Below are positions 1-64,000 of a DNA stretch of 64,000 nucleotides, one piece after another. The DNA lies in the IMG/VR virus record IMGVR_UViG_3300032296_003307, positions 62,001-126,000 of that record. One strand, written 5' to 3'. The translations under genes were made by a program, and so were the position numbers. The stretch comes from a virus. The notes beneath the pieces were generated by a model. That model saw nothing but the letters and a program-made list of their open reading frames with translations. It did not search any database and was not told the origin of the DNA. The stretch's first letter is position 1; the number at the start of each line of letters is the position of its first letter.

Positions 1-573
1 ATAGAAGACCAAACAATTTATTCAGGTTATTATCATCAATTAAGCAATGGTAAATATTTCTCAGGTAAAACACCACAAGATACTCCTAGTTTTGAATTAA
101 CTACATTTACAAGAACTTCTTTTCCTTCTCCTATTACTCTAAATTCAGTACCTGTATATCCTGTTTTAACACCTGAGGGAACAGAAATATATGTTTCTTA
201 TCCTAATGATTTTAGTAGTCAAGAATACCCTAAATTTGAAGAGGTAACTCTTAATTCTCCCTCTTATAACCCAAATTATCCATCCCCTCAAGATTACCAA
301 ATAGGGGAATTTAGAAGATATTTCTGTAAAAAAACCAATGAAATAAAATATATAGAAATAGATAAAAATTATTTTGATTCATTAGTAGCCAAATCCACAA
401 ATGTGCTTTGGTCATTATATTTACCTTTTTATTTAGATTGGCAATTAACAGGAAACGAAGAACAAGTAGCTAGAGTCAATAAAAACAATGCTGAATTAAC
501 AGCCCAAAGATTAAAATTACCTGGTTTACTAGAATATCTAAGATTCGATTTTACAAAATATTATAAACCTTAA
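1..573 (+). CDS. C-terminal part of a probable virion structural protein (5' end outside window)
   Basis: An open frame runs from base 1 to TAA at 571-573 (190 residues) with no start inside the window. The first residues contain a YSGYYHQLSNGKYFSGKTP stretch; similar Y-x-G-x-YH...G segments recur in tail and baseplate proteins of large aquatic phages, which is the only hint of function. The middle is rich in Pro, Ser, Thr and Tyr, as in extended structural proteins. The reading frame is secure; the structural role is inference. Confidence 0.65.
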   Translation: MEDQTIYSGYYHQLSNGKYFSGKTPQDTPSFELTTFTRTSFPSPITLNSVPVYPVLTPEGTEIYVSYPNDFSSQEYPKFEEVTLNSPSYNPNYPSPQDYQIGEFRRYFCKKTNEIKYIEIDKNYFDSLVAKSTNVLWSLYLPFYLDWQLTGNEEQVARVNKNNAELTAQRLKLPGLLEYLRFDFTKYYKP

Positions 574-603
574 TTTGGCAACTTAAAACCTTGATGGTAC
601 ATT
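574..603 (+). promoter_or_regulatory. Promoter TTTG-N20-TACATT for the polA-like gene
   Basis: TTTG at 574-577 and TACATT at 598-603 are separated by exactly 20 nt, 16 nt before the start codon at 620. The -33 box lies directly after the upstream stop codon. Confidence 0.7.
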
Positions 604-619
604 CATCTCAATCAAGGTT
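587..619 (+). repeat. Inverted repeat enclosing the -7 box and abutting a start codon
   Basis: AACCTTGAT (587-595) and ATCAAGGTT (611-619) form a perfect 9-bp inverted repeat. The loop contains the TACATT box and the right arm ends directly at the ATG of the next gene. It could be an operator, or a 5' mRNA hairpin if transcription starts within it. Confidence 0.55.
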
Positions 620-1930
620 ATGTTTTGGTTAATTGAAAAAGAAGAGCATTTAGATTATTTAAGGCAAAGGCCAATCCAAGAAGCATTTGTTGAAATAATC
701 CCATATCACGACAACATACACCCTGCTTTAAACGATGTGTCTCTAGTGTATATTAGACCGTTTAATGACACGAAAGGTTATATGCTATGCGTTGACCATA
801 GTGAAACTGACTCGCTTAATAAAACGGTTATAAACGGTATACTACAAAATATAGATAAGGTGTGGGTACAAGATAAAAAACAAGCATTATATTATTTTCC
901 AATAAAATGTTTGCATGACCTATCCCAATTCTCTCCTCCGTATATACAAAACACTAAAGCACACGAACACTTTTATTTCAAAAATACGGATTATCCAAAA
1001 GTAAATAAACTTGTGCCCGTAAGCAAACACTATGAAAAATGCCAACATATTTATAATCACGTTCGTAGTGTTATACCTCAAGAGCTACCTTCATGGTTTG
1101 ATTTTTACAACAACAAGGTAGTATTGGCGTTTTTCGGAATAGAAAAGAACGGAATTAAAATAGATAAATATGAATTTGATAAACACTATGAGCTTAATCA
1201 CGAATTTTATTCAATCCAAGGCGATAGAACAATCCATCAGGATTGTTTCAGGATTTACACATGCTACAATTTGGCTACAACAACACGTAGACCAAGTAAC
1301 TCTTTTAATGGCATTAATTTTGCCGCAATAAATAAAGATAATGGCGCAAGGAGGAGCTTTAGATCGAGTCATGGTTTCATTGAGTTCGATATTAGCGCAT
1401 ACCATCCTCATCTTGTTTCTCGTATGGTTGCCTTTGATTTCCTCGATGGTGATGTCCACCAAACGTTCGCGAACCTCTATGGCACCTCGTATCAAGAGGC
1501 AAAAGAAATCACCTTCAAACAACTCTATGGTGGTGTATTTAAAGAGTACGCGCATTTGGAATTTTTTCAAAAAGTAAGTAAATTTGTAGACGATAACTGG
1601 AAAGAGTTCAATAACTCAGGCCAAGTTATTGTACCAATTTCAGGTTATTGTTTTGAAAAAGACAAGCTGGAGAATATGAATCCACAGAAACTGTTTAATT
1701 ATATGTTACAGAATGTGGAATCGGCTGTCAACACTTATATTTTAATGGATATACATAAGTTGTTGAGAGGCAAAAAAACAAAAATTGTATTATATACTTA
1801 CGATAGTTTCTTATTTGAAATGGGAGAGGGTGAGGAAGACATTGAAACAGATATACAAAACATTTTTAAAAAATATAAATTAACAACAAAAACAAAACGA
1901 GGTTACGATTATGACTTTACAGGAAAATAA
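620..1930 (+). CDS. Family A DNA polymerase-like protein (palm and fingers motifs)
   Basis: A 436-residue protein with the ordered motifs of a PolA-type polymerase: TTRRPSNSFNGINFAAIN (221-238, like the TGRLSS..NLQNIP motif), motif A with Asp257 (FDISAYHPHLVSR), motif B AKEITFKQLYGG (294-305, compare the T7 AKTFIYGFLYG), NYMLQNVESA (360-369, like N.xxQgxaAd) and motif C YTYDSFLFE with Asp395. The roughly 200-residue N-terminus is too short for, and shows no motifs of, a complete 3'-5' exonuclease domain. The phage also encodes a full family B replicase (20195-22789), so this is probably a specialised or repair polymerase. The start follows GTT, the usual start context here. Confidence is high for the fold and modest for activity. 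Confidence 0.75.
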   Translation: MFWLIEKEEHLDYLRQRPIQEAFVEIIPYHDNIHPALNDVSLVYIRPFNDTKGYMLCVDHSETDSLNKTVINGILQNIDKVWVQDKKQALYYFPIKCLHDLSQFSPPYIQNTKAHEHFYFKNTDYPKVNKLVPVSKHYEKCQHIYNHVRSVIPQELPSWFDFYNNKVVLAFFGIEKNGIKIDKYEFDKHYELNHEFYSIQGDRTIHQDCFRIYTCYNLATTTRRPSNSFNGINFAAINKDNGARRSFRSSHGFIEFDISAYHPHLVSRMVAFDFLDGDVHQTFANLYGTSYQEAKEITFKQLYGGVFKEYAHLEFFQKVSKFVDDNWKEFNNSGQVIVPISGYCFEKDKLENMNPQKLFNYMLQNVESAVNTYILMDIHKLLRGKKTKIVLYTYDSFLFEMGEGEEDIETDIQNIFKKYKLTTKTKRGYDYDFTGK

Positions 1931-2363
1931 ACATATGTATATGGGATACGATTTTGAACCCATAACTACGAGAGACGTGAATAATAAACTGTTTTGTACA
2001 TTTACAAACTTAGAGGAATTAGATTATTTGATCAGTCAACTGACAAAGTCGTACTCTATTATGTACAATAAAATGTTTGTTTTGTATGTAAAGAGTACAG
2101 ACGAGTATGTTGTTACTTACAATGTAGAACAAGGCAACGTTGATTCAATTCCTTTAAATACTATTTTAGTACATAGAAAGAAAGAAACCAACACATTATA
2201 TACAATTAATGCGTTGAATGATTTGATAAAAAAATTAAACGGTGGAGTGGTTGATCCTTCTTACCGTGTAAACTGGCAACACTATAAAAACTGTATTTTG
2301 TTAACCAACCACAATGAGTTGAAACAATTGAATACAAAAGTTTATAAGATTGTTGAACTTTAA
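1911..2363 (+). CDS. Hypothetical protein, 150 aa
   Basis: The frame overlaps the end of the polymerase-like gene by 20 nt, suggesting translational coupling. An ATG at 1935 is an alternative start. The product is a mixed alpha/beta protein with no motif I recognise. Its position between the polymerase-like gene and gp32 suggests a replication-linked role, but this is only context. Confidence 0.6.
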   Translation: MTLQENKHMYMGYDFEPITTRDVNNKLFCTFTNLEELDYLISQLTKSYSIMYNKMFVLYVKSTDEYVVTYNVEQGNVDSIPLNTILVHRKKETNTLYTINALNDLIKKLNGGVVDPSYRVNWQHYKNCILLTNHNELKQLNTKVYKIVEL

Positions 2364-2364
2364 C

Positions 2365-2393
2365 TTGGTTATACAACACCTCGTTCTTACATT
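2365..2393 (+). promoter_or_regulatory. Promoter TTG-N20-TACATT for gp32
   Basis: TTG at 2365-2367 and TACATT at 2388-2393, spacer 20 nt, 29 nt before the gp32 start. It can drive gp32 and uvsX together. Confidence 0.65.
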
Positions 2394-2422
2394 TCCGACA
2401 TTAAACTAATTAATTTATAATC

Positions 2423-3271
2423 ATGGATATTGCATCAATTAAACAACGACTAAATGCTTTACAGTCGACGAACAACACAGGCAAGAAAGAAAAAATCGAT
2501 TACTCAAAAGTTTACTGGAAACCAAAAGAGGAAGGCAAGTACCAAATTCGTATTGTGCCATCTAAACTAGATCCTAAAAACCCATTTAAAGAGGTTTTTG
2601 TTCACTATGGGTTTGGAAAATTTCCTATTTTTGCTTTAACCAACTGGGGTGAAAAAGATCCAATCGTAGAATTTGCCGCTCAATTAAGAAAAACTAATGA
2701 CAAAGAAAATTGGTCATTAGCTAAAAAATTGGACCCTAAAATGAGGATTTATGCTCCCGTTATTGTTAGGGGTGAAGAAGAAAAAGGTGTGCGCCTTTGG
2801 GAATTTGGTAAAGAAATTTACATGCAGCTTTTAGGTATTGCAGATGATGAAGATTATGGTGATTACACAGACATCAACGAAGGTAGAGACTTTACAGTTG
2901 AAGCTATTAAAGGTGATGTAGGTGGTCGTCAAGGATTGAAAACATCTATCCGTATTAAACCTAAAACCACTCCCGTAAGTACAGATGCTACTTTGATCGG
3001 TACTTTCCTTAGTGAACAACCCAATATTTTGGAAGTTCAACGTAAACGTACTTACGAAGAAATCAAAGAAATTCTCCAAAATTGGTTATCTCCAGAAGAA
3101 CCAGAAGAGGGTTCAATCATTGATGATGAGGACACACCCGAAGTAGAAGAAACAGTAACTACAAATGCTAAAGCTTATACTTTGAACCAACCTTTGGCTC
3201 CTAAAACATCAAAAGCAGACAAGTTCGATTCATTGTTTGAAGACGAGGACAACAACGATCTGCCTTTCTAA
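2423..3271 (+). CDS. 32: T4 gp32-like single-stranded DNA-binding protein
   Basis: A 282-residue protein resembling phage gp32. The N-terminus is Lys/Arg-rich (KKEKIDYSKVYWKPKEEGKY), followed by an OB-type core with aromatic residues (IRIVPSK, VHYGFGKFPIFALTNWG) and a long acidic C-terminal tail. It would coat ssDNA and recruit replication and recombination proteins. The zinc-binding Cys/His set of T4 gp32 is not evident. The tail ends EDEDNNDLPF, resembling the bacterial SSB C-terminal tip (DDDIPF), so it might contact host SSB partners. UvsX follows 17 nt downstream, a typical pairing. Confidence 0.85.
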   Translation: MDIASIKQRLNALQSTNNTGKKEKIDYSKVYWKPKEEGKYQIRIVPSKLDPKNPFKEVFVHYGFGKFPIFALTNWGEKDPIVEFAAQLRKTNDKENWSLAKKLDPKMRIYAPVIVRGEEEKGVRLWEFGKEIYMQLLGIADDEDYGDYTDINEGRDFTVEAIKGDVGGRQGLKTSIRIKPKTTPVSTDATLIGTFLSEQPNILEVQRKRTYEEIKEILQNWLSPEEPEEGSIIDDEDTPEVEETVTTNAKAYTLNQPLAPKTSKADKFDSLFEDEDNNDLPF

Positions 3272-3288
3272 TTAATTAAATTGAAGTT

Positions 3289-4371
3289 ATGGCTAGAACT
3301 AAGAAAAGCGAATCGCTAACGGCAGCAGTCTCCAAAGAGATTAAAGCCAATTTTAACCTTGATAAATTCAAGGAAAAGAAAATGCTTAATGGCAACGTTA
3401 AGTTTAAAGAACAAAAGTGGATTCCCCTTAGTCCAGCATTTCAAGAAGTAACAAGTGTGCCTGGTATTCCTACCGGGCACATTGTTCTACTTCGTGGACA
3501 TAGTGATACAGGTAAAACAACTGCTATGATTGAAGCAGCAGTTAATGCTCAAAAAATGGGTATTTTACCTGTGTTCATTGTTACAGAAATGAAATGGAAT
3601 TGGGAACACGCAATGCAAATGGGTTTGCAAGTTGAAATGGAAATGGATGAAGGAACAAATGAAGTTAATAACTACAGTGGTTTCTTCCTTTATGCCGATA
3701 GAGAAACTTTGCACACTATTGAAGATGTAGCAGCATTTATTTTGGATTTGTTGGATGAACAAAAGAAAGGTAATTTACCTTACGATTTGTGTTTCCTATG
3801 GGATTCAATTGGTTCAGTTCCTTGTGAATTGTCAGTTAAATCAAATAAAAACAACAATGAATGGAATGCTGGTGCTATGTCTACTCAGTTTGGTAATAAT
3901 GTAAACCAAAAAATTACATTATCACGTAAAGAATCATCACCTTATACTAATACCTTGGTATGTGTAAATAAGGTTTGGACAGCAAAAGCAGAAGTACCTA
4001 TGGGTCAACCTAAGTTGATGAACAAAGGTGGTTTTGCTATGTGGTTTGATGCTACGTTTGTTATTACTTTTGGTAATGTTTCAAATGCTGGTACATCTAA
4101 AATCAAAGCGATTAAGGATGGTAAGCAAGTTGAATTTGCTAAACGTACAAACATTCAGATTGATAAAAATCACATTAATGGTATTACTACTCGTGGTAAA
4201 ATCATTATGACTCCTCATGGCTTTATTAATGACACTGATAAAGAAATTAAGGCCTATAAGGATGAACATGCTAGTGAATGGATGAAAGTTTTAGGTGGAA
4301 TGGACTTCGATATTTTTGAAGAAGATGAAACCTTTGAAACATTAAATGTTTTTGAACAAGAACCAGATTAA
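3289..4371 (+). CDS. uvsX: UvsX-like RecA-family recombinase
   Basis: A 360-residue RecA-fold strand-exchange ATPase. Walker A is GHSDTGKT (70-77) and Walker B is LCFLWDS (about 167-173). The length is close to T4 UvsX (about 390 aa). It should form filaments on gp32-coated ssDNA for recombination-dependent replication and repair. It starts in the GTTATG context directly after gp32 with no separate promoter, so the two are probably co-transcribed. Confidence 0.9.
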   Translation: MARTKKSESLTAAVSKEIKANFNLDKFKEKKMLNGNVKFKEQKWIPLSPAFQEVTSVPGIPTGHIVLLRGHSDTGKTTAMIEAAVNAQKMGILPVFIVTEMKWNWEHAMQMGLQVEMEMDEGTNEVNNYSGFFLYADRETLHTIEDVAAFILDLLDEQKKGNLPYDLCFLWDSIGSVPCELSVKSNKNNNEWNAGAMSTQFGNNVNQKITLSRKESSPYTNTLVCVNKVWTAKAEVPMGQPKLMNKGGFAMWFDATFVITFGNVSNAGTSKIKAIKDGKQVEFAKRTNIQIDKNHINGITTRGKIIMTPHGFINDTDKEIKAYKDEHASEWMKVLGGMDFDIFEEDETFETLNVFEQEPD

Positions 4372-4373
4372 TG

Positions 4374-4402
4374 TTGGCTTTGTTTAAAATTTTTATTACA
4401 TT
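4374..4402 (+). promoter_or_regulatory. Promoter TTG-N20-TACATT for the FEN/RNase H gene
   Basis: TTG at 4374-4376 and TACATT at 4397-4402, spacer 20 nt, 6 nt before the ATG at 4409. The short distance implies a near-leaderless mRNA. Confidence 0.65.
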
Positions 4403-4408
4403 TACAGT

Positions 4409-5446
4409 ATGAACAAGAGTGAACTATTAAACCTCCTAGATCAAATGGATAAACAGGAGTCTTCTCCTTCCAACCCACACGACAGAGTATTGCTTATTGA
4501 TGGGTTAAATTTGTTTTTTAGGAATTTTGCTATGATGAACTTTGTGAACGAACAAGGTGTTCACATTGGTGGTCTAGGAGGTTTTCTTCGCTCTTTAAAT
4601 TCTCTGATAAATCAAGTACAACCAACCTCTGTTTATGTAGTGTTTGATGGTGTTGGTTCTTCAACAAATCGTAAAAACATGCTACCTGAATATAAATCAG
4701 GTCGCAATTTAGTTCGTATTACCAACTGGGATGTGTTTGAGAGTTTGGACGACGAACATGATGCTAAAGTAGATCAAATTGTTCGTTTGATTCATTATCT
4801 CAAATGCCTACCAGTTAAAACATTGAGTTTAGATAAGGTGGAGGCCGATGATATAATCGCCTATTTAAGTGATATATTGCCTATAAAACACAATTCTCAA
4901 GTTTTCATAGTATCCAACGATAAGGACTTTGTTCAATTAGTAAACGATAAAGTTACGTTGTATCGTCCTGCTGAAAAGGAATATTATACACCTCAAACAG
5001 TAAGAGACAACTTTGGTATATTAGCTGAAAATTTTATTATTTATAAAACACTATTGGGAGACCAATCAGATAAAGTAGAGGGTGTAAAAGGATTAGGTCA
5101 AAAGGGTATATTGAAAAAATTCCCTGAATTAGCAGAACGATATATTAGTTTCCAAGAATTAATTGAAATATCTGCTGCTAAACATAAAGAACACGTTGTG
5201 TATTCAAGAGTAGTTTTTGATATGGAACGTTTGGAAAATAATTTCCGAATTATGGATTTAGAAAATCCATTGATTGATGACAATGACAAAGCATATCTTG
5301 AAGAAGAAACAGAAACCCCAACTCCAGCTTTGAATCTTGAAGGATTTTTACGACTTTACAATGAGGATGGTTTAGGAAAAATGATTAAAAATCCTGAATT
5401 TACAATCAACGATACATTTAAAATATTAAACAGTTTTAGAAAATAA
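4409..5446 (+). CDS. rnh: RNase H / 5'-3' flap exonuclease (T4 Rnh/FEN family)
   Basis: A 345-residue FEN-type nuclease that would remove RNA primers and flaps during lagging-strand synthesis. The metal-binding acidic residues are in place: Asp31 (LLIDGLN), Asp80 (VVFDG), Glu145/Asp147/Asp148 (VEADDII), Asp171 and Asp173 (SNDKDF), and Asp218/Asp221. The helix-three-turn-helix DNA-binding segment GVKGLGQKGILKKFP follows. The last codons (KILNSFRK) are duplicated downstream of the next gene, marking an insertion between this gene and the helicase. Confidence 0.88.
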   Translation: MNKSELLNLLDQMDKQESSPSNPHDRVLLIDGLNLFFRNFAMMNFVNEQGVHIGGLGGFLRSLNSLINQVQPTSVYVVFDGVGSSTNRKNMLPEYKSGRNLVRITNWDVFESLDDEHDAKVDQIVRLIHYLKCLPVKTLSLDKVEADDIIAYLSDILPIKHNSQVFIVSNDKDFVQLVNDKVTLYRPAEKEYYTPQTVRDNFGILAENFIIYKTLLGDQSDKVEGVKGLGQKGILKKFPELAERYISFQELIEISAAKHKEHVVYSRVVFDMERLENNFRIMDLENPLIDDNDKAYLEEETETPTPALNLEGFLRLYNEDGLGKMIKNPEFTINDTFKILNSFRK

Positions 5447-5939
5447 GTTATATTTATGACCATGAAAAAATTAGAATTAATACAAATTATTAGAGAAGAA
5501 ATCAACAAGATTGTTAAAGAAGATTTTCGAATTGGTGGATTTCTACATTACACATATAATGAAAAAACACCAGATTTAGAATACCCCTTATCAAATCCAA
5601 AAGATGTTTGGACTTTTTTCTATTACAACTTTATACATCCTAGTAAAAATGCTGGATTTTATTTACCTCCCAGTATTAAAAAATGTAAAAATGAAATTGA
5701 TTTTTTTAAACTAAAAAATCAAAAAGAATCAGATGTCGATCCGAAATATAAAACAGAACTGAAAGACTATGATAGTCCGACTTTTACAGCAGGTTTGGTA
5801 GGAAGTATTGAAAGAGCTATGAAGCAAAGAAAATATACCGATAAGGAGACAACTTTTACTAAAATGGCTATGCAAATTCATAGAATACTTTAAATATTAA
5901 ACAGTTTTAGAAAAATAAGTTTTAGAAAATAAGTTATAT
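5421..5939 (+). repeat. Direct repeats flanking an inserted accessory gene
   Basis: A 33-nt segment covering the end of the FEN gene (5421-5453) recurs at 5892-5939 just before the helicase start. The second copy has one extra A and a further partial internal duplication of its TTTTAGAAAATAAGT part. The gene at 5462-5893 lies between the copies. Confidence 0.8.
5462..5893 (+). CDS. Inserted accessory protein with propeptide-like N-terminus
   Basis: A 143-residue protein of unknown function. The start is MKKLELIQIIREEINKIVKE, similar to the small gene at 44390 (MKKSELMRIVKEEMEKS); an in-frame ATG lies 6 nt upstream at 5456. The N-terminus holds I/L-x-E sites like those cut by T4-type prohead proteases. 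The rest is Lys/Asp-rich with aromatic clusters. The gene sits between direct repeats of the FEN gene end, so it was probably inserted between FEN and helicase. Confidence 0.65.
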   Translation: MKKLELIQIIREEINKIVKEDFRIGGFLHYTYNEKTPDLEYPLSNPKDVWTFFYYNFIHPSKNAGFYLPPSIKKCKNEIDFFKLKNQKESDVDPKYKTELKDYDSPTFTAGLVGSIERAMKQRKYTDKETTFTKMAMQIHRIL

Positions 5940-7299
5940 GACATTAAACAATTTATCTCAATATGGAATAGGATTCCAGATTAAGGTATTATCATCACTT
6001 TTAACACACAAAGAATTTCTTCTGAATATTCAAGATGTGTTGAGTGAGGAATACTTTGATAATCAAGCCCACAAATGGATTATTAAACAAATCCTAGATT
6101 ACTTCCAAAAGTATCATACTACTCCTTCAATGGATGTTTTGAAGGTAGAATTAAAGAAAATCGACAATGAAGTTCTACAAGTTTCTATTAAAGAACAATT
6201 AAGAGAGGCCTACAAATCCTCAGATGAAGATCTTAAGTATGTTGAGGAAGAATTTTCTAACTTTTGTAAAAACCAACAGCTTAAAAAAGCGTTGTTAACA
6301 AGCGTAGACTTTTTGAATGCAGGAGACTATGATTCAATCAGATCAATTGTTGATAACGCATTAAAAGCAGGTCAAGACAAAAATATGGGACACGAATACA
6401 ACAAAGATGTTGAATCTCGTTATCGTGAAGACCATAGAACAATTGTTCCTACCCCTTGGGAATCAATCAATGAATTACTACAGGGTGGTTTAGGAAATGG
6501 AGACTTTGGATTGATATTTGGTAATCCTGGTGGTGGTAAATCTTGGTCATTAGTTGCTTTAGGAGGATTTGCTGTTAAATTAGGTTACAATGTTTTACAC
6601 TATACTCTAGAATTAGGTTCTGATTATGTAGGACGAAGATATGATGCTTTCTTTACTGGAGTAGGAGTTCAAAACATTACCAAACATAAAGACCAAGTTG
6701 AAGAAGCAGTTACTCAATTACCAGGACAATTGATTATTAAAGAATACCCAACAGGTAAAGCCTCTATTTCAACAATTGAGTCCCATATTAAAAAATGTAT
6801 TGACCTAGACTTTAAACCAGATTTGATTATTATTGATTACGTAGATCTTCTCCGTTCAAAAAGAAAGAATCGTGAGCGTAAGGAAGAGATAGATGATATT
6901 TATATTAGTACTAAGGGACTTGCTAGAGAATTGAACCTACCAGTTTGGTCTGTTTCTCAAGTAAATCGAGCTGGTGCAAAAGATGATATTATTGAAGGTG
7001 ATAAAGCAGCAGGTAGCTATGATAAAATGATGGTTACCGATGTTGCTATATCCTTATCAAGGAAACGTCAAGACAAAGTAAATGGGACAGGAAGATTTCA
7101 CATCATGAAAAATAGATACGGTATGGACGGCCTAACGTTCTCAGTGAAAGCAGATACTTCTACAGGTCATTTTGAAGTATCAACCCATATTGAAGACGAC
7201 GAACCTGAAACATCATCTACACCCTCGTTTGGAAATCAGATAGATTCAGTAGACAAAGCCCTTATTAAACAAAAATTTTTCGAACTACAAACAGATTAA
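5938..7299 (+). CDS. 41: Replicative DNA helicase, DnaB/gp41 family
   Basis: A 453-residue DnaB-type helicase. The N-terminal helical domain (about 1-130) is followed by the RecA-like motor, with Walker A GNPGGGKS (195-202) and Walker B PDLIIIDYVDLL (Asp300), and a conserved SVSQVNR segment. It would form a hexamer unwinding the fork and load primase. No separate primase is visible in this window. The ATG lies just after the second copy of the FEN-end repeat, keeping the ancestral GTTAT start context. Confidence 0.9.
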   Translation: MTLNNLSQYGIGFQIKVLSSLLTHKEFLLNIQDVLSEEYFDNQAHKWIIKQILDYFQKYHTTPSMDVLKVELKKIDNEVLQVSIKEQLREAYKSSDEDLKYVEEEFSNFCKNQQLKKALLTSVDFLNAGDYDSIRSIVDNALKAGQDKNMGHEYNKDVESRYREDHRTIVPTPWESINELLQGGLGNGDFGLIFGNPGGGKSWSLVALGGFAVKLGYNVLHYTLELGSDYVGRRYDAFFTGVGVQNITKHKDQVEEAVTQLPGQLIIKEYPTGKASISTIESHIKKCIDLDFKPDLIIIDYVDLLRSKRKNRERKEEIDDIYISTKGLARELNLPVWSVSQVNRAGAKDDIIEGDKAAGSYDKMMVTDVAISLSRKRQDKVNGTGRFHIMKNRYGMDGLTFSVKADTSTGHFEVSTHIEDDEPETSSTPSFGNQIDSVDKALIKQKFFELQTD

Positions 7300-7314
7300 A
7301 ATTATTAAAAAACA

Positions 7315-9171
7315 ATGTTAACAACAGAATCACAAATTTTGTCGGAAATTACTACCCATTTGAAATATGCTAAATTCGTACCCGAAAAGCATAGAAGGGA
7401 AACGTGGGATGAGTTGGTTACCCGAAACAAAGAAATGCACATCAAAAAGTTTCCCCAATTGGCTGAAGAGATTGAAGCCGCTTACAAGTACGTTTATGAC
7501 AAAAAGGTATTACCATCAATGCGTTCAATGCAATTTGCTGGTAAACCAATTGAAATAAACAATGCTCGTATTTTTAACTGTTCTTATTTACCAATTGATG
7601 ATTTTAGAGCATTTTCTGAAATCATGTTCTTATTACTTTCAGGTTGCGGAGTAGGTTATTCAGTACAAACACATCATGTAGAAAAGTTACCTGAAATTAG
7701 AAAACCACTTAAGTGGAAACGTTATTTAGTAGGTGATTCTATTGAAGGTTGGGCTGATGCAGTTCGTATGTTAACCAAAGCTTATTTTGGTCAAACATCA
7801 ACTGGTCCTTTATTTGATTTTAGAGACATTAGAGCAAAAGGTGCTTCATTAATTACAGTTGGAGGTAAAGCACCAGGTCCTGAACCATTGAAAATTGCTT
7901 TAATTCATATGCAAGCGATTTTAGACCATAAACAAGATGGTGAAAAATTAACTACTTTAGAATGTCACGATATTATTTGTCATTTGGCTGATGCTGTATT
8001 ATCAGGTGGTATTCGTAGAGCAGCTCTTATTGCTTTGTTCAATCTTCATGATGAAGATATGTTGACTTGTAAATTCGGTAACTGGTGGGAAAATAACCCT
8101 CAAAGAGGTAGAGCAAACAACTCAGCTGTATTACTTCGTAATATGATTGATAAAGAAACATTTATGAGTTTGTGGGGTAAAATTGAGGCATCTAATAGTG
8201 GAGAACCAGGTTTCTTATTTACAAATGATAAAGATGCTGGAACTAACCCTTGTGCCGAGATTAACTTAAAAGCTAATCAATTCTGTAACTTGTGTGAAAT
8301 CAATGCTTCAGATATTGAAACACAAGAGGAATATAATGCAAGAGCTAAAGCAGCAGCTTTCATTGGTACACTACAAGCTAGCTATACTGATTTCCATTAC
8401 TTGAGAGACATTTGGAGAAAAACAACCGAAAAAGAAGCATTGTTAGGTATTGGAATGACAGGTATTGCCTCAGGTGCTGTATTAAAACTTGATATGAAAC
8501 AAGCAGCTAAAGTAGCAGTATCAGAAAATGAAAGAGTAGCTGGTATTTTAGGTATCAATAAAGCAGCTCGTGTTACTACAGTTAAACCCTCAGGAACCAC
8601 TTCATTAGTATTAGGTACAAGTTCAGGTATTCACGCTTGGCACGATGATTACTATATGAGAAGAATTCGTTTAGGTAAAAATGAAGCTTTGTATACTTAT
8701 CTGAATGTTTACCATCCTGAAATGTTGGAAGATGATTTCTTTAAACCAAATCTTCAATCAATTGTTTCTGTTCCTCAACGTGCTCCAGAAGGTGCTATTA
8801 CACGTAAAGAATCAGCTATGGATTTGTTAGAACGTATTAAAACCATCAACAAAAACTGGATTAAACCAGGACATAGAAAAGGTGCTAACATGCATAACGT
8901 ATCAGCTACTGTTACTATCAAGCAAGATGAATGGCCTGCAGTTGGAGAATGGCTTTATGAAAATAAAGAATACTTTACAGCATTGTCTTTCTTACCATTT
9001 GACGGACACACCTATAAGCAAGCTCCTTTCGAAACTATAACAAAGGAAGAATTCGAAGCAGCAGTTAGTTCATTACATAAAGTAGATTTATCTTTAGTAA
9101 TTGAAATGAATGATAATACAGCATTAATGGAAAATCTTGCATGCTCTGGTGGGCAGTGTGAGATAGTTTAA
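7315..9171 (+). CDS. nrdJ: Adenosylcobalamin-dependent (class II) ribonucleotide reductase
   Basis: A 618-residue monomeric RTPR-type reductase making deoxynucleotides. The catalytic cysteines fit the family: Cys89 (FNCSYLP), the pair Cys313 and Cys324 in NPCAEINLKANQFCNLCEIN (11 apart, as C408/C419 of the Lactobacillus enzyme), and the C-terminal redox pair Cys610/Cys615 (CSGGQC). It needs vitamin B12 from the host but no oxygen and no small subunit. It is shorter than the bacterial enzyme (about 740 aa). The two thioredoxin-like proteins at 15508 and 17440 may reduce it. Confidence 0.88.
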   Translation: MLTTESQILSEITTHLKYAKFVPEKHRRETWDELVTRNKEMHIKKFPQLAEEIEAAYKYVYDKKVLPSMRSMQFAGKPIEINNARIFNCSYLPIDDFRAFSEIMFLLLSGCGVGYSVQTHHVEKLPEIRKPLKWKRYLVGDSIEGWADAVRMLTKAYFGQTSTGPLFDFRDIRAKGASLITVGGKAPGPEPLKIALIHMQAILDHKQDGEKLTTLECHDIICHLADAVLSGGIRRAALIALFNLHDEDMLTCKFGNWWENNPQRGRANNSAVLLRNMIDKETFMSLWGKIEASNSGEPGFLFTNDKDAGTNPCAEINLKANQFCNLCEINASDIETQEEYNARAKAAAFIGTLQASYTDFHYLRDIWRKTTEKEALLGIGMTGIASGAVLKLDMKQAAKVAVSENERVAGILGINKAARVTTVKPSGTTSLVLGTSSGIHAWHDDYYMRRIRLGKNEALYTYLNVYHPEMLEDDFFKPNLQSIVSVPQRAPEGAITRKESAMDLLERIKTINKNWIKPGHRKGANMHNVSATVTIKQDEWPAVGEWLYENKEYFTALSFLPFDGHTYKQAPFETITKEEFEAAVSSLHKVDLSLVIEMNDNTALMENLACSGGQCEIV

Positions 9172-9183
9172 TATTTATACGGT

Positions 9184-9219
9184 ATGTGGAATAGTATAAA
9201 AGAAAGAATATTTTATTAA
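9184..9219 (+). pseudogene. Second, shorter remnant of the membrane-protein gene start
   Basis: An 11-codon frame reads MWNSIKERIFY then stops. Its IKERIF core matches the start of the longer remnant at 9622 (MFQKIKERIFPF), with 17 of 18 core bases identical. A TATTTATA motif (9172-9179) precedes it. It is best explained as a leftover from an earlier insertion. Confidence 0.45.
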
Positions 9220-9257
9220 ACTTTGTAAATTAATAACAGAAAATAATATTTATAAAC

Positions 9258-9560
9258 ATGAATAATTTCGATTTAAAAAAATATTTAGTAGAAAATAAAT
9301 TAACTAAAAATAGTCAAGTAGAAGAAAATGAACTTGAAAATATATTTAAACTAGATAATCAAAACAGGCAAATTACTTTTGACTTGAGAAAACTATCTAA
9401 TTCAGAATTTGAAGAAATATATGATTCATTGACTAATAACCCTGATATATATAGAATAAGAACTTATGGAAATGGTTTTATAGAGGTTGATTTAAATGAA
9501 TTAAATAATGAAAATAAATTATTATTGTTGAAATACAAAGATAAGATAAAAATTAAATAA
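9258..9560 (+). CDS. Small protein with recurring N-terminal peptide
   Basis: A 100-residue protein of unknown function. The start MNNFDLKKYLVENKLTKNSQ resembles the N-terminus of the protein at 48863 (NPGKWLVENKITTQSRL), including an LVE site. A TATTTATA motif ends 3 nt before the ATG and a strong terminator follows at 9575, so this is a self-contained cassette between two remnants of one gene (9184 and 9622). Confidence 0.65.
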   Translation: MNNFDLKKYLVENKLTKNSQVEENELENIFKLDNQNRQITFDLRKLSNSEFEEIYDSLTNNPDIYRIRTYGNGFIEVDLNELNNENKLLLLKYKDKIKIK

Positions 9561-9574
9561 AAACAAATAAAGTT

Positions 9575-9601
9575 AAGCTTGGGAAACCAAGCTTTCTTTT
9601 T
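9575..9601 (+). terminator. Intrinsic terminator, fused to a promoter
   Basis: AAGCTTGG-GAAA-CCAAGCTT (9575-9594) followed by a T-rich run: an 8-bp stem with a GNRA loop. The same hairpin type recurs at 20155 and 26978. Confidence 0.85.
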
Positions 9602-9607
9602 TACATT
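9579..9607 (+). promoter_or_regulatory. Promoter with its -33 box inside the terminator stem
   Basis: TTG at 9579-9581 lies in the ascending arm of the terminator; TACATT is at 9602-9607, spacer 20 nt. It points into the remnant gene at 9622. Confidence 0.65.
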
Positions 9608-9621
9608 ATTGATTATAAATT

Positions 9622-9768
9622 ATGTTTCAAAAAATTAAAGAAAGAATATTTCCTTTCCTGATAGCATTTTCTGCCTTATCAGTTAGTGCATCAGCTGCTT
9701 TTTATAGCGTTACTGGTCTCAGCATGTTATTTGCTGGGGCTAGTTTCGCTGTAATTATTATTTTCTAA
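9622..9768 (+). pseudogene. Truncated copy of the downstream membrane-protein gene
   Basis: A 48-residue frame (FLIAFSALSVSASAAFYSVT...) closely parallels the first 45 or so residues of the full gene at 10403 (WLITFCALGLGGTAAYYSVI...). It stops early, and after a one-base frame change the next codons (SKELVFSLLFN) resemble the continuation ISKLTLATLLH. It keeps its own promoter. An HNH gene now separates it from the intact copy. Confidence 0.75.
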
Positions 9769-9819
9769 AGAATTAGTTTTTTCATTACTTTTTAATTAGA
9801 ATTAATATATTTATAATAA

Positions 9820-10410
9820 ATGAAAAAACGAGAACATTACACAGGAAGACCTAAGGGTTTATCCAAAAAATATAAAGAATTAATTTATATAGGGGCTAAA
9901 TTTGGTAGTTGGGAAGTAATTAGTGAAGAAGTAATAAAGAGTAATTACGGTAAAAACACAATTAGATGTAGATGTAGATGTGGTAATGAAAAAAATGTTG
10001 ATGTTTACACATTAGGCAAAGACTCACAAAGTTGTTTTAATTGTGGTCATAACAAAATAGGTTCTGAGCATCAAAATTATAAGGGATATAAAGAAATACC
10101 TCAAAAATGGTTTAGTAGATATACACGTAGAGATAGAGAATGCAATATTAAAATAGAAATGATATATGATTTATGGCTAGAGCAAGATAAAAAATGTGCT
10201 TTAAGTGGAATCCCTATTGACTTTAAAAATACAAACCCAAACCCAAAAAACTATAGATGTAATGCCTCTTTAGATAGAATAGATTCTACAAAAGGTTATA
10301 TAATAGGAAATATACAATTAGTACATAAAGACATTAATAGTATGAAAAGTGATTTTGAACAAAATTACTTTATTAAAATGTGTAAATTAATATCAATAAA
10401 TAATGAATAA
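9820..10410 (+). CDS. HNH homing-type endonuclease with zinc ribbon
   Basis: A 196-residue protein. The N-terminal half has a Cys-rich zinc site (CRCRCG ... CFNCG, about 48-76). The C-terminal half carries the phage HNH signature ASLDRIDSTKGYIIGNIQLV followed by INSMKSDF, with CALSGIPIDF before it. Free-standing phage HNH enzymes of this kind nick DNA and spread by homing. A TATTTATA motif ends 4 nt before the start. The gene overlaps the next start by 8 nt and follows a truncated copy of that next gene. Confidence 0.85.
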   Translation: MKKREHYTGRPKGLSKKYKELIYIGAKFGSWEVISEEVIKSNYGKNTIRCRCRCGNEKNVDVYTLGKDSQSCFNCGHNKIGSEHQNYKGYKEIPQKWFSRYTRRDRECNIKIEMIYDLWLEQDKKCALSGIPIDFKNTNPNPKNYRCNASLDRIDSTKGYIIGNIQLVHKDINSMKSDFEQNYFIKMCKLISINNE

Positions 10411-11494
10411 AAAAATATTAGCATGGCTAATTACTTTTTGTGCTTTAGGATTAGGAGGCACAGCAGCTTATTACAGTGTAATAGGTTTGTCTAAAATGTT
10501 TGCTGGAGTTTCAACAGCTGTTATAATTATGGCTAGCTTTTTGGAAATTTCTAAATTGACTTTAGCTACTTTGTTACATACTTATTGGGAACCTTTAAGT
10601 AAACTTTCTAAAATATATTATATAATTTCATTAATTATATTATCTTTAATAACATCAGCAGGAATATACGGAATGCTTAGTAGTGGATACCAAAAAACAG
10701 CAGACCAAACCAGTATTGTTGAATCTAAAATTGCTGCTTTAGAATCTAAAAAGAAATTATTTGAGGAAACCAGAGACAATATTTTAAAAGAAAAACAATC
10801 TATAGCTAATTTACAAGGTAGTTTATCTCAAGCATCTACTACTCAATACACAGATAGAAAAGGTAATCTAGTAGTAAGATCAAATGATGCAGCTATCCGT
10901 AATATTGAATCAGCTTCTAAATCAAATGAAAAACTATCAGCCAAAATTGATGTGGTTAATGATTCTATTTTTTCTATTGAATCTAAAATTCTAGAGGTTA
11001 AAACAACATCAACTGCCGAAAGTGAATTAGGTCCATTAAAATACTTAAGTAAACTTACAGGAATTGCTATGGACCGAATCATTAACTGGTACATATTAGT
11101 TATTATATTTGTGTTTGATCCATTAGCTATTGCTCTTGTTATAGCCGCTAACTTTGCTTTTGCTCAACTTACTAAACGTGATAAAACACCTGTTGAAGAG
11201 CAAGTAGATGATTTAGAAGAGGAAATGAAAGAGTGGGAAGAAGCTAGTTTGACAGATCTTCATATTTTAGAAAAAGAGGAAGAGGAACAAGTTAAAGAAG
11301 AATCTATTGTAGAAAACCATGATACAGAACGTGAAAAAAAGGTAGAGGAATCTTTGGAAAGAATAGAACAAATGACTCATAATATAAACAGTGTGGAATT
11401 TTATAAAAAAGAAGCAACTTTGAATGAAATTCAAAAATTAAGGGAATTTTTAAAATCAAACAATAAAGACGAGGATACTATAACTTATTTTTAA
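10403..11494 (+). CDS. Multi-pass membrane protein with coiled coil
   Basis: A 363-residue integral membrane protein of unknown function. Hydrophobic segments lie near 7-25, 30-50 and 72-92; a long coiled coil spans about 105-205; a further membrane segment lies near 228-255; the tail is highly charged (E/K-rich coiled coil). Similar proteins occur in T4-like phages of marine bacteria. Two truncated copies of its 5' end lie upstream (9184, 9622), so this locus has been hit repeatedly by insertions. Confidence 0.75.
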   Translation: MNKKILAWLITFCALGLGGTAAYYSVIGLSKMFAGVSTAVIIMASFLEISKLTLATLLHTYWEPLSKLSKIYYIISLIILSLITSAGIYGMLSSGYQKTADQTSIVESKIAALESKKKLFEETRDNILKEKQSIANLQGSLSQASTTQYTDRKGNLVVRSNDAAIRNIESASKSNEKLSAKIDVVNDSIFSIESKILEVKTTSTAESELGPLKYLSKLTGIAMDRIINWYILVIIFVFDPLAIALVIAANFAFAQLTKRDKTPVEEQVDDLEEEMKEWEEASLTDLHILEKEEEEQVKEESIVENHDTEREKKVEESLERIEQMTHNINSVEFYKKEATLNEIQKLREFLKSNNKDEDTITYF

Positions 11495-11498
11495 AGTT

Positions 11499-11517
11499 AT
11501 TTAGAATCATTCTAAAT
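11499..11517 (+). repeat. Palindrome ATTTAGAAT-c-ATTCTAAAT
   Basis: A perfect 9-bp inverted repeat around one base, directly after the upstream stop codon. A near-identical palindrome occurs at 49413-49431 in the same setting, before a GC-rich hairpin and promoter. It is a candidate operator shared by two loci. Confidence 0.55.
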
Positions 11518-11527
11518 GAAAAAAAGA

Positions 11528-11557
11528 TTTGGAGGGGCGAAAGCCCCTTCGTACATT
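11528..11557 (+). promoter_or_regulatory. Promoter with a hairpin occupying its spacer
   Basis: TTTG at 11528-11531 and TACATT at 11552-11557, spacer 20 nt. The spacer contains GGGGC-GAAA-GCCCC (11534-11547). The same design occurs at 49440. Confidence 0.65.
11534..11550 (+). terminator. GC hairpin inside a promoter spacer
   Basis: GGGGC-GAAA-GCCCC with a GNRA loop followed by TTC. It may terminate read-through from the membrane-protein gene, although the T-run is short. Confidence 0.5.
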
Positions 11558-11578
11558 CATATCATAATAATAAGAGTT

Positions 11579-11809
11579 ATGTTGAATCACGAAATTTATG
11601 AAGCAGAGCAAGAGTACAATAAGTATCAAGAATTGATGTTTGGTAAAGAAATTCTTACTCAAGAAGAGTATGAGTTTTGTTTTTCTTGGGACCATGAAGA
11701 GACTCGTATTTCAACTACTAAAATAGGAGAAGGTCGTTACTTAAACCTTAATGTGTATTCTGAGGTTGAAAAAGAAGAATATGATTTAAGGAGAGAAATG
11801 GGTATATGA
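11579..11809 (+). CDS. Hypothetical acidic protein, 76 aa
   Basis: A small Glu/Tyr-rich protein (MLNHEIYEAEQEYNKYQELM). I chose the ATG at 11579 over the upstream ATG at 11516, because the longer frame would read through the hairpin and promoter; 11579 also has the GTTATG context. It overlaps the next gene by 4 nt (ATGA). Confidence 0.65.
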   Translation: MLNHEIYEAEQEYNKYQELMFGKEILTQEEYEFCFSWDHEETRISTTKIGEGRYLNLNVYSEVEKEEYDLRREMGI

Positions 11810-12318
11810 TTACAATTGAAGATTTTTGGGAGTGGAAGTCCACTTATGATCCTGCCCCTCCAAAACCAAATAAAACATACAATAAGTTTTTTTGGTGGAG
11901 GCGTTATCAAGAACACAAGTCACTACCAAAAATGGCCTCTATTTGGGATAAAGCAGCCAATGGTGATTATGATGTTTCACCTTATTGGAAACAACGTGAG
12001 TGGGAGTATTGGTTTGAAGATCAAGAAATTGCTAAATTCAAATCTACTTACACAGGTCATATAGAAAATTTTAGTTGGGCTGAAAGACAAATTACAAAAT
12101 TGTTTTGGGAGCGTAGAAAGCGTTTACTGAATGATGCTGAACGTGATGAATACAATCGTTGGCAATTGCTTATGAAGGATCTTAAAAATAATTTTGGTGG
12201 TAACGAAGATGATATCAAAGCAATGTTTGAATCGTTTGAAGGTACAATGATAGAATTTATCACCGCTTATCGTGATTCAAGAAATCTTCCTAAAATTCAA
12301 CCTCCTCCTAAATTTTAA
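11806..12318 (+). CDS. Hypothetical Trp-rich protein, 170 aa
   Basis: The protein is unusually rich in Trp, Lys and Glu (EDFWEWKSTY, FFWWRRYQEHK, WKQREWEYWF) and ends in a Pro-rich tail. No known motif is seen. It is translationally coupled to the preceding gene through ATGA. Confidence 0.65.
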   Translation: MITIEDFWEWKSTYDPAPPKPNKTYNKFFWWRRYQEHKSLPKMASIWDKAANGDYDVSPYWKQREWEYWFEDQEIAKFKSTYTGHIENFSWAERQITKLFWERRKRLLNDAERDEYNRWQLLMKDLKNNFGGNEDDIKAMFESFEGTMIEFITAYRDSRNLPKIQPPPKF

Positions 12319-12348
12319 TTTGATAAACCCAGTATTTATTATTATATT
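12319..12348 (+). promoter_or_regulatory. Promoter TTTG-N20-TATATT for dpdA
   Basis: TTTG at 12319-12322 immediately after the upstream stop; TATATT at 12343-12348; 6 nt before the ATG. Confidence 0.65.
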
Positions 12349-12354
12349 ACAGTT

Positions 12355-13131
12355 ATGAAAATAAGTCATGAAGTACCTTTATGTTTGCTAGAAGATAGTC
12401 TTTCATTTAACGATTATGATTATGCTTTAGTTCATTTATTAGATAAAGATGAAGACTACGCTAATTTTTTTATAAAAGCAAAACAACAAGGTCGTTATAT
12501 TATTTTAGATAACAGCTTACATGAACTTGGAACAGCATATCATGATTCAGGTCTAATACACTGGGTTGAAAAATTATTACCAAATGAATTTATTGTACCT
12601 GATGTTTGGCAAGATACAACTCAATCAATTGTTAATGCTAGAAAATGGGCACAAATTGAATTACCTAAAGAAGTTACTAAAGTAGCAGTAGTTCAAGCAG
12701 AAAGTTTAACAGGTGCTATGCTTTGTTATCAAACCTATAAAGATTTAGGTTATAAGAAAATAGCATTCTCTTATGGTGCTGATTATTATTTGAATCATTC
12801 ATCTCATCCTAATAAAAATATTGCCAAATCTTTAGGTAGAATTGAGGTAATAAGCAAATTATATAGTATGGGAATCATTTCAAAAAATGATAGAGTACAT
12901 TTATTAGGATGTCAGGTACCACAAGAATTTAGTTGGTATAAAGATATGCCCTTTATCGAAACAATTGATACATCTAATCCTGTTATGGCAACTTTAGATG
13001 GTATTAAATATGGTGAAAATGGTTTGACAGAAAAGCCAAAAGCAAATATGAATGACCATTTTTATACAACAGATATAGATTATGATTTGTTGGATTGGAA
13101 TTTAAAAATGTTTAGAAAATTATTAAAATAA
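12355..13131 (+). CDS. dpdA: DpdA-like DNA guanine transglycosylase
   Basis: A 258-residue TIM-barrel protein resembling phage DpdA, a relative of tRNA-guanine transglycosylase. Family-type segments are IILDNSLHELG (about 50-60), IVPDVWQDT (about 81-89), AVVQAES, VHLLGCQVPQEF and IDTSNPVMAT. DpdA exchanges guanine in DNA for a 7-deazaguanine base. The precursor genes queC, queD, queE and folE lie within 6 kb downstream, which supports the assignment. The product base cannot be told from sequence alone. Confidence 0.75.
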   Translation: MKISHEVPLCLLEDSLSFNDYDYALVHLLDKDEDYANFFIKAKQQGRYIILDNSLHELGTAYHDSGLIHWVEKLLPNEFIVPDVWQDTTQSIVNARKWAQIELPKEVTKVAVVQAESLTGAMLCYQTYKDLGYKKIAFSYGADYYLNHSSHPNKNIAKSLGRIEVISKLYSMGIISKNDRVHLLGCQVPQEFSWYKDMPFIETIDTSNPVMATLDGIKYGENGLTEKPKANMNDHFYTTDIDYDLLDWNLKMFRKLLK

Positions 13132-13137
13132 AAGTAT

Positions 13138-13293
13138 ATGAGTAAGTTTGAAAAAATTTTTAACAAAGGTGTTATTATCATCAATGTTTTGGCTGGGCTG
13201 GTTAGTATTATCTGTCACAACTATGTGTTAGGTATGAATCAACTACTTGTGGCTTGGTTTGCATTTTTGTATTACAACGAAAGGAAAAAATAA
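13138..13293 (+). CDS. Small membrane protein, 51 aa
   Basis: MSKFEKIFNK is followed by a hydrophobic stretch (VIIINVLAGLVSIICHNYVL) and a second one, ending in a basic tail (YYNERKK). It probably spans the membrane once or twice. It lies 6 nt after dpdA and 3 nt before the next gene, so it is in the same operon. Function unknown. Confidence 0.55.
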   Translation: MSKFEKIFNKGVIIINVLAGLVSIICHNYVLGMNQLLVAWFAFLYYNERKK

Positions 13294-13296
13294 GTT

Positions 13297-13509
13297 ATGG
13301 AACAAATGTTATCACTTTTTGATTACCTAGGTTATGCTGCTGGTTCTAAATTAGGTAAAGATGTAGCAAAGGCCGCAGCAGCCGAAAAAGTTGGGTTCCA
13401 AACTAAAATAGTACAAAATCCAGCCTATTCAGGAGAAATAATGATGTATCCAAAATCATTTTTGGATAAATTTTTCAAAGGAGATGTTAACGACGATTTA
13501 CCCTTTTAA
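13297..13509 (+). CDS. Small protein with SSB-like C-terminal tip
   Basis: A 70-residue protein with an Ala/Lys-rich helix in the middle and the C-terminal end GDVNDDLPF. This matches the tail of the phage gp32 (NNDLPF) and resembles bacterial SSB tips. It could compete for or recruit SSB-binding proteins. Start in the GTTATG context. The function is inference from the tail only. Confidence 0.6.
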   Translation: MEQMLSLFDYLGYAAGSKLGKDVAKAAAAEKVGFQTKIVQNPAYSGEIMMYPKSFLDKFFKGDVNDDLPF

Positions 13510-13511
13510 TT

Positions 13512-13673
13512 ATGAATACAAAATCACACCCTTCAAAACCAATGAAAGATATTAATTCGGCTTGGGAAGCAGAAATTAAAAAACAATTAGATGCCGTTTG
13601 GGAAAATCGTTTTCGCCTAAGCTTGAATAACCTAGAAACCTTACGTAAATTAGCTAATAAAACAAAAACATGA
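13512..13673 (+). CDS. Small hypothetical protein, 53 aa
   Basis: MNTKSHPSKPMKDINSAWEA is followed by an amphipathic Lys/Leu-rich helix. It sits 2 nt after the preceding stop. Its TGA overlaps the start of the queC remnant at 13670. Function unknown. Confidence 0.5.
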   Translation: MNTKSHPSKPMKDINSAWEAEIKKQLDAVWENRFRLSLNNLETLRKLANKTKT

Positions 13674-13696
13674 ATAAACAAGCAGTATTGTTTTAA
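13670..13696 (+). pseudogene. Truncated 5' remnant of queC
   Basis: The frame MNKQAVLF-stop matches the beginning of QueC (MNTNKKQAVLSLS) at 14440. The HNH gene at 13756 lies between this remnant and the intact gene, repeating the arrangement seen at 9622-10403. Confidence 0.55.
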
Positions 13697-13712
13697 AAGT
13701 TTATGTTTTTTT

Positions 13713-13741
13713 ATGGGGGTTATAATATTTATAACCGCCAT
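13713..13741 (+). repeat. Imperfect palindrome upstream of the HNH gene
   Basis: ATGGGGGTTATAAT pairs with ATTTATAACCGCCAT with one internal mismatch. It may be a terminator or operator; a TACATT box follows at 13747-13752 but no TTTG box stands 20 nt before it. Confidence 0.45.
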
Positions 13742-13755
13742 AAAATTACATTAAT

Positions 13756-14415
13756 ATGCCTAGTAAAGAATATATGAAAGAGTATAGGAGAAATAAAAAT
13801 CCTAAACTCAAAGAAAAAGAAGAACTTGCACAACAAGAAAAAAAACGTTGTACAAAATGTTTAGAAATAAAACCTTTTAATTCTTTCACCCCCCAAAAAG
13901 CAGGATTTATGGGATTAAAATCTCAATGTAAGGAGTGTGATTGTTTATATGATAAACATTTTCAATCTAAAACTAACTTTAGATCAGAACGAGATAAAAC
14001 AGATAAAGCTAAACAATATAGAAAAAATTATGTAGCTGAAAACTTAGACTGGTGGAGAAAATATGAAAGAGAATATAGATATAATCGTAGAAGAGAAGAT
14101 ATGTTTTTTAAAATAAAAGGAAACCTATCAGGACGACTATCTGATTTAATAAATAAAAGAAATTTATCTACTAATACTTTTGAACTTATAGGATGTGATA
14201 GAGAAACTTTTTTACAATATATTGAAAAACAATTTGTAGAAGGAATGACATGGGAAAATTATGGTTTAAAAGGATGGCATATAGATCACATAATTCCTTT
14301 ATCTTCTTTTGATTTAACTAACGAAGATGAAGTAAAGAAAGCATGTTATTATACTAATTTACAACCTCTTTGGTGGGAAGATAATTTAAAAAAAGGAAGT
14401 AAACTTGGAAATTAG
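13756..14415 (+). CDS. HNH homing-type endonuclease with N-terminal zinc finger
   Basis: A 219-residue protein. The N-terminal zinc site is CTKCLEIKPFNSF...CKEC (about 33-61), followed by a long basic region and a C-terminal HNH core WHIDHIIPLSSFDLTNEDEV...YTNLQPLWWEDN (about 175-212). It is the same type as the gene at 54482. It sits between a queC remnant and queC, and its last codons (CTT GGA) supply the -33 TTG of the queC promoter. Confidence 0.87.
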   Translation: MPSKEYMKEYRRNKNPKLKEKEELAQQEKKRCTKCLEIKPFNSFTPQKAGFMGLKSQCKECDCLYDKHFQSKTNFRSERDKTDKAKQYRKNYVAENLDWWRKYEREYRYNRRREDMFFKIKGNLSGRLSDLINKRNLSTNTFELIGCDRETFLQYIEKQFVEGMTWENYGLKGWHIDHIIPLSSFDLTNEDEVKKACYYTNLQPLWWEDNLKKGSKLGN

Positions 14416-14433
14416 AAAAAGATTTATTATATT
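14405..14433 (+). promoter_or_regulatory. Promoter TTG-N20-TATATT for queC, starting inside the HNH gene
   Basis: TTG at 14405-14407 lies in the last codons of the HNH gene; TATATT is at 14428-14433; 6 nt before the queC ATG. Confidence 0.65.
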
Positions 14434-14439
14434 AATATT

Positions 14440-15318
14440 ATGAACACAAATAAAAAACAAGCAGTACTTAGCCTCTCAGGAGGATTAGATTCAAGTACTT
14501 TATTATTACATTTGTTAGCTAATGGGTATGAGGTTTGTGCCCTTTCTTTTGATTACGGACAAAAACACTCAGTTGAACTTGAACGTGCTAAAGAATTAGT
14601 AAATTATCTTAACCAAGAACAAGATTATCAATTGTCCTATATTGAATCTAAATTTAGCAAAATTAAATATCAAGTAATTAAACTTGATGGTTTATCTCAA
14701 TTACTTAATTCAGCACTTGTAACTGGTGGAGCAGAAGTTCCTGAAGGACACTATGCTGAAGAAAATATGAAAGCAACAGTTGTTCCTAATCGTAATAAAA
14801 TCTTTAGTTCAATTATTCAATCCGTTGCTTTATCAATTGCTAATGAAACTAAAGAAGAAGTTAAAATTGCTTTAGGGGTACACAGCGGTGATCATAGTAT
14901 TTACCCAGATTGTACTGAAGATTGGAGATCAGCAGATGAACATGCTTTTAAGGTAGGTAACTGGGATTCACATTTGGTAAATTATTATACTCCATATATG
15001 GAAGGAAACAAATTTACTATTTTACAAGATGGAGAAAAATGTTGTGAACAACTAGGTCTTGATTTTGATGCAGTATACAAACGTACTAATACATCTTACA
15101 AACCAATCAAACATGTAATTTTTTATGATGATGAAACCTCAAGTGAAGAATGGTTTTCTGATTACAAATCAGCATCTTCAGTAGAGCGAGTAGAGGCATT
15201 TATAAAATTAGGTAGAAAAGATGCTGTATCTTATGCTGACGAATTCGGACCAGTAACTTGGGAATTTGTAAAAGAGTACGTATCTTCCGTGTTAGATGAG
15301 TATCAGAAGACAATATAA
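14440..15318 (+). CDS. queC: QueC-like 7-cyano-7-deazaguanine synthase lacking zinc ligands
   Basis: A 292-residue PP-loop ATPase (SGGLDS, 13-18; SFDYGQKHS) of the QueC family, which converts 7-carboxy-7-deazaguanine to preQ0. Bacterial QueC carries four zinc cysteines near the C-terminus (SCY...CG.C..C..R). Here the matching stretch reads TSYKPIKHV...DYKSASSVERVEAF, keeping the ER..AF part but with no cysteines. The structural zinc site is therefore lost, and the product may be an intermediate or variant base. First gene of a roughly 3.7-kb run with queD and queE. Confidence 0.83.
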   Translation: MNTNKKQAVLSLSGGLDSSTLLLHLLANGYEVCALSFDYGQKHSVELERAKELVNYLNQEQDYQLSYIESKFSKIKYQVIKLDGLSQLLNSALVTGGAEVPEGHYAEENMKATVVPNRNKIFSSIIQSVALSIANETKEEVKIALGVHSGDHSIYPDCTEDWRSADEHAFKVGNWDSHLVNYYTPYMEGNKFTILQDGEKCCEQLGLDFDAVYKRTNTSYKPIKHVIFYDDETSSEEWFSDYKSASSVERVEAFIKLGRKDAVSYADEFGPVTWEFVKEYVSSVLDEYQKTI

Positions 15319-15511
15319 AAAATCAAAACCATTTCCTCAAATGTATGTAATACTTAACAAGTATGGACAAGTATTTACAGGAATGAAAAAAGGTTATATC
15401 CAATGGTCAGACAATTGGCTAGAGGCTAAACCTTTATTCGAAGAAAATACTACATTATTACTACAAGAAAACAAAGGAGCAGAACTAATTAAAGAAGAAG
15501 AATTAATATGA
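15296..15511 (+). CDS. Hypothetical protein, 71 aa
   Basis: The frame overlaps the queC end by 23 nt and the next gene by 4 nt (ATGA), so it is embedded in the que operon. A basic N-terminus precedes a small beta-rich body (MYVILNKYGQVFTGMKKGYI). Function unknown. Confidence 0.55.
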   Translation: MSIRRQYKKSKPFPQMYVILNKYGQVFTGMKKGYIQWSDNWLEAKPLFEENTTLLLQENKGAELIKEEELI

Positions 15512-15753
15512 AACAAATATTTTATTTTACAGCAGACTGGTGTCAACCCTGCCAATCATTAGGACCAATTATGGCTAAAGTAGCCCAACAAATACCTGTT
15601 GAAAAAATCAATATTGATTATGAAGCAGATAGAACAAAAGCAGCAAATGTAATGAGTGTTCCTACTGTTGTTTTGGCTCAAAACGGACAGGAACTTCGTC
15701 GATTTGTTGGTGTTAGAAGTTTTGAACAAATAATGCAATTTATCAATGGGTAG
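15508..15753 (+). CDS. Thioredoxin-like protein
   Basis: An 81-residue thioredoxin fold with a WCQPC active site (11-15) and the cis-proline segment SVPTVVL. It is shorter than bacterial thioredoxin (about 105 aa). It may reduce the ribonucleotide reductase C-terminal cysteines. It overlaps its neighbours on both sides. Confidence 0.82.
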   Translation: MKQIFYFTADWCQPCQSLGPIMAKVAQQIPVEKINIDYEADRTKAANVMSVPTVVLAQNGQELRRFVGVRSFEQIMQFING

Positions 15754-16210
15754 TTTTAGATCAACAAAAGTATTTGATGGTTACTCAACAGTATTCCGTC
15801 AATGGAAAGCAGAAGGAACACATTGTAGGTTTCTTCATGGCTATGGAGTAAGTTTAAAGGTGTGGTTTGAAGGTGAACTTGATGAACGTAATTGGGTTTG
15901 GGATTTTGGAGGTATGAAACGCGCTAAAGGAACTATTGATGGTATGAATCCTAAAGCATGGTTAGATTATATGCTTGATCATACTACAATTGTAGCCGAA
16001 GATGATCCATATTTAGAAAGTTTCCAACTAATGGAAGAAAATGAACTCATCCAACTTCGTATCATTCCAGCTACAGGAGCAGAACGTTTTGCTGAATATT
16101 TTTATAATAAACTAAATGATTTTGTTCAAGCAGAAACAGAAGGTCGAGTTAAAGTAGTACAAGTTGAATTTAGAGAACACGAGAAAAACACAGCATTTTA
16201 TAAAGGATAA
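15746..16210 (+). CDS. queD: QueD-like 6-carboxytetrahydropterin synthase, divergent metal site
   Basis: A 154-residue protein of the PTPS/QueD fold: THCRFLHGYGVSLKVWFEG (26-44) corresponds to C...HGH.y.v.v, and a later EFREHEK matches the family end. Canonical QueD has three zinc histidines; here HGH is HGY and the early F.AaH His is absent (FDGYSTVFRQ), although Cys28 is kept. Context between queC and queE supports a role in 7-deazaguanine synthesis, but the metal site must differ. Confidence 0.72.
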   Translation: MGSFRSTKVFDGYSTVFRQWKAEGTHCRFLHGYGVSLKVWFEGELDERNWVWDFGGMKRAKGTIDGMNPKAWLDYMLDHTTIVAEDDPYLESFQLMEENELIQLRIIPATGAERFAEYFYNKLNDFVQAETEGRVKVVQVEFREHEKNTAFYKG

Positions 16211-16212
16211 TT

Positions 16213-17025
16213 ATGGATAGTAAAGTAACAGAAAAACAATGGTTAATTGAAGAACCAGGTCGTATTGAAGATTATAATAAAAAACTCCCAATACTTGAAA
16301 TTTATACCTGTGTACAATCAGAGGGTTCAAGACAAGGTCGTCCAACAGTAGCAGTTAGGGTAACAGGTTGTACTCATAGATGCTGGTTTGGTGCCGGAGG
16401 TTGGTGTGATTCTTGGTACACAAGTATTCATCCTGAAAAAGGTATTTACTGTTTTAATGACATTGTTAAAATATATGATGAAAATCCTCATATTAAGGAA
16501 ATGATGTTAACAGGTGGTTCCCCTACTATGCAACCAGCATTGGTTAATGAGTTGACTCGTTTTGCCTATAAAAGAGGTATTTTGATTACTATTGAAACCG
16601 AAGGTTCTCACTTTATTAAAACAGATTTTCCTATTGGTTTAATTTCTTTAAGCCCTAAATTCAGCAATTCAATTCCTAAAATTGATGTTAATACTCCTAT
16701 GGGAAAATTGGTTGACCAAAAAATGATTGATCAACATGAAAAGTTCCGTTTAAATAAAGAGGTAATGAAAATGATGATGGAATACCATACTGAATATCAT
16801 TTTAAACCTGTATGGGATGGAACAGAGGAAAACCTGGCTGAAATTGAGGCATTCAGAGTTGAAATGAATATTCCAAAATGGAAAACTTGGTTGATGCCTG
16901 CTGGTGATACTAGAGAAACTCTAATTGAAATGTATCCTATCTCAATTGAAAAATGTATGGAAATGGGTTACAACTGGACTGGTAGAGATCACATTATTGC
17001 TTACGATACTAAGAGAGCCGTTTAA
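16213..17025 (+). CDS. queE: QueE-like 7-carboxy-7-deazaguanine synthase (radical SAM)
   Basis: A 270-residue radical SAM enzyme. The start EIYTCVQSEGSRQGRPTVAV is typical of QueE. The cluster motif reads GCTHRCWFGAGGWCDSW, C-x3-C-x7-C instead of the usual C-x3-C-x2-C. The SAM-binding LTGGSPT and a typical IETEGS segment follow. It makes CDG from the QueD product. Its TAA overlaps the next ATG. Confidence 0.85.
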   Translation: MDSKVTEKQWLIEEPGRIEDYNKKLPILEIYTCVQSEGSRQGRPTVAVRVTGCTHRCWFGAGGWCDSWYTSIHPEKGIYCFNDIVKIYDENPHIKEMMLTGGSPTMQPALVNELTRFAYKRGILITIETEGSHFIKTDFPIGLISLSPKFSNSIPKIDVNTPMGKLVDQKMIDQHEKFRLNKEVMKMMMEYHTEYHFKPVWDGTEENLAEIEAFRVEMNIPKWKTWLMPAGDTRETLIEMYPISIEKCMEMGYNWTGRDHIIAYDTKRAV

Positions 17026-17426
17026 TGGATCTACTCTCAACTCATCCAGTCAAAAAATTAGATTTAGGTTTCCACGGCAATCTATTCGGAGGTAAATTAC
17101 TCTCCTGGATAGATGCCGCGGTTGCCGCTTATGCTATGGAAAAATGTAGAAGCCAAAACATGATTACTGTAGCAATGGACAGATGTGTTTTTAAAAAACC
17201 AGCCAAAGAAAAAAATCTAGTTAAAATTTATGCTGATGTTTTGAAAATAGGAAACACATCAGCTACTTTTAGGGTAGAGGCAAGAGCATACAATGTTTTT
17301 AGAGGTGATGAAGTTACATTATTAGAAACAAGCATGACTTTTGTAAGAGTAGATGACGAAGGAGCTCCTATATCCATTTCCCAAACAGTAAAAGACAAAT
17401 ACAAAATTCCTGAATCTAAACTTTAA
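17025..17426 (+). CDS. Hotdog-fold acyl-CoA thioesterase-like protein
   Basis: A 133-residue single hotdog domain with HGNLFGGKLLSWIDAAVAAYA (18-38), the signature helix region of bacterial acyl-CoA thioesterases. It is unusual in a phage and sits inside the deazaguanine/nucleotide operon (start overlaps the queE stop). The substrate is unknown; it might act on a lipid or a non-CoA thioester. Confidence 0.72.
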   Translation: MDLLSTHPVKKLDLGFHGNLFGGKLLSWIDAAVAAYAMEKCRSQNMITVAMDRCVFKKPAKEKNLVKIYADVLKIGNTSATFRVEARAYNVFRGDEVTLLETSMTFVRVDDEGAPISISQTVKDKYKIPESKL

Positions 17427-17439
17427 TATTTATTAAAAA

Positions 17440-17685
17440 ATGAAACCAAAATTAACTTATTTTTATAGCGATACCTGCCCCAAATGCAGTGAATTAGAAC
17501 CCCTAGTAAAAGAATTAGAACAATTATTTGAAATTACTTATGTAGATACTTACGAAGATGATCTACTTACAGAATCAAACAACATTGAATGGATTCCTAC
17601 ATTTGTGTTGGAAGATAAAGATGGAAAACATAAATTTGAAGGCGCAAAACAAATTAAAGAGTTTTTAAGAAAAATCATTTCATGA
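17440..17685 (+). CDS. Glutaredoxin/thioredoxin-like protein
   Basis: An 81-residue redox protein with a CPKC active site (13-16) and cis-proline segment WIPTFVL. It is the second small thioredoxin-like protein in 2 kb and overlaps the next gene by 4 nt. It probably serves the ribonucleotide reductase or another nucleotide enzyme. Confidence 0.75.
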   Translation: MKPKLTYFYSDTCPKCSELEPLVKELEQLFEITYVDTYEDDLLTESNNIEWIPTFVLEDKDGKHKFEGAKQIKEFLRKIIS

Positions 17686-18182
17686 TACTATTTACAGAAA
17701 AAGAAATCCAAAACAAAGTAGGAGAGATTGCCTACAACCTTAAAAAAAGACATCACGAGGAACCTCCTGTGTTTATATGCGTTTTAAACGGCGCTTTCAT
17801 GTTTTTTACGGACTTGGTGAAACACATGGAAGATTGCCATATAGACTTTATACGCGCGAAATCTTACGAAGGAACCACACAGGGTGAAATATACATTACC
17901 AAACAAATAGAAAGTGATATTACTGGAAAAGATGTTTATTTGGTTGATGATATCTATGATTCAGGTAATACTATGAATCGTTTGATAAAAAACATTAGTT
18001 ATGGTAATCCAAAATCAATTACCCCAGTAACATTGTTTAAAAGACATACCTCCAAAAACCCTGATCTAATTTATGGTTTTGATTTAGAAAATGAATACTT
18101 TTTAGTGGGTTATGGTTTGGATGGAGAAAATGATTTAAAAAGGAACCAAAAATACATCACTGGTATAATGAGTGAAGATTAA
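17682..18182 (+). CDS. Purine (hypoxanthine-type) phosphoribosyltransferase
   Basis: A 166-residue type I PRTase with the PRPP-binding loop VYLVDDIYDSGNTM and the upstream RAKSYEGTTQGEI region typical of hypoxanthine/guanine PRTases. It would salvage purine bases to nucleotides. Beside folE it may feed GTP into the 7-deazaguanine route or recycle displaced guanine; that link is inference. Confidence 0.82.
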   Translation: MILFTEKEIQNKVGEIAYNLKKRHHEEPPVFICVLNGAFMFFTDLVKHMEDCHIDFIRAKSYEGTTQGEIYITKQIESDITGKDVYLVDDIYDSGNTMNRLIKNISYGNPKSITPVTLFKRHTSKNPDLIYGFDLENEYFLVGYGLDGENDLKRNQKYITGIMSED

Positions 18183-18188
18183 TTTTAA

Positions 18189-18218
18189 TTTGGTTTTTAT
18201 AAAAAATATTATTATATT
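18189..18218 (+). promoter_or_regulatory. Promoter TTTG-N20-TATATT for folE
   Basis: TTTG at 18189-18192 and TATATT at 18213-18218, spacer 20 nt, 6 nt before the ATG at 18225. Confidence 0.7.
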
Positions 18219-18224
18219 ATTGTT

Positions 18225-18959
18225 ATGACTATTGAAAATAAAAGAAGAAAAATTATTGATGTAGAAAAACTTGAACTGGCTCAACCTGGTTTTGCTAATG
18301 GTATTTCACTTCAGTTAGACAAAGTAATTAAAAATGGTGAACACCGTTCACTTACTGAAAATGAAAAATACGATATCATTGACAAAGCAGAAAAAGCATA
18401 TGGTGAGTTTTTAGATGCTTTAGGTGTTGATTGGAGAAACGATCCCAATTCAATGGAAACTCCTCGTCGTGTAGCAAAGGCTTATGTACTGGATTTGTGG
18501 AAAGGTCGTTATGATGTTCCTACTGAAATTACTGCTTTCCCAGCAGATGGTTACAATGGAATTATTTTAGAAAGAGATATTCCTATTGTAAGTATGTGTT
18601 CACACCACCACCAAGCTATTTTAGGAAAAGCCCACGTTGCTTATGTTCCTGGAAAAGATGGTAAGGTAATTGGATTGAGTAAATTGAACCGAATTGTAGA
18701 ACATTATGCTCGTAGAGGTGCTATTCAAGAACAACTTACAGTTGCTATTCACAATGCAATTAATGAAGTATGTGAAGGCAATATTGGAGTAATGGTTGTA
18801 GTTCATTCATTCCACAATTGTGTTTCATGTCGTGGTATTAAACATTTTGGAGCATCAATGGTTACAAGTGAAGTATCAGGTGTATTTGCTGACCACACCA
18901 AAACAGCAAAACAAGAAGTTATGGATATGTTAAAATTTAATATGGAGGGTTACAGATGA
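18225..18959 (+). CDS. folE: GTP cyclohydrolase I
   Basis: A 244-residue FolE enzyme converting GTP to dihydroneopterin triphosphate, the first step to 7-deazaguanine. Zinc ligands are Cys125 and His128 (MCSHHHQ) and Cys199 (HNCVSCRGI); the catalytic H-rich loop and the HFGAS end are conserved. A roughly 50-residue N-terminal extension precedes the core. It overlaps the next gene by 4 nt. Confidence 0.92.
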   Translation: MTIENKRRKIIDVEKLELAQPGFANGISLQLDKVIKNGEHRSLTENEKYDIIDKAEKAYGEFLDALGVDWRNDPNSMETPRRVAKAYVLDLWKGRYDVPTEITAFPADGYNGIILERDIPIVSMCSHHHQAILGKAHVAYVPGKDGKVIGLSKLNRIVEHYARRGAIQEQLTVAIHNAINEVCEGNIGVMVVVHSFHNCVSCRGIKHFGASMVTSEVSGVFADHTKTAKQEVMDMLKFNMEGYR

Positions 18960-19459
18960 TCCTAAACGCAGAACAACTTTTGGAACAAGGTCTAATAATT
19001 TTAGATGATGCCAAAGGTAAACCAGCACAAGTTGGTTATGATTTATCAATTAAAGAAGTTAATAAAGTAGGAGGTGAAATTGGAAGAGTTTTAAAAGACA
19101 AAACCATTGTAAACAAACATACTCCTGTTGAAAAAACTAGTTTGGAAGGTAAAAAAGGCTGGATACTATATCAGGGAGTTTATGATGTAATTATGAATGA
19201 AGGCTGTGATATTCATCCTGACAGAGTAGGACTAATTCGCCAACGTTCTTCTTTGATGAGAAACGGAGCAATTATTACCTCAAGTATTTTTGATCCTGGT
19301 TTTAAAACAGCAAATGTAGGAACTTACATGATTGTTTTTGAAACTATTTTTATTGAAGAGGATGCTCGAGTTGCTCAAATGTATTTCCACGAGTGTGAAC
19401 CAGTAAGCAAAGATCAGCTTTATAACGGTCAGTTCCAAAACGATAAACAAAGAGGTTAA
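18956..19459 (+). CDS. dCTP deaminase / dUTPase family protein
   Basis: A 167-residue trimeric-type enzyme. VGLIRQRSSLMRNGAIITSS followed by DPGF and NVGTYMIV are the conserved nucleotide-binding motifs of the dUTPase/dCTP deaminase superfamily. It would produce dUMP or dUTP for thymidylate synthase (56860) and keep uracil out of DNA. The exact reaction is not decided by sequence. Confidence 0.78.
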   Translation: MILNAEQLLEQGLIILDDAKGKPAQVGYDLSIKEVNKVGGEIGRVLKDKTIVNKHTPVEKTSLEGKKGWILYQGVYDVIMNEGCDIHPDRVGLIRQRSSLMRNGAIITSSIFDPGFKTANVGTYMIVFETIFIEEDARVAQMYFHECEPVSKDQLYNGQFQNDKQRG

Positions 19460-19473
19460 TTTTTTTTTTTTCA

Positions 19474-19503
19474 TTTGGAAACCTTAATTTTCTTTCGTAT
19501 ATT
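19474..19503 (+). promoter_or_regulatory. Promoter of tagged-protein cassette 1
   Basis: TTTG at 19474-19477 and TATATT at 19498-19503, spacer 20 nt; a TATTTATA motif overlaps (19500-19507). About 65 nt of this upstream region is closely similar to the region before 26544. Confidence 0.75.
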
Positions 19504-19527
19504 TATAACAAATAAAAACTCAATAAA

Positions 19528-20130
19528 ATGAAAGACATAATTAGAATGAACCAGCTAGCTGGTATTATCACAGAAGGCCAAGCTAAAAAAATGATGGAAA
19601 TTTTAACTGAAGGAGAAGTAGATGAAATGGCTACCTTAATCAATAAAAAATCTTCAGAAGGAAGTGGAAAACCTGTACAAGTAGGTGATACAATCAAATG
19701 GCAACAAGCGGTGTCTAGTGGTGATAACTATTACGGTAAAAATTATGTAACAATGAAAGGTAAAGTAACCAAGTTGTTAGGATCAGCTAATGTAGAAGCT
19801 GAAGATCTTGAAACTGGTGATTTGTATAGAGTTTCTCGTAAAGAATTAACTGTGATTTCTGAAATGGAGGGAACTTTAAATGAAGCTAATCCTGATTTAA
19901 CAAAATTTAAAAATTACCTCAATAAAAAAAGTTTTGGTATGGAAGTATTAGATGAACCTGGACCAAACATTTATTTTGAATTCTGGACACCAGCTGGTTC
20001 ACAAGCTTTTGAAGATTTATTAAATAAATTAAGTCTAAAATTTAAGAAAAATACAGAAAGAGATGGTGGAAAGTTAGTAACTATGTATTATGTAGATAAA
20101 GCAAGTGCAAAACAACTTTTTGGAAAATAA
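19528..20130 (+). CDS. Cassette protein 1 with propeptide-like N-terminus
   Basis: A 200-residue protein starting MKDIIRMNQLAGIITEGQAK, nearly identical in the first 24 residues to the protein at 26544, after which the two diverge. The leader contains an I-x-T-E/I-I-T-E site of the type cut by T4 gp21-like proteases. The body has a beta-rich central part (VGDTIKWQQ..., YVTMKGKVTKLLG) and a C-terminal alpha/beta part. It lies between its own promoter and terminator, inserted between the dCTP deaminase-like and polymerase genes. Possibly a protein packaged in the head. Confidence 0.7.
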   Translation: MKDIIRMNQLAGIITEGQAKKMMEILTEGEVDEMATLINKKSSEGSGKPVQVGDTIKWQQAVSSGDNYYGKNYVTMKGKVTKLLGSANVEAEDLETGDLYRVSRKELTVISEMEGTLNEANPDLTKFKNYLNKKSFGMEVLDEPGPNIYFEFWTPAGSQAFEDLLNKLSLKFKKNTERDGGKLVTMYYVDKASAKQLFGK

Positions 20131-20154
20131 TTAAACAAACAAAAATCATAAATT

Positions 20155-20181
20155 AAGGCTTGGGAAACCAAGCCTTTTTTA
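20155..20181 (+). terminator. Intrinsic terminator, fused to the polB promoter
   Basis: AAGGCTTGG-GAAA-CCAAGCCTT followed by a T run: 9-bp stem. It is essentially identical to the hairpin at 26978 and similar to 9575. Confidence 0.88.
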
Positions 20182-20188
20182 TTACATT
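20160..20188 (+). promoter_or_regulatory. polB promoter with -33 box in the terminator stem
   Basis: TTG at 20160-20162 in the ascending arm and TACATT at 20183-20188, spacer 20 nt; 6 nt before the polymerase start. Confidence 0.7.
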
Positions 20189-20194
20189 GATGCT

Positions 20195-22789
20195 ATGTAT
20201 CAAGCAGTTTACTTTGATAGAGAGGAAAAACAATATTATCTAAGAGACGACAGATGGAAAGGTTTTAAAACAGTTCAACATTGGCCTACTCTTTATGTTG
20301 CTGATCCTGATGGTGACTTTGAAACACTAGAAGGTACCAAAGTATCCCCTGTTAAAAGAATGGATGATTGGAAAGATCCTAGATACTTTGAAAAAGACGT
20401 AGACAAACTTACTCGCTTACTTGTTGATTACTATTATGAATCTGATGATACACCAAAGTTTCATAATACAGTTTATTTAGATATTGAGTGTGAAATTGCC
20501 GGAGCATTAACTGAGGAAACAATTAAAGATCCTAAAGGTAAAATAACTGCTGTTGCTCTTTATGATGCTAATTCTAAAAAATATTATTGTTTACTTTTAG
20601 ATGAAAGTAAAACCTTTAAAGACATTGTTGAAGAAGATAAAGAGGTTATACCCTATGCCACTGAAAAAGAATTATTAAGTGGTTTTTTAGACAAATGGTA
20701 TGAATTAGACCCAACTATTATTACAGGTTGGAACAGTGGTTTCTTTGATATTCCTTACCTATACTATAGAATTTCTAAAGTATTAGGTGAAACACTTGCT
20801 CAAACCCTATCTCCAATAGGAAAAATTCAATTCACCCCCCAATTTCCAGATCAACCTGTTAATTTAGGAGGTATTAACCATCTTGACTATATGCTTTTGT
20901 TTAAAAAGTTTATTACAAAACAAGAGTCATCTTATCGTTTAGGTGATATTGGTAAAAAATATGCTAAATTAGAAAAAATAGAGTATCAAGGTTCACTTGA
21001 TAAATTATTTAAAGAAGATATTCATACATTTATTGAATATAACCTTCGAGACGTTGAAATTATTGTTGAGCTTGAAAAACGAATGAAGTTTATCGAACTA
21101 ACAGTTACAATTGGTCATTTATGTCATACAACTTACGAATCGATTTACTTTTCAACAGTATTAAATGAAGGTGCTATTTTAACTTACCTAAAACGTAAAG
21201 GAATAGTTTCACCTAATAAACCAACTACCTATAATCCAGCTCTAAAAACATTACAAGAGGAATATGCTGGTGGTTATTTGAAAGATCCTGTTCCTGGTTT
21301 ATATGAATGGGTTATTGATTTGGATTTTACATCTTTGTATCCCTCTATTATTCGTTCACTTAATATGGGAATTGAAACATTAGTTGGACGTGTTGTAAAC
21401 AGAGGTAAATTTGATAATCAATGGTCACTTAAAGAACTTAAAGCAATGAACCCTAGTACTATGGTTACTATTGAAAAAGTTAAAAAAGATCGTAGATTAG
21501 CCCAATCAGAAATTTCAGTAGGTGATTTAATAGAAATTATTGAAGGTAATGATTTAATTATTTCAGCACCCGGTGTTATGTTCCGTAAAGACAAATCAAG
21601 TGTTGTTTGTGAAATTCTAGCTGACTGGTTTGCTAAACGTCAAGAATATAAAAAGTTGATGAAAAAGGCATATAAAGAAGATAACGACCCTGTTATGGGA
21701 TCCTTTTATGATAGACGTCAACATGCTTATAAAATTAAATTAAATGATGTTTATGGTGTATTTGCAATTAATGGTTGGAGATACACTGATGGAAACAAAT
21801 TCATTAGTAAAGCAATTACTTTAACAGGTCAGCGCTTAACTCAAGAATCTATTAAGTTTGTAAACAATTGGATGAATGAGCAATTAGGTACAGACAATAA
21901 AGATTACATTGTTACCTCAGATACCGACTCATTATTCATTCAGGTTAAAGATTTAATTTTACAACGTAAACCTGAATTAGCTACAGCAGATCAAGAAACA
22001 ATTGTACAAGAGGTACTTAAAGTTGCTACTGAAATTCAAAAATTAGCAAATGAAAATCTACATACCATAGTACAAGAATTATTTAATGTTAAATACCCTA
22101 ATGAACCTCACTATTTTGAATTAAAACAAGAGGTTGTACTTGATAGAGGTTATTTTGCTGGTAAGCGTAGATACGCCCAACACATTGTTAATAAAGAAGG
22201 TGTACCAACAGATGAACTAGATGTTAAAGGATTGGATTTGATGAAATCAAATTTCCCACCATTGTTTAAAAAGTTTGGTGAACACATTATTAATGAAATT
22301 ATGTTTGGTAAACCTAAAACAGATATTGATAAACAAATACTTGATTTTAGAACCGAATTAAGAACAATTAATTGGAAACAAATTCTAAAACCTACTGGAT
22401 TAAAGAAAATGGGTGAATATTTGGCTTCACCTCCTAGAGCAGGTGAGGTATTTTCAAAATTAGGATTAAAATGTCCTATTAATACCAAAGCAGCTATTTA
22501 CTATAATGATATTTTAACTTTTAAAGGTTTAGATAAAAAATATCCAACATTCCAAATAGGTGATAAAATGTATATTGCTTATTTAAAAGATAATCCTTAT
22601 AGAATAGATGTTGTTGGTTTTAACGGATTTAATGACCCTCCTGAGGTAATGGAATTTATAGAAAAATACATTGATAGAGACGGTTTATTTGATTCAGTTA
22701 TGAAAAACAAATTAGAGTCATTATATTCAGATCTAGGATGGGGTGCTGTAGTACTCAATCAAAACATAAACAAGTTTTTTAAATTTTAA
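20195..22789 (+). CDS. 43: Family B DNA polymerase (replicase, gp43-like)
   Basis: An 864-residue replicative polymerase with 3'-5' exonuclease and polymerase domains. Exo I is LDIECE (Asp96, Glu98), Exo II is ITGWNSGFFDIPY, motif A is DLDFTSLYPSI (Asp375/Asp377), motif B is KIKLNDVYGVF and motif C is TSDTDS (Asp576/Asp578). The exonuclease residues look intact, so it should proofread. The sliding clamp follows 2 nt downstream. Confidence 0.95.
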   Translation: MYQAVYFDREEKQYYLRDDRWKGFKTVQHWPTLYVADPDGDFETLEGTKVSPVKRMDDWKDPRYFEKDVDKLTRLLVDYYYESDDTPKFHNTVYLDIECEIAGALTEETIKDPKGKITAVALYDANSKKYYCLLLDESKTFKDIVEEDKEVIPYATEKELLSGFLDKWYELDPTIITGWNSGFFDIPYLYYRISKVLGETLAQTLSPIGKIQFTPQFPDQPVNLGGINHLDYMLLFKKFITKQESSYRLGDIGKKYAKLEKIEYQGSLDKLFKEDIHTFIEYNLRDVEIIVELEKRMKFIELTVTIGHLCHTTYESIYFSTVLNEGAILTYLKRKGIVSPNKPTTYNPALKTLQEEYAGGYLKDPVPGLYEWVIDLDFTSLYPSIIRSLNMGIETLVGRVVNRGKFDNQWSLKELKAMNPSTMVTIEKVKKDRRLAQSEISVGDLIEIIEGNDLIISAPGVMFRKDKSSVVCEILADWFAKRQEYKKLMKKAYKEDNDPVMGSFYDRRQHAYKIKLNDVYGVFAINGWRYTDGNKFISKAITLTGQRLTQESIKFVNNWMNEQLGTDNKDYIVTSDTDSLFIQVKDLILQRKPELATADQETIVQEVLKVATEIQKLANENLHTIVQELFNVKYPNEPHYFELKQEVVLDRGYFAGKRRYAQHIVNKEGVPTDELDVKGLDLMKSNFPPLFKKFGEHIINEIMFGKPKTDIDKQILDFRTELRTINWKQILKPTGLKKMGEYLASPPRAGEVFSKLGLKCPINTKAAIYYNDILTFKGLDKKYPTFQIGDKMYIAYLKDNPYRIDVVGFNGFNDPPEVMEFIEKYIDRDGLFDSVMKNKLESLYSDLGWGAVVLNQNINKFFKF

Positions 22790-22791
22790 AG

Positions 22792-23532
22792 ATGATAAAT
22801 AAATTAGATTTAGTTTCAATTATTTCAAAGTATTTCCTTAACGGAATGAATGAGGCCGTTAAGTGGGAAATTAAAGACAATAACTTAACTATTAAGTTTA
22901 CGGCTCCTGATAGATCAATGATTGGAAAAGTAACTTATGAAGGGTTTGAATTAGAGGATTCAACAGTTGGTATTAGTAATACTACTCAATTAAACAAATT
23001 ACTTGCTATTACAAATGGTTATTTAAATTTAGAGTATTTTAAACAACACAAACTAATTACCAAACTTATTGTAGCAGATAACCAGTTTACTCTAAACTAT
23101 GCTTTAGCCGATACTATGATTATTCCTAAAGCAGGAGAGTATGTTGGTGATGGTCAATACAATATTGAAGCCACGTTAGATAACGAAAGTATAAACGCTA
23201 TAGTTAAAGCAAAATCAGCACTTGCGGAAACCGACACAGTTGTATTTAAACCATTTACTAACGATGATGGTGATTTACAATTGGAAATGCTATTTGGAGG
23301 CAATATTGAACACTCAAACAAAATATCTTTTTACCTTCCAGATATTACAACAAACAATTTACCTTCTGATTTTAAAGTCCATTATAATTCTAATTTAATT
23401 AAAGAAATTATGTACTGTAACAAAGATGTTTCCAGTGGGGTTATGGGAATTAATTTGGATGGAGTTATGAGATTGTTTTTTGATAGTGGAAAAACTAAAA
23501 GTGAGTATTATTTAGTTGCAAAAGAACTCTAA
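22792..23532 (+). CDS. 45: Sliding clamp, gp45-like processivity factor
   Basis: A 246-residue protein with the size and layout of T4 gp45 (228 aa), starting two nucleotides after the polymerase gene. It has the repeating beta pattern of a clamp (NNLTIKFTAPDRSMIG..., NQFTLNYALADTMIIPK) and a C-terminal strand YYLVAKEL typical of phage clamps. It would tether the polymerase and possibly late transcription factors to DNA. Confidence 0.83.
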   Translation: MINKLDLVSIISKYFLNGMNEAVKWEIKDNNLTIKFTAPDRSMIGKVTYEGFELEDSTVGISNTTQLNKLLAITNGYLNLEYFKQHKLITKLIVADNQFTLNYALADTMIIPKAGEYVGDGQYNIEATLDNESINAIVKAKSALAETDTVVFKPFTNDDGDLQLEMLFGGNIEHSNKISFYLPDITTNNLPSDFKVHYNSNLIKEIMYCNKDVSSGVMGINLDGVMRLFFDSGKTKSEYYLVAKEL

Positions 23533-23543
23533 TTAAATATATT
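23516..23543 (+). promoter_or_regulatory. Possible promoter TTG-N19-TATATT
   Basis: TTG at 23516-23518 and TATATT at 23538-23543, spacer 19 nt, before the gene at 23556. Weaker than others because the spacer deviates. Confidence 0.45.
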
Positions 23544-23555
23544 TATTATAAAGTT

Positions 23556-23750
23556 ATGGGTTTTGAATTAATTAAGGTTGGTGACGACTTATATACAGTT
23601 GAGCGTAAAATTTCTGAAAATACAGGAATTGATACAAATCTTTACAAAGGATACACAAACACAACAAACGTATTTAGAAAAGATGGCAAATTTTGGTTTT
23701 GTCGTCTTATTGAAGAAGCACAAGTTATTGAAGAAAATTTGGAAAATTAA
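23556..23750 (+). CDS. Hypothetical protein, 64 aa
   Basis: A small protein starting in the GTTATG context, with a beta-hairpin-like pattern (MGFELIKVGDDLYTVERKIS). Its last codons contain the TTTG box of the next promoter. Function unknown. Confidence 0.55.
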   Translation: MGFELIKVGDDLYTVERKISENTGIDTNLYKGYTNTTNVFRKDGKFWFCRLIEEAQVIEENLEN

Positions 23751-23767
23751 AAAATATTTCATATATT
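23738..23767 (+). promoter_or_regulatory. Promoter TTTG-N20-TATATT for the GroES/GroEL run
   Basis: TTTG at 23738-23741 and TATATT at 23762-23767, spacer 20 nt, 6 nt before the ATG at 23774. It probably drives 23774 through groEL. Confidence 0.65.
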
Positions 23768-23773
23768 CCCGTT

Positions 23774-24067
23774 ATGAGTACTGAAAAAGAAAACCTACGA
23801 ATTATTACAGATCCAGTAATGGAACCTTATTTCATTTCAATGGATGATTATTGTATGACAGTTAATGTTAAAATTACACCTGATTCCCGTTACACCAATT
23901 CAGGAAAAGATTACAACAAAACAATTGGTCACTACAATAATTTAGCTAATGCTTTAAAAGCGATTGCAAGAGACAAAGTGAATTCAAAATCTTACGAATC
24001 ATTAAATGAGTACATTGATACTTACAAAAACACAATTAATTCAATCACAGAAAAAATAAGTATTTAA
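23774..24067 (+). CDS. Hypothetical protein, 97 aa
   Basis: A mixed charged protein (ITDPVMEPYFISMDDYCMTV) with a C-terminal helical region. It lies one base before groES and probably shares its transcript. No motif recognised. Confidence 0.6.
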   Translation: MSTEKENLRIITDPVMEPYFISMDDYCMTVNVKITPDSRYTNSGKDYNKTIGHYNNLANALKAIARDKVNSKSYESLNEYIDTYKNTINSITEKISI

Positions 24068-24068
24068 T

Positions 24069-24392
24069 ATGAAACTAGAAGCATTATACAACGCAGTTAT
24101 CGTAAAACCTATTGAGGCAGAAGAAACCTCTTATGGTGGAATTATTGTTCCCGATTTGGGAAATGAGAAAAACAAACTTGGTAAAGTAGTAGCAGTTGGT
24201 AAAGGTTATTATTCAGTAACTGGAGCTTGGATTGAAACTGTACTAAAAGTTGGAGAAACTATTATTCTTCCTACTATGGGTTTTAGCAAACTAGAACACG
24301 AAGGAGAAGAGTATTGGATTGGTCCTGAAAACCAAGTACTAGGTAAACTAGTAGATGAAACTGAAGAAACAGAAGAAGAACTACCCTTTTAA
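24069..24392 (+). CDS. groES: GroES-like co-chaperonin
   Basis: A 107-residue Cpn10 protein (KLEALYNAVIVKPIEAEETSYGGIIVPD...GKVVAVGKG). The mobile loop region around 17-30 is recognisable. T4 encodes only a distant GroES substitute (gp31), whereas this looks like a true GroES. The acidic tail ends EEELPF, like the gp32 tail. It pairs with the groEL gene 12 nt downstream. Confidence 0.88.
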   Translation: MKLEALYNAVIVKPIEAEETSYGGIIVPDLGNEKNKLGKVVAVGKGYYSVTGAWIETVLKVGETIILPTMGFSKLEHEGEEYWIGPENQVLGKLVDETEETEEELPF

Positions 24393-24397
24393 TTTAA

Positions 24398-26014
<1,617 letters not shown>

Positions 26015-26024
26015 ATTTAAAATT

Positions 26025-26213
26025 ATGAAGGATGCAGTAGCTTTAGAAGGTCAAATTCTTAAAATTGAAGGTGTTGACCATGTTATTAAAAACTTTTATT
26101 TTGTGCCCAATACTAATTATCTTTATGTAGGGCTGTTAACACCACAAAATACAACTATTAACTATGCCTTCGAAAAGCTACTGCCCTACTTAATTGAACA
26201 AATAAAGTTATGA
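26025..26213 (+). CDS. Hypothetical protein, 62 aa
   Basis: A small protein with alternating hydrophobic beta-type segments (HVIKNFYFVPNTNYLYVGLL). It lies 10 nt after groEL and overlaps the next gene by 4 nt. Function unknown. Confidence 0.55.
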   Translation: MKDAVALEGQILKIEGVDHVIKNFYFVPNTNYLYVGLLTPQNTTINYAFEKLLPYLIEQIKL

Positions 26214-26479
26214 GTAAAACAGAAATCCAAGAAAAACTAATTGAAATTGCTCAACGTGTCCCACCAGGAGATCAATGGAAAGTAAATAATGTTAATGCTG
26301 TTCAAAAATCTTTAACAGATGCTTTAGAAGCATGGTTTCAAATAGCAACAGTTAAACCTAAAGCATTTCGTTTAGATTTGGCTCAAGGTAAACTTTTTGC
26401 TATATTACCTGAGGAAGTAGAAATACAAGAACCGGAACCTAAAAAATATTCAATTTACGGAGATTATACTTTAGATTAA
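26210..26479 (+). CDS. Hypothetical protein, 89 aa
   Basis: A helical N-terminal half (EIQEKLIEIAQRVP...) followed by an acidic, Pro/Glu-rich end (VEIQEPEPKKYSIYGDYTLD). Translationally coupled to the previous gene; GTTATG start context. No motif recognised. Confidence 0.55.
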   Translation: MSKTEIQEKLIEIAQRVPPGDQWKVNNVNAVQKSLTDALEAWFQIATVKPKAFRLDLAQGKLFAILPEEVEIQEPEPKKYSIYGDYTLD

Positions 26480-26488
26480 GTTTTTTTA

Positions 26489-26518
26489 TTTGGTGACTTA
26501 AATTCTTTTTCGTATATT
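26489..26518 (+). promoter_or_regulatory. Promoter of tagged-protein cassette 2
   Basis: TTTG at 26489-26492 and TATATT at 26513-26518, spacer 20 nt, with overlapping TATTTATA (26515-26522). It matches the promoter region before 19528, including the ACTCAATAAAATG start context. Confidence 0.75.
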
Positions 26519-26543
26519 TATAACAAAACAAAAACTCAATAAA

Positions 26544-26951
26544 ATGAAAGACATAATTAGAATAAATCAATTAGCTGGCATTATTACCGAAGGTCAAGCC
26601 AGAAAGATGATGCAAGTATTAAATGAAGAAGAAACTAATGAATATTCCTTAGAAAATCTAATTAAACAATGGGTTAATGATAATGCTGGGGGTTATGGTC
26701 CTGATAAAGATGATCCTCAATATTTCAAATTTAAGAAAGAAATGAATATGCTTCTTAATAATACTCTTGAAGAATTTAATCCTGATTATTATGGGGATGA
26801 TACAACAATGAGTCCTAATGATATATTAGAAGATTTTATAGAAGAAGCTGTTAATATTATTTCTAAATATACAATGGGTTACTATGGAGATGATACCTCA
26901 TTCAGTCCCGAAGATATTAAGGATGATTTTTATATTTTTATAAAAAGGTAA
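26544..26951 (+). CDS. Cassette protein 2 with propeptide-like N-terminus
   Basis: A 135-residue protein starting MKDIIRINQLAGIITEGQAR, nearly identical to the leader at 19528. The remainder is acidic and unrelated. It contains an internal repeat: YYGDDTTMSPNDILEDF and YYGDDTSFSPEDIKDDF, about 37 residues apart. Promoter, leader and terminator match cassette 1, so the body has been exchanged or has diverged. Possibly a head-packaged protein. Confidence 0.7.
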   Translation: MKDIIRINQLAGIITEGQARKMMQVLNEEETNEYSLENLIKQWVNDNAGGYGPDKDDPQYFKFKKEMNMLLNNTLEEFNPDYYGDDTTMSPNDILEDFIEEAVNIISKYTMGYYGDDTSFSPEDIKDDFYIFIKR

Positions 26952-26977
26952 ATAAAACTTTATTTATATTTTAAACT

Positions 26978-27004
26978 AAGGCTTGGGAAACCAAGCCTTT
27001 TTTA
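26978..27004 (+). terminator. Intrinsic terminator, fused to the clamp-loader promoter
   Basis: AAGGCTTGG-GAAA-CCAAGCCTT plus T run, the same hairpin as at 20155. Confidence 0.88.
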
Positions 27005-27011
27005 TTATATT
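26983..27011 (+). promoter_or_regulatory. Clamp-loader promoter with -33 box in the terminator stem
   Basis: TTG at 26983-26985 and TATATT at 27006-27011, spacer 20 nt, 6 nt before the ATG. Confidence 0.7.
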
Positions 27012-27017
27012 AATGTT

Positions 27018-27953
27018 ATGAGTAAAAAAGAACACACCCTTTGGGTTGAAAAATATCGTTCTAATACTTTAGAAAATTATGTTGGTAACGAAAATATCAA
27101 ACAAACAGTTCAAAAGTATTTAGATCAAAATGATATTCAAAACTTTTTGTTTTACGGACCTGCTGGTACTGGTAAAACTACTTTAGCAAAACTTATTGTT
27201 AACAATCTAGATTGTGATTATCTTTATATTAATGCAAGTGATGAAAGAGGTATTGACACAATTAGAGATAAAGTATCTGGTTTTGCCTCTGCTGCCTCAT
27301 TTAAACCACTTAAAGTAGTTATTTTAGATGAAGCCGATTTTATTACAATTCAGGGTCAAGCAGCACTTCGAAATGTAATTGAGACTTATTCACGTACTAC
27401 AAGATTTATTTTAACTTGTAACTTTGTTGAACGTATTATTGATCCTCTCCAATCACGTTGTCAGGTACTTAAAATTGTTCCTCCCTCTAAAAATGATATT
27501 GCAAAACACGTTTTCAATATTCTAAAACAAGAGGAAACAGAAATTCAATTAGAGGATCTAAAACTAGTAGTTAATCAGTTTTATCCTGATGTTCGTAAGA
27601 TACTTAATACCCTACAAATGGGTGCCAAAGACGGACAGATAGTTGTTGATAAAACTATATTAGTGTCTAGTAACTACAAAAACCAAATTCTCACCGAGTT
27701 ATGCAAACCATCACAAAAATCGTTTAATAACATTAGACAAATAATTGCTGATGCTGGTGTAAGTGATTTTGAGGATTTATTTAGATTCCTATACGATAAT
27801 GTAGAAAAATATGCTCCCTTAAGTGTAGGTGAGGTAGTAATTTTTATCGAAGAATATCAATACCACTCCAACTTTCGTATCGATAAAGAGATAAATCTTA
27901 TGGCTTTGATATCCAGAATTTTATCATTAATTTTAAATAAAAGAATAATATGA
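27018..27953 (+). CDS. 44: Clamp loader large subunit, gp44-like AAA+ ATPase
   Basis: A 311-residue AAA+ protein close to T4 gp44 (319 aa). Walker A is GPAGTGKT (47-54), Walker B is VVILDEAD (100-107) and the SRC arginine-finger motif is in LQSRCQV. It opens and loads the gp45-like clamp at 22792. It overlaps the following gene by 4 nt. Confidence 0.92.
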   Translation: MSKKEHTLWVEKYRSNTLENYVGNENIKQTVQKYLDQNDIQNFLFYGPAGTGKTTLAKLIVNNLDCDYLYINASDERGIDTIRDKVSGFASAASFKPLKVVILDEADFITIQGQAALRNVIETYSRTTRFILTCNFVERIIDPLQSRCQVLKIVPPSKNDIAKHVFNILKQEETEIQLEDLKLVVNQFYPDVRKILNTLQMGAKDGQIVVDKTILVSSNYKNQILTELCKPSQKSFNNIRQIIADAGVSDFEDLFRFLYDNVEKYAPLSVGEVVIFIEEYQYHSNFRIDKEINLMALISRILSLILNKRII

Positions 27954-28198
27954 ACAATAAACAACAACAATTGAACGTCAACATCGACATTAAAAACACT
28001 AGACCTATTGTGTCTGAGGATGGAAATCAAGTATTTGCAGAAGGTGTTATCCTTCGTAAAGTATCTCGTTTTGTAACTGGTACTCAAGAAGATGGAATTA
28101 TTCCTATTCCCTGTTTTTATGATGTAAAAAGCGGTAAGGTATTGGTTGAATTGCTTCCTAAGGAACTTAGAGAGGAATTTGAGAGTGACAATATTTGA
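27950..28198 (+). CDS. Hypothetical protein between clamp-loader subunits, 82 aa
   Basis: A small protein with a beta-rich middle (VFAEGVILRKVSRFVTGTQE) and a helical acidic end. It overlaps both clamp-loader genes, so stoichiometric co-translation is likely. A replication-linked role is inferred only from position. Confidence 0.6.
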   Translation: MNNKQQQLNVNIDIKNTRPIVSEDGNQVFAEGVILRKVSRFVTGTQEDGIIPIPCFYDVKSGKVLVELLPKELREEFESDNI

Positions 28199-28604
28199 TT
28201 GGCTAAAACATATCACAGTAGATAAAAAACCCTGGTCATCTTTCACAGAGGTACAGCAAGAGTCATTTAATTCTTACATGGTTCATCGGTTTGTTAGTAT
28301 GTATGAAGGATACACTGAGGTTGCAAATTACGGCCAAAGAATCCCCTATCCTGAAAAAGAAAAAACTTATAAATACTATTGCCATATGTTGCCTAAAAAG
28401 AATGTCTTCCTCAAGTACGTAAAAAGTTCACGTAAAAAACCAAGTGAAAAACTATTACATCACATTGCTGACCATTATACTATTTCACTGGGAGAGGCAG
28501 AAGATTATATTTACATTCTTAAAAAAGAAGGAGTAGAGATGATTCTTGAAAAATCAGGTATTGAAGATAAAGAAATTAAAAAGTTACTAAAAGAAATACA
28601 ATGA
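28185..28604 (+). CDS. 62: Clamp loader small subunit, gp62-like
   Basis: A 139-residue protein starting at GTG (MTIFDWLKHITVDKKPWSSF). This start is preferred to the ATG at 28146, because the family begins with FDWL...PW.sFt and the longer form would run deep into the previous gene. Further family features are FNSYMVHRFVSM and YYCHMLPKKNVFLKYVK. It completes the gp44/gp62 loader. Overlaps are 14 nt upstream and 4 nt downstream. Confidence 0.78.
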   Translation: MTIFDWLKHITVDKKPWSSFTEVQQESFNSYMVHRFVSMYEGYTEVANYGQRIPYPEKEKTYKYYCHMLPKKNVFLKYVKSSRKKPSEKLLHHIADHYTISLGEAEDYIYILKKEGVEMILEKSGIEDKEIKKLLKEIQ

Positions 28605-28867
28605 CAAAAAATAGTGAAATCTATGGTACTAGAATTTATACTGATATAAACAATACCAATAGAACTATAGAAAAAACAGACTCAATTGTAGATTCAGTTA
28701 TTGATGAACACATTAAGAGAGCTAAATTAGGTAAAACAAAGTACAACAATACTTTAGATAGAACAGATTTATCAGTAATAGAGTATTTACAACATGCTAA
28801 AGAAGAAGCAATGGATTTAGCTCTGTATCTAGAGAAAACAATCCAAATGTTGCAAGGAAAAAAATAA
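28601..28867 (+). CDS. Conserved phage protein, helical, MazG-like pattern
   Basis: An 88-residue protein with KLGKTKYNNTLDRTDLSVIEYLQH followed at once by KEEAMDLALYLEK; written in two parts, this is a pattern seen in many T4-like phage small proteins. The EE...D spacing recalls all-alpha NTP pyrophosphatases (MazG), but a second metal motif is not obvious. Function unproven. Confidence 0.6.
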   Translation: MTKNSEIYGTRIYTDINNTNRTIEKTDSIVDSVIDEHIKRAKLGKTKYNNTLDRTDLSVIEYLQHAKEEAMDLALYLEKTIQMLQGKK

Positions 28868-28870
28868 GTT

Positions 28871-29827
28871 TTGCCAAAAAAGAAGAAAATACCTTCCATA
28901 GTAAAACAAATTCAAAAACACACTCTTAAGGAAATCAATTATTCTACGGAAAAACAGATTTCCTATAGCCAGGTGTCTATGTTTTTGAATTGTCCTCGTA
29001 AATGGTCTTTACAGTATAGAGACGGTTATTATCAATCCGAATCCTCTATTCATATGACATTCGGAACTGCTTTACACGAGGCATTACAACACTATATAAC
29101 AACTATATACGAAGTTAGTGGTGCGGAAGCCGACCGAATTAATTTAGAGGAATACTTTGAAGAACGTTTTAGAGAAACTTACCAAAAAGACTACAAATCA
29201 AACAAAAAAGTCCATTTTTCTGATCCTGTTGAAATGAGAGAATTTTATGAAGACGGATTAGAAATTTTAAACTTTGTTAAGAAAAAAAGAGGTGGTTATT
29301 TTGGTAAGCGAGGTTGGTATTTAGTAGGTTGTGAAGTTCCTTTATTATTGAACCCACATCCTGAATACAAGAATATTTTGTATAAGGGTTATTTGGATGT
29401 TGTTTTATATCACGAACCAACCAACACTTTTAAAATTTTAGATATTAAAACCTCTAGAAGTGGATGGGATGACAAAACAAAAAAAGACGAAACAAAACAG
29501 CTCCAATTAATCCTTTACAAAAAATTCTACAGCCAACAATTTGGAGTTCCTGAAGACAATATTAGTGTTGAATTCTTTATTGTTAAAAGAAAAGTATGGG
29601 AAGAATCCCCATTCCCAATCTCAAGGATACAAGAATACAAACCAGCAAGTGGTAAGGTTAAAATGAATAAGGCAACTAATACAATCAATTCATTTATTGA
29701 AGAGGTGTTTAATTATGATGGTTCACACAAAAATAAAATATTTGAACCAAACCCTTCATCCCACAATTGTCGTTTCTGTCCTTTTAAAAATAATAAGGAG
29801 CTTTGTCCATTAGGTGTATCTTCATAG
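28871..29827 (+). CDS. PD-(D/E)XK nuclease, Cas4/RecB type with Fe-S cysteines
   Basis: A 318-residue nuclease starting at TTG, 3 nt after the previous stop. The nuclease core includes FGTALHEALQHY, YKGYLDVV, ILDIKTS (the D-x-K motif) and QLQLILYKK. One cysteine near residue 40 (NCPRKWSLQYR) and three at the end (CRFCPF...LC) match the Cas4/AddB iron-sulfur site. It probably acts in DNA recombination or end processing. No CRISPR genes are nearby. Confidence 0.85.
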   Translation: MPKKKKIPSIVKQIQKHTLKEINYSTEKQISYSQVSMFLNCPRKWSLQYRDGYYQSESSIHMTFGTALHEALQHYITTIYEVSGAEADRINLEEYFEERFRETYQKDYKSNKKVHFSDPVEMREFYEDGLEILNFVKKKRGGYFGKRGWYLVGCEVPLLLNPHPEYKNILYKGYLDVVLYHEPTNTFKILDIKTSRSGWDDKTKKDETKQLQLILYKKFYSQQFGVPEDNISVEFFIVKRKVWEESPFPISRIQEYKPASGKVKMNKATNTINSFIEEVFNYDGSHKNKIFEPNPSSHNCRFCPFKNNKELCPLGVSS

Positions 29828-29865
29828 ATCCCAATATATTTATATACAACAAATAAATAAAGATT

Positions 29866-30066
29866 ATGACAAATAAAAAAGAAATGACATTAACCTCTGT
29901 AAAAGTACAGAGTGGATTGTTTGAAGAATTTAAAGTTGCTACAGTTCGTTACAAGTTTTCTCTTCAAAAATTGACCGAAAGATCTATTCACCTTTATCTC
30001 ACAGATGATGATTTTAGAAAAAAATTACATTCACACACAAACACAGAGTTTGAACAAAACGACTAA
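29866..30066 (+). CDS. Small ribbon-helix-helix-like protein
   Basis: A 66-residue protein. LTSVKVQSGLFEEFKVAT then FSLQKLTERSIHLYL follows a strand-helix-helix pattern of Arc/MetJ-type DNA-binding proteins, so it may be a regulator. A TATTTATA motif lies at 29837-29844, 21 nt upstream. Confidence 0.55.
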   Translation: MTNKKEMTLTSVKVQSGLFEEFKVATVRYKFSLQKLTERSIHLYLTDDDFRKKLHSHTNTEFEQND

Positions 30067-30071
30067 TTAAA

Positions 30072-30101
30072 TTTGGTTTTTACAAGAAAAAAAGTTATAT
30101 T
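30072..30101 (+). promoter_or_regulatory. Promoter TTTG-N20-TATATT opening the sugar island
   Basis: TTTG at 30072-30075 and TATATT at 30096-30101, spacer 20 nt, 9 nt before the glycosyltransferase start at 30111. Confidence 0.68.
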
Positions 30102-30110
30102 AAAACATAT

Positions 30111-31547
30111 ATGAATTCAAGTTTTGCTTATTTGCCTCCTGACAAAAGGAAAAAGATTATGCTTATTTGTGATGATATTCGAGTTCACTCGGGTATAGCA
30201 ACAGTAGGCAGAGAAGTAGTTATTCACACAGCCCAACATTTTAATTGGGTTAACATTGGAGGAGCCATTAACCATCCTGAAATGGGAAAACGTTTGGATC
30301 TTTCTCAATCAACAAACGATACAACTGGATTGAAAGATTCATCTGTAATAATGTATCCTGTTCATGATTATGGAAACCCTGATCTTTTAAGACAACTAAT
30401 TCAGATTGAAAAACCTGATGCAATAATGTTGATTACTGATCCTCGTTATTTTGTTTGGTTGTTTTCAATGGAAAATGAAATTAGAAAACACATTCCAATT
30501 GCTTACCTTAATATTTGGGATGATTATCCTGCTCCTCACTACAATAAAGCTTTTTATGAGGCATGTGATTTGTTGATGGGAATTTCAAAACAAACAGTAA
30601 ATATCAATAAATTGGTTTTGAGAGAAAAAGCAGCCAATAAAATCATTAAGTATGTTCCTCATGGTTTGAACCACGAAATTTTTAAACCAATTGACAAAAA
30701 CGATTCTAAATTAAAAGAATTTAAGAAAACCTTATTCAAAGGTAAAGAATATGATTTTGCTCTGTTGTTTAACTCTAGAAACATTAGAAGAAAACAAATT
30801 CCAGATACCATTTTATCTTACAAATACTTTATTGATTCTCTTCCAGTTGAAAAAGCTAAAAAATGTGCTTTAGTTCTTCATACAGAACGTGTAAGTGATC
30901 ATGGTACTGATTTGGATGCTGTTATTGAATTGCTTTGTAATGATGAAAAATATAATATTATCTTTACAGATGCAAAATACGATCCAATATCAATGAATTT
31001 GCTTTACAATAGTACTGATTGTCAAATCCTTTTGACCTCAAACGAAGGTTGGGGATTGAGTTTGACAGAAGCTATTTTGTGTGGTAATCCTATTATTGCA
31101 AATACAACAGGTGGTATGCAAGACCAAATGAGATTTGAAGATGAAAATGGAAATTGGTTTACACCATCATCAAAAATCCCTTCTAACCATAGAGGTACTT
31201 ACAAAAAACATGGTGAATGGGCATTTCCAGTTTATCCCGTAACACGTACTCTTGTAGGTTCACCTCCCACTCCTTACATTTGGGACGACCTTTGTAAAGC
31301 AGAAGATGCAGCTCAACGTATTATGGAAGTTTATAATTTAACCCCTGAAGAACGTAAAGCTAGAGGTTTAAAAGGTAGAGAATGGGCAATTGGAGAAGAA
31401 GCAGGTTTTACAGGAGAAACTCAAGGTAAAAGAGTAATAGATGCTTTTGATGAATTGTTTACCACCTGGAAGCCAAGAGAAAAATATGAATTGATAAATG
31501 CAAATCAAGTAGAAGATAGAACCTTAAACCACGAATTATTATATTAA
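30111..31547 (+). CDS. GT-B glycosyltransferase
   Basis: A 478-residue glycosyltransferase of the GT1/GT4 architecture. The N-terminal Rossmann part starts KIMLICDDIRVHSGIATVGRE; the C-terminal donor-binding part has SNEGWGLSLTEAILCGNPII and the E-x7-E pattern (GWGLSLTEAILCGN). It probably transfers a sugar to a virion or host-surface glycan or to modified DNA. An HNH gene separates it from a second GT-B enzyme (32275). Confidence 0.83.
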   Translation: MNSSFAYLPPDKRKKIMLICDDIRVHSGIATVGREVVIHTAQHFNWVNIGGAINHPEMGKRLDLSQSTNDTTGLKDSSVIMYPVHDYGNPDLLRQLIQIEKPDAIMLITDPRYFVWLFSMENEIRKHIPIAYLNIWDDYPAPHYNKAFYEACDLLMGISKQTVNINKLVLREKAANKIIKYVPHGLNHEIFKPIDKNDSKLKEFKKTLFKGKEYDFALLFNSRNIRRKQIPDTILSYKYFIDSLPVEKAKKCALVLHTERVSDHGTDLDAVIELLCNDEKYNIIFTDAKYDPISMNLLYNSTDCQILLTSNEGWGLSLTEAILCGNPIIANTTGGMQDQMRFEDENGNWFTPSSKIPSNHRGTYKKHGEWAFPVYPVTRTLVGSPPTPYIWDDLCKAEDAAQRIMEVYNLTPEERKARGLKGREWAIGEEAGFTGETQGKRVIDAFDELFTTWKPREKYELINANQVEDRTLNHELLY

Positions 31548-31558
31548 AATGAAATCCT

Positions 31559-31598
31559 TTTGACACTCATACATATTTATAACAAAATGAGTGTCAAA
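31559..31598 (+). repeat. 12-bp inverted repeat spanning the HNH start
   Basis: TTTGACACTCAT (31559-31570) and ATGAGTGTCAAA (31587-31598) are perfectly complementary. The 16-nt loop contains TATTTATA (31574-31581), and the right arm ends on the A of the endonuclease ATG. It may control HNH expression. Confidence 0.6.
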
Positions 31599-32251
31599 TG
31601 GATTATCAAAAAATATACCACCAAATAGTAGAAAGAGCAAAAAACAGAGTGTTAGAAGGTTATAAAGAAAAACATCATATTATTCCTAAATGTTTAGGTG
31701 GTAGTAATGATAAAAATAACTTAGTGGAACTAACAGCTAGAGAACATTTTTTATGTCATATGTTACTTTGTGAAATATATCCTAACGAAAATAAATTAAG
31801 ACATGCTTTATTTTTAATGGCTATAGGAAAGAAAAAAATTAAAGAAAAAACATATGTTATAAGTTCAAGAGTATATGAAAGATTAAAATGTGAATATTCT
31901 CAAATGTTAACTGGTAAAAAACAATCTGAAGAAACAAGAAATAAGAAATCCAAATCCATGATAGGTCATTCTATGTATACTGAAGAATGGAAACAAAAAA
32001 TAAGTAAATCTAATACTGGAAGAGAAATAACATGGGGTGATAAAATATCTTCTTCTTTAAAAGGAAGAAAAATTGATTGGGATAGAGGAATAAATAAAAC
32101 TATCATACAGTATGATTTAGAAGGTAATTTTATTAAAGAATATTCCTCAATAAATGAAGCTAAAAGACAAATCAAAGGAGATATAGGAGCCATGCTTTCA
32201 GGAAGACAAAAAACTGCTGGTGGTTATATTTGGAAATTTAAAGAAAATTAA
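31598..32251 (+). CDS. HNH homing endonuclease with NUMOD modules
   Basis: A 217-residue homing enzyme. The HNH core is KHHIIPKCLGGSNDKNNLVEL...REHFLCHMLL (25-56). Two NUMOD3-type repeats (GKKQSEETRNKKSKSM, EEWKQKISKSNTGRE) and a C-terminal NUMOD1-type helix-turn-helix (YDLEGNFIKEYSSINEAKRQ...GGYIWKFKEN) follow, as in Seg/HNH homing enzymes. It is inserted between two glycosyltransferase genes. Its final codons contain the TTTG box for the next gene. Confidence 0.92.
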   Translation: MDYQKIYHQIVERAKNRVLEGYKEKHHIIPKCLGGSNDKNNLVELTAREHFLCHMLLCEIYPNENKLRHALFLMAIGKKKIKEKTYVISSRVYERLKCEYSQMLTGKKQSEETRNKKSKSMIGHSMYTEEWKQKISKSNTGREITWGDKISSSLKGRKIDWDRGINKTIIQYDLEGNFIKEYSSINEAKRQIKGDIGAMLSGRQKTAGGYIWKFKEN

Positions 32252-32258
32252 TTATATT
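32229..32258 (+). promoter_or_regulatory. Promoter formed by the HNH 3' end
   Basis: TTTG at 32229-32232 lies in the codons for YIWK of the HNH protein; TATATT is at 32253-32258, spacer 20 nt. It drives the glycosyltransferase at 32275. Confidence 0.65.
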
Positions 32259-32274
32259 ATTTAAAATAAAAAAC

Positions 32275-33570
32275 ATGAATAAGCCGTTATTTGTAATAAG
32301 TTGTGCCTATGATACCTATAGTGGGTATGGGGCTAGAAGTCGCGATTTGGTTAAAGCCATTATTGAAACAGACAAATATGAAGTTAAATTGATGTCTCAA
32401 AGATGGGGAAATACACCTTTTGGATTCTGCAAAGACAATCCCGAATGGACATTCTTATCAAGCCATAACCTACCTAACAATCAGTTGACTCAACAACCTG
32501 ATATTTGGATGCAGATTACTGTTCCAAATGAATTCCAACCAGTAGGAAAATTTAGTATTGGTTGTACAGCAGGTATTGAAAGTACAGTTGCTCCTGGTGA
32601 TTGGATTGAAGGAATAAATAGAATGAATCTGACTTTAGTTTCGTCTGAATTTTCTAAAAAAGTGTTATTGGATTCCAAGTTTGAAAAAAGAAACAAACAA
32701 ACCAATGCTTTAGAAGCTCATGTTCAAGTTGAAAAGCCTCTTGAAGTATTGTTTGAAGGAGCCAACACAAACATCTATAAACAAACAGATGAACCTTGTT
32801 TAATTGATTTCAATATTCCAGAATCATTTGCTTACTTGTTTGTAGGCCACTGGATGGAAGGTGATTTGGGAGAAGATAGAAAAAATGTAGGATTATTAGT
32901 TAAAGCATTCTATGAAACATTTAAAAACAAACCTAAAAAACCAGCTTTGATTTTGAAAGCAGCTCAAGTAGGTGCCTCTTATGTTGATAGAGAAAGTATT
33001 TTAAATAAAATTAAACAAGTTCGTAAAACAGTAAATTCAAAAGATCTACCAAATATTTACCTTTTACATGGTGAATTTTCAGATGAGGAAATGAACTCTC
33101 TTTATAACCATTCTAAAGTAAAAGCAATGGTTAGTTTGACTAAAGGAGAAGGATATGGTCGTCCATTACTTGAATTCACTTTAGTTAAAAAACCTTTAAT
33201 ATGTTCAGGTTGGTCAGGACAAATGGACTTTTTAAATCCTGAATTTACTAATTTGTTAGGAGGTACTTTAACTCCTGTTCACCCAAGTACTAAAAATCAG
33301 TTCTTGATTGAAGGTTCTCAATGGTTCTCTCCTGATCATGGTCAAATAGGTTTTTATTTGAAAGATGTTTTTGAAAACTATAAAAACTATACTGAAAAAG
33401 CAAAACGCCAAGCCTACAAATCAAAAACAGAATTTAACTGGGATAAAATGAAGGAAAAAGTAGATGAATTATTTACTCAATACATTCCTGAGTTCCCAAA
33501 ACAAGTTCCTTTAGCACTTCCAAAATTAAAGAAAATAGAGTTACCCTCTTTGAAAAAAATTGAATCCTAA
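32275..33570 (+). CDS. GT-B (GT4-type) glycosyltransferase
   Basis: A 431-residue glycosyltransferase. The N-terminal start has CAYDTYSGYGARSRDLVKA and the C-terminal donor site has SLTKGEGYGRPLLEFTLVKKP (read as two parts: SLTKGEGYGRP and LLEFTLVKKP). It ends in a short Pro/Lys-rich repeat (LPKLKKIELPSLKKIES). Together with 30111 it opens the sugar island. Confidence 0.8.
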   Translation: MNKPLFVISCAYDTYSGYGARSRDLVKAIIETDKYEVKLMSQRWGNTPFGFCKDNPEWTFLSSHNLPNNQLTQQPDIWMQITVPNEFQPVGKFSIGCTAGIESTVAPGDWIEGINRMNLTLVSSEFSKKVLLDSKFEKRNKQTNALEAHVQVEKPLEVLFEGANTNIYKQTDEPCLIDFNIPESFAYLFVGHWMEGDLGEDRKNVGLLVKAFYETFKNKPKKPALILKAAQVGASYVDRESILNKIKQVRKTVNSKDLPNIYLLHGEFSDEEMNSLYNHSKVKAMVSLTKGEGYGRPLLEFTLVKKPLICSGWSGQMDFLNPEFTNLLGGTLTPVHPSTKNQFLIEGSQWFSPDHGQIGFYLKDVFENYKNYTEKAKRQAYKSKTEFNWDKMKEKVDELFTQYIPEFPKQVPLALPKLKKIELPSLKKIES

Positions 33571-33573
33571 TAA

Positions 33574-33606
33574 AAGGGGTATATTTGGAAATATAAAAAT
33601 AATTAA
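33574..33606 (+). pseudogene. Remnant of an HNH/NUMOD endonuclease C-terminus
   Basis: Read in frame, the bases give KGYIWKYKNN-stop, matching the end of the intact endonuclease at 32251 (GGYIWKFKEN-stop). The following AATTAATTACATT also matches AATTAATTATATT after the intact gene. The body of the endonuclease is gone. Confidence 0.65.
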
Positions 33607-33613
33607 TTACATT
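33584..33613 (+). promoter_or_regulatory. Promoter derived from the endonuclease remnant
   Basis: TTTG at 33584-33587 (in the YIWK codons of the remnant) and TACATT at 33608-33613, spacer 20 nt. It is the last clear promoter before the long sugar operon and so may serve 33621 to about 44364. Confidence 0.65.
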
Positions 33614-33620
33614 TAATAAT

Positions 33621-34082
33621 ATGAATTTTGATGAATTAACAATATGTCCTCGATGTGGAGGAGATGCCAATTATGTAGATGAAGTAAATGAAAGCATATC
33701 TACTCAGTTTTGCTTTTCATGTGGTTTTCAAACCAACTCATTAATGAAAGAAGGTGAAACCTTTTATGAAGAACAAATTTCAATTTTACCTGAGCTTTAT
33801 AAAGATTTGCTTTACAAAGATGAAAATGAAAATGTTTGGATGCCAACTACAGTAAATGTTCCTACTCAAGGAATGATATTTGCAAATGGTCCTTCTAAAG
33901 AACAATGGAAATGGGCAGCTGTAAAAGCAATTCAAGTAACAGAAGAAGAAAAAACTAAATACCCTATCCCAGGAAAACAAGGACAATACTATGAATGGAG
34001 AATGGATATGACAACTTTGAAAGAATATCATGAGCGTGAGTTTATGGATTGTTTAAGCTATATTGGAGTACTTCCAGAATGA
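33621..34082 (+). CDS. Zinc-ribbon protein, conserved in T4-like phages
   Basis: A 153-residue protein with an N-terminal zinc ribbon (CPRCGGDANYV...FCFSCGF, about 9-35) and a tail containing WMPTTVNVPTQGMIFANGP. Similar proteins occur in many T4-like phages without known function. It overlaps the next start by 4 nt. Confidence 0.65.
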   Translation: MNFDELTICPRCGGDANYVDEVNESISTQFCFSCGFQTNSLMKEGETFYEEQISILPELYKDLLYKDENENVWMPTTVNVPTQGMIFANGPSKEQWKWAAVKAIQVTEEEKTKYPIPGKQGQYYEWRMDMTTLKEYHEREFMDCLSYIGVLPE

Positions 34083-34687
34083 TTAGCTTGGCTATAACTG
34101 TATGTAATGAAGCTCATGAGCTAGAAACACTACTAACTTATTTAGAAGATAGAGCTTTATCTCATGAATATGAAATAGTAATTCAAATTGATAAAGACAA
34201 TCACACCGATGAAGTATTGAGTGTTATTGTCAACAGAGGAATAAAACATTGGTTTTATCCTTTAAATAAAGACTTTGCTGGTTACAAAAATGAATTAGCA
34301 AAACACTGTTCAGGAGAATATATCTTCCAAATCGATGCTGATGAAATTCCAGCAATAGAATTACTTGATATACTTCCAGGCATATTAGAAAGTAATCCTG
34401 AGGTGGATGTATACTTAGTTCCTCGGATTAATACCGTAAGTGGTATCACCGAGGAACATATCCTGAAATGGGGTTGGAAATATGAAAATGAAAGAGTAAA
34501 TTTTCCTGATTATCAGTGGAGAATTTATAGAAACTCTCCTTCAATAAAATGGATAAATAAAGTTCACGAGCGTTTGGAAGGTTATAAACTATTTAGTACA
34601 TTACCTCCACAGGATGAATTCTGTTTATTACATCCAAAAACAATAGAAAGACAAGAAAAACAAAACCAGTTTTATAATACATTGTGA
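34079..34687 (+). CDS. GT2-family glycosyltransferase
   Basis: A 202-residue GT-A enzyme starting MISLAITVCNEAHELETLLTYL... (the ATG at 34079 gives the canonical N-terminus; the upstream ATG at 34049 lies inside the previous gene). The metal-binding DxD is in FQIDADEIP, and the late W-x-N-K-V-H-E-R segment is typical of this subgroup. Confidence 0.82.
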   Translation: MISLAITVCNEAHELETLLTYLEDRALSHEYEIVIQIDKDNHTDEVLSVIVNRGIKHWFYPLNKDFAGYKNELAKHCSGEYIFQIDADEIPAIELLDILPGILESNPEVDVYLVPRINTVSGITEEHILKWGWKYENERVNFPDYQWRIYRNSPSIKWINKVHERLEGYKLFSTLPPQDEFCLLHPKTIERQEKQNQFYNTL

Positions 34688-35496
34688 AAATAAAAGCAGC
34701 TCATTTTGATAAAAATGTATTTGAAGATAAATTAAAACATTTGTCTCATTTAGATTTTTCTCTATTTATTGATACTCCCCCTCAATCCCAAGATGAATTA
34801 TCTCCAATAAACATCATCTCGTTCCAGGAACCAAATGAATATTTTGGTCTTCATGATTGGACTATTCAAAATAAAGACCTATTTCAAATTATTTTAACTC
34901 AAAGTGATAAAGTATTAAATAATTGTGATAATGCTGTTTATCAACCTTTTGGACATACTTGGTTACAACCAAATCAATATGAAAAAAAACATAAAAAAGA
35001 ATTTAAAATAGCTCATCTTCAAGGTAAGTTACTTAAAACATATGGTCATTCTTTAAGACATGAAGTAACAGCTAGAAAAAATGAATTTAATATTCCTACT
35101 AAGTTTTATGAAACATATGGAGACAGAAATAATATTGAAGATGCTCGTTTAGGCAAAGAATTTATTTTTGGGGGTTCTCAATTTGGAGTGGTAATTGAAA
35201 ATACTTCCCATAGAGGTTATTTTACTGAAAAAATATTAGATTGTTTATTATTGAAAACAATTCCTTTATATTGGGGTTGCTCAAATATAGGTGATTATTT
35301 TGATATAGACGGTATTATACCGTTTAATAATGTAGATGATTTAATTTACATATCAAATAATTTAACTGAGGAATTTTATGAATCTAAAAAAGAAATAATT
35401 AATAAAAATTGGAAATTGGCTTTAAATTACGTAAATTATGAACAAAATATAGTTAACACAATTACAAACATTTTTAAACACAATAATATTATATGA
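34684..35496 (+). CDS. GT10-type fucosyltransferase-like protein
   Basis: A 270-residue protein starting at GTG. It carries the GT10 signature FGVVIENTSHRGYFTEKILD followed by LLLKTIPLYWGCSNI, as in alpha-1,3-fucosyltransferases. It would transfer a deoxyhexose from a nucleotide donor. Overlaps of 4 nt on both sides place it in the operon. Confidence 0.82.
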   Translation: MKIKAAHFDKNVFEDKLKHLSHLDFSLFIDTPPQSQDELSPINIISFQEPNEYFGLHDWTIQNKDLFQIILTQSDKVLNNCDNAVYQPFGHTWLQPNQYEKKHKKEFKIAHLQGKLLKTYGHSLRHEVTARKNEFNIPTKFYETYGDRNNIEDARLGKEFIFGGSQFGVVIENTSHRGYFTEKILDCLLLKTIPLYWGCSNIGDYFDIDGIIPFNNVDDLIYISNNLTEEFYESKKEIINKNWKLALNYVNYEQNIVNTITNIFKHNNII

Positions 35497-36635
35497 AAAA
35501 AATATGGTATGCTCCTTATAAATTTGAATCTTATGGGGAAGAAGAAATTAAAGCAGTAGAAGAATCACTCCGTTCAGGATGGTTAGGTGGACAAGGTCCA
35601 AAATCTGTTGAGTTTGAAGAAAAAATAGCAAAACGTTTTGGAAAAAAATACGGTGTATTTGTTAATTCAGGCTCTTCGGCTTGTTTACTTGCATTAGCTA
35701 GTTTACAATTACCAAAAGGTACTAAAGTAATTACTCCTGCTTGTACGTTTTCCACAACATTAGCACCTATTATTCAACTAGGACTTATTCCGGTATTTGT
35801 AGATGTAGGGTTAAATGATTATGTAGCAGATATTGAACAAGTGATAGAGGCTGTTACTCCTGAAGTAAAAATAATTATGTTACCTAATTTAATTGGTAAT
35901 AAACCAGATTGGAAAAAATTAAAAAATGATTTAAAATATTTAGGTAGAAAAGATATAATATTAATTGAAGACTCAGCAGATACTGTAACCTATACTCCTG
36001 AATCCGATATTGCTACAACTAGTTTCTATGCTTCACATGTTATCACAGCTGGTGGTTCAGGTGGGATGGTAATGTTTAATGATAAAAAATTAGTAAATGT
36101 TTGTTTACAATTTAGAGATTGGGGTAGATTAGGAGGTGATTCTGAAATTATGTCTGAACGTTTTAATCATATGGTAGATGGTATTCCTTATGACCATAAA
36201 TTCTTGTATAGTGTCTTAGGATATAATTTTAAATCATCTGAAATGAATGCTGCTTTTGGTTTAGTTCAATTAGAACGTTTTAAAACATTCGAACAAATTA
36301 GAAGAGCAAATGTTGAGCGTTATATTGAAAATCTTAAAGATGTAGAAGAAATTTTGTTACCTGATGATTCAATTAAACCAAATTGGTTAGCTATTCCTTT
36401 GCAAACTGAAAGACGTTTTGAACTACTTAACTTCCTTGAAGATAATAACATCCAAACCAGAGTAACCTTTGCTGGAAATGTAACACGTCACCCTGTTTAT
36501 AGAGAATATCTACAAGAATTTACTAATTCAGATACTATTATGAAAAACGGATTCTTGTTAGGTGCTCATCATGGAATGACTATCGAGGATGTAGATTATG
36601 TTTGTGATAAAATCAAAGAATTCTTTAAAAAATGA
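35493..36635 (+). CDS. PLP-dependent sugar 3-dehydrase (DegT/RfbH/ColD type)
   Basis: A 380-residue DegT-family enzyme. At the usual PLP-lysine position it has His182 (SFYASHVITAGGSGG), the hallmark of the 3-dehydrase branch (ColD, RfbH) that removes C3-OH from a 4-keto-6-deoxy sugar instead of aminating it. RDWGR, YDHKF and GYNFKSSEMNAAFG also match RfbH-like enzymes. No Fe-S cysteine set is seen, so a ColD-like reaction is more likely. It points to a 3,6-dideoxy or branched sugar. Confidence 0.83.
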   Translation: MKKIWYAPYKFESYGEEEIKAVEESLRSGWLGGQGPKSVEFEEKIAKRFGKKYGVFVNSGSSACLLALASLQLPKGTKVITPACTFSTTLAPIIQLGLIPVFVDVGLNDYVADIEQVIEAVTPEVKIIMLPNLIGNKPDWKKLKNDLKYLGRKDIILIEDSADTVTYTPESDIATTSFYASHVITAGGSGGMVMFNDKKLVNVCLQFRDWGRLGGDSEIMSERFNHMVDGIPYDHKFLYSVLGYNFKSSEMNAAFGLVQLERFKTFEQIRRANVERYIENLKDVEEILLPDDSIKPNWLAIPLQTERRFELLNFLEDNNIQTRVTFAGNVTRHPVYREYLQEFTNSDTIMKNGFLLGAHHGMTIEDVDYVCDKIKEFFKK

Positions 36636-37240
36636 TAGATTTAAAAAAACGTATATTAGAAATAGCCTATAAAAATAAATTAAGTCACTTGGGTTCATAT
36701 CTCTCTAGTTTAGAAATAATAGAAGAAATATACAAAAAGAAAAACCCAGAAGACATATTTATCTTATCTTCAGGACATGCTGCTTTAGCTTTATATGTTG
36801 TTTTAGAAGCATATGAAGGTAGAAATGCTGAAGAATTATTTAAAAAACATGGTGGTCATCCTCATAGAGATGAAAAAAACGGATTGTATTGCTCCACAGG
36901 AAGCTTAGGTTTGGGGATAACAATAGCAGTAGGTAGAGCATTAGCTAATCCGAAACGTAAAGTTTATGTTTTGATTAGTGATGGTGAAGCTGCTGAAGGT
37001 TCCATTTGGGAATCTTTAAGATTTATTTATGAACAAAATATAAAAAATATAGAAGTATATGCTAATATAAATGGTTATGCTGCTTATGATAAAATAGATG
37101 TTGAATATTTAAGTAAAAGATTATTATCTTTTTTACCTAACATAAATCTACGTTATACATCAGTAAACCAATATCCCTTTTTAAAAGGTATAAATGCTCA
37201 TTACCATGTAATGTCAGAGGAGGACTATAAATTAATATGA
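36632..37240 (+). CDS. Transketolase-like N-terminal (TPP-binding) subunit
   Basis: A 202-residue protein covering the TPP/Mg-binding half of a transketolase: LSSGHAALALY, GGHPHRDEKNGLYCSTGSLG and SDGEAAEGSIWESLRF (about 118-133). It is shorter than usual N-terminal subunits (about 270 aa). The partner half is the next gene. Split transketolases in sugar clusters can add two-carbon branches. Confidence 0.82.
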   Translation: MIDLKKRILEIAYKNKLSHLGSYLSSLEIIEEIYKKKNPEDIFILSSGHAALALYVVLEAYEGRNAEELFKKHGGHPHRDEKNGLYCSTGSLGLGITIAVGRALANPKRKVYVLISDGEAAEGSIWESLRFIYEQNIKNIEVYANINGYAAYDKIDVEYLSKRLLSFLPNINLRYTSVNQYPFLKGINAHYHVMSEEDYKLI

Positions 37241-37707
37241 GAAAAGAATTCGCTTCAATACTCCATTCAGAAATGTCTCAAAATGAAAATATTATTTTGT
37301 TAACTGGAGACTTAGGGTATGGAATGTGGGATAAAATTAAAATAGATTATCCTGATAGGTTTTATAATACTTTATCAGCTGAACAATTAATGATGGGGGC
37401 AGCCATAGGAATGGCTATGGAAGGTAAAATTCCTATAGTTTATTCAATAACTCCTTTTGCTATTTATAGACCATTTGAATTAATAAGAAATTATTTGAAC
37501 CATGAAAATATACCTGTAAAAATAGTAGGTGGAGGTAGAGATAAAGAATATGGATACTTAGGTTTTTCACACTGGGCTGAAGAAGATATTGATGTTTTGT
37601 CAAATTTTAAAAATTTGGCCTTATTTAAACCAAAAGAATTCTCTGATAAAATATTTAGTGATTTTTTATATAACCAGAAACCATCTTATTTAAATTTGTC
37701 TCGATGA
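37237..37707 (+). CDS. Transketolase-like pyrimidine-binding subunit
   Basis: A 156-residue protein with the central transketolase domain only: LLTGDLGYG, NTLSAEQLMMGAAIGMAMEG (the conserved Glu is in SAEQ) and PIVYSITPFAIYRPFELIRN. The C-terminal third domain of complete enzymes is missing. It is translationally coupled to 36632 and probably forms a heteromer. Confidence 0.82.
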   Translation: MRKEFASILHSEMSQNENIILLTGDLGYGMWDKIKIDYPDRFYNTLSAEQLMMGAAIGMAMEGKIPIVYSITPFAIYRPFELIRNYLNHENIPVKIVGGGRDKEYGYLGFSHWAEEDIDVLSNFKNLALFKPKEFSDKIFSDFLYNQKPSYLNLSR

Positions 37708-38483
37708 AAATATTAATCACAGGGGGTAATGGATATATAGGTAAGTCATTATATAATGCTTTAAAAGATAAATATGATGTTACTTCTGTAAGTCGAAAAG
37801 ATTTTGATTTAACTGCTTTTGAAGCAATGAATAAATTTTTTCAAGGAAAATATTTTAATGTAGTTATTCATTGTGCTGTTGTAGGAGGTAGTAGATTAAA
37901 AACAGATTCACATAAAGATATGGATGTGAATTTAGTTATGTATTATAATCTCCTTCAACATAAACCCCATTTTAACAAATTAATACATTTTGGTTCAGGA
38001 GCAGAAATACATAATCCTGAATCCCCCTATGGTTTAAGTAAAAAAGTTATATCCAATTCAATATCTGAAATAGATAATTTTTATAATATAAGAATATATG
38101 GGGTATTTGATGAAAATGAATTAGACACTAGATTTATTAAAACTTGTATTAAGAAATACATTAATAAAGAACCAATGTTAGTTCAAGATAAGAAAATGTC
38201 CTTTTTTTACATGAAGGATTTAATAACATTAGTAGATTATTATATCCAATCTTCCCCAAGTACATTATTAAAGGAAAGCAATTGTGCCTATATCAATTCA
38301 ACATCTTTATTAGATATAGCTAATATTATAAATGAATTAGAAGATTATAAAGTTCCTATTTACTTGGATACACAAGTAGGTAAAGATTATGAATCAAAGT
38401 ATAATGCTCCTTACGGATTAAAATACATAGGACTAAAACAAGGTATTATAGAAACATATAATAAATTAAAAAATGAATATTAA
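37704..38483 (+). CDS. NAD-dependent epimerase/reductase (extended SDR)
   Basis: A 259-residue short-chain dehydrogenase. The NAD-binding motif is ITGGNGYIG (4-12) and the active-site YxxxK is in SPYGLSKK. It probably reduces or epimerises the sugar made by the 3-dehydrase and transketolase pair just upstream. It overlaps genes on both sides. Confidence 0.83.
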   Translation: MKILITGGNGYIGKSLYNALKDKYDVTSVSRKDFDLTAFEAMNKFFQGKYFNVVIHCAVVGGSRLKTDSHKDMDVNLVMYYNLLQHKPHFNKLIHFGSGAEIHNPESPYGLSKKVISNSISEIDNFYNIRIYGVFDENELDTRFIKTCIKKYINKEPMLVQDKKMSFFYMKDLITLVDYYIQSSPSTLLKESNCAYINSTSLLDIANIINELEDYKVPIYLDTQVGKDYESKYNAPYGLKYIGLKQGIIETYNKLKNEY

Positions 38484-39414
38484 AATAATGTTCCATATAA
38501 TGCCATGGGATATAGATTGCGCATTATTAGTTTTTGATAAATTAAAACAATCTTCTTATTTTATTGATAATGAAGATAAAATTTATATTGATTCTTTTTT
38601 AAATTTATCACATGATATTATTGATTGGGATAATTCTTCGTTCCCAAAAGAATATTTTATTAAAAAATACCAAATATTAGATGATTTAGTTAAAGATATT
38701 TTTGTACATAAACCTTTTGTATACGATAAAGAAGGTATTTATGGTCATTTAGATTCTCAAAAAACTATAATCGAACCCCACATTGATTATTATGTAGGAT
38801 TATGTCCTGATGTTGACTTTCAAGAACATCTTCTCTATTACCTAATAGAATCAGCAAAACAGATAAAAAATGAATACTTTGTTTTAACTCCACAAATATT
38901 TAAAAGTTGGGATTCAAGTTGGGACCTTTTAGTAAATGACAAATTTCAAAATATTCCCTACAATCAATGTTATAATATTGATATCCATAAAATAAGACAT
39001 GATTGTTTAGAATTAGATACTCCTGCACTTAAACTTTCTCCTGGTTTTAAATTTGCTGGTTGGCTTGATTTGTATAGTAAAAATTTTTATGAAAAATTAA
39101 TACCTACTTTAGATGAATGGAAAGGATATGGTCCTTGGGATTTGTATGCTATGAATGTGTGTAATATTGCAAAATCTAAAGGAGTAGATATTGAACAATA
39201 TATTTTAGAAAATCAAGTAATATGGTTTAAAGATGTAGGTTGTTGGCAAAATGAAGAAGAACATGCAGGTCATGGAAAAATAAGATTAATTTATAAAGAT
39301 TTTTTAACACTAAAACTTGGAAGACAAGAACAAAGATCATACATTGATAAAAATCTTCTTCATTATTTAAATAAATGGATAGAATACGCTAAAAATAATA
39401 ACATAATTAAGTAA
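38473..39414 (+). CDS. Sugar-island protein of unknown function (possible glycosyltransferase)
   Basis: A 313-residue protein (MNIKIMFHIMPWDIDCALLV). The long alpha/beta sequence includes YVGLCPDVDFQEH and a C-terminal HAGHGKIRLIY, which might belong to a divergent GT-A fold. No firm motif. It overlaps the SDR by 11 nt. Confidence 0.55.
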   Translation: MNIKIMFHIMPWDIDCALLVFDKLKQSSYFIDNEDKIYIDSFLNLSHDIIDWDNSSFPKEYFIKKYQILDDLVKDIFVHKPFVYDKEGIYGHLDSQKTIIEPHIDYYVGLCPDVDFQEHLLYYLIESAKQIKNEYFVLTPQIFKSWDSSWDLLVNDKFQNIPYNQCYNIDIHKIRHDCLELDTPALKLSPGFKFAGWLDLYSKNFYEKLIPTLDEWKGYGPWDLYAMNVCNIAKSKGVDIEQYILENQVIWFKDVGCWQNEEEHAGHGKIRLIYKDFLTLKLGRQEQRSYIDKNLLHYLNKWIEYAKNNNIIK

Positions 39415-39417
39415 AAC

Positions 39418-40113
39418 ATGAAAACAATTACAACGTATGAAGATCTAGTTCAAGATCTTATCGACAACAAAATTACAATGGTCCGTCCAGATGAATTCAA
39501 AACAATATTTAAACATTATCCCAAAATATCTGAGGTTGAAGGTGATATAGTAGAATGTGGGGTTTGGAGAGGTGGGTTTTCAATATTTCTAAGTTATGTA
39601 TTTCAAGATAAAAATATTTGGGTATGTGATTCATATGAAGGATTTCAACCTTTAGAAACAGCTAAACATAAATACGATAAAGAAAGACATACTCCTCAAT
39701 TTACACATAACGCTGTAGGTCCATTAGGTATTAGTTTAGAAGAAGTTCAAACCCATTTTAGAAATTATGGTTTAGGAGATCAAGATCGAATTAAATTTTT
39801 AAAAGGATTTGTTAAAGATACTTTACCAACTTCAGGAATTGAGAAAATAGCTTTATTAAGAATAGATGTAGACGCATATTCAGCTACATTAGAAACTTTA
39901 GAAGAATTATATGATAAAGTTCAACCTGGAGGGTATATTATATTTGATGATTCTTGTTTATATGAAACTCTAGATGCTATTAAAGCATTCTTTAAACAAA
40001 GAAATTTACCCGAATTTATAAACCATCCAGTGACTAGTCAACCTTTAAATATTAATGAAAAACACACTAATGATAATTCAGGGTTACCAGCAGGATGTTA
40101 TATTGTAAAATAG
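39418..40113 (+). CDS. TylF/MycF-type O-methyltransferase
   Basis: A 231-residue SAM-dependent methyltransferase. Motif I is GDIVECGVWRGGFSIF, and WVCDSYEGFQP and ALLRIDVDAYSATLETLEEL with IIFDDS match the macrocin/mycinamicin O-methyltransferase family, including the metal-binding Asp residues. It probably methylates a hydroxyl of the deoxysugar. Confidence 0.83.
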   Translation: MKTITTYEDLVQDLIDNKITMVRPDEFKTIFKHYPKISEVEGDIVECGVWRGGFSIFLSYVFQDKNIWVCDSYEGFQPLETAKHKYDKERHTPQFTHNAVGPLGISLEEVQTHFRNYGLGDQDRIKFLKGFVKDTLPTSGIEKIALLRIDVDAYSATLETLEELYDKVQPGGYIIFDDSCLYETLDAIKAFFKQRNLPEFINHPVTSQPLNINEKHTNDNSGLPAGCYIVK

Positions 40114-40120
40114 ATAAGAT

Positions 40121-40828
40121 ATGAAAAAAACACTAACACAAATCGCAAATTCAATTGGAATTGATAAAGGAACAATTGCAAATTCATGTCATGGATTTAC
40201 AAAAATGTATGATGATATATTAACTCCTTTAAGAGAAAAACCTATTATTATGTTAGAAATAGGAGTATCTGGAGGTGGTTCTCTTAAAATGTGGGAAGAA
40301 TATTTTTCAGATGCTATAATTATCGCTCTAGACATTGTTAATGAGACTCATTTATCAAATGATAAAACTTTTGTTTACCAATTAGATCAATCTGATGAAA
40401 CTCAATTACAAAATTTTGTAAATCAATGTAAAGAAAATGGATACGAATTTGATTTTATTATTGATGATGGAAGTCATCATATGCGAGATCAACAATTAAC
40501 ATTAGCTTATCTCTTTCCATTATTAAAGTCTCAAGGAATATATGTTATAGAAGATCTCCATACATCTTTACTTCCTAACGGTTATTCATTATATGGAAAA
40601 CTTACAGAAATTTCCCCAGATAGACATAATACCACATTAAATTATCTTTCTCATGGTATAAATAGTATTTATATTACCCCAGAACAAAATATGTATTTAA
40701 ATAAAAATATTGATTCTATTAATATACATAATATATTTAATCCTATTATAGATACATGGCATGAATCTTTAGGTGTAGGAAAACCATATATGGGAAGAAG
40801 TATAACATCCTTTATAATTAAAAAATAA
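40121..40828 (+). CDS. Class I methyltransferase (cephalosporin/rhamnosyl O-MT type)
   Basis: A 235-residue methyltransferase with IMLEIGVSGGGSLKMWEEYF as motif I, IIALDI, DFIIDDGSHHMRDQ and YVIEDLH. The DDGSHH segment is characteristic of sugar O-methyltransferases such as those in tetracenomycin synthesis. It is the second of three methyltransferases in a row. Confidence 0.8.
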   Translation: MKKTLTQIANSIGIDKGTIANSCHGFTKMYDDILTPLREKPIIMLEIGVSGGGSLKMWEEYFSDAIIIALDIVNETHLSNDKTFVYQLDQSDETQLQNFVNQCKENGYEFDFIIDDGSHHMRDQQLTLAYLFPLLKSQGIYVIEDLHTSLLPNGYSLYGKLTEISPDRHNTTLNYLSHGINSIYITPEQNMYLNKNIDSINIHNIFNPIIDTWHESLGVGKPYMGRSITSFIIKK

Positions 40829-40832
40829 GAAT

Positions 40833-41414
40833 ATGAAAATAATTCAAATAGGAGCTAATAATGGAAAGGATAATGTTTTTGATTTTATTAAAGAAAACCA
40901 AAAATCTTTAGAGTTAGCAATATTAATAGAACCTATACCTTTTATTATTGACGAATTAAAATTTCAATATAAAGATATAAATAATGTTATAGTAGAAAAT
41001 ATAGCTATAACTGATGAGGAAAATCTTGAAAAAATGACTTTGTATTATTTAGGAGACAGTAATTATGAGGTAAGTTCATTCAGTAAGAATCATGTTATAA
41101 CCCACAAACCCCCAGGCTCATCATTCCCCTTAGAATCATTAGAAGTTTCTTGCTTAACTATTAATAATATTATGACTAAATATGATCTGGAAGTAATAGA
41201 TTATCTATTTATAGATACTGAAGGATTGGACGTTCATATAATAGCTAGTATCGATTTTGCAAAATATAAAATTAAAAATATAATATTTGAAGCTGTTCAT
41301 ACTGATGGAGCATTTAGTAGAGGTGAAAATTTTAATAAAATATGTAACTATTTAAATCAATTAGGGTATAATTTATCAAATATGGACCAATTAAATATAA
41401 AAGCCAGTCTATGA
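40833..41414 (+). CDS. FkbM-family methyltransferase
   Basis: A 193-residue protein. IIQIGANNGKDNVFDFI is a short SAM-binding motif; LIEPIPFIIDEL, VENIAITDEE and DYLFIDTEGLDVHII are FkbM-family features. It is short for the family. It overlaps the next gene by 4 nt. Confidence 0.77.
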   Translation: MKIIQIGANNGKDNVFDFIKENQKSLELAILIEPIPFIIDELKFQYKDINNVIVENIAITDEENLEKMTLYYLGDSNYEVSSFSKNHVITHKPPGSSFPLESLEVSCLTINNIMTKYDLEVIDYLFIDTEGLDVHIIASIDFAKYKIKNIIFEAVHTDGAFSRGENFNKICNYLNQLGYNLSNMDQLNIKASL

Positions 41415-42148
41415 AAATCATCTACCGTATCTCAGACACAGGTTATAACAAAGTAAAACCAAATTACGTTAACAATGAAAATTGTTTGAGAAATTTCTGT
41501 AATGTATTTTTTGATCATATTTATGATATTATAGTTTTAGCAGACAATTGTAGTGAACCTACTTTAGATATAATTAAAAAATTTATTGACCCAATCAATA
41601 TAGAAAAAGTATCTGTAGGACATGGTGCTGGAACTTTTAATTTGGCTTTAGATAAAGCATTAAAATGGGAAGATGATGAAATAGTTTACTTTGTAGAAAA
41701 CGATTATATTCATTTACAAGGTTCTCCCCAAATTATAAAAGAAGGAATTAAATTAGGAGCACCTTATGTTACTTTATATCTTCATCCTGATAAATTTATG
41801 TCACCTTCTCAAGGAGGTAATCCTGAGGTTGATGAAGATGGAGGTTATTTAACAAGAATTTATAGAGGTGAAACTCAATTATTTGGAATGTTTAATAGCA
41901 CAACTATGACTTTTGCTTCAACAGTAAAAACATTAAGAGAAGACGAATCTATTTTAAGAAAACATACCAACAAAGGTCATTATCCTGATGATTTTAAAAT
42001 GTTTTTGGAGTTAAGAGATAATGGAAAAGCATTATTGTGTCCCTTAAATACTTTTTCCACTCATGGAGAAACAAATTGGTTAGCTCCTTTATATAAAGTA
42101 AAACAAGAAAACCTAGTTGAGGAATGGAAAAAGCATATATTTCAGTAA
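41411..42148 (+). CDS. Probable GT-A glycosyltransferase
   Basis: A 245-residue protein (MKIIYRISDTGYNKVKPNYV) with a GT-A-like pattern: DIIVLADNCSEPTLDII, then VGHGAGTFNLALDKAL and VYFVENDYIHLQG, where ENDY may replace DxD. It lies between the methyltransferases and a clear GT2 gene, which it overlaps by 25 nt. Confidence 0.65.
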   Translation: MKIIYRISDTGYNKVKPNYVNNENCLRNFCNVFFDHIYDIIVLADNCSEPTLDIIKKFIDPINIEKVSVGHGAGTFNLALDKALKWEDDEIVYFVENDYIHLQGSPQIIKEGIKLGAPYVTLYLHPDKFMSPSQGGNPEVDEDGGYLTRIYRGETQLFGMFNSTTMTFASTVKTLREDESILRKHTNKGHYPDDFKMFLELRDNGKALLCPLNTFSTHGETNWLAPLYKVKQENLVEEWKKHIFQ

Positions 42149-42903
42149 TAATACCTACTTATAAATCACCAGAGGCACTTGATTTGTGTTTACGTTCGGC
42201 TATTGAAGGACAACAAAACAAAAACCAAATCATAGTAGTGGTTGATGGTTTTTATGATTTAAATAAAGAGGTATTAGAAAAATGGAGTCAACATATTGAT
42301 ATTCTAAATTTAGAAGAAAATGTTGGTTTGTGTAGAGGTACTAATTTAGGTGTTTACAACTCTCAGTACGACAAAATACTGATAGTGAATGATGATAATA
42401 TTTTTCCTAAAAATTGGGATGTTGATTTACTAAATTCCTATAAGGAAAATAGTGTTATCTCTCCTAACCAAATTGAACCTATTCCCTCTATATTCAAACA
42501 ATTTAAAATTGAAAATTTAGGTCGTGACCCAAAAACATTTGATTTGGAGGCTTTTTGGGATTATGCTTCAAAAACTTCTTCTCAATTAAACGAGGAATCT
42601 GGCTCTACTTTACCTATATTCATGAAAAAATACGACTATTTAAAAGTGGGAGGTTGGGACGAAAATTATGATATGGGAGTTGTAGCCGATTGGGATTTCT
42701 TTCTAAAATGCACTATCTCAGGAATGAAAATGATAAGAACATATAGTTGTCATTTTTATCATTTTGTTTCTCTAACCACTATGACCCCAGAAAAAGAACA
42801 ACAAAGAAGACAATCAGAACAAAATGGTCATGAATATGCAAAATACAAATGGGGTAGTTATATTTATTCTCATCCTGAAACTAATTTAAAATTTATTCTA
42901 TGA
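42124..42903 (+). CDS. GT2-family glycosyltransferase
   Basis: A 259-residue GT2 enzyme: ISVIIPTYKSPEALDLCLRS, VGLCRGTNLGVYNS, the DxD-type ILIVNDDNIFP and the late VGGWDENYDMGVVADWDFF. It is the last enzyme of the sugar island. Confidence 0.85.
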   Translation: MEKAYISVIIPTYKSPEALDLCLRSAIEGQQNKNQIIVVVDGFYDLNKEVLEKWSQHIDILNLEENVGLCRGTNLGVYNSQYDKILIVNDDNIFPKNWDVDLLNSYKENSVISPNQIEPIPSIFKQFKIENLGRDPKTFDLEAFWDYASKTSSQLNEESGSTLPIFMKKYDYLKVGGWDENYDMGVVADWDFFLKCTISGMKMIRTYSCHFYHFVSLTTMTPEKEQQRRQSEQNGHEYAKYKWGSYIYSHPETNLKFIL

Positions 42904-43058
42904 TATTTGGATTTTATAATAAAAGAGATAAAACACAAGAAACAATTGGACGCACAGTTGGACTTTCAAGATTGGAGGCAGCAAAATACTTTGCCGAGCG
43001 TAAACAACTGTCATTAAAAGAATTTTTAAAAATATTTGGTGTTAAAACAATCATATGA
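42900..43058 (+). CDS. Small conserved phage protein, 52 aa
   Basis: MIFGFYNKRDKTQETIGRTV followed by SRLEAAKYFAERKQLSLKEF. The RLEAA..FA.RKQ..LK.FL pattern is familiar from T4-like phage small proteins. It overlaps the previous gene by 4 nt (ATGA) and the next by 4 nt. Function unknown. Confidence 0.65.
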   Translation: MIFGFYNKRDKTQETIGRTVGLSRLEAAKYFAERKQLSLKEFLKIFGVKTII

Positions 43059-43423
43059 AAGAGTTTGGTAAAAATTTAAAAATACAACAAAAGAAAAAAC
43101 AAACCAGTGATAAAGAACTATTTGTTGACCTAATTAATCTTTTTGACGAGTGCAACTCAAGAACAGATGCTTTAGAAAATGACTTTTTATTAGGGATATC
43201 ATCATATGATGAATCGTTTTATATATTAATAGAAAACCTTTTAGTCGTGGCCTATGGTGATTGGAAAGCAGACATCATTTTATGGTGGGTATATGACCGT
43301 TATGACGGTGAAGGAAATTTGTTACCCGTGGAATTAAATTTCCATGATGAAAACAAACAAGAAGAAATTCTGATTGAAACAGCAGAACAATTGTGGGACA
43401 TACTTAAAAAAATAGAAGAATAA
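43055..43423 (+). CDS. Conserved hypothetical protein, 122 aa
   Basis: A soluble acidic protein with a basic start (MKEFGKNLKIQQKKKQ) and a Trp-containing centre (DWKADIILWWVYDRYDG). Similar small proteins occur beside the 52-aa gene in related phages. Function unknown. Confidence 0.6.
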   Translation: MKEFGKNLKIQQKKKQTSDKELFVDLINLFDECNSRTDALENDFLLGISSYDESFYILIENLLVVAYGDWKADIILWWVYDRYDGEGNLLPVELNFHDENKQEEILIETAEQLWDILKKIEE

Positions 43424-43720
43424 ATGAAAAATTGTGTTAAATGTGGAGGGATGATTCCTGAGGGAAGACTCAAAGCACTACCAGGAACTAAAACATGTGT
43501 GAATTGCTCTAGTGCCAAAATGAAAGGTACAGTAACAGTAATGAAAGGTGAGGGAGATCACACTTGGATTGAAACTATTCATTTGGAACATGAAGACTAC
43601 AAAGCCTATGTTGAGGCAGAAAACAAAATGAGAAAAGGAGGAATGAGATTACTTGACGATCCTGACGATAGTAAAGATGTTCCTTACGGATTCCACGAAA
43701 CAAAAATAGATAAAGAGTAA
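43424..43720 (+). CDS. DksA/TraR-type zinc-finger protein
   Basis: A 98-residue protein with CVKCGGMIPEGRLKALPGTK and then CVNC (4-29), the C4 zinc finger of DksA/TraR proteins. It lacks the long coiled coil of DksA, so it may be a reduced regulator. Its stop overlaps the next start (TAATG). Confidence 0.75.
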   Translation: MKNCVKCGGMIPEGRLKALPGTKTCVNCSSAKMKGTVTVMKGEGDHTWIETIHLEHEDYKAYVEAENKMRKGGMRLLDDPDDSKDVPYGFHETKIDKE

Positions 43721-44364
43721 TGCCAAAAGCAAGACCACTTGGTAAAGAAATGATTTTAGCTGCAATGGCTAAAACTAAATCAAATCGTAGTGCTGCTCGC
43801 TATTTGAATTGTAGTTATATTCATTATAAAATGTGGGCAAAACGATATGATGCAACCGAACCTGGTTATGCTAATTTATTTGAACAACATAAAAACCAAT
43901 CAGGCAAAGGTATTCCCAAATTCTTAAGCAACGGAAAACCAAGAAGTGATTTTTCTTTATTAGACATTATTGAAGGAAGAGTAGATCCCTCCTCTTTTAA
44001 CCCAGATAAAATTAAATGGAGATTGTTACAAGAGGGTTATATGAAAGAGGAATGTTATTCATGTGGTTTTCATGAGCATCGAGTTTTGGATTACAAAATG
44101 CCTCTTTTATTAAATTTTAAGGATGGCAATAAACAACATTACAGACTAGAAAATTTGGAAATGCTTTGTTACAATTGCTATTTCCTCCAAATTGGCAATT
44201 TATTTACTGATAAACAATTAGAGGGAATAGAGGATCACGTTGTTAAAAATGAATCTAAAGTTGATTGGGAAGTAGATTCTTATACCCAAGAACGTTTACG
44301 AGAACTAGGATTGTATGATCCTAAGCCTCTTGACGATGGTAGTGAGTATATATCTCGTTTGTAA
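43720..44364 (+). CDS. HTH protein with a degenerate HNH module
   Basis: A 214-residue protein. The N-terminal helix-turn-helix is LAAMAKTKSNRSAARYLNCS then YKMWAKRY. The C-terminal half has an HNH-like zinc module (CYSCGFHEHRVLDYKMPLLL; FKDGNKQHYRLENLEMLCYN; CY), but the catalytic His of the family (HIDGN) is Phe (FKDGN) and the last His is Tyr. It therefore probably binds DNA without cutting, perhaps as a regulator. Confidence 0.7.
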   Translation: MPKARPLGKEMILAAMAKTKSNRSAARYLNCSYIHYKMWAKRYDATEPGYANLFEQHKNQSGKGIPKFLSNGKPRSDFSLLDIIEGRVDPSSFNPDKIKWRLLQEGYMKEECYSCGFHEHRVLDYKMPLLLNFKDGNKQHYRLENLEMLCYNCYFLQIGNLFTDKQLEGIEDHVVKNESKVDWEVDSYTQERLRELGLYDPKPLDDGSEYISRL

Positions 44365-44374
44365 TAAAATCTAA

Positions 44375-44382
44375 TATTTATA
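44375..44382 (+). promoter_or_regulatory. TATTTATA motif before a tagged small gene
   Basis: TATTTATA ends 7 nt before the ATG at 44390; no TTTG box at 20 nt. It belongs to the second, possibly late, motif class. Confidence 0.4.
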
Positions 44383-44389
44383 ACAAAAT

Positions 44390-44590
44390 ATGAAAAAATC
44401 TGAATTAATGCGAATAGTTAAAGAAGAGATGGAAAAATCTCTAATTAAAAAAGAGATAGAAAAATCTAAAGATAATAATCTTAAAGAAAAATTAAAAAAA
44501 GCTTTAGATGCACTTAAAAATAGTGGAAAAGTTACTAAAGAAGCCTTATTAGATTTTTTAGAAGGTTTTTTAAAAAACATAGACGATTAA
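44390..44590 (+). CDS. Small helical Lys/Glu-rich protein with propeptide-like start
   Basis: A 66-residue protein, MKKSELMRIVKEEMEKSLIK, almost entirely helical and highly charged. The first residues resemble the inserted protein at 5462 (MKKLELIQIIREEINKIVKE). It could be a small packaged protein. TATTTATA lies just upstream. Confidence 0.55.
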   Translation: MKKSELMRIVKEEMEKSLIKKEIEKSKDNNLKEKLKKALDALKNSGKVTKEALLDFLEGFLKNIDD

Positions 44591-44600
44591 ATTTACAACT

Positions 44601-44789
44601 GTGGGAAAAAAACGAGTACCTCTACTAAAAAAAGGAAAGCATAAAAAACACGATGCTATTGTCAATGATTTTGATGCTCAAAAGGAAAAACACCTTGAAA
44701 AACTAGCCACCAAAACATTACAAGAGCAGGAAAAACTTAGTAGATTGAAAGAAAAGAACATTAAAACAGACTTTTTTAAATTATTTTAA
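44601..44789 (+). CDS. Small basic protein, 62 aa, GTG start
   Basis: A very Lys-rich N-terminus (KKRVPLLKKGKHKKHD) followed by a charged helix. It may bind nucleic acid. GTG is the only start that keeps the frame. Function unknown. Confidence 0.5.
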   Translation: MGKKRVPLLKKGKHKKHDAIVNDFDAQKEKHLEKLATKTLQEQEKLSRLKEKNIKTDFFKLF

Positions 44790-44791
44790 CT

Positions 44792-45130
44792 ATGGTAGCA
44801 GAGATAACAGTTAACAACACTGAAGAATTTCAGGAATTAGTTGACAATAAAGATATCAGAATAGCAAAAGCTATTGTTGGAGGAATACTAGATAACATAA
44901 ACACAAACAAAAAACATGTTCATGTATTATCTGTAACTTGTTTAGAGGAGGGAGAGGTTTATGATATTACTGTTGAAAGGAAATACTTTGCTTCAACCCT
45001 AGAAGAAAACCTACCATACTATATCCGAGAAGAATTATATGAGGATTGTCAACGTATTGTTGAAACAGTAAATAAATTAAAAAATGCTGTTCCTGTGAAA
45101 AGAGGAAGACCAAAAAAGAATCCATCTTAA
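44792..45130 (+). CDS. Hypothetical protein with basic tail, 112 aa
   Basis: A mixed alpha/beta protein (ITVNNTEEFQELVDNKDIRI...) ending in VKRGRPKKNPS, an AT-hook-like basic tail (RGRPKK). It may contact AT-rich DNA. It lies 2 nt after the previous gene. Confidence 0.6.
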   Translation: MVAEITVNNTEEFQELVDNKDIRIAKAIVGGILDNINTNKKHVHVLSVTCLEEGEVYDITVERKYFASTLEENLPYYIREELYEDCQRIVETVNKLKNAVPVKRGRPKKNPS

Positions 45131-45160
45131 TTTGGTTTTCTAAAATCCGTTTATTATATT
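45131..45160 (+). promoter_or_regulatory. Promoter TTTG-N20-TATATT
   Basis: TTTG at 45131-45134, immediately after the stop, and TATATT at 45155-45160, spacer 20 nt. It drives the gene at 45179. Confidence 0.68.
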
Positions 45161-45178
45161 TCCAACAAAAAAACAGTT

Positions 45179-45502
45179 ATGAAAAATCTATTGACAGAAG
45201 AATTCAAGGAAAAAGTTAAAGTAGCGTTTACTCGCTTCATGAACATTATCATTGTTACCTCAACTTTGATTGCTGGTTTTGGTTTGGGCTACTATTTTCA
45301 AGAACTGAAAATGAAACCAAAAGCCGTTAATGAAACTATCTTAAACAAAGAAGTTAGAATTGCAATCGATTCAGAAGACAAGTTGATTATTATGGATCGC
45401 AAAACAGGTGGTTATACTATTTACAGTGATTCAATTGGTAAAATTGTTTTCAAAATGTATGCCACTAAAATTGCTGCTCCTGTAACTACTAGTACTAAAT
45501 AA
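45179..45502 (+). CDS. Single-pass membrane protein, 107 aa
   Basis: A basic/acidic N-terminus, then a transmembrane segment IIIVTSTLIAGFGLGYYF (about 23-40), then an extracytoplasmic-type soluble domain. GTTATG start context. It begins a run of small membrane proteins ending in the lytic transglycosylase, so a lysis or envelope role is possible. Confidence 0.65.
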   Translation: MKNLLTEEFKEKVKVAFTRFMNIIIVTSTLIAGFGLGYYFQELKMKPKAVNETILNKEVRIAIDSEDKLIIMDRKTGGYTIYSDSIGKIVFKMYATKIAAPVTTSTK

Positions 45503-45503
45503 A

Positions 45504-45653
45504 ATGAGATATATAGGATATAATATAATTGCAATTTGTTTTTTAGCCCTGGCTGCCTTTATGATACATACCAAAACTCCAGGATGGGGATGGTGTGTTT
45601 TTGGAGCCATCATAACAACAGTTATACCCTCAGGCAAAGAAAATACTAAATAA
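45504..45653 (+). CDS. Small membrane protein, 49 aa
   Basis: MRYIGYNIIAICFLALAAFM and a second hydrophobic segment (WGWCVFGAIITTVIP) suggest two membrane spans with a basic tail. It starts 1 nt after the previous stop. Holin-like in size, but without proof. Confidence 0.55.
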   Translation: MRYIGYNIIAICFLALAAFMIHTKTPGWGWCVFGAIITTVIPSGKENTK

Positions 45654-45667
45654 AAATCATAAAAATT

Positions 45668-45808
45668 ATGGAAACAGGAACTTTATTTGAGGTAATACGT
45701 TGGGGATTTTCTATCTTTATTGTTGTATGGTATTTTTCTATTTTATACACAGGAATTAAAGATAGAAATGATATTGATGATGTTATGAAAAATAGAAAAT
45801 CTAAATAA
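45668..45808 (+). CDS. Small membrane protein, 46 aa
   Basis: One transmembrane segment (GFSIFIVVWYFSILYTGI, about 13-30) followed by a charged tail (KDRNDIDDVMKNRKSK). It is in the same run as 45504 and the transglycosylase at 46022. Function unknown. Confidence 0.55.
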   Translation: METGTLFEVIRWGFSIFIVVWYFSILYTGIKDRNDIDDVMKNRKSK

Positions 45809-45824
45809 TTAATAAATTAAAAAT

Positions 45825-46025
45825 ATGGAAGATAAAATTTTCAAAGCAGATGCTAAACAAATAGTTGATATGGCATTTGACAACAAATTATTTAAGGACA
45901 AATTAACTCGTGATGATTTTAATGCTTTTGAGGACTTAATACAGTACTTGTTACAAAGTAGGTTTGAAAGCTATCAGAGAGTTGAAAAGTTAATGAAGTC
46001 TATTGAGGGTCGAGAGAAAAAATGA
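45825..46025 (+). CDS. Small helical protein, 66 aa
   Basis: A charged helical protein (DAKQIVDMAFDNKLFKDKLT) overlapping the transglycosylase start by 4 nt. Function unknown. Confidence 0.6.
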   Translation: MEDKIFKADAKQIVDMAFDNKLFKDKLTRDDFNAFEDLIQYLLQSRFESYQRVEKLMKSIEGREKK

Positions 46026-46555
46026 ACTTTTTTTCAAAAATAAAAAATTGGTATTTAATACTAGTCCTAGCAATTGTAGGCTTGATGTACTACAATATAA
46101 ACAGGAAACTAGATTATTTTGAGGATCGTTTAGATTTAGCTAAAGGAACTATTTCACTCCAGATGTTTGAAAGTATTGAACACTGGAGTGATAGTTTCAA
46201 TGTTCCTAAATACATTGCTTACAATGTAGCTTATTTGGAAACTGGCTATAGAGGTCCATTTGATTTCAATTACAATCCTTATTTAACATCATCTGCTGGA
46301 GCAGTAGGACCTATGCAAATTATTACTCAGTGGGCTCATCCTTATGCAGGTCGTCGTTTAACTGACAAAGAATTGAAAACCAACATTGATTTAAATGTTA
46401 AAATAAGTATGCAAATGCTTAATGTTTGGTATAAAATTCATAAGGACTGGACATTGGCTTGTGGAGCATATAACAGTGGACAGCCAATAAGAAATGATTA
46501 TGCTGTTTATGCCTCTAGTAATAAAAATTATAAAAATAAATGGGTGAAACTTTAA
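46022..46555 (+). CDS. Membrane-anchored lytic transglycosylase (SLT type)
   Basis: A 177-residue peptidoglycan lyase. The N-terminal membrane anchor is WYLILVLAIVGLMYY (about 11-25). The SLT domain has the catalytic Glu in YLETGYRGP, then SSAGAVGPMQI and CGAYNSG. It would open the cell wall, for lysis or DNA entry. It has the typical motif order but is compact. Confidence 0.85.
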   Translation: MNFFSKIKNWYLILVLAIVGLMYYNINRKLDYFEDRLDLAKGTISLQMFESIEHWSDSFNVPKYIAYNVAYLETGYRGPFDFNYNPYLTSSAGAVGPMQIITQWAHPYAGRRLTDKELKTNIDLNVKISMQMLNVWYKIHKDWTLACGAYNSGQPIRNDYAVYASSNKNYKNKWVKL

Positions 46556-46579
46556 CAAAAAATCCATGTATGTATAAGC

Positions 46580-46732
46580 ATGGCAACAAAGAAAAAATCA
46601 TCATCGGCAAGTGCTTTTTCGCACTACAAGAAAAAACCCAAAGTTCGCAGACCTGGAGTACACGCTAAAACAAAAACAAGCAAATCAAAAAACGCAACAA
46701 ATTATAAAAAGTTATCAGTCGGACAAGGTTAA
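46580..46732 (+). CDS. Small basic conserved T4-like phage protein, 50 aa
   Basis: MATKKKSSSASAFSHYKKKP followed by KVRRPGVHAKTKTSKSKN and a Lys/Tyr-rich end. This very basic SHYKKKPKVRRPGVHAKTK pattern is familiar from small proteins of T4-like phages. Function unknown; it may bind nucleic acid. Confidence 0.65.
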   Translation: MATKKKSSSASAFSHYKKKPKVRRPGVHAKTKTSKSKNATNYKKLSVGQG

Positions 46733-46745
46733 TTAAAAAAAGTTT

Positions 46746-46871
46746 ATGTCAAAAACAAGTAACAAACAAAAATTAGAAACACTCAAAATTTGGTTAGACA
46801 ATCTTAAAAAGAAAAATCCAAAACCTAAAAAACAGCCTAAGTGGGTAAAAGATCTAGAATATGAAGACTAA
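46746..46871 (+). CDS. Small basic protein, 41 aa
   Basis: MSKTSNKQKLETLKIWLDNL then a Lys/Pro-rich stretch (KKKNPKPKKQPKWV). It overlaps the next gene by 11 nt. Function unknown. Confidence 0.5.
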   Translation: MSKTSNKQKLETLKIWLDNLKKKNPKPKKQPKWVKDLEYED

Positions 46872-47037
46872 TCCAGGTGGTGCTATAGAGTTTTTTCATA
46901 GCATCCCTGATGATGTTTTAGTAAAAATAGCTCTATATGATTGGAGAGCTTTAGAATCACTATGTATTGCTCTTACTTTAGATCTTCAACTTCTTAGAGA
47001 AGAGACAGAAAGAGAAAAGAAAAATTTGGCTTCTTAA
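46861..47037 (+). CDS. Small hypothetical protein, 58 aa
   Basis: MKTNPGGAIEFFHSIPDDVL followed by a helical region (ALESLCIALTLDLQLLREE). The start overlaps the previous gene, and the last codons hold the TTTG box of the next promoter. Confidence 0.5.
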   Translation: MKTNPGGAIEFFHSIPDDVLVKIALYDWRALESLCIALTLDLQLLREETEREKKNLAS

Positions 47038-47054
47038 AGGATTGTTCGTACATT
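47025..47054 (+). promoter_or_regulatory. Promoter TTTG-N20-TACATT
   Basis: TTTG at 47025-47028 and TACATT at 47049-47054, spacer 20 nt. It drives the gene at 47073. Confidence 0.68.
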
Positions 47055-47072
47055 TATGTCATAATAAAGGTT

Positions 47073-47510
47073 ATGGCAATTTTAGAATTTTCACACAAAA
47101 CAGGTAAAGGAAATATAAGAAAACGTTTGTTTTATAATCCTACTACCTCTTACGGAGTAAAAAATCCTACTGCTTATGGCTCTACAGTAGCAATAAGGGT
47201 TCATAAATATGTTTATGAGCATCCTTACCTAGCTCCTACTTTATTTACTAACTTTAAAGGAGAAAAATTCATAACACCAGGTTGGATTCCAGTTTTACCT
47301 GAAACCACTTATAATGATATTGAATGGATTAAACCAGAGATTGTTAAAGTTAAAGAAGAACCACAAACTTGGAAATTTGAATCCTCTAGTGATCCTGGTT
47401 CATTTTATATTGTAAGAAAAGCTGGTGAGACACTTAAGTGTAATTGTATGGGGTTTTTTAGATCTCGTGGTAATTGCAAGCACGTTCAAGAAGTAAAAAA
47501 ATTAAAGTAA
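47073..47510 (+). CDS. SWIM-type zinc-finger protein
   Basis: A 145-residue protein. The C-terminal KCNCMGFFRSRGNCKHV (about 122-138) is a SWIM zinc finger (C-x-C...C-x-H), which binds DNA or protein. Known SWIM proteins in phages have no settled role. GTTATG start. Confidence 0.72.
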   Translation: MAILEFSHKTGKGNIRKRLFYNPTTSYGVKNPTAYGSTVAIRVHKYVYEHPYLAPTLFTNFKGEKFITPGWIPVLPETTYNDIEWIKPEIVKVKEEPQTWKFESSSDPGSFYIVRKAGETLKCNCMGFFRSRGNCKHVQEVKKLK

Positions 47511-47725
47511 TGATAAAAAGTAAAAGTAAAAAATCTAAAATCGAAATCGATTTAACAGGTCCTGATGGTAATGCATTTGTATTGCTTGGTATTGCAAAAG
47601 ATTTATGTCATAAAACAGGTATTGAATGGAGTAAAGTTCAAGCCGAAATGACAAGTGGTGATTACGAGAACTTGATTCAAACACTAGACAGATATTTTGG
47701 TAGTATAATTGTAATGTATAGATAA
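47510..47725 (+). CDS. Hypothetical protein, 71 aa
   Basis: The start at 47510 (MIKSKSKKSKIEID) overlaps the previous stop (TAATG) and is preferred over the in-frame ATG at 47474, which lies inside that gene. The body is alpha/beta (GPDGNAFVLLGIAKDLCHKT). Function unknown. Confidence 0.6.
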   Translation: MIKSKSKKSKIEIDLTGPDGNAFVLLGIAKDLCHKTGIEWSKVQAEMTSGDYENLIQTLDRYFGSIIVMYR

Positions 47726-48141
47726 TGGCAGAAAGAGGTAGACCAAAAGAAACACCAATAGTTCAACTTGATAAGTGGACTAGAGAATTTTACGAAGTAC
47801 CATCAAAACCCGAATTAGGTTGGAAAATGGTTTGGCACTATGATTTGAATAAAAGTGTAAGTGGTCCTTTTAAAACAGAAATGAATTATCCTAAAAACTT
47901 TAAACACGAAAAAGTAAAAGCAGATAAAGGTAAAGCCTATAGTGGACAACCTGTTGTAATGGTATTTAAAACATCCGAACGCTCAAACGCTAAAACCAAA
48001 ATGAAAGTTTGGAACAATGAAAATATTGATTATATCCTTACTGCCCCTACTCTTCCAGGTGTTCCTGATAATGCTGTTATTTTGGAAATAGCAGTAGGTG
48101 AAAGTTTTATTGATAATTTTAAACAGAAATACTCTTTATAA
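47725..48141 (+). CDS. Hypothetical protein, 138 aa
   Basis: MAERGRPKETPIVQLDKWTR: a short AT-hook-like RGRPK start, then a mixed fold. Start overlaps the previous stop. No known domain. Confidence 0.6.
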   Translation: MAERGRPKETPIVQLDKWTREFYEVPSKPELGWKMVWHYDLNKSVSGPFKTEMNYPKNFKHEKVKADKGKAYSGQPVVMVFKTSERSNAKTKMKVWNNENIDYILTAPTLPGVPDNAVILEIAVGESFIDNFKQKYSL

Positions 48142-48164
48142 TATTTATAACATATAATTAAACT

Positions 48165-48863
48165 ATGGGAACTAGAGCTCTTATTGGTTATTTAGACACA
48201 GATGGTGATCTAAAATTAACTTCAACATACAACCACTACGATGGTTATCCTCAAAACTTAGGTAAAGGTTTAGAAAATTTCTACAACAGTGATGCTAAAG
48301 CAGAAGAAGTTGCTAATGTAGGATATATTTCATTTTTAGATGGTGAAACAGGTGAAATTGAATCTAAAAACCAACAAATGCCTGATGTAACTAAATTGAC
48401 TGATAATTTTGAAGAAGCTATGATGGAAATAGCTGGAGAAATTGATGGAATGAGTGCTGATTATGGTTATATTTGGGATAATGAAAATCAAGAATGGATT
48501 ACTGTTAAAAACGAAGGCATTGGGTTAATGGCCAAAAATTTAGCATTGGATTTATCCCACCTAAAAGGCAAATTTGAAATGTCTCCCGAACAAACTATGG
48601 AAGCTAAAAAAGAAGTAAAAGAAGGTTATTATGGTACCACTAATGCTGAATACTATCTCCAAACCATAGGATATGATTCATTTGAAGATTTTTTTAATGA
48701 CAACCCAGGTGGTGAAGAGGCTTTAATTAATTGGATTGAAAGTGTTCCTGAATTTAGAAAAATGCTTATGCAACAAGGAATGATGGAAGCTAAAAAAGAT
48801 AAAGAAGAATTAGATGAATATTTCATCAACAAAATGAAATTTAGAGCTGGTATTATAAAATAA
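48165..48863 (+). CDS. Conserved T4-like phage protein, 232 aa
   Basis: MGTRALIGYLDTDGDLKLTS then TYNHYDGYPQNLGKGLENFY: a pattern shared by many T4-like phage proteins of unknown function. The rest is acidic and helical. A TATTTATA motif lies at 48142-48149. Its last base overlaps the next ATG. Confidence 0.68.
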   Translation: MGTRALIGYLDTDGDLKLTSTYNHYDGYPQNLGKGLENFYNSDAKAEEVANVGYISFLDGETGEIESKNQQMPDVTKLTDNFEEAMMEIAGEIDGMSADYGYIWDNENQEWITVKNEGIGLMAKNLALDLSHLKGKFEMSPEQTMEAKKEVKEGYYGTTNAEYYLQTIGYDSFEDFFNDNPGGEEALINWIESVPEFRKMLMQQGMMEAKKDKEELDEYFINKMKFRAGIIK

Positions 48864-49408
48864 TGAAAAAAGCAGATAACTTCAACCCTGGTAAATGGCT
48901 AGTAGAAAATAAAATTACTACCCAATCTCGTTTAAACGAGGCTTTAGCTGGTCAAATGGGAGCTGTTGCTGCTGCTACTAAAAACATTAAAACACCATCA
49001 GGAGAAGAACCTTCATCTAAACCAGATGAATTCAATTTATCTGTATTGGTAAATCCTTTATATAAAAGATATGCTAATTACAACTACAAACTTAAAGATG
49101 TAGTATTTGAAAAAGCAAAAGTAAAAGAAGGATTTTTCTCCGGTATATTTAGTAGTAATCCTACTATTAAATTTGTTTTCACCAAAGTTGCTGATGGTAA
49201 AGAAGCAACAATCCAAGTAAAACTTAAAGGTGATAAATTTGTATTAAGTAATTCCTCAACCTCAGATGACGTAATAGGTAGTATTCCCGACAGTGGTGAA
49301 GCCACTAAGTTTATAAATTACTTATTAGGACAATCCGAGTGGAAAGATGACTTAAACAATTCATTTGAAAATATCAAAGACAAATTAACACCTGAATCTT
49401 TCAAATAA
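48863..49408 (+). CDS. Tagged protein of unknown function, 181 aa
   Basis: The N-terminus NFNPGKWLVENKITTQSRLN resembles the leader of 9258 and contains L-V-E and L-N-E sites. An Ala/Pro-rich linker (about 28-58) follows, then a beta-rich domain. This layout (leader, linker, domain) fits a processed virion protein. It is co-transcribed with 48165. Confidence 0.65.
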   Translation: MKKADNFNPGKWLVENKITTQSRLNEALAGQMGAVAAATKNIKTPSGEEPSSKPDEFNLSVLVNPLYKRYANYNYKLKDVVFEKAKVKEGFFSGIFSSNPTIKFVFTKVADGKEATIQVKLKGDKFVLSNSSTSDDVIGSIPDSGEATKFINYLLGQSEWKDDLNNSFENIKDKLTPESFK

Positions 49409-49412
49409 TCTT

Positions 49413-49431
49413 ATTTGGAATTATTCTAAAT
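49413..49431 (+). repeat. Palindrome ATTTGGAAT-t-ATTCTAAAT
   Basis: Matches the palindrome at 11499 (one G:T difference in the left arm), in the same position after a stop codon and before a hairpin-promoter unit. Confidence 0.55.
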
Positions 49432-49439
49432 GAAAAACT

Positions 49440-49471
49440 TTTGGGCCTCGCATGAGGCCCTTTCGTATATT
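49440..49471 (+). promoter_or_regulatory. Promoter-like unit with hairpin in the spacer
   Basis: TTTG at 49440-49443 and TATATT at 49466-49471, spacer 22 nt; TATTTATA overlaps (49468-49475). It drives the small gene at 49481. The spacing is off the usual 20. Confidence 0.5.
49443..49463 (+). terminator. GC hairpin inside the promoter spacer
   Basis: GGGCCTC-GCAT-GAGGCCC followed by TTT: a 7-bp GC-rich stem. Comparable to 11534. Confidence 0.55.
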
Positions 49472-49480
49472 TATACCATA

Positions 49481-49618
49481 ATGAAAGAGCAAGATAAAAT
49501 AAATGGTTTAAATAAAAGGCACGTTGCCCAAATTATAAGAAGAAACATGGTTACTCGTACTAAGCCAAGTAAAAAAGTTTACGACAGAAAAGCTTTTAAG
49601 AAAGGTTTGGAATCCTGA
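49481..49618 (+). CDS. Small basic protein, 45 aa
   Basis: MKEQDKINGLNKRHVAQIIR followed by a basic tail. The ATG at 49481 is preferred to 49430, which would translate the hairpin and promoter. Its final codons contain the TTTG of the next promoter. Confidence 0.55.
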   Translation: MKEQDKINGLNKRHVAQIIRRNMVTRTKPSKKVYDRKAFKKGLES

Positions 49619-49635
49619 GATCCTGTTCGTACATT
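49606..49635 (+). promoter_or_regulatory. Promoter TTTG-N20-TACATT
   Basis: TTTG at 49606-49609 and TACATT at 49630-49635, spacer 20 nt. It drives 49667 and probably 49955-51088. Confidence 0.68.
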
Positions 49636-49666
49636 CACAATATAGAGATAATAAATAATAAAGGTT

Positions 49667-49939
49667 ATGAATAAAATAGAAGTAAATCCCGATTTTAAAT
49701 TTTCATTTGATGATGATTATCAATTGTTTGATGTTCAAGTAGCAAGAGGTTATATTGAGTCATATGATATGGTTCGTGCTTGTGTTAAGTACAAAGATGG
49801 TCCTCAAATTGATTATCCATTAAAGACTAAAGAAAATTACTTTAATGAAATTGCTCGCTTAAATGGAAGAGCAAGTGATATTGAATCAGTGGAAATTTAT
49901 CAATCCACTCATATGTTTGATATTAATGATTATCTATAA
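49667..49939 (+). CDS. Hypothetical protein, 90 aa
   Basis: An acidic mixed-fold protein (MNKIEVNPDFKFSFDDDYQL). GTTATG start. No motif recognised. Confidence 0.6.
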   Translation: MNKIEVNPDFKFSFDDDYQLFDVQVARGYIESYDMVRACVKYKDGPQIDYPLKTKENYFNEIARLNGRASDIESVEIYQSTHMFDINDYL

Positions 49940-49954
49940 TAAAAAATAAAAGTT

Positions 49955-50248
49955 ATGAAAAAAACAATTTGGAAATTCAGTACAATCGAAGATGGTTTTA
50001 AAGAATCATTTACCATCAAAATGCCTAAGGGAGCAGAAATATTAACAATCCAAACCGATCAAAAAAATAACCATCCAACAATTTGGGCTCTAGTCAATCC
50101 TGAGGCCGAATTGGAAGAAAGATACTTTGAGTTATTTGGAACAGGTCATGAGGTTTATTGTGATATGGGTATTGAAAGAAAATACATTGGTACCTACCAG
50201 TATCAAAGAGGTGAGTTTGTAGGACATATTTTTGAAAGAATTAATTAA
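49955..50248 (+). CDS. Conserved hypothetical protein, 97 aa
   Basis: A beta-rich protein: MPKGAEILTIQTDQKNNHPT and WALVNPEAELEERYFELFGT. Comparable small proteins occur in Bacteroidota phages and genomes (DUF7352-like layout is possible but not certain). GTTATG start. Confidence 0.6.
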   Translation: MKKTIWKFSTIEDGFKESFTIKMPKGAEILTIQTDQKNNHPTIWALVNPEAELEERYFELFGTGHEVYCDMGIERKYIGTYQYQRGEFVGHIFERIN

Positions 50249-50258
50249 AATAAAAGTT

Positions 50259-50849
50259 ATGGAAAACATAATCAAAACAGACAACTATCTTCTTATTGTA
50301 AGTGATGAGGAGATTAAAGAAGGTGATTTCCTTTTATCTAAAGAAGGATTTATTCATAATAATTTTGGATGGAATTATGGTGATAAAAAAATCACCGCAC
50401 ACCTACCACTCAACAACTCACCTATTCTTGAAGGTGTGGACTTATTGCCCCTAATGCAAGATGAAACCATAGGTAAGCCATTGGTGGATTATGTATTTTT
50501 GAAGCATACCCAAGAAGAATGTATTGGATTTATAGATGGCTACAACAAAGCCAAAGAGAAGTATAATTTAACTTTAGATAAGTTGCTTGACTTATACATT
50601 GAAGAAAGCGGTTATGGTATGGATATGTGGAGTAAAGAAGAAAATGCAACAATGAATATTGTAACTAAAATCATCCAATCCCTCCAACAACCGAAATATC
50701 CTATTGGGTTTGAGTGTGAAATGGAAGCACCTTATACAGACGGTTATGCTGATGATAGGGTAAGAAGATTTTATGGTGTTCCTGAACCCAAAACCACAAC
50801 CAACTCACAAGGACAAACAGTATTAGTAGGAACTTACATTTACGAATAA
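50259..50849 (+). CDS. Hypothetical protein, 196 aa
   Basis: The start at 50259 (MENIIKTDNYLLIVSDEEIK) has the GTTATG context and avoids overlap with the previous gene; 50232 is an in-frame alternative. The middle has FKHTQEEC-like FLKHTQEECIGFIDGYNKAK. Proteins of this layout are seen in Bacteroidota phages. Function unknown. Confidence 0.65.
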   Translation: MENIIKTDNYLLIVSDEEIKEGDFLLSKEGFIHNNFGWNYGDKKITAHLPLNNSPILEGVDLLPLMQDETIGKPLVDYVFLKHTQEECIGFIDGYNKAKEKYNLTLDKLLDLYIEESGYGMDMWSKEENATMNIVTKIIQSLQQPKYPIGFECEMEAPYTDGYADDRVRRFYGVPEPKTTTNSQGQTVLVGTYIYE

Positions 50850-50860
50850 AAATAAAAGTT

Positions 50861-51088
50861 ATGAAAAAAACAAATATAGTAACCCCTATGTGGGAAAATT
50901 GCAGATCAATTATCGCAACCGGTGATATAGAACTTGCCGACCAAAAACTAATGGAATTGGTTTGGAAACTAGCCGATTACACAATGTTAGGTTATAAAGA
51001 TACCGATAAAGTTGAAGGTGTGAAAATGGAAGTTTGGAAAGAGCGATGTTGGAGTCAAATAGAAAATCTTGGTTTGCTTCCTGAATAA
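50861..51088 (+). CDS. Hypothetical protein, 75 aa
   Basis: A helical Trp-containing protein (TPMWENCRSIIATGDIELAD). GTTATG start. The 3' end contains the next promoter -33 box. Confidence 0.55.
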   Translation: MKKTNIVTPMWENCRSIIATGDIELADQKLMELVWKLADYTMLGYKDTDKVEGVKMEVWKERCWSQIENLGLLPE

Positions 51089-51100
51089 TCTTTCGTACAT
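51072..51100 (+). promoter_or_regulatory. Promoter TTTG-N19-TACATT
   Basis: TTTG at 51072-51075 and TACATT at 51095-51100, spacer 19 nt. It drives 51108. Confidence 0.55.
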
Positions 51101-51107
51101 TTAAGTT

Positions 51108-51422
51108 ATGGCAGAAAAAAAGGGTCACACAGAAACCATAAAATATGATTTCAATACTATTCCCGAATGTCAAGTTCAACTTGACAACGGGAAGTGGTAT
51201 AGAGCAACTCCTTTACATTTTAGATCATTCAATGGTCCAAGACGATTTGTAAGATATAAAGGTGAAGAAGTTACTTATGAGGAATACGATGGAACACTTT
51301 ATTATTGGAATACAAACATTAAGGTTAAAGAACCTAATGGTTTTGGTGTTCAATATATTGAATCAATGCCTCGAAAAACTCAAATAAGACCACATGAAAG
51401 GCATTTACTTGACTATATCTAA
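51108..51422 (+). CDS. Hypothetical protein, 104 aa
   Basis: A basic, aromatic protein (RKGEEVTYEEYDGTLYYWN region). Starts with MAEKKGHTETIKYDFNTIPE. No motif recognised; GTTATG start. Confidence 0.58.
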   Translation: MAEKKGHTETIKYDFNTIPECQVQLDNGKWYRATPLHFRSFNGPRRFVRYKGEEVTYEEYDGTLYYWNTNIKVKEPNGFGVQYIESMPRKTQIRPHERHLLDYI

Positions 51423-51625
51423 TGATATGTATATCCATGACTAATGAGGAATTAATTGAGGAATTATACCACAAAGCCCACCAAAAAGGGTTTTTCAATG
51501 AATTACACCAAAAAGTGGATGAAATCAAAAAACAAAATCCAAGAATGCCTTTATGTGATGTAACACAATCGGCATATAGAGAAGTTAAACAAAACAAGCT
51601 TGCATTACCTACCCCACAATCTTAA
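51422..51625 (+). CDS. Hypothetical helical protein, 67 aa
   Basis: A charged helical protein (TNEELIEELYHKAHQKGFFN). The ATG at 51422 overlaps the previous stop; the ATG at 51437 is an equally good start. Function unknown. Confidence 0.55.
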   Translation: MICISMTNEELIEELYHKAHQKGFFNELHQKVDEIKKQNPRMPLCDVTQSAYREVKQNKLALPTPQS

Positions 51626-51637
51626 TCCGTATATACG

Positions 51638-51820
51638 ATGGACTTAGTACATAATTACGTTTTTTGGTACAATACGTATGACAACCTTTGGTATGCAATT
51701 CCAAGAGACCAATACACGAGTTTTTTCTCCGGACACCTACCTTATGAGGGAGTAATAAAATCAAATAAAATAGATACTTTAATACTAATAATCGAACATC
51801 CCGAACAATTAAATAAATAA
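51638..51820 (+). CDS. Small hypothetical protein, 60 aa
   Basis: MDLVHNYVFWYNTYDNLWYA: aromatic-rich start, then a short hydrophobic strand near the end. It lies 5 nt before the SGNH hydrolase gene. Function unknown. Confidence 0.55.
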   Translation: MDLVHNYVFWYNTYDNLWYAIPRDQYTSFFSGHLPYEGVIKSNKIDTLILIIEHPEQLNK

Positions 51821-51825
51821 AAAAT

Positions 51826-52515
51826 ATGAAATTCAAAGATTATGTTATGTTAATGGGTGCCAGTTTGGCACTAGGTTTTGTTTTAAGTTGGTCTATACCC
51901 TCATTTAAACCAAAAAGAGCAATCGATACACTAAAAACAGACACTACCCAAGTAGTGGTTAAAAAAGACACTACAGTCAATGTTAAAGATAAAACAGCCA
52001 TTTACATTGGAGATTCTCATACTGCCAACAATACTCAAGGTTGGCAAGTCCAACTATCAAAACTAGTGGGTTTTAAAATGACAAATGTTTCGGTTGGTGG
52101 AAAGATGACATACTGGATGTTGCAACAGGCCAAATTGCATTTGACTCCAAAATACGATTATTGTTTTATATATGGTGGGGCAAATGATATGTATTCGGTG
52201 GGTATTAAACCACAGACGGCAGTCGATAATATAAAGTCTATTGCGCGTATATGCAGGGAAAAAGAAATTGTATGTGTGGTGTTAACCGGGTTTGATGCTA
52301 AAACTTGTACCAAGTCCAATAACTTGGAATATCCGACAAGATATACAGAGTTTCAGAAATTGTTAATGAGTCAGGATATGGAAGGGGCTGTTGTTATAGA
52401 CACTAGAGTGGTGGATAGGAGAGACTGTTGGGACTATTTGTGTCATATGGCACCTAGTGGACATAAAAAGATTGCAGAAAAAATTGTGAAAGATTTGGCT
52501 TTGCAAAGGATTTGA
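51826..52515 (+). CDS. Membrane-anchored SGNH/GDSL hydrolase
   Basis: A 229-residue esterase-type enzyme. The N-terminal anchor or signal is YVMLMGASLALGFVLSWSI (6-24). Block I is YIGDSHT (Ser64), a Gly lies in VSVGGKM, Asn120 is in GGAND, and the C-terminal YLCHMAPSGHKK supplies the catalytic His. It may deacetylate a cell-surface or virion glycan, which would fit the sugar genes. The substrate is unknown. Confidence 0.8.
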   Translation: MKFKDYVMLMGASLALGFVLSWSIPSFKPKRAIDTLKTDTTQVVVKKDTTVNVKDKTAIYIGDSHTANNTQGWQVQLSKLVGFKMTNVSVGGKMTYWMLQQAKLHLTPKYDYCFIYGGANDMYSVGIKPQTAVDNIKSIARICREKEIVCVVLTGFDAKTCTKSNNLEYPTRYTEFQKLLMSQDMEGAVVIDTRVVDRRDCWDYLCHMAPSGHKKIAEKIVKDLALQRI

Positions 52516-52523
52516 CGTACATT
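52494..52523 (+). promoter_or_regulatory. Promoter TTTG-N20-TACATT
   Basis: TTTG at 52494-52497 and TACATT at 52518-52523, spacer 20 nt. It drives the small gene at 52541 and the secreted protein after it. Confidence 0.65.
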
Positions 52524-52540
52524 CACGGAAATAATAAGTT

Positions 52541-52702
52541 ATGTTTGCATTGTGGTTTAAGGGGAGTTTGGCTCTAATGTTGGGATTGAGTGTTGGGGGT
52601 GCTTTAAAAACCCGTAAGGAAATTAGAAAAGGGAATGTTCAATGGACAGCTTGGAAAGGCAAACATGATTCATTATATTTGGCTAAACAGAAAAATAAAT
52701 AA
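52541..52702 (+). CDS. Small membrane-associated protein, 53 aa
   Basis: MFALWFKGSLALMLGLSVGG forms one membrane segment, followed by a basic tail with Lys/Arg (KTRKEIRK). GTTATG start. It lies 4 nt before the secreted protein gene. Confidence 0.55.
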   Translation: MFALWFKGSLALMLGLSVGGALKTRKEIRKGNVQWTAWKGKHDSLYLAKQKNK

Positions 52703-52706
52703 ACAT

Positions 52707-53102
52707 ATGAAAAAATTAATATTTGCACTATTGCTGATTCCCTTTACCTCTAAAGCACAGGAGGTAAGACACTTTTGTAGTTATGATGCTGAAACTACAG
52801 CCAAACACATTATGATGCTTCACATTACTGATCATCTACATGATACAGTGGAGTTTTCTGTTGAGAAAAAAGGATACAAGTACAGTAAAAAGTACTTGAC
52901 ACCTGTTCAAGCAGAAAAGAAGTTGAAGAAAGTATTGAAAAAAGGTAAATCTGCTTATTCAAGTAGAACTAATGCTGGGTATGTGTTCAATATTGTGGTT
53001 GTGAGTTTGGCTGATGATACTGAAATATTGAATTTTGTTAAATTTGAGGTAGATCATTTTAGTCAGAAAATTATATCAATTGAAGTATCTAAAGGGCAAT
53101 GA
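52707..53102 (+). CDS. Secreted protein with signal peptide, 131 aa
   Basis: The ATG at 52707 gives a clean signal peptide, MKKLIFALLLIPFTSKAQ, with a Bacteroidota-style A-Q end; the upstream in-frame ATG at 52635 would bury it. The mature part is Lys-rich with an alpha/beta pattern. The start context (AAATAAACATATG) is shared with the lipoprotein gene at 53147. Possibly an envelope or superinfection-exclusion factor. Confidence 0.68.
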   Translation: MKKLIFALLLIPFTSKAQEVRHFCSYDAETTAKHIMMLHITDHLHDTVEFSVEKKGYKYSKKYLTPVQAEKKLKKVLKKGKSAYSSRTNAGYVFNIVVVSLADDTEILNFVKFEVDHFSQKIISIEVSKGQ

Positions 53103-53146
53103 TATTTATAGACACGACAATATTTGAAAATTAAATAAATAAACAT

Positions 53147-53875
53147 ATGAAAAAACTATTATTTGCTCTTACTCTTATTGGAATGATTTCCTTTATAGGT
53201 TGTAAAAAGGAACTTATTACTCCTGATCCCGAAGTTGTTGTTTTATTGATGGATGAAGAACCACAGGCCTTAGTTGATACATTAGGGGTTGTTTTTGATA
53301 ATCCTGTAACTACTGAGGTAACACCATTAACAGATGCTGTTATAATGGATTATCCATTATTTTTAGATTATGACCCATTTACAATGGTTGTTTCTAGAAC
53401 TAATAAGGGAATTGATTCTTGTGTTAGAGGTATTGAAACTACAAAAGCTGAAAAAGAATTACTTAATAAAGCGTTTTTAGCTAAATTAGAGTGTCAAAAA
53501 TACAATAAAGAAATCATTGCTAAAATTCATAGGGAAATTGAATCTTGGGCTAAAACTCAAAAAGAAAATTATTATAAAAATTGGTATTTGGTTGAAAAAG
53601 GAAAACTCGATGATTCATTGAAAAGAGGTTTATTGACTCAAACACAATATAAAGAAAAATTGGCTTCTTTGGATAGAACCTGGTCCAGCAAAATGTCTTA
53701 TTTAAATGGTCAAGTTAAAGAAAAAATTAAATTGAGTATTGAAAGAGCCGAAGCTAGTGGTAAAATAAAAGATTGTGAAAAAATCTATTTGAATAAAGTT
53801 TTAGATATTTTAGGTAAAACTAGATATAAAAAGTGGATTGAGTGTTATAAACACAATTATAAATCAAGAAAATAA
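53147..53875 (+). CDS. Predicted lipoprotein, 242 aa
   Basis: MKKLLFALTLIGMISFIGCK: signal peptide with lipobox SFIGC (Cys19). The mature protein starts with a Pro/Val-rich stretch and continues as a long helical, Lys/Glu-rich region. The leader resembles that of 52707. A strong terminator follows. Phage lipoproteins often block superinfection; that role is inference. Confidence 0.72.
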   Translation: MKKLLFALTLIGMISFIGCKKELITPDPEVVVLLMDEEPQALVDTLGVVFDNPVTTEVTPLTDAVIMDYPLFLDYDPFTMVVSRTNKGIDSCVRGIETTKAEKELLNKAFLAKLECQKYNKEIIAKIHREIESWAKTQKENYYKNWYLVEKGKLDDSLKRGLLTQTQYKEKLASLDRTWSSKMSYLNGQVKEKIKLSIERAEASGKIKDCEKIYLNKVLDILGKTRYKKWIECYKHNYKSRK

Positions 53876-53890
53876 AAAAAAAATTACAAG

Positions 53891-53916
53891 AGGGTTGGTT
53901 TTCCAACCCTTTTTTT
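53891..53916 (+). terminator. Intrinsic terminator, fused to a promoter
   Basis: AGGGTTGG-TTTT-CCAACCCT (53891-53910) followed by six T: 8-bp stem. Confidence 0.88.
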
Positions 53917-53923
53917 GTACATT
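53895..53923 (+). promoter_or_regulatory. Promoter with -33 box in the terminator stem
   Basis: TTG at 53895-53897 in the hairpin and TACATT at 53918-53923, spacer 20 nt. It drives 53940. Confidence 0.7.
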
Positions 53924-53939
53924 CACGTAAATAAAAGTT

Positions 53940-54362
53940 ATGAAAGTAGAATATAAAAATCGTTACAATGATGTTTTTACATTTAGTAAAACAGAAGATG
54001 GAAACATCTTATGGGAAGGTAATTTTGAGTATAGCAGAAGAGGTTGGCCAAATGTTTACACTGAGGCTTATAACCAGTATGTTTTAGATGGTGGTGATAT
54101 GGATCTTAAACAGTTTAAAAAAGAGGTTCACGAGGCTGTTTATGATGAAAATGGAAAATATTTACATATGAGTGAAACAAGCCAAAAGTATTGTAAATTA
54201 GTTTATTCAGATTTAAATACAATTGATTTTGCGGATCCATCAGGTGGTCCATATATATCTTCAAATATGGATATGGGAAGATTTGATGAGGAATTTAAAG
54301 GAATGATTGTTGAAAAATTTGAACGAGTAGAAACAGGATATAAAATAATAATTAAAAAATAA
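53940..54362 (+). CDS. Hypothetical protein, 140 aa
   Basis: A beta-rich protein (MKVEYKNRYNDVFTFSKTED; later WEGNFEYSRRGWPNVYTEAY). GTTATG start. A structured RNA candidate follows 12 nt after its stop. Function unknown. Confidence 0.62.
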   Translation: MKVEYKNRYNDVFTFSKTEDGNILWEGNFEYSRRGWPNVYTEAYNQYVLDGGDMDLKQFKKEVHEAVYDENGKYLHMSETSQKYCKLVYSDLNTIDFADPSGGPYISSNMDMGRFDEEFKGMIVEKFERVETGYKIIIKK

Positions 54363-54374
54363 TTTTTGCAATAT

Positions 54375-54478
54375 TTATTACCGAATGCCGAGTCGCAGCG
54401 GTAATAGTATTGAAAATAAACCAAAATACCCAAGCATGAGTAGGGAACTGCGACCCCGAAAGTGCTTGGGTTTTTTAT
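54375..54478 (+). ncRNA. Candidate structured RNA: two hairpins with complementary loops
   Basis: Hairpin A pairs ATTACCG (54377-54383) with CGGTAAT (54399-54405). Hairpin B pairs ACCCAAGCA (54428-54436) with TGCTTGGGT (54463-54471), has an inner GGG/CCC stem, and is followed by a T-rich tail. The loop of A holds GTCGCAG (54392-54398), fully complementary to CTGCGAC (54448-54454) in the loop of B, allowing a 7-bp kissing interaction. Hairpin B also works as a terminator. It lies just before an HNH gene. It could be a regulatory element or a small RNA; I do not recognise a known class. Confidence 0.6.
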
Positions 54479-54481
54479 TTT

Positions 54482-55123
54482 ATGAAAAAATGTACAAAAT
54501 GTAAAGAAGAAAAACAATTAACTGAGTTTAATAAAGCTAAAAATCAAAGAAATGGATTAAGTCCATGGTGTAAAGAATGTATTAATCAAAATGGTAAAGA
54601 TTGGTATCTCAAAAATAAAGAAAAACACATGGTGTATGTTCTTGAATATAGAAAAAAATGGGATAAAGAAAATAAAGAACATATTAAGAGTTATGGGAAA
54701 GAATATAGGCAAAATAATAAAGACAAAATTAGACAAAGAGAAAAACTATATAGAGAAAAAAACAACCATGTCTCCAGATGGAGAGATATTCTTAAAAGTA
54801 CTTTAAAAAGATTTCATAGAGGAAAAACAGCCTCAACCCAAACTTTATTAGGTTATTCAGCCCAAGAATTAAAAGAACATTTAGATAAATTAGGAATGAA
54901 TTGGGATACTGATCATATTGATCATATAATACCTTTGAGTTGGTTTAAGAAAAGCACCCCCATTCATGTTGTAAATGACTTAAGAAATCTTCAACCATTA
55001 TTTTCAGAAGAAAATCTAAAAAAGCATAATAAGTTTGGAGATTTAAAAGATATTTCGTATATTAATGATGTAAAAAAATATATAAAAAAAGATAAATTAA
55101 AGTTATGTTTACCTATCATTTAA
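54482..55123 (+). CDS. HNH homing-type endonuclease with zinc finger
   Basis: A 213-residue protein of the same type as 13756. The N-terminal zinc finger is CTKCKEEKQLTEF...CKEC (4-32); a long basic helical part follows; the HNH core is DHIDHIIPLSWF...NDLRNLQPLFSEEN (about 141-177). It directly follows the structured RNA and overlaps the next gene by 19 nt. Confidence 0.87.
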   Translation: MKKCTKCKEEKQLTEFNKAKNQRNGLSPWCKECINQNGKDWYLKNKEKHMVYVLEYRKKWDKENKEHIKSYGKEYRQNNKDKIRQREKLYREKNNHVSRWRDILKSTLKRFHRGKTASTQTLLGYSAQELKEHLDKLGMNWDTDHIDHIIPLSWFKKSTPIHVVNDLRNLQPLFSEENLKKHNKFGDLKDISYINDVKKYIKKDKLKLCLPII

Positions 55124-55461
55124 GCGAAACTGAATATTTGGTTTTTAAAACCTACAACAATCATTTTGAGCTATTTTCAGGACACGAAGGTGGTGCTGAG
55201 TTAAAGAAAATTGCTAACTATCAAGGTGGTAAATGGTTTTTTGATTCATATGATCAACAAAAGTTGTTTTGGTTTTTATTTAATTTGTTTAAAATGGATT
55301 TTGGAAAAGCATTAAAAAAGTTTTCTAGATCATTGAATGAAAAACCTAAAACATATGTTTTTACTTGTGCTAAACGTAGGTTTGATATTAAAGTACAAAA
55401 GATGAAACGTGGTTGGAGTAATTTGTTTTACGGATTTTATGAAGGGAATAGACGTGGCTAA
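55105..55461 (+). CDS. Hypothetical protein, 118 aa
   Basis: An aromatic-rich basic protein (MFTYHLSETEYLVFKTYNNH). GTTATG start inside the end of the HNH gene. Function unknown. Confidence 0.58.
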   Translation: MFTYHLSETEYLVFKTYNNHFELFSGHEGGAELKKIANYQGGKWFFDSYDQQKLFWFLFNLFKMDFGKALKKFSRSLNEKPKTYVFTCAKRRFDIKVQKMKRGWSNLFYGFYEGNRRG

Positions 55462-55702
55462 ACCTATTTTTATTATCAGATTTCCTTATGTTAAAGAACA
55501 ACATATAGTAGATAAGTACTTAAAAATGTATAAGGAACTTGGTGAGCAAATGACTGATTATCACGTACTATGTCCTATGGACAATAGTGTTGAAAGAGTT
55601 GAATTTGAATGTTACAATGCTATCAATGCAACCGATGTTGAAATTGAAGAATTGAAGCAAATAATACTTGAAAAAATTAAAACAATAGAAAGTTATGAAT
55701 AA
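55454..55702 (+). CDS. Hypothetical protein, 82 aa, GTG start
   Basis: The GTG at 55454 gives MAKPIFIIRFPYVKEQHIVD; the ATG at 55409 would overlap the previous gene by 53 nt. It ends KTIESYE, a product of the repeated junction module shared with the next gene. Confidence 0.55.
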   Translation: MAKPIFIIRFPYVKEQHIVDKYLKMYKELGEQMTDYHVLCPMDNSVERVEFECYNAINATDVEIEELKQIILEKIKTIESYE

Positions 55703-56081
55703 AGAACAACAAGAATTATTGGATGATGTCTATAAAAATTGGTTTGAAAAAGGTAGAACTGAATTTGAAGAGTTTGCTGATCCTATGTTTATGAGTGAAG
55801 ATGCTTTAGGGGAGGAAAAATTTCATAAAATTTCTAAAGAATGGTTTATTGAACAAATCAAAACCGATACAGAGTTCTCTGAAAAGTGGGGATTAAAGAT
55901 TGAAGAACGAGAGTTGTTTAGATTAGAACGAATAAATATTGCTATTGAGAAAAAATTAACTCATAAAACTGCACACTTAACAAAAGACTTTGATTATCAG
56001 AAATGGTGCGATGAACATAATATCCCAACCAAACTAATTACAGTAACATACAACAATAAAACAATAGAAAGTTATGAATAA
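55695..56081 (+). CDS. Hypothetical acidic protein, 128 aa
   Basis: MNKEQQELLDDVYKNWFEKG: charged and helical, ends NKTIESYE like the preceding protein. It overlaps both neighbours by 8 nt. Function unknown. Confidence 0.6.
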   Translation: MNKEQQELLDDVYKNWFEKGRTEFEEFADPMFMSEDALGEEKFHKISKEWFIEQIKTDTEFSEKWGLKIEERELFRLERINIAIEKKLTHKTAHLTKDFDYQKWCDEHNIPTKLITVTYNNKTIESYE

Positions 56082-56232
56082 AGAAACTATAGTAATATCT
56101 ATTAACTTTACGGTTAAAGAATTCAACGAACATTATTGTATATTACAATATGATGATGAGAGAACTTTAAAATTATATTCCTTTGATAAGGAATACAAAA
56201 CAATTAAAGAATATTATGAACAATATAGATAA
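56074..56232 (+). CDS. Small hypothetical protein, 52 aa
   Basis: MNKETIVISINFTVKEFNEH: mixed strand/helix protein starting in the repeated junction module. It overlaps the next gene by 17 nt. Confidence 0.5.
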   Translation: MNKETIVISINFTVKEFNEHYCILQYDDERTLKLYSFDKEYKTIKEYYEQYR

Positions 56233-56431
56233 ACTAATAGAACAAGGAGCTGAATTAGCACGTAAACATGAAGAACTACGTGATGAAATTCTAAATAATC
56301 CTGATATGCCACAGGAGTTAAAAGATATTATCAATAAAAGTAGAATACCTGATGATAAGATAGTTGATTTAACTAGTGGTAAAAAAATAAAATATATTAA
56401 TCCTGATACATTTGAAATTGAATATGAATAA
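56216..56431 (+). CDS. Small acidic protein, 71 aa
   Basis: The ATG at 56216 (MNNIDKLIEQGAELARKHEE) is chosen over 56183; MNNIDK is a start shared with the thyA fragment at 56632. Helical and acidic. Function unknown. Confidence 0.53.
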   Translation: MNNIDKLIEQGAELARKHEELRDEILNNPDMPQELKDIINKSRIPDDKIVDLTSGKKIKYINPDTFEIEYE

Positions 56432-56645
56432 TCTAGACAAAAAATACATTATTGATGGTATTACTATCGATAAAACAAAAGAGGGGTATAGAGTTTTTAC
56501 AATACCAACCCAACATTTTGATATTGTTAATTTAGATGAACTAACTAACGATAGATTTGATTTGGAAATTAAAAGACAGGAACAATATAAAAAAGATAGT
56601 TCCGAATTAATTAACTTATGGTTAAATGAAAATGAACAACATTGA
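56424..56645 (+). CDS. Small hypothetical protein, 73 aa
   Basis: MNNLDKKYIIDGITIDKTKE: start at 56424 overlaps the previous gene by 8 nt. Its end overlaps the thyA fragment. Function unknown. Confidence 0.53.
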   Translation: MNNLDKKYIIDGITIDKTKEGYRVFTIPTQHFDIVNLDELTNDRFDLEIKRQEQYKKDSSELINLWLNENEQH

Positions 56646-56709
56646 TAAACAATACCAACAACTACTCAAAGACATTATTGAGTATGGTGTAGAAAAACAA
56701 GACAATTGA
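56632..56709 (+). pseudogene. Truncated 5' copy of thymidylate synthase
   Basis: A 25-codon frame, MNNIDKQYQQLLKDIIEYGV then EKQDN-stop, almost identical to the first residues of ThyA (NNNIDKQYQQLLKDIIEYGV). The DNA match to 56863-56938 covers about 75 nt, broken by a 3-nt gap and a few substitutions. A small gene (56715) lies between the copies. Confidence 0.8.
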
Positions 56710-56714
56710 AAGTT

Positions 56715-56873
56715 ATGAATAAAGAAAGAAGAATAATTAAAGTACCTATACCAAAAGAAATTTGGGATGCTGACATGTCAATATGGAATGTACTCTTTGG
56801 AAGAAGATATATTATGAGAGCTTGGATGAATAGTATAAAAGATGTAATTAACCAAATGAGTGATGAACAATAA
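56715..56873 (+). CDS. Small hypothetical protein inserted before thyA, 52 aa
   Basis: MNKERRIIKVPIPKEIWDAD, then a basic aromatic segment and a helical end. It starts in the repeated junction module, overlaps the thyA start by 14 nt, and lies between the truncated and full thyA copies. Function unknown. Confidence 0.53.
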   Translation: MNKERRIIKVPIPKEIWDADMSIWNVLFGRRYIMRAWMNSIKDVINQMSDEQ

Positions 56874-58014
56874 CATTGACAAACAATACCAGCAACTACT
56901 CAAAGACATTATTGAGTATGGTGTAGAAAAACAAGACAGGACAGGAACTGGAACTAAAAGTATATTTGGTTATACCATCCGTCATAATATGAGAGATGGT
57001 TTTCCTCTTTTAACAACTAAAAAACTTCATTGGCCTTCTATAGTAAGTGAGCTTTTATGGTTTCTGCAAGGCAGAACTGACTTGAGATGGTTATTGGAAC
57101 AAGGGAATACGATTTGGGTTGGTGATTGTTATGAGAACTATTTGAATGTAGTTATGTATGAAAAACCTGATTATCTTCATGAAAAACACGGGCATCTTAA
57201 AATGAGTGTGAAAAAAGAAGATGATAATTATTTACCACTTACACAGGAGGAATTTATTAACAGAATTAAAACTGATGATAAATTTAGACATTGGGGTGAA
57301 TTAGGTCCAATTTATGGTAAACAATGGAGGGATTGGGGTGGTAGAAAGACAGATGGGTTTATTGAGTTTGAAAGTAATGGATATAGTGACCATATTAAAG
57401 GTAAAGACCAAATCCAAAATCTAATCAACGACCTTAAAACAAATCCAGACTCAAGACGATTAATGGTTAATGCTTGGAATGTTGGTGAATTAGACCAAAT
57501 GGTTCTTCCACCTTGTCATTATGGATTTCAAGTTTATACAAGAGAGCTAAGTTTAAAAGAGAGAAGACTGTTAGTTACACAAGAAATGTTCAACCAAATT
57601 TACAATGGTGGAGGTCCAGAAAGCTTATCTCATAAAGAAATAGATAAGTGGAACGTACCAACTAGAGCAATCTCTTTAATGTGGAATCAACGTTCAGTAG
57701 ATGTAGGTTTAGGTCTCCCATTCAACATAGCATCTTACGGACTATTACTTGAAATTATTGCCAAAATTACAAATATGGTTCCTGATGAATTGATTGGAAA
57801 CTTGGGTGATACACACCTTTATTTAAACCACATTGAACCAATTAAGGAACAATTAACAAGAGAACCATTTGAATTACCTAAATTGGTTCATATGAAAACA
57901 GATGAGTTTTGGAAAGAATTTAACATAAGTTTAATTGGACATTTGGACCCTAAAGATTTCACATTAGAAAACTATCAATCACACCCAACAATTAAATTAC
58001 CATTAAGTAACTAA
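56860..58014 (+). CDS. thyA: Thymidylate synthase
   Basis: A 384-residue ThyA, longer than E. coli (264) because of insertions (about 95-140 and 225-265). Conserved parts are QDRTGTGT, the catalytic Cys219 in PPCHYGFQ, RSVDVGLGLPFNIASY and GDTHLYLNH. It methylates dUMP to dTMP and would use the product of the dCTP deaminase/dUTPase-like enzyme. The ATG at 56863 is an alternative start and matches the truncated copy better. Confidence 0.93.
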   Translation: MMNNNIDKQYQQLLKDIIEYGVEKQDRTGTGTKSIFGYTIRHNMRDGFPLLTTKKLHWPSIVSELLWFLQGRTDLRWLLEQGNTIWVGDCYENYLNVVMYEKPDYLHEKHGHLKMSVKKEDDNYLPLTQEEFINRIKTDDKFRHWGELGPIYGKQWRDWGGRKTDGFIEFESNGYSDHIKGKDQIQNLINDLKTNPDSRRLMVNAWNVGELDQMVLPPCHYGFQVYTRELSLKERRLLVTQEMFNQIYNGGGPESLSHKEIDKWNVPTRAISLMWNQRSVDVGLGLPFNIASYGLLLEIIAKITNMVPDELIGNLGDTHLYLNHIEPIKEQLTREPFELPKLVHMKTDEFWKEFNISLIGHLDPKDFTLENYQSHPTIKLPLSN

Positions 58015-58850
58015 TGTCTTACATCTATAATATATTCAAAAAATATAAGTGTTCACTTTTAATGATATATCTTTTTGTGTTCATAGCACAAATTGAATAT
58101 CTTATTGAACCCTATGTTTTGGGTAAAATGATAGATGGACTATTGATTGGTGAGTACTATTGGTTAATGATATTTTTTATTACATCCATGGTTGCAAATG
58201 TTTTTATGTATAAAAGAATGGTTTTGGATACAAAAATATACACAACAATTTATAATGATATTGTTTTTGAATATCTTAAAAATGATAAAACATCCGAACC
58301 ATCAGCCAAAATAGCAAGGACAGAAATGGCTAACAATATAATTAACTTCTTAGAAAACGATTTACAGTATTACATTATGGCAATTATGTCCTTGATTGGT
58401 ACGTTATTTTTTGTATTTTTACAGGACTATATTACAGGATTTGTGGTTGCGTTGTGTTTGATTCCTGTATTATACATTATTAAGAAACTTTACAAAAAAA
58501 TCGCACAAGGAACTAAAGTGGCATTTAACCAATACGAAAAGAAGATAGGTACCATGAACGAAGGTAATGATAAAAATATTAACAGTTTTTTTGAAAGAAG
58601 AAGAAAAATCTTTATTCACCTATCAACCCTACAAGGTAAAAATTGGTTCTCACTTAATTCAGTTAAAACCTTGTTTTTAGTTATCGCTTTAGTTGTATTT
58701 ACAAGTAGACACACTAATATATCTCAAGGACAAGCCGTAACAATATACACATACATAAATCAGTTTTTAATATCATTAATGTCAATACCAATTGGAGTTG
58801 AAACATTTACTAGAATTAAAGATGTGATACACAGAATAAAAACAACATAA
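58014..58850 (+). CDS. ABC-exporter-type transmembrane domain without ATPase
   Basis: A 278-residue membrane protein with about five to six hydrophobic segments and the layout of an ABC exporter membrane domain (IEPYVLGKMIDGLLIGEYYW near the start; long helices, then MNEGNDKNINSFFERRRK). No nucleotide-binding domain follows, here or in the next gene. It may modify a host transporter or act alone. Unusual for a phage. Confidence 0.7.
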   Translation: MSYIYNIFKKYKCSLLMIYLFVFIAQIEYLIEPYVLGKMIDGLLIGEYYWLMIFFITSMVANVFMYKRMVLDTKIYTTIYNDIVFEYLKNDKTSEPSAKIARTEMANNIINFLENDLQYYIMAIMSLIGTLFFVFLQDYITGFVVALCLIPVLYIIKKLYKKIAQGTKVAFNQYEKKIGTMNEGNDKNINSFFERRRKIFIHLSTLQGKNWFSLNSVKTLFLVIALVVFTSRHTNISQGQAVTIYTYINQFLISLMSIPIGVETFTRIKDVIHRIKTT

Positions 58851-58851
58851 A

Positions 58852-59046
58852 GTGGCAACATTAAAAACACAATATAACCTTTTTATTAAAAAACATCCTG
58901 ATAAATCACATTGGACGTATCAAATGTGGTTAGATTGGTGGAGTAATGAAGTAACTGAAGCAATAAAGAACGGATTTGAGCCTACGATATCAGATGATTT
59001 TCAAATAGGACCTGACGGAGCATATGAACACACAGAAGAAAACTAA
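58852..59046 (+). CDS. Small hypothetical protein, 64 aa, GTG start
   Basis: MATLKTQYNLFIKKHPDKSH followed by a Trp-rich stretch (WTYQMWLDWWSNEV) and an acidic end. It starts 1 nt after the membrane gene. Function unknown. Confidence 0.58.
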   Translation: MATLKTQYNLFIKKHPDKSHWTYQMWLDWWSNEVTEAIKNGFEPTISDDFQIGPDGAYEHTEEN

Positions 59047-59053
59047 ATAAAAT

Positions 59054-59602
59054 ATGAAAGTAGAAACAACACCAATTAAAGACCTTTTGGTAATCACACC
59101 AAAGGTGTATGAAGACGACAGAGGATATTTCTTAGAGTCATTTAACTCAAGAGCATTTCGAGATGCCGGACTATATTACAATTTTGTTCAAGACAATCAA
59201 TCCGTAAGTCTAAAAAACGTAATTAGAGGGTTACATTTTCAAAAAAGTGTACCTCAGGCTAAATTAGTCAGGGTAATTGCCGGTGCAATTTGGGATGTGG
59301 CGGTAGATTTAAGAAAAGGTAGTAAGACCTATGGACAATGGTTCGGTATTGAACTTAATGAAGATAATTTCAAACAACTATTAGTACCAAGAGGATTTGC
59401 ACACGGTTTCTCAGTACTATCGGATGTTGCCGTTGTAAGCTATAAATGTGATGAGATATATATGTTGTCCGCTAGTGGAGGAATTATTTATTCAGACCCA
59501 ACCTTGAAAATAGATTGGAAGATAACAGAAAAACCAATAGTCTCAGATAAAGACGGTGAATTACCTAAATATGAGGATATAATAAAGGAACTTAACTTTT
59601 AG
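59054..59602 (+). CDS. rfbC: dTDP-4-dehydrorhamnose 3,5-epimerase (RmlC/RfbC)
   Basis: A 182-residue RmlC-type cupin: DDRGYFLESFNSRAF, then NVIRGLHFQ with the catalytic His, AKLVRVIAGAIWDVAVDLRK and VPRGFAHGFSVLSD. It makes the precursor of dTDP-rhamnose. It is separate from the main sugar island, with RmlA, B and D not seen here, so it may borrow host enzymes. Codon use (more GCG and CCG) differs from the left part of the window. Confidence 0.9.
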   Translation: MKVETTPIKDLLVITPKVYEDDRGYFLESFNSRAFRDAGLYYNFVQDNQSVSLKNVIRGLHFQKSVPQAKLVRVIAGAIWDVAVDLRKGSKTYGQWFGIELNEDNFKQLLVPRGFAHGFSVLSDVAVVSYKCDEIYMLSASGGIIYSDPTLKIDWKITEKPIVSDKDGELPKYEDIIKELNF

Positions 59603-59951
59603 AAAGTTCCATTACCATTTTTCTTTTTATTTCCTTTAATAATGAATAAATTTCTTTCATCGCTGAATCATTTTTGATTTTTGTTAACACCGAAGATATT
59701 CTCGTTGGATTAACATCGTCAAATAGTTCCATTAAATCATCAGTTGTTTCAACATCAAATAAGGCGAAAAGTTGTTTTTTAGTCATTTCGTTTTTTTCAT
59801 CCTCCAATATATCTCTAACATTAAACTCACCATTAATTTGTTGAGATGTTGGTTTTTGTATTTTAAGACCCTGAAACGAGGGTGAATTGATTGAAATCTG
59901 TTCATTAAGACCCATCAATTTTAACATTCTTTTTTGGCTTTCGTTAATCAT
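59592..59951 (-). CDS. Small tagged protein, 119 aa
   Basis: MINESQKRMLKLMGLNEQIS shares the R-I/M-L-x-L-M-G-L-N-E-Q leader with the M23 peptidase upstream on the same strand. The body is charged and helical. It converges with rfbC (11-nt overlap of 3' ends). Possibly a packaged or processed virion protein. Confidence 0.65.
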   Translation of the reverse strand: MINESQKRMLKLMGLNEQISINSPSFQGLKIQKPTSQQINGEFNVRDILEDEKNEMTKKQLFALFDVETTDDLMELFDDVNPTRISSVLTKIKNDSAMKEIYSLLKEIKRKMVMELSKS

Positions 59952-59952
59952 T

Positions 59953-60576
59953 TTATTTTTTTGGACAGAAGTTTTTATTTATTATTTTATCCGGGTCTAC
60001 AAATTGACCATTCTTTTTTAATTCAAAATGTAAATGAGGTGCTTGTGAATTTCCTTTCTTTGATGGTGAGTCACTCTTAGCACCACCACTAACACCAACA
60101 ACTTCACCTCTTTTAACAGTTCCTGACATTTTATCAATTTTAGACATGTGACAGAATTTGGCTTGAAGTTTTTTCTCATCGTTCTTGATGATTATCATTC
60201 CACCACAATCACCGTTAGTTGGATTGGATGAGTTACCAAAACTACCTGAAATTGTTCCATCAAAAGGTGCAACAACTTTTTCATAATTTGCGGCTAAATC
60301 AACCGCAGGATGATATGAATATCCTAAAAGTTTTCTTGGACCAAAAGGACTTGTAACGTTCCAAGGGTTAGACGCACCACACATTGGAGATATAACATCA
60401 TCAGGTTTAGACACAGATTCAGTGTCGACCTCAGAATCAACGTCTTTTTTCTCGTCAGAGTCACCTGAAAATAAGTTACCGATAAAAGATTTAATTTTAT
60501 CTAAAACGGACTGTTCATTTAAACCCATTAAGGTTAATATTCTTTCCGTTTCTTCATTTAGTGGTTGTTTAGACAT
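59953..60576 (-). CDS. M23 (LytM-type) peptidase with propeptide-like N-terminus
   Basis: A 207-residue peptidoglycan endopeptidase. The start MSKQPLNEETERILTLMGLN was chosen over the upstream ATG at 60603 because it matches the leader of the neighbouring gene and follows TATTTATA. The metal site is complete: His89 and Asp93 (HPAVD), His143 (FCHMS) and His181/His183 (HLHFE). A linker (about 40-62) separates leader and enzyme. It probably sits in the virion and cuts the wall on entry. Confidence 0.83.
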   Translation of the reverse strand: MSKQPLNEETERILTLMGLNEQSVLDKIKSFIGNLFSGDSDEKKDVDSEVDTESVSKPDDVISPMCGASNPWNVTSPFGPRKLLGYSYHPAVDLAANYEKVVAPFDGTISGSFGNSSNPTNGDCGGMIIIKNDEKKLQAKFCHMSKIDKMSGTVKRGEVVGVSGGAKSDSPSKKGNSQAPHLHFELKKNGQFVDPDKIINKNFCPKK

Positions 60577-60580
60577 ATTG

Positions 60581-60588
60581 TATAAATA
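60581..60588 (-). promoter_or_regulatory. TATTTATA motif before the M23 gene
   Basis: On the minus strand TATTTATA ends 4 nt before the ATG at 60576. It is the only reverse-strand example of the motif directly before a tagged gene. Confidence 0.45.
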
Positions 60589-60590
60589 CA

Positions 60591-61163
60591 TCAATCCCAC
60601 CAATTTTCAATACGTCGTTCTAATATTTTAAATAGTAGTTTTTTAGCCTTTTCATGTCTTACAATCCCAACCGCTAAATAACCCTTTCTTCCTTCAATAA
60701 AATAATTAACAAATCTTGGGTCCCTTTTCGCCACTCTTAGTGAGTGCGGATACTTTTCTAAGTATTGGTCTATATCGTCTCTTTTTGTGTCAAATACGAC
60801 TTCATACAAATTGTTTTCTGTAGGAACAAATTTCATATCCACATCACGATAATCAAAGTGTTCTGATTGATAATATTCTTCTTGAATCCTACCAATTAAT
60901 TTTTCACAAATTCTCATATAACGAACTTCGTTTTCCCATCCAACAAACCTCTGATTTTTTTCAAAAAGGTCTGCAGTATTTTTAATCTTGAACTTCAAAA
61001 CTTCAAAAATGAAATGGTCGTCCCAATCACGGTCTTTCCAAATTATTGGAAACCATCTCCAAAGATTTCTAAATCCTTGAAAAATGTCACGATGTAAGTG
61101 TTTTGCATCCCATTTAAACCATCTATATAGTTTCCAATACCACTGATTATATTCTTTTTTCAT
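60591..61163 (-). CDS. Trp-rich hypothetical protein, 190 aa
   Basis: MKKEYNQWYWKLYRWFKWDA: strongly aromatic and basic, later mixed alpha/beta. Its 3' end lies about 14 nt before the M23 start, so the three minus-strand genes may form one operon. Proteins of this layout occur in large phages; function unknown. Confidence 0.65.
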   Translation of the reverse strand: MKKEYNQWYWKLYRWFKWDAKHLHRDIFQGFRNLWRWFPIIWKDRDWDDHFIFEVLKFKIKNTADLFEKNQRFVGWENEVRYMRICEKLIGRIQEEYYQSEHFDYRDVDMKFVPTENNLYEVVFDTKRDDIDQYLEKYPHSLRVAKRDPRFVNYFIEGRKGYLAVGIVRHEKAKKLLFKILERRIENWWD

Positions 61164-61199
61164 ATTGATAAAGATATTAAATTATTATGAGTTAACAAG

Positions 61200-61207
61200 T
61201 ATTTATA
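61200..61207 (+). promoter_or_regulatory. TATTTATA motif in the divergent region
   Basis: TATTTATA ends 3 nt before the GTG start at 61211, in the short gap between divergent genes (61164-61210). Confidence 0.4.
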
Positions 61208-61210
61208 TTT

Positions 61211-62698
61211 GTGGGACAAAGATTTCTTATATCTGAAAGTGAAAAAAAAGATATATTAGGGTTATATGAAGACATCATAAGACCTTACCATAAATTAATG
61301 CAATGTAAATTTAGTTCCGATGGTAAAGTAATTGTTTATGAAAATGTTGCATATAGTACTGAAACAGGTGAAGAACTACTCATTAATGAAGGTTGGTCTT
61401 TAAGTGATATATTACATGCGGGTGCAGATGTTTTGTCTGCGGGTTTGGATTTTGTAATACCAGGTTCAGGGGCAATTGTTGATATATTGAACGGACTAAG
61501 TTATATAATTGAAGCTCAGTTCAAAAGCGAAGCGGAAAAAGATAGTTTATATCTTATGGCAGCGGTAACATTTGCATTTGTTGTTTTGCCAGGTCCATTA
61601 CAAACTGTTGCGGTACCACTAAAACAATTTTTGAAAGGAGGTGCAAAAGGTGCATCAAAATTAGTTTTATTAGCACTTAAAGTTGTTGGAGGGATTCTAG
61701 ATAAAGTTTTACTTGGAATACCCAAATTGATTAATAAAGCATTGAGTACCAAATTAGGGAAAGGTATATTAGGTAAGTGGGGTAAAAAAATATCTGACTT
61801 TTTTTCAGCGTTTTCCGCAAGGGTAAAAAATTTATTTAACAAAATGACTGGAGGCTCCGCAGCACAAACCGTAACGAAGAAAACTTTGACAGGTGCTGAA
61901 AAATTAGCAGTCAAGTCGTCCAAATTAACACCCAAAGCGTTAAGTAAGATGACCGTTATGTCGCAAAAATTAGTTGGAAAGATAATTGGTAACAAGGCGG
62001 TGGCACTTAAAGCTCTAGGATTTAAGCCAGGAAAAATGTATAGATATTTGGGAAAAAACGGAAAAATGAATACAGTTTACATCAAAGAAATAAAACCTGA
62101 TGGGACTGTGATAGGACTTTTTGGAAAAAAATCGGGAGATACTGTTCTTGGAACCCAAGCTGCGGTTCCCGCAGAAACATTTTTAGGAAGAGGAATAGGG
62201 GGTCCATGGGGTAGAAGAGGTTCATCAGTCATGGTTCCTTTATTTGTTAAAAGAATGACTGATGCTATGAGAGATGATGGTACTATTGATGCGAATGTTT
62301 TAGCCGCTGGTGGTGAATTAAACGCCGATGAAGTTTCCGCGGCATCTTTAGAGTTTGCACCTGAGGATGTGGTTGCTGATTACCAAGGGGATACCGGTCA
62401 GTACGATGTTTCAAGTAACGTAACATCAATTCAAAATGCGTTAATGGAGTTAGACCCTAATTCATTACCCAAATTTGGCGCTGATGGTAAATTCGGACCT
62501 GAAACATTATCCGCAATTGAAAAATTCCAAAAAGATAATGGACTTACACCAAACAAAAAGGCTGATAAAGCTTTTGTCAAAAAATTAATAGAAAAATTAC
62601 CGGCTAATAGTCCAAACAAAGAAGAATTAAATTCATTATTAACTAAACCATCTGAGGTTAAATCAACTGAAACAGATGCTGAAATTGAAACAACATAA
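61211..62698 (+). CDS. Probable internal virion protein with membrane-active helices and peptidoglycan-binding domain
   Basis: A 495-residue protein starting at GTG. The leader MGQRFLISESEKKDILGLYE matches the next gene (MGKRFIITEEEKKRILGLYE). Then come long Gly/Ala-rich hydrophobic helices (about 70-190), a basic region, and a C-terminal peptidoglycan_binding_1-like unit (SIQNALMELDPNSLPKFGAD; GKFGPETLSAIEKFQKDNGL). The mix suggests a protein ejected at infection that crosses membrane and wall. Toxin-like function is possible but unsupported. Confidence 0.75.
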   Translation: MGQRFLISESEKKDILGLYEDIIRPYHKLMQCKFSSDGKVIVYENVAYSTETGEELLINEGWSLSDILHAGADVLSAGLDFVIPGSGAIVDILNGLSYIIEAQFKSEAEKDSLYLMAAVTFAFVVLPGPLQTVAVPLKQFLKGGAKGASKLVLLALKVVGGILDKVLLGIPKLINKALSTKLGKGILGKWGKKISDFFSAFSARVKNLFNKMTGGSAAQTVTKKTLTGAEKLAVKSSKLTPKALSKMTVMSQKLVGKIIGNKAVALKALGFKPGKMYRYLGKNGKMNTVYIKEIKPDGTVIGLFGKKSGDTVLGTQAAVPAETFLGRGIGGPWGRRGSSVMVPLFVKRMTDAMRDDGTIDANVLAAGGELNADEVSAASLEFAPEDVVADYQGDTGQYDVSSNVTSIQNALMELDPNSLPKFGADGKFGPETLSAIEKFQKDNGLTPNKKADKAFVKKLIEKLPANSPNKEELNSLLTKPSEVKSTETDAEIETT

Positions 62699-62702
62699 AA
62701 AA

Positions 62703-63101
62703 ATGGGAAAAAGATTTATTATAACAGAAGAAGAGAAAAAAAGAATTCTCGGACTTTATGAACAGGACGAACCAACACCTGAAACAACTGATGAAAAACC
62801 ATCATTAATTGACACCTTAAAACAAATGGGATTTGAAGAAAGTTCTGACCGTATTGGTTTGTGGCAAATAAAAAAAGACGACAATACATATGCTGCGGTT
62901 TTAACGTTGAATCCAACAAAAGACCAAATTAGCAAAGCGGAAATTGTAGGAACTCCAGATATCCTTTCCACAATACAAAAGGCATTCAACGAGGTCAACA
63001 TTCCAAATATTATTTCAGGTGAAAAACTAATTACTCGAGCACCATTTAAAGAAGAAAATTTAATTAAGAAATTATCAGAACCGGCAAAAAGTGAGTTTTA
63101 A
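62703..63101 (+). CDS. Small tagged protein, 132 aa
   Basis: The start MGKRFIITEEEKKRILGLYE (62703) repeats the leader of the previous protein; an upstream in-frame ATG at 62676 lies inside that gene. A Thr/Pro/Glu linker (about 21-35) follows, then a beta/alpha domain with VLTLNPTKDQISKAEIVGTP. Probably packaged like its neighbours. Its stop overlaps the next ATG. Confidence 0.68.
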   Translation: MGKRFIITEEEKKRILGLYEQDEPTPETTDEKPSLIDTLKQMGFEESSDRIGLWQIKKDDNTYAAVLTLNPTKDQISKAEIVGTPDILSTIQKAFNEVNIPNIISGEKLITRAPFKEENLIKKLSEPAKSEF

Positions 63102-64000
63102 TGAAATTCAAAATAACCCATACACAATATAAAAAATTAACAGAATCATTGGACCCTGATGTTCAAGATTTTTTTAGTGCTGAAAAGGGTAAGTTTCATT
63201 TGTTGGCACCAATTCCAATTAGTAGAACAACCGCTTCTGAGGTTATAAAAAGAATTTTGAAATCAGAAAACAAAAAGTATTTTTTTGGTGATGATATTGA
63301 CCTTAATGAATTATCTTTAGTTAACAGATTAAGATTTGGTGTTTATTTAGAAGAGGTCTTAAGCGAGGTTGGTACAAGAGGTCATAACTATGAAGGATTT
63401 ATGGCAGGTCTTTTTGATGGATATCTACCTAAAGACACTAATTATTGGTTTGATTATAGGATTAGAGAGGGTTCGGTAGAACAAAAGTTTATAAAAAGTA
63501 GTGGAGAATCACCACAACTTAAAACATATGCTAATTTCATAAAAAACAATCCTCAATACGAAGGTTTATTAGATAAACAAAATACTCCTGAAATCATCAA
63601 ACAGAAAATACAAATGTTAAACAGTCCTGAGTTTTTAACAGACATTTACATTTTTTCAACTAAAACACCTGAACCAGGAAAAGGTTATAGAATCGATAAT
63701 TATGTTGTTTACAAAGATGAGATGATTAAGATTTTAATGAATCCTAATAATCTTAGAGAGCCTAAACAAAAAGGACAAACCGCTTTGAGAATACCGGCAA
63801 GTGTCTTGGGGGGAATTGATTTTACCATAATAACTCCAAGATATAAATCGTCCGAACTACAGGAACTTGTAAAATTGGACGAAAAAGAACGTGCGGTGTT
63901 AAGTGCGTTTGGTAAACATAGTGAACACATAAGACCAGATGTAATTAAAGATTTGAGTAAAAACTTAGATGAGTTTATCGAATCACTTATTGAAATACAA
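63101..64000 (+). CDS. Tagged protein, possible nuclease (3' end outside window)
   Basis: An open frame of 300 codons with no stop in the window, starting MKFKITHTQYKKLTESLDPD. The leader has a Q-Y-K-K-L-T-E site like other tagged proteins here. Residues around 95-140 (GTRGHNYEGFMAGLFDGYLP; RIREGSVEQKF) show an E-x-K-like pattern seen in restriction-type nucleases. A packaged nuclease is possible; the evidence is thin. Confidence 0.65.
   Translation, partial: MKFKITHTQYKKLTESLDPDVQDFFSAEKGKFHLLAPIPISRTTASEVIKRILKSENKKYFFGDDIDLNELSLVNRLRFGVYLEEVLSEVGTRGHNYEGFMAGLFDGYLPKDTNYWFDYRIREGSVEQKFIKSSGESPQLKTYANFIKNNPQYEGLLDKQNTPEIIKQKIQMLNSPEFLTDIYIFSTKTPEPGKGYRIDNYVVYKDEMIKILMNPNNLREPKQKGQTALRIPASVLGGIDFTIITPRYKSSELQELVKLDEKERAVLSAFGKHSEHIRPDVIKDLSKNLDEFIESLIEIQ

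Follow-up and report, generated by a model that had tools for sequence, protein, structure and literature searches.

A phage glycan island with a split mini-transketolase and a predicted route to a methylated, two-carbon-branched 3,6-dideoxysugar

Results

The window analysed here (64,000 nucleotides, positions 62,001 to 126,000 of IMG/VR virus record IMGVR_UViG_3300032296_003307) contains at 30111-42903 a glycan island, all of whose genes lie on the + strand. The 268,739-bp record is that of a T4-like phage (G000), and its phage origin is supported by the terminase, portal and tail sheath genes found on the same record as the island. The nearest terminases, some of them from Flavobacterium phages, are less than 30% identical, and the phage also carries a 7-deazaguanine gene set. 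The island block recurs with the same gene order in related viral contigs, which argues that this order did not arise by chance.

A preliminary description had counted at least five glycosyltransferases and three methyltransferases in the island, and profile searches bear out both counts. Two GT-B genes come first, one of group 1 (30111..31547, 478 aa; Pfam PF00534, 1.5e-7; phrog_2170 glycosyltransferase, 1.4e-16) and one at 32275..33570 (431 aa; PF00534, 3.3e-5; phrog_2170, 2.2e-23). Between them lies an HNH/NUMOD homing endonuclease gene (31598..32251; Pfam NUMOD1 and HNH) that is absent from this position in relatives retaining both GT-B genes, and is probably an insertion outside the pathway. 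A conserved Cys-rich protein (33621..34082, 153 aa) present in 16 loci, with only a sub-threshold Lar match, is followed by a GT2 enzyme (34049..34687, 212 aa; PF00535, 2.1e-8) and a GT10-like, fucosyltransferase-like enzyme (34684..35496, 270 aa; PF00852, 0.0013, under the cut-off), whose gene adjoins GMD in relatives L009 and L015. Downstream of the central genes considered below are a TylF-type sugar O-methyltransferase (39418..40113; PF05711, 3.5e-45), a SAM methyltransferase of a phage family (40121..40828; phrog_21658 methyltransferase, 2.7e-24), an FkbM-type methyltransferase (40833..41414; PF05050, 2.7e-19) and a second GT2 enzyme (42124..42903, 259 aa; PF00535, 2.4e-15). Two orphans complete the island. 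The conserved 313-aa protein at 38473..39414 has no Pfam match, but its AlphaFold model (pLDDT 82.6) has GT-A enzymes as best Foldseek matches (E 1.5e-6, with a TM of only 0.4-0.48), and it is a probable GT-A-like glycosyltransferase; the other (41411..42148), kept in 5 loci and without a family match, is possibly a glycosyltransferase.

The central run consists of genes for a predicted DegT-fold sugar 3-dehydratase (35493..36635; DegT/DnrJ/EryC1 Pfam, 1e-72), the two halves of a split transketolase, TktN (36632..37240, 202 aa) and TktC (37237..37707, 156 aa), and a short NAD(P)-dependent SDR (37704..38483; Pfam Epimerase, the NAD-dependent epimerase/dehydratase family, 5.9e-17). As had been described, these genes are consecutive and overlapping, by 4 bases at each junction, and the run is unbroken. 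The His seen earlier in place of the PLP lysine was confirmed when the protein was aligned with 3bcx and with viral and cellular sequences, H182 occupying the aminotransferase lysine position; His is found there in every dehydratase-type DegT protein of the viral loci with a complete stretch. Among solved structures, the window enzyme best matches the 3-dehydrases E1 (3bcx, 9e-60) and ColD, and is closer in sequence to E1 than to ColD (206 versus 143 bits). It shares the His with E1/RfbH (CDP-6-deoxy-4-hexulose-3-dehydrase), but the four [2Fe-2S] cysteines of E1/RfbH are missing (DWGRLGGDSEIM versus DWGRDCYCAPGCDNTC), and it therefore cannot be called a plain CDP-type E1. Its score on the curated RfbH profile (279.1 bits) is below the cut-off of 423, and a relative with a group B dehydratase (L031) scored 463 bits. 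Both the His and the lack of cysteines are shared with ColD (GDP-4-keto-6-deoxymannose 3-dehydratase), an enzyme further characterised by a glutamate-dependent deamination half-reaction. The cysteines are missing from all rows of the group to which the window enzyme belongs (A, non-iron-sulfur), and groups A and B (iron-sulfur) have swapped five times on the Tkt tree, a pattern expected if the two groups supply one common intermediate.

TktN and TktC are cut down to two ThDP-binding domains: TktN, the half that binds the diphosphate, is the transketolase N domain, and TktC is the pyrimidine-binding domain (Pfam, 7.2e-13; 6yaj, 1.4e-14). TktC stops after the latter in all members, such that the C-terminal (TKC) domain is missing. 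TktN keeps the ThDP/Mg motif (S-D-G-E...N147, with Ser for the first Gly of GDG), the invariant H19, H49 and G-x-H-P, and TktC keeps the catalytic Glu of AEQ; in the alignment the ThDP/Mg motif, the donor-side histidines and the catalytic Glu are invariant columns. The residue equivalent to H461 is lost in the pair, and in the window pair that equivalent to D469 is lost as well. The AlphaFold model of TktN (pLDDT 91) has as its top fold match the split transketolase 6yak (TMq 0.80). This enzyme of Carboxydothermus hydrogenoformans (6yak, 6yaj), in which two chains form one ThDP site, is active (PMC7661550) and is the nearest solved structure by both sequence and fold; however, its chains (309 and 341 aa) retain the acceptor Asp and have a third domain at the C terminus, whereas the phage chains lack that domain and have Leu at the acceptor position. 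The conserved transketolase residues alone suggest that the pair would use a ketol donor.

TktN is encoded on 73 viral contigs (53-97% identity), nearly always with TktC adjoining, and the pair is common in uncultured viruses. INPHARED contained no relative above 37% identity, and no TktN relative was detected in the cyanophage records. Within five genes of TktN, 63 of the 73 loci have a gene for a dTDP-glucose 4,6-dehydratase-like (RmlB-like) protein with STDEVYG and YSATK motifs, and a short SDR lies within four genes in 69; in 35 loci the SDR resembles that of the window and mostly follows TktC directly. Cellular relatives (L093-L109) are mostly from Patescibacteria and Omnitrophota, and in these loci the 4,6-dehydratase is not next to the Tkt pair.

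In E. coli transketolase, D469 lines the acceptor site and is directed into the active site; enzymes in which it has been replaced have a changed acceptor range (PMC5073344). At this position Leu is present in the window and in 37 other rows, and Asp in 44. The residue tracks the 3-dehydratase: 43 of the 44 Asp rows are without one, and 34 of the 38 Leu rows have one (31 by motif, L008 as a fragment, and L012 and L016, in which the enzyme was located further along the contig when the predicted association was tested). When 19 Asp-type contigs were searched whole (up to 180 kb), none contained a His-type enzyme, the single match being of the Lys type. One contig (L060) carries two Tkt pairs, with Leu in the pair beside the dehydratase and Asp in the other. 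The association represents only 2-4 independent changes on the tree, and a sign test on the tree, with 2-3 independent pairs, was not significant.

The preliminary description had named a CDP- or GDP-4-keto-6-deoxyhexose as assay substrate for the 3-dehydrase; we retain the 4-keto-6-deoxyhexose, but the nucleotide is more likely to be dTDP, since the recurrent neighbouring dehydratase scores highest for the dTDP type. Its score for dTDP-glucose 4,6-dehydratase is about 300 bits, which is under the equivalog cut-off, and for the CDP type it reaches about 65. A CDP route was considered and rejected: TIGR02622 gives only weak matches to the genes beside the module, and TIGR02623 (CDP-glucose synthesis) is under the cut-off in all 50 viral records. 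An RmlC (dTDP-4-dehydrorhamnose 3,5-epimerase) gene outside the island (59054..59602, + strand; NCBIfam TIGR01221, 234.7 bits, cut-off 155.75) suggests that G000 uses dTDP-4-keto sugars. G000 has neither an RmlB-like dehydratase nor a PF00483 nucleotidyltransferase, so that either the host or GMD must provide the 4-keto substrate. GMD is located in a second sugar island (G000:249.6-252.5 kb) with a ColD-like 3-dehydratase and an SDR, and it is to this island that, by its predicted enzymes, we assign the GDP sugars.

Discussion

Our reading is that the product of the island is probably a 3,6-dideoxysugar that is methylated and carries a two-carbon branch, and that the island probably also encodes its transfer. 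What the sequence itself shows is the gene order, the family identities, the ThDP and His-type active-site residues, a module that recurs, and an acceptor residue that co-varies with the dehydratase; we infer which nucleotide and donor are used, that branching occurs at C4, in what order the steps proceed and which glycan is the target. A 4-keto-6-deoxyhexose nucleotide, most likely dTDP-4-keto-6-deoxyglucose, would be produced by the dehydratase encoded beside the module in most relatives; G000 would obtain it from the host or use the product of its own GMD instead. The His-type PLP/PMP enzyme would then remove the C3 hydroxyl, and TktN and TktC, forming one ThDP active site, would take a two-carbon ketol from a ketose phosphate and add it at C4, where the ketone would become a tertiary alcohol. 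The SDR would reduce the new side-chain ketone, and the methyltransferases and glycosyltransferases would complete and attach the sugar. A 3,6-dideoxy or two-carbon-branched route had been suggested earlier, and it is supported in that a 3-dehydrase-type enzyme, a transketolase-type carboligase and a reductase share one operon, with the dehydrase now set apart from plain CDP-type E1; further weight comes from the recurrent 4,6-dehydratase and from the acceptor-site residue, which changes along with the dehydrase. Glycosylated DNA is not indicated as a target: the ThyA-like protein is a thymidylate synthase, not evidently a hydroxymethylase, and together with the 7-deazaguanine gene set this gives no indication of a hydroxymethyl base.

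Alternatively, the product of the dehydratase and SDR could be a 3,6-dideoxyhexose without a branch, similar to colitose or abequose, and the same glycan could contain another sugar whose separate precursor, for instance a chain-extended ketose or heptose phosphate, is made by the Tkt pair. The pair does have a role of its own, as it is present without any 3-dehydratase in the Asp-type and cellular loci, and TktC R2 and the terminal R156 align with the arginines that bind phosphate in E. coli transketolase. We nevertheless regard such a division of labour as unlikely, given the proximity of an NDP-sugar 4,6-dehydratase in most viral loci and an acceptor-site residue that follows the 3-dehydratase even within one contig. 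Less probable still is a reaction like that of YerE-like and alpha-KADH2 enzymes, in which pyruvate would donate an acetyl unit: although the characterised deoxysugar branching enzymes use 2-keto acids (PMC12247030), the pair is of the transketolase type in its motifs (G-x-H-P, AEQ) and in its best Pfam and fold matches, not of the single-chain ThDP decarboxylase superfamily of YerE, and its dehydrogenase-E1 fold matches are weaker. Pentose-phosphate genes do occur in phages (S-SCSM1, PMC9602691), but the proposal made for cyanophages, an auxiliary metabolic gene diverting host pentose phosphates to nucleotides, is very improbable here. We reject it on the position of the pair inside a glycan operon in nearly all loci, and the reduction of the pair to two domains and the loss of the H461 and, in the window, D469 equivalents also speak against it.

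In the yersiniose A route of the Yersinia pseudotuberculosis O-antigen, as in the route proposed for the island, reduction takes place after branching. The likeness extends to the earlier steps, in which a 3-dehydrase (E1/AscC, with YerE and YerF in the same route) acts first and a ThDP enzyme then adds a two-carbon branch to the 3,6-dideoxy sugar at its C4 ketone (PMC12247030). However, YerE is a single-chain, decarboxylase-family enzyme that uses pyruvate and a CDP sugar, whereas the transketolase of the phage is split, its dehydrase lacks the iron-sulfur cysteines, and its sugars are probably dTDP-linked. Also comparable with the phage pair are the split-gene transketolases of miharamycin and amipurimycin biosynthesis, for which hydroxyacetyl transfer to a keto sugar has been proposed; these 13 sequences, none tested in vitro, belong to Streptomyces antibiotic clusters (PMC12247030). 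The earlier statement that few phages carry such a route stands for the transketolase step only, since T4-like cyanophages (S-H68, S-SCSM1) have glycan islands with RmlB, RmlC, GMD, glycosyltransferases and an annotated CDP-sugar 3-dehydratase (PMC9602691), with no TktN relative detected. Glycan islands in T4-like phages are thus already known, and the branching module is a new variation on them; searches of the open-licence literature turned up no description of a split transketolase encoded by a phage within a sugar gene cluster.

More tentatively, we suggest that the pair may belong to a hitherto undescribed two-domain transketolase family whose members attach a ketol to nucleotide sugars at the C4 ketone, that the residue at the D469 position may record whether the acceptor C3 hydroxyl is kept (Asp) or lost to a 3-dehydratase (Leu or His), and that the family may be distributed mainly among uncultured viruses and Patescibacteria. 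A ketone acceptor has been proved for no transketolase, and a 2025 review with the 13 untested Streptomyces sequences called the use of ketones, and hence the formation of tertiary-alcohol branched sugars, an open question (PMC12247030). The module offers dozens of small, diverse, operon-linked transketolase candidates with a built-in hypothesis on one acceptor residue, which makes the question directly testable. It would also extend the known products built by phages to a branched deoxysugar of their own, presumably for surface or virion glycans.

Results

The ORFs of the island (window 30111–42903, plus strand) were present as the preliminary description had listed them, and the successive genes between 34049 and 38483 overlap by 4 bases, as is characteristic of a translationally coupled operon. 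The described complement of glycosyltransferases (two GT-B, two GT2 and one sub-threshold GT10) and of three methyltransferases was recovered. The transketolase is indeed split; TktN (36632–37240) and TktC (37237–37707) match its diphosphate- and pyrimidine-binding domains, respectively, and the third domain is absent. The orphan gene at 38473 encodes a protein whose predicted structure tentatively resembles a GT-A fold, with low TM values. One HNH endonuclease gene lies between the two GT-B genes (31598–32251) and another shortly past the island end (43720–44364).

The PLP enzyme (35493–36635) belongs to the DegT family, and its nearest solved structures are the 3-dehydrases E1 (9e-60) and ColD. 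H182 occupies the position of the PLP lysine, in agreement with the earlier assignment to the His-for-lysine 3-dehydrase type; an important difference from E1, however, is that the enzyme has none of the four cysteine ligands of the [2Fe-2S] cluster. Histidine was found at the lysine position in every dehydratase-type DegT of the loci examined where the stretch was complete. These enzymes comprise three groups, each forming one side of a well-supported branch: group A, the window type, in which the iron-sulfur cysteines are absent; group B, which is E1-like, has CxC...C...C and passed the RfbH cut-off in locus L031; and group C, which is ColD-like. Groups A and B occupy equivalent places and replaced one another five times on the Tkt tree, which suggests that they supply the same intermediate. 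The simplest idea is that group A works without the cluster by ColD-like PMP chemistry.

Scanning IMG/VR with TktN yielded 73 loci at 53–97% identity, and no match above 37% was obtained in INPHARED. When 72 viral loci and the window were counted (L007, which ends inside TktN, being left out), TktN and TktC were adjacent in 72 of the 73, a short SDR was at most 4 genes away in 69, and an RmlB-like 4,6-dehydratase was within 5 genes in 63, the loci without the latter being the eight window-type loci, L060 and L073. This neighbouring dehydratase carries the active-site motifs STDEVYG and YSATK, and scores about 300 bits as a dTDP-glucose 4,6-dehydratase against about 65 as the CDP type. In a further group of loci the 3-dehydratase is replaced by methyltransferases and a GT-like gene. 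Cellular relatives, mainly from Patescibacteria and Omnitrophota, combine the TktN/TktC pair with a GT2 of the polyprenyl-phosphate type, a methyltransferase and an SDR. Three contigs binned as Thaumarchaeota or Maricaulis (L090, L091 and L092) carry the phage-type module in phage-like gene order and are probably misbinned phage DNA.

TktC aligned without gaps to the split transketolase 6yaj across GEDGASHQ/GYLGFSHW, the third residue of which is equivalent to E. coli transketolase D469. In E. coli, D469 faces the active site, and its substitution alters the acceptor range (PMC5073344). Among 85 rows, this residue was Asp in 44 and Leu in 38. The pattern calls for caution, as no more than 3–4 changes of the residue are required on the tree and an independent-pairs test was without power. 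The 3-dehydratase was absent from 43 of the 44 Asp rows. The exception, contig L060, bears two different split Tkt pairs (7417–11997), one of each acceptor-site kind, with Leu in the pair two genes from the dehydratase and Asp in the other. A dehydratase was recognized by motif in 31 of the 38 Leu rows, and L008 has a dehydratase fragment at the contig edge. The stretches fetched for L012 and L016 held none; one was predicted further out on each contig, and was found there: in L012 a group A enzyme 74% identical to that of the window, and in L016 a group B enzyme 40% identical to it. Three of the remaining four Leu rows (L017, L026 and L075) begin at a contig end. No His-type DegT was detected in 19 Asp-type contigs searched whole, the sole DegT match being a Lys-type aminotransferase. 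In chemical terms, Asp would contact the hydroxyl beside the acceptor carbonyl, and would be useless after the dehydratase removes that hydroxyl; if so, the acceptor carbonyl adjoins C3, and would thus be C4.

The whole record (G000), a virus contig of 268,739 bases, encodes a terminase, a portal protein and a tail sheath protein. Its second glycan island (L086; G000:246172–261731, minus strand), outside the window, encodes a GDP-mannose 4,6-dehydratase (GMD) with an adjoining PhoH gene, an SDR, an FkbM methyltransferase, a Gfo/Idh oxidoreductase, a hexapeptide acyltransferase, glycosyltransferases, and the second His-type DegT of the record, a ColD-like 3-dehydratase. RmlC is encoded at window 59054. 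Neither a PF00483 nucleotidyltransferase nor an RmlB-like dehydratase was found in G000, and therefore activated sugars must be supplied by the host, except that GDP sugars could be made from the GMD step onward. Elsewhere, GroES-like and GroEL genes are side by side (window 24069–26014), GroEL being assigned by phrog_5725 and GroES by its own sequence only. At least 23 small ORFs (G000:124676–183715) share short leader-like starts (e.g., MKKIVRLTESDLxRIVKRVLKE, MNLQENIxRIKEMMGLL and MKIIITESQL), which may mark capsid-borne proteins for packaging or cleavage.

Discussion

The most likely course would start from an NDP-4-keto-6-deoxyhexose, from which the C3 hydroxyl would be removed; TktN/TktC would then move a ketol from a ketose phosphate onto C4, the SDR would reduce the side chain, and O-methylation and transfer would follow. 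A ketose phosphate is the putative donor, given that G-x-H-P, R2 and the terminal R156 are conserved. Neither the thymidylate synthase nor the 7-deazaguanine gene set points to a hydroxylated base at which the DNA could be glycosylated. The latter set (QueC, QueD, QueE and GTP cyclohydrolase; window 14440–18959) possibly serves DNA modification. The thymidylate synthase (window 56860–58014) likely contains an insertion, since it is longer than usual (384 aa) and was matched in several pieces.

The module would parallel the yersiniose route, a transketolase taking the role of YerE; by family, it differs from YerE-type systems. A 2025 review presents split transketolases acting on keto sugars as proposals only (miharamycin, amipurimycin and 13 Streptomyces sequences), none of them tested (PMC12247030). 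Sugar islands in T4-like phages are already known (PMC9602691) and include RmlB, RmlC and GMD, along with a gene annotated as a CDP-sugar 3-dehydratase; the new elements here are a split transketolase of two domains, the way it has spread among uncultured viruses and the fact that it co-varies with the dehydratase. The earlier reading as an island for a methylated deoxysugar pointed in the right direction, and can now be sharpened: the island probably carries a two-carbon-branching module.

Follow-up and report, generated by a model that had tools for sequence, protein, structure and literature searches.

Towards the end of the window, the 64,000-nucleotide stretch analyzed here (positions 62001-126000 in G000, a virus record of 268,739 bases), the proteins encoded at 59592-63160 begin with short related peptides and then diverge, which raises the question of what such shared leaders are for. 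A first-pass annotation had noted related leaders on at least ten proteins of the window and likened them to the capsid-targeting sequences (CTS) of phage T4, with which a single phage would load enzymes into its head. In the available parts of the sources on T4, the CTS is described as bringing proteins into the core, after which it is removed by gp21; Alt undergoes C-terminal processing as well, and the binding partner of the CTS in the prohead is given there as "the core" only (PMC9026906, PMC3012670).

We consider it likely that T4-superfamily phages related to Flavobacterium phage immuto use the leaders as removable tags for capsid loading. The original observation is confirmed; in its interpretation, the core is supported, the lineage is corrected, and a match between one leader family and the tail of the scaffold protein is added.

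Genomes compared and composition of the record

The record was compared with two sets of relatives: type 1, consisting of immuto and seven further immuto-type records (G001-G007), and type 2, consisting of five records (G012, G013, and G015-G017) retrieved via the second capsid protein of G000. Genes were called with a simple custom script, and start sites are approximate. The record encodes T4-type portals and capsid proteins, and its first capsid protein, a homologue of the T4 gp23 family, is 53% identical to the immuto counterpart. The record has two copies each of TerL, portal, S77 protease, scaffold, and capsid protein. Two separate S77 genes were seen in none of the other related records searched; LR756508 has two partial S77 matches, which may be a single gene.

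Genes at 0-120 kb of the record find their best matches in type-1 phages, and those at 120-269 kb mostly in type-2 phages. Near window 59 kb, the record passes from one phage lineage to another, and both bring their own head genes and set of leaders; this may reflect either chimeric assembly or a genuine fusion. The rfbC-like gene at the edge of the genes at 59592-63160 (Table 1) marks the approximate position of the switch, so that these genes and the other examples in the first-pass annotation belong to different lineages. Several tag families are indeed present, as had been proposed, but they do not all belong to one phage lineage: families E/F/G and A-D are not to be pooled as a single phage's set. 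The leader families track the switch, with E and G on the type-1 side, A-D on the type-2 side, and F on both, and the same is seen in the relatives. Whether the record is a chimera or a fusion, its leaders keep to the lineage of the head genes, as would be expected of a head-loading tag.

Table 1 Leaders, tagged genes, and the lineage boundary in the window (leader sequences are followed by the next residue)
Feature	Position	Strand	Sequence	Remarks
rfbC-like gene	59054..59602	+		Lineage boundary, immuto-like / G012/G013-like; outside the tag system; rfbC identity by eye
Family D leader of gene 59592-59951	59901..59951	-	MINESQKRMLKLMGLNE, then Q	D also matches E profile-profile
Tagged protein, 119 aa, no Pfam match	59592..59951	-	N-terminus MINESQKRMLKLMGLNEQ	
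Family D leader of M23 peptidase	60514..60591	-	MYLYNMSKQPLNEETERILTLMGLNE, then Q	
Tagged M23 peptidase	59953..60591	-	N-terminus contains ..PLNEETERILTLMGLNEQ	Pfam PF01551, 2.5e-14
Family C leader	61211..61270	+	MGQRFLISESEKKDILGLYE, then D	GTG start; G012 homologue with family A leader
Tagged 495 aa protein, C-terminal peptidoglycan-binding domain	61211..62698	+		PF01471, 6e-10
Family C leader of gene 62703-63101	62703..62762	+	MGKRFIITEEEKKRILGLYE, then Q	
Family B-like leader	63101..63145	+	MKFKITHTQYKKLTE, then S; N-terminus MKFKITHTQYKKLTES	Assigned by eye; gene end at about 64015, past the window
Family E leader	19528..19575	+	MKDIIRMNQLAGIITE, then G	E profile 3e-10; scaffold-tail motif plus site
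Family E leader	26544..26591	+	MKDIIRINQLAGIITE, then G	E profile 3e-9
Family G leader	9258..9293	+	MNNFDLKKYLVE, then N	Leader shared with several G004 and immuto proteins
Family G leader	48863..48907	+	MKKADNFNPGKWLVE, then N	N-terminal 30-mer comparison
Family F leader	5462..5521	+	MKKLELIQIIREEINKIVKE, then D	N-terminal 30-mer comparison
Family F leader	44390..44428	+	MKKSELMRIVKEE	N-terminal 30-mer comparison

Leader families

All eleven N-termini named by the first-pass annotation are present at their positions; beyond those given in Table 1, 19528 and 26544 begin with MKDIIR[MI]NQLAGIITEGQA, 5462 and 44390 with MKK[LS]EL, and LVENK is present in the N-termini of 9258 and 48863. When 30-mers were compared across the 351 open reading frames of the record, 141 N-terminal pairs scored at least 42, whereas shuffled, internal, and C-terminal segments gave 5, 9, and 21 such pairs; at a score of at least 50, the corresponding numbers were 84, 0, 5, and 17. 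The excess of N-terminal over shuffled pairs (141 versus 5) excludes a chance origin of the shared leaders.

The consensus sequences are MKKhhxLTESDLxRIVKRVIKE (A), MKIIITESQ (B), xRFIITExEKxxILxLYE (C), NLQENIxRIKxMMGLLxE (D), RMQKLAGIITE or, in its longer form, QFxRMQKLAGIITE (E), MKKSELxxIIKEE (F), and FDLKKYLVENK with the variant form FDLKK[YF]LVEN[KR] (G). By profile, the leaders of the record number 14 in family A, 8 in B, 7 in C, 9 in D, 3 in E, and 6 in F; in these counts and in those for G012 and G013 below, a few of the F-profile matches are TerL false positives. TerL was rejected as an F-tagged protein, since the F profile matches the conserved TerL N-terminus. Profile counts give about 45 tagged proteins in the 269 kb record, far more than first noted in the window, 43 in G012, and 36 in G013. 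The LVENK and MKKxEL pairs are thin within the window and far more numerous in relatives: family G recurs in G004 (4), immuto (3), G001, and G007, and family F has five leaders in G003. The family G proteins of immuto are gp003, gp076, and gp092, which after cleavage behind LVE would start at N; the tagged immuto proteins KNV73_gp083 and gp230 would start with SQFNEEL and SEMWDRD. D and E leaders match each other profile-profile at 3e-7, and on this sequence similarity family D (59592 and 59953) is a sister of family E. Single leaders used as tblastn queries against 50,697 phage records, for which they are too short, gave no matches.

Prohead protease and predicted cleavage sites

A search for a prohead protease elsewhere in the genome, proposed as a check of the capsid-targeting reading, found two S77 (gp21-type) proteases in the record (PF03420, 2e-30 and 2e-24). 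All 12 immuto-type records encode the protease, as do 10 of 11 records of the type-2 search. The predicted propeptide site QLVxE is shared by all 81 type-1 capsid protein sequences, and every type-2 capsid protein among those listed carries FLINE or QLINE.

An I/L/V/M-x-E site follows the leader in 98% of family A, 93% of D, 100% of E, and 97% of F, compared with 30-54% for shuffled residues and 20-24% for untagged proteins, counts that are not fully independent of the family definition because the family seeds partly included the final E. Among family B leaders, 71% have a trailing site; in family C, it is found in 44% at normal spacing and in 16 of 18 with wider spacing, and some homologues of 61211 have no trailing site. 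With V and M also allowed in the first position, the description of the leaders as ending in I/L-x-E holds for A, D, E, and F and less regularly for B and C. The comparison with T4 propeptides is borne out by the S77 proteases, the capsid propeptide sites, and the leader sites, and is weakened by the irregular C sites. The scaffold has a corresponding feature: [ILVM]-x-E stands just before its tail core in 73 of 73 and 77 of 77 cases, against 61.5% of type-1 background 14-mers.

Family E leaders and the scaffold C-terminus

The type-1 scaffold gene adjoins the type-1 capsid gene, and the scaffold C-terminus is conserved over 73 relatives in the form IxExNxxFxRMQKLAGIxK. Leader E reproduces the very C-terminal end of the scaffold (QFARWQKLAGIK), so that a family E leader consists of the scaffold tail followed by a new site: NEQFIRMQKLAGIITE. 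When a profile of 11 E leaders was searched against 2775 proteins, the only matches at E<0.02 besides the leaders were scaffold C-termini (seven scaffolds). The reverse profile, built from 73 scaffold tails, matched E leaders with values down to 7e-7. No column-permuted profile did likewise (0 of 100 and 0 of 60). In profile-profile comparison, E matched the scaffold tail at 2e-12, with controls at 0.08 and 0.23. The match spans NEQFxRMQKLAGII over 15 columns at 67% identity, in many genomes and exactly at the scaffold end. Across 80 further loci, the E profile matched 29 scaffold tails (best 7e-6), and it matched nothing in type-2 loci. Six-frame searches of whole records with this profile matched the scaffold tail in seven immuto-type records; in Microcystis phage Mel-JY01, it was the sole match. 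The T4 genome gave no match to the E profile.

Family D was rejected as a copy of the type-2 scaffold tail: a scaffold-2 tail profile did not recover D leaders, and the profile-profile match was weak (0.002, probability 14%). Mimicry is therefore established for family E only, not for the leaders of 59592 and 59953. The resemblance of family C to LTESQKxKVL, a conserved internal motif of gp22, was also weak (0.001, probability 22%) in a comparison picked post hoc, and no relationship is claimed.

Exchange and placement of the tags

Related bodies can carry different leaders. The body of 61211, which has a C leader here, has an A leader in G012, and the 61% identity between the two begins right behind the leaders. 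In the FFSNLEQM protein, the leader is either of family A or F-like, and the bodies behind it are about 72-77% identical. The G012 protein at 95498 has two tandem F leaders, in place of which its G013 homologue (61% identity) has D, and the G013 protein at 241346 (F leader) matches G016 94203 (B leader). Because a body with a leader of family A, B, C, or F can elsewhere carry another of these or D, the four families probably do the same job. Such natural swaps also lend indirect support to the idea that a leader may suffice to bring a foreign protein into the head. Family C is tied in only through its exchange with A on the same body.

The tags are also found at C-termini. In G016 and G017, an M23-like protein and its neighbour carry a D-type peptide at the C-terminus with no trailing site; in such C-terminal tags, the site stands in front of the peptide rather than after it.

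Cargo candidates and untagged proteins

The cargo candidates recognized in the window are the M23 peptidase, as first suggested, and the peptidoglycan-binding protein. Outside the window, the candidates are a second peptidoglycan-binding protein, a P-loop ATPase, a polyphosphate kinase 2 (PPK2), and a GH19-type endolysin that has an untagged endolysin paralogue. Relatives of the tagged M23 protein were searched for by peptide pattern, and none were found. Two other suggestions about the cargo found no support: no nuclease was identified, and a membrane-active body is not supported, AlphaFold2 confidence being low (pLDDT about 50; 49.6 for the 61211 protein).

Leaders on cytosolic proteins had been set beforehand as a refuting test. 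Of the 221 homologues examined, which cover replication, metabolic, chaperonin, glycosyltransferase, and tail proteins, none is tagged; in the type-2 genomes alone, 0 of 37 such homologues are tagged where 4.4 would be expected (P=0.009). Within the same record, one endolysin paralogue is tagged and another is untagged. The literature searched contained no virion mass spectrometry or proteome for this phage clade.

Alternative explanations

The leaders could instead be shared amphipathic helices that serve other targeting (to a membrane, the tail, or a host target) or oligomerization, with the terminal E being incidental. Such helices would suit the cell-wall enzymes among the cargo, which could act from tails or at lysis, and the several C-family homologues with no trailing site; however, they would not account for the specific match of family E to the scaffold tail, the untagged tail and baseplate proteins, or a site after the tag in at least 93% of A, D, E, and F. 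C-terminal tags, moreover, lack a trailing site yet have one in front. We judge this explanation rather unlikely. Still harder to credit, and in our estimate highly improbable, is the proposal that the leaders are remnants of 5'-end recombination or recent duplication, or a DNA or RNA element (for instance a promoter or a signal for translation), with no function as protein. Some tandem B-family genes of G012 are indeed recent paralogues (same-codon use 0.64 versus 0.57 expected). In family A of G000, by contrast, identical residues share the same codon in 57% of cases versus 51% expected from codon usage, and such near-random synonymous codons point to selection on the peptide. In addition, the protein bodies are unrelated, and the motif also stands at C-termini, both in the scaffold and in the M23 protein of G016 and G017, where a 5' element would be senseless.

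A further proposal concerns family E, which might be a small SHOCT-like domain, its scaffold match reflecting convergence on a common L-A-G-I turn. E-like LQKRAGIITExEYKxKL sequences, some of them inside proteins, do resemble SHOCT domains by eye, and SHOCT-like stretches (19902; internal in G001 and G007) score at E 0.03-0.11, just under the scaffolds. Yet a SHOCT domain was rejected for 19528 and 26544, which have no such Pfam match at E<=0.01, and a Pfam search of 19902 gave no SHOCT match either. Convergence also sits poorly with the failure of every column-permuted profile to reach the scaffold and with the length, identity, and precise position of the match in many genomes. This proposal appears improbable to us. 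The capsid-targeting reading of the leaders is, on sequence evidence, well supported, though not proven.

Proposed mechanism and comparison with known systems

As a capsid-loading tag, the leader would be a peptide of 10-20 residues, probably an amphipathic helix, that docks its protein onto the assembling prohead. The S77 protease would then cut after the I/L/V/M-x-E beside the tag, scaffold and tags would be cleared, and the freed enzyme would stay in the head and be ejected with the DNA. A family E tag would fill the site of the scaffold tail, on the inside of the capsid shell or on the scaffold core; because it copies the scaffold C-terminal tail, its cargo in the immuto-type lineage probably sits at the scaffold-tail binding site. 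Families A, B, C, and F would probably serve the same purpose. The resemblance of the family E tag to the scaffold tail, together with the predicted protease site behind it, suggests that enzymes are loaded into the head by making them look like scaffold. We give an even chance to a broader reading in which cargo proteins carry a detachable copy of the shell- or core-binding end of the scaffold, every leader family imitates its own contact surface on the prohead core, and a large phage could thereby pack dozens of different enzymes into one head.

The available text on the T4 CTS (IPI-III, Alt) describes a similar arrangement: a short N-terminal peptide ending in L/I-x-E, a gp21-type protease, and unrelated bodies (PMC9026906, PMC3012670). 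Whereas T4 has a handful of tagged proteins, there are about 36-45 per large phage here, in at least six leader families, and the cargo candidates include an M23 peptidase, a peptidoglycan-binding protein, a GH19 endolysin, and PPK2. One family here copies the scaffold C-terminus and tags occur at either end, while the T4 CTS has no such match, T4's own targeting sequence bearing no resemblance to the T4 scaffold C-terminus. The T4 CTS MKTYQEFIAE shows no more than a general resemblance, by eye, to family G and to MIKLxDILxE leaders. For T4 IPIII, an E to D change at the site is reported to prevent cleavage while leaving loading intact (PMC9026906).

In herpesviruses, the scaffold tail binds the capsid protein, and the maturation protease cuts just before the tail. 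The parallel to the present case would be a capsid-binding scaffold tail with a cut just before it; we know of no cargo family that uses the herpesvirus tail. In P22, the coat-binding end of the scaffold suffices for loading. Engineered P22 loading is similar in that cargo enters by fusion to the scaffold protein (PMC9962691), but it is a laboratory design, while the fusions seen here occur in nature, measure about 15 residues, and have a protease site behind them.

The P1 protein DarB offers another parallel, its N-terminal 30 residues being sufficient to send a reporter into the head (PMC9024508); unlike the phages studied here, P1 apparently has no separate scaffolding protein, and DarB is one large protein rather than a tagged family. 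In SPN3US and phiKZ-like phages, many head proteins carry an N-terminal propeptide that a T4-like protease removes at a short motif resembling that of T4, and the protease itself bears a C-terminal targeting propeptide, according to the accessible portions of the reports (PMC7411985, PMC10052503). In contrast to the leaders here, those propeptides are long (several >100 residues), and the same portions report neither a short tag family nor a scaffold match.

Significance

With a natural tag copying the scaffold tail, the question of the binding partner becomes concrete and testable. The combination of a leader and I/L/V/M-x-E would provide a guide, from sequence alone, to probable virion proteins among the unknowns of large environmental phages, and the leaders would offer a collection of short tags, exchangeable for one another, with which proteins could be loaded into phage heads.

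Two sets of head genes in one record

The virus record consists of two parts that meet in a junction region within the window: one (up to ~120 kb) resembles Flavobacterium phage immuto, and the other resembles the relatives G012 and G013. Genes for TerL, portal, S77 (gp21-type) prohead protease, scaffold and capsid are duplicated in the whole record, which may represent either a chimeric assembly or a true fusion.

Immuto gp067, annotated as a 'DNA polymerase phi-like protein', is the scaffold, as identified by its position and C-terminal tail. The type-1 (immuto-like) S77 proteases begin with MKQVLIE|T, a possible self-processing site that resembles one described in T4 gp21 (LIE-9). In a profile-profile comparison chosen after the fact and not claimed as kinship, the ITExEKKRIL helix of leader family C showed weak similarity (0.001, probability 22%) to LTESQKxKVL, a conserved internal scaffold motif.

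Distribution of leader peptides

A module of ~115 aa (GTGKKPxGSxRRLYTDE..), found in a 1337-aa protein close to head genes, shares 72% identity with a protein of the other lineage tagged with leader family D (NLQENIxRIKxMMGLLxE). D-type peptides are C-terminal, not N-terminal, on an M23-like protein and the adjoining protein in type-2 relatives G016 and G017. One record has two endolysin-like genes, of which only one carries a D leader.

Coordinates of the features described
Feature	Location
Junction region	window 59054-59602
gp067, immuto	L016:15627-16868
Type-1 S77 protease	L004:13270-13869
1337-aa protein	L003:6421-10434
D-tagged protein sharing its module	record position 131287
M23-like and adjoining protein with C-terminal D-type peptide, G016	L269:8088-9223
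M23-like and adjoining protein with C-terminal D-type peptide, G017	L276:3320-4716
Endolysin-like genes	L011:12867-13661; record 175125-175949
D-leader polyphosphate kinase 2	L010:1799-2923

Across 17 kb of a 96.9 kb contig (L282), many called genes open with a leader of family A, B, C or D, and this stretch is a putative cargo-gene island. A D leader also precedes a polyphosphate kinase 2 (PF03976, 1.8e-71), possibly a metabolic enzyme carried in the head.
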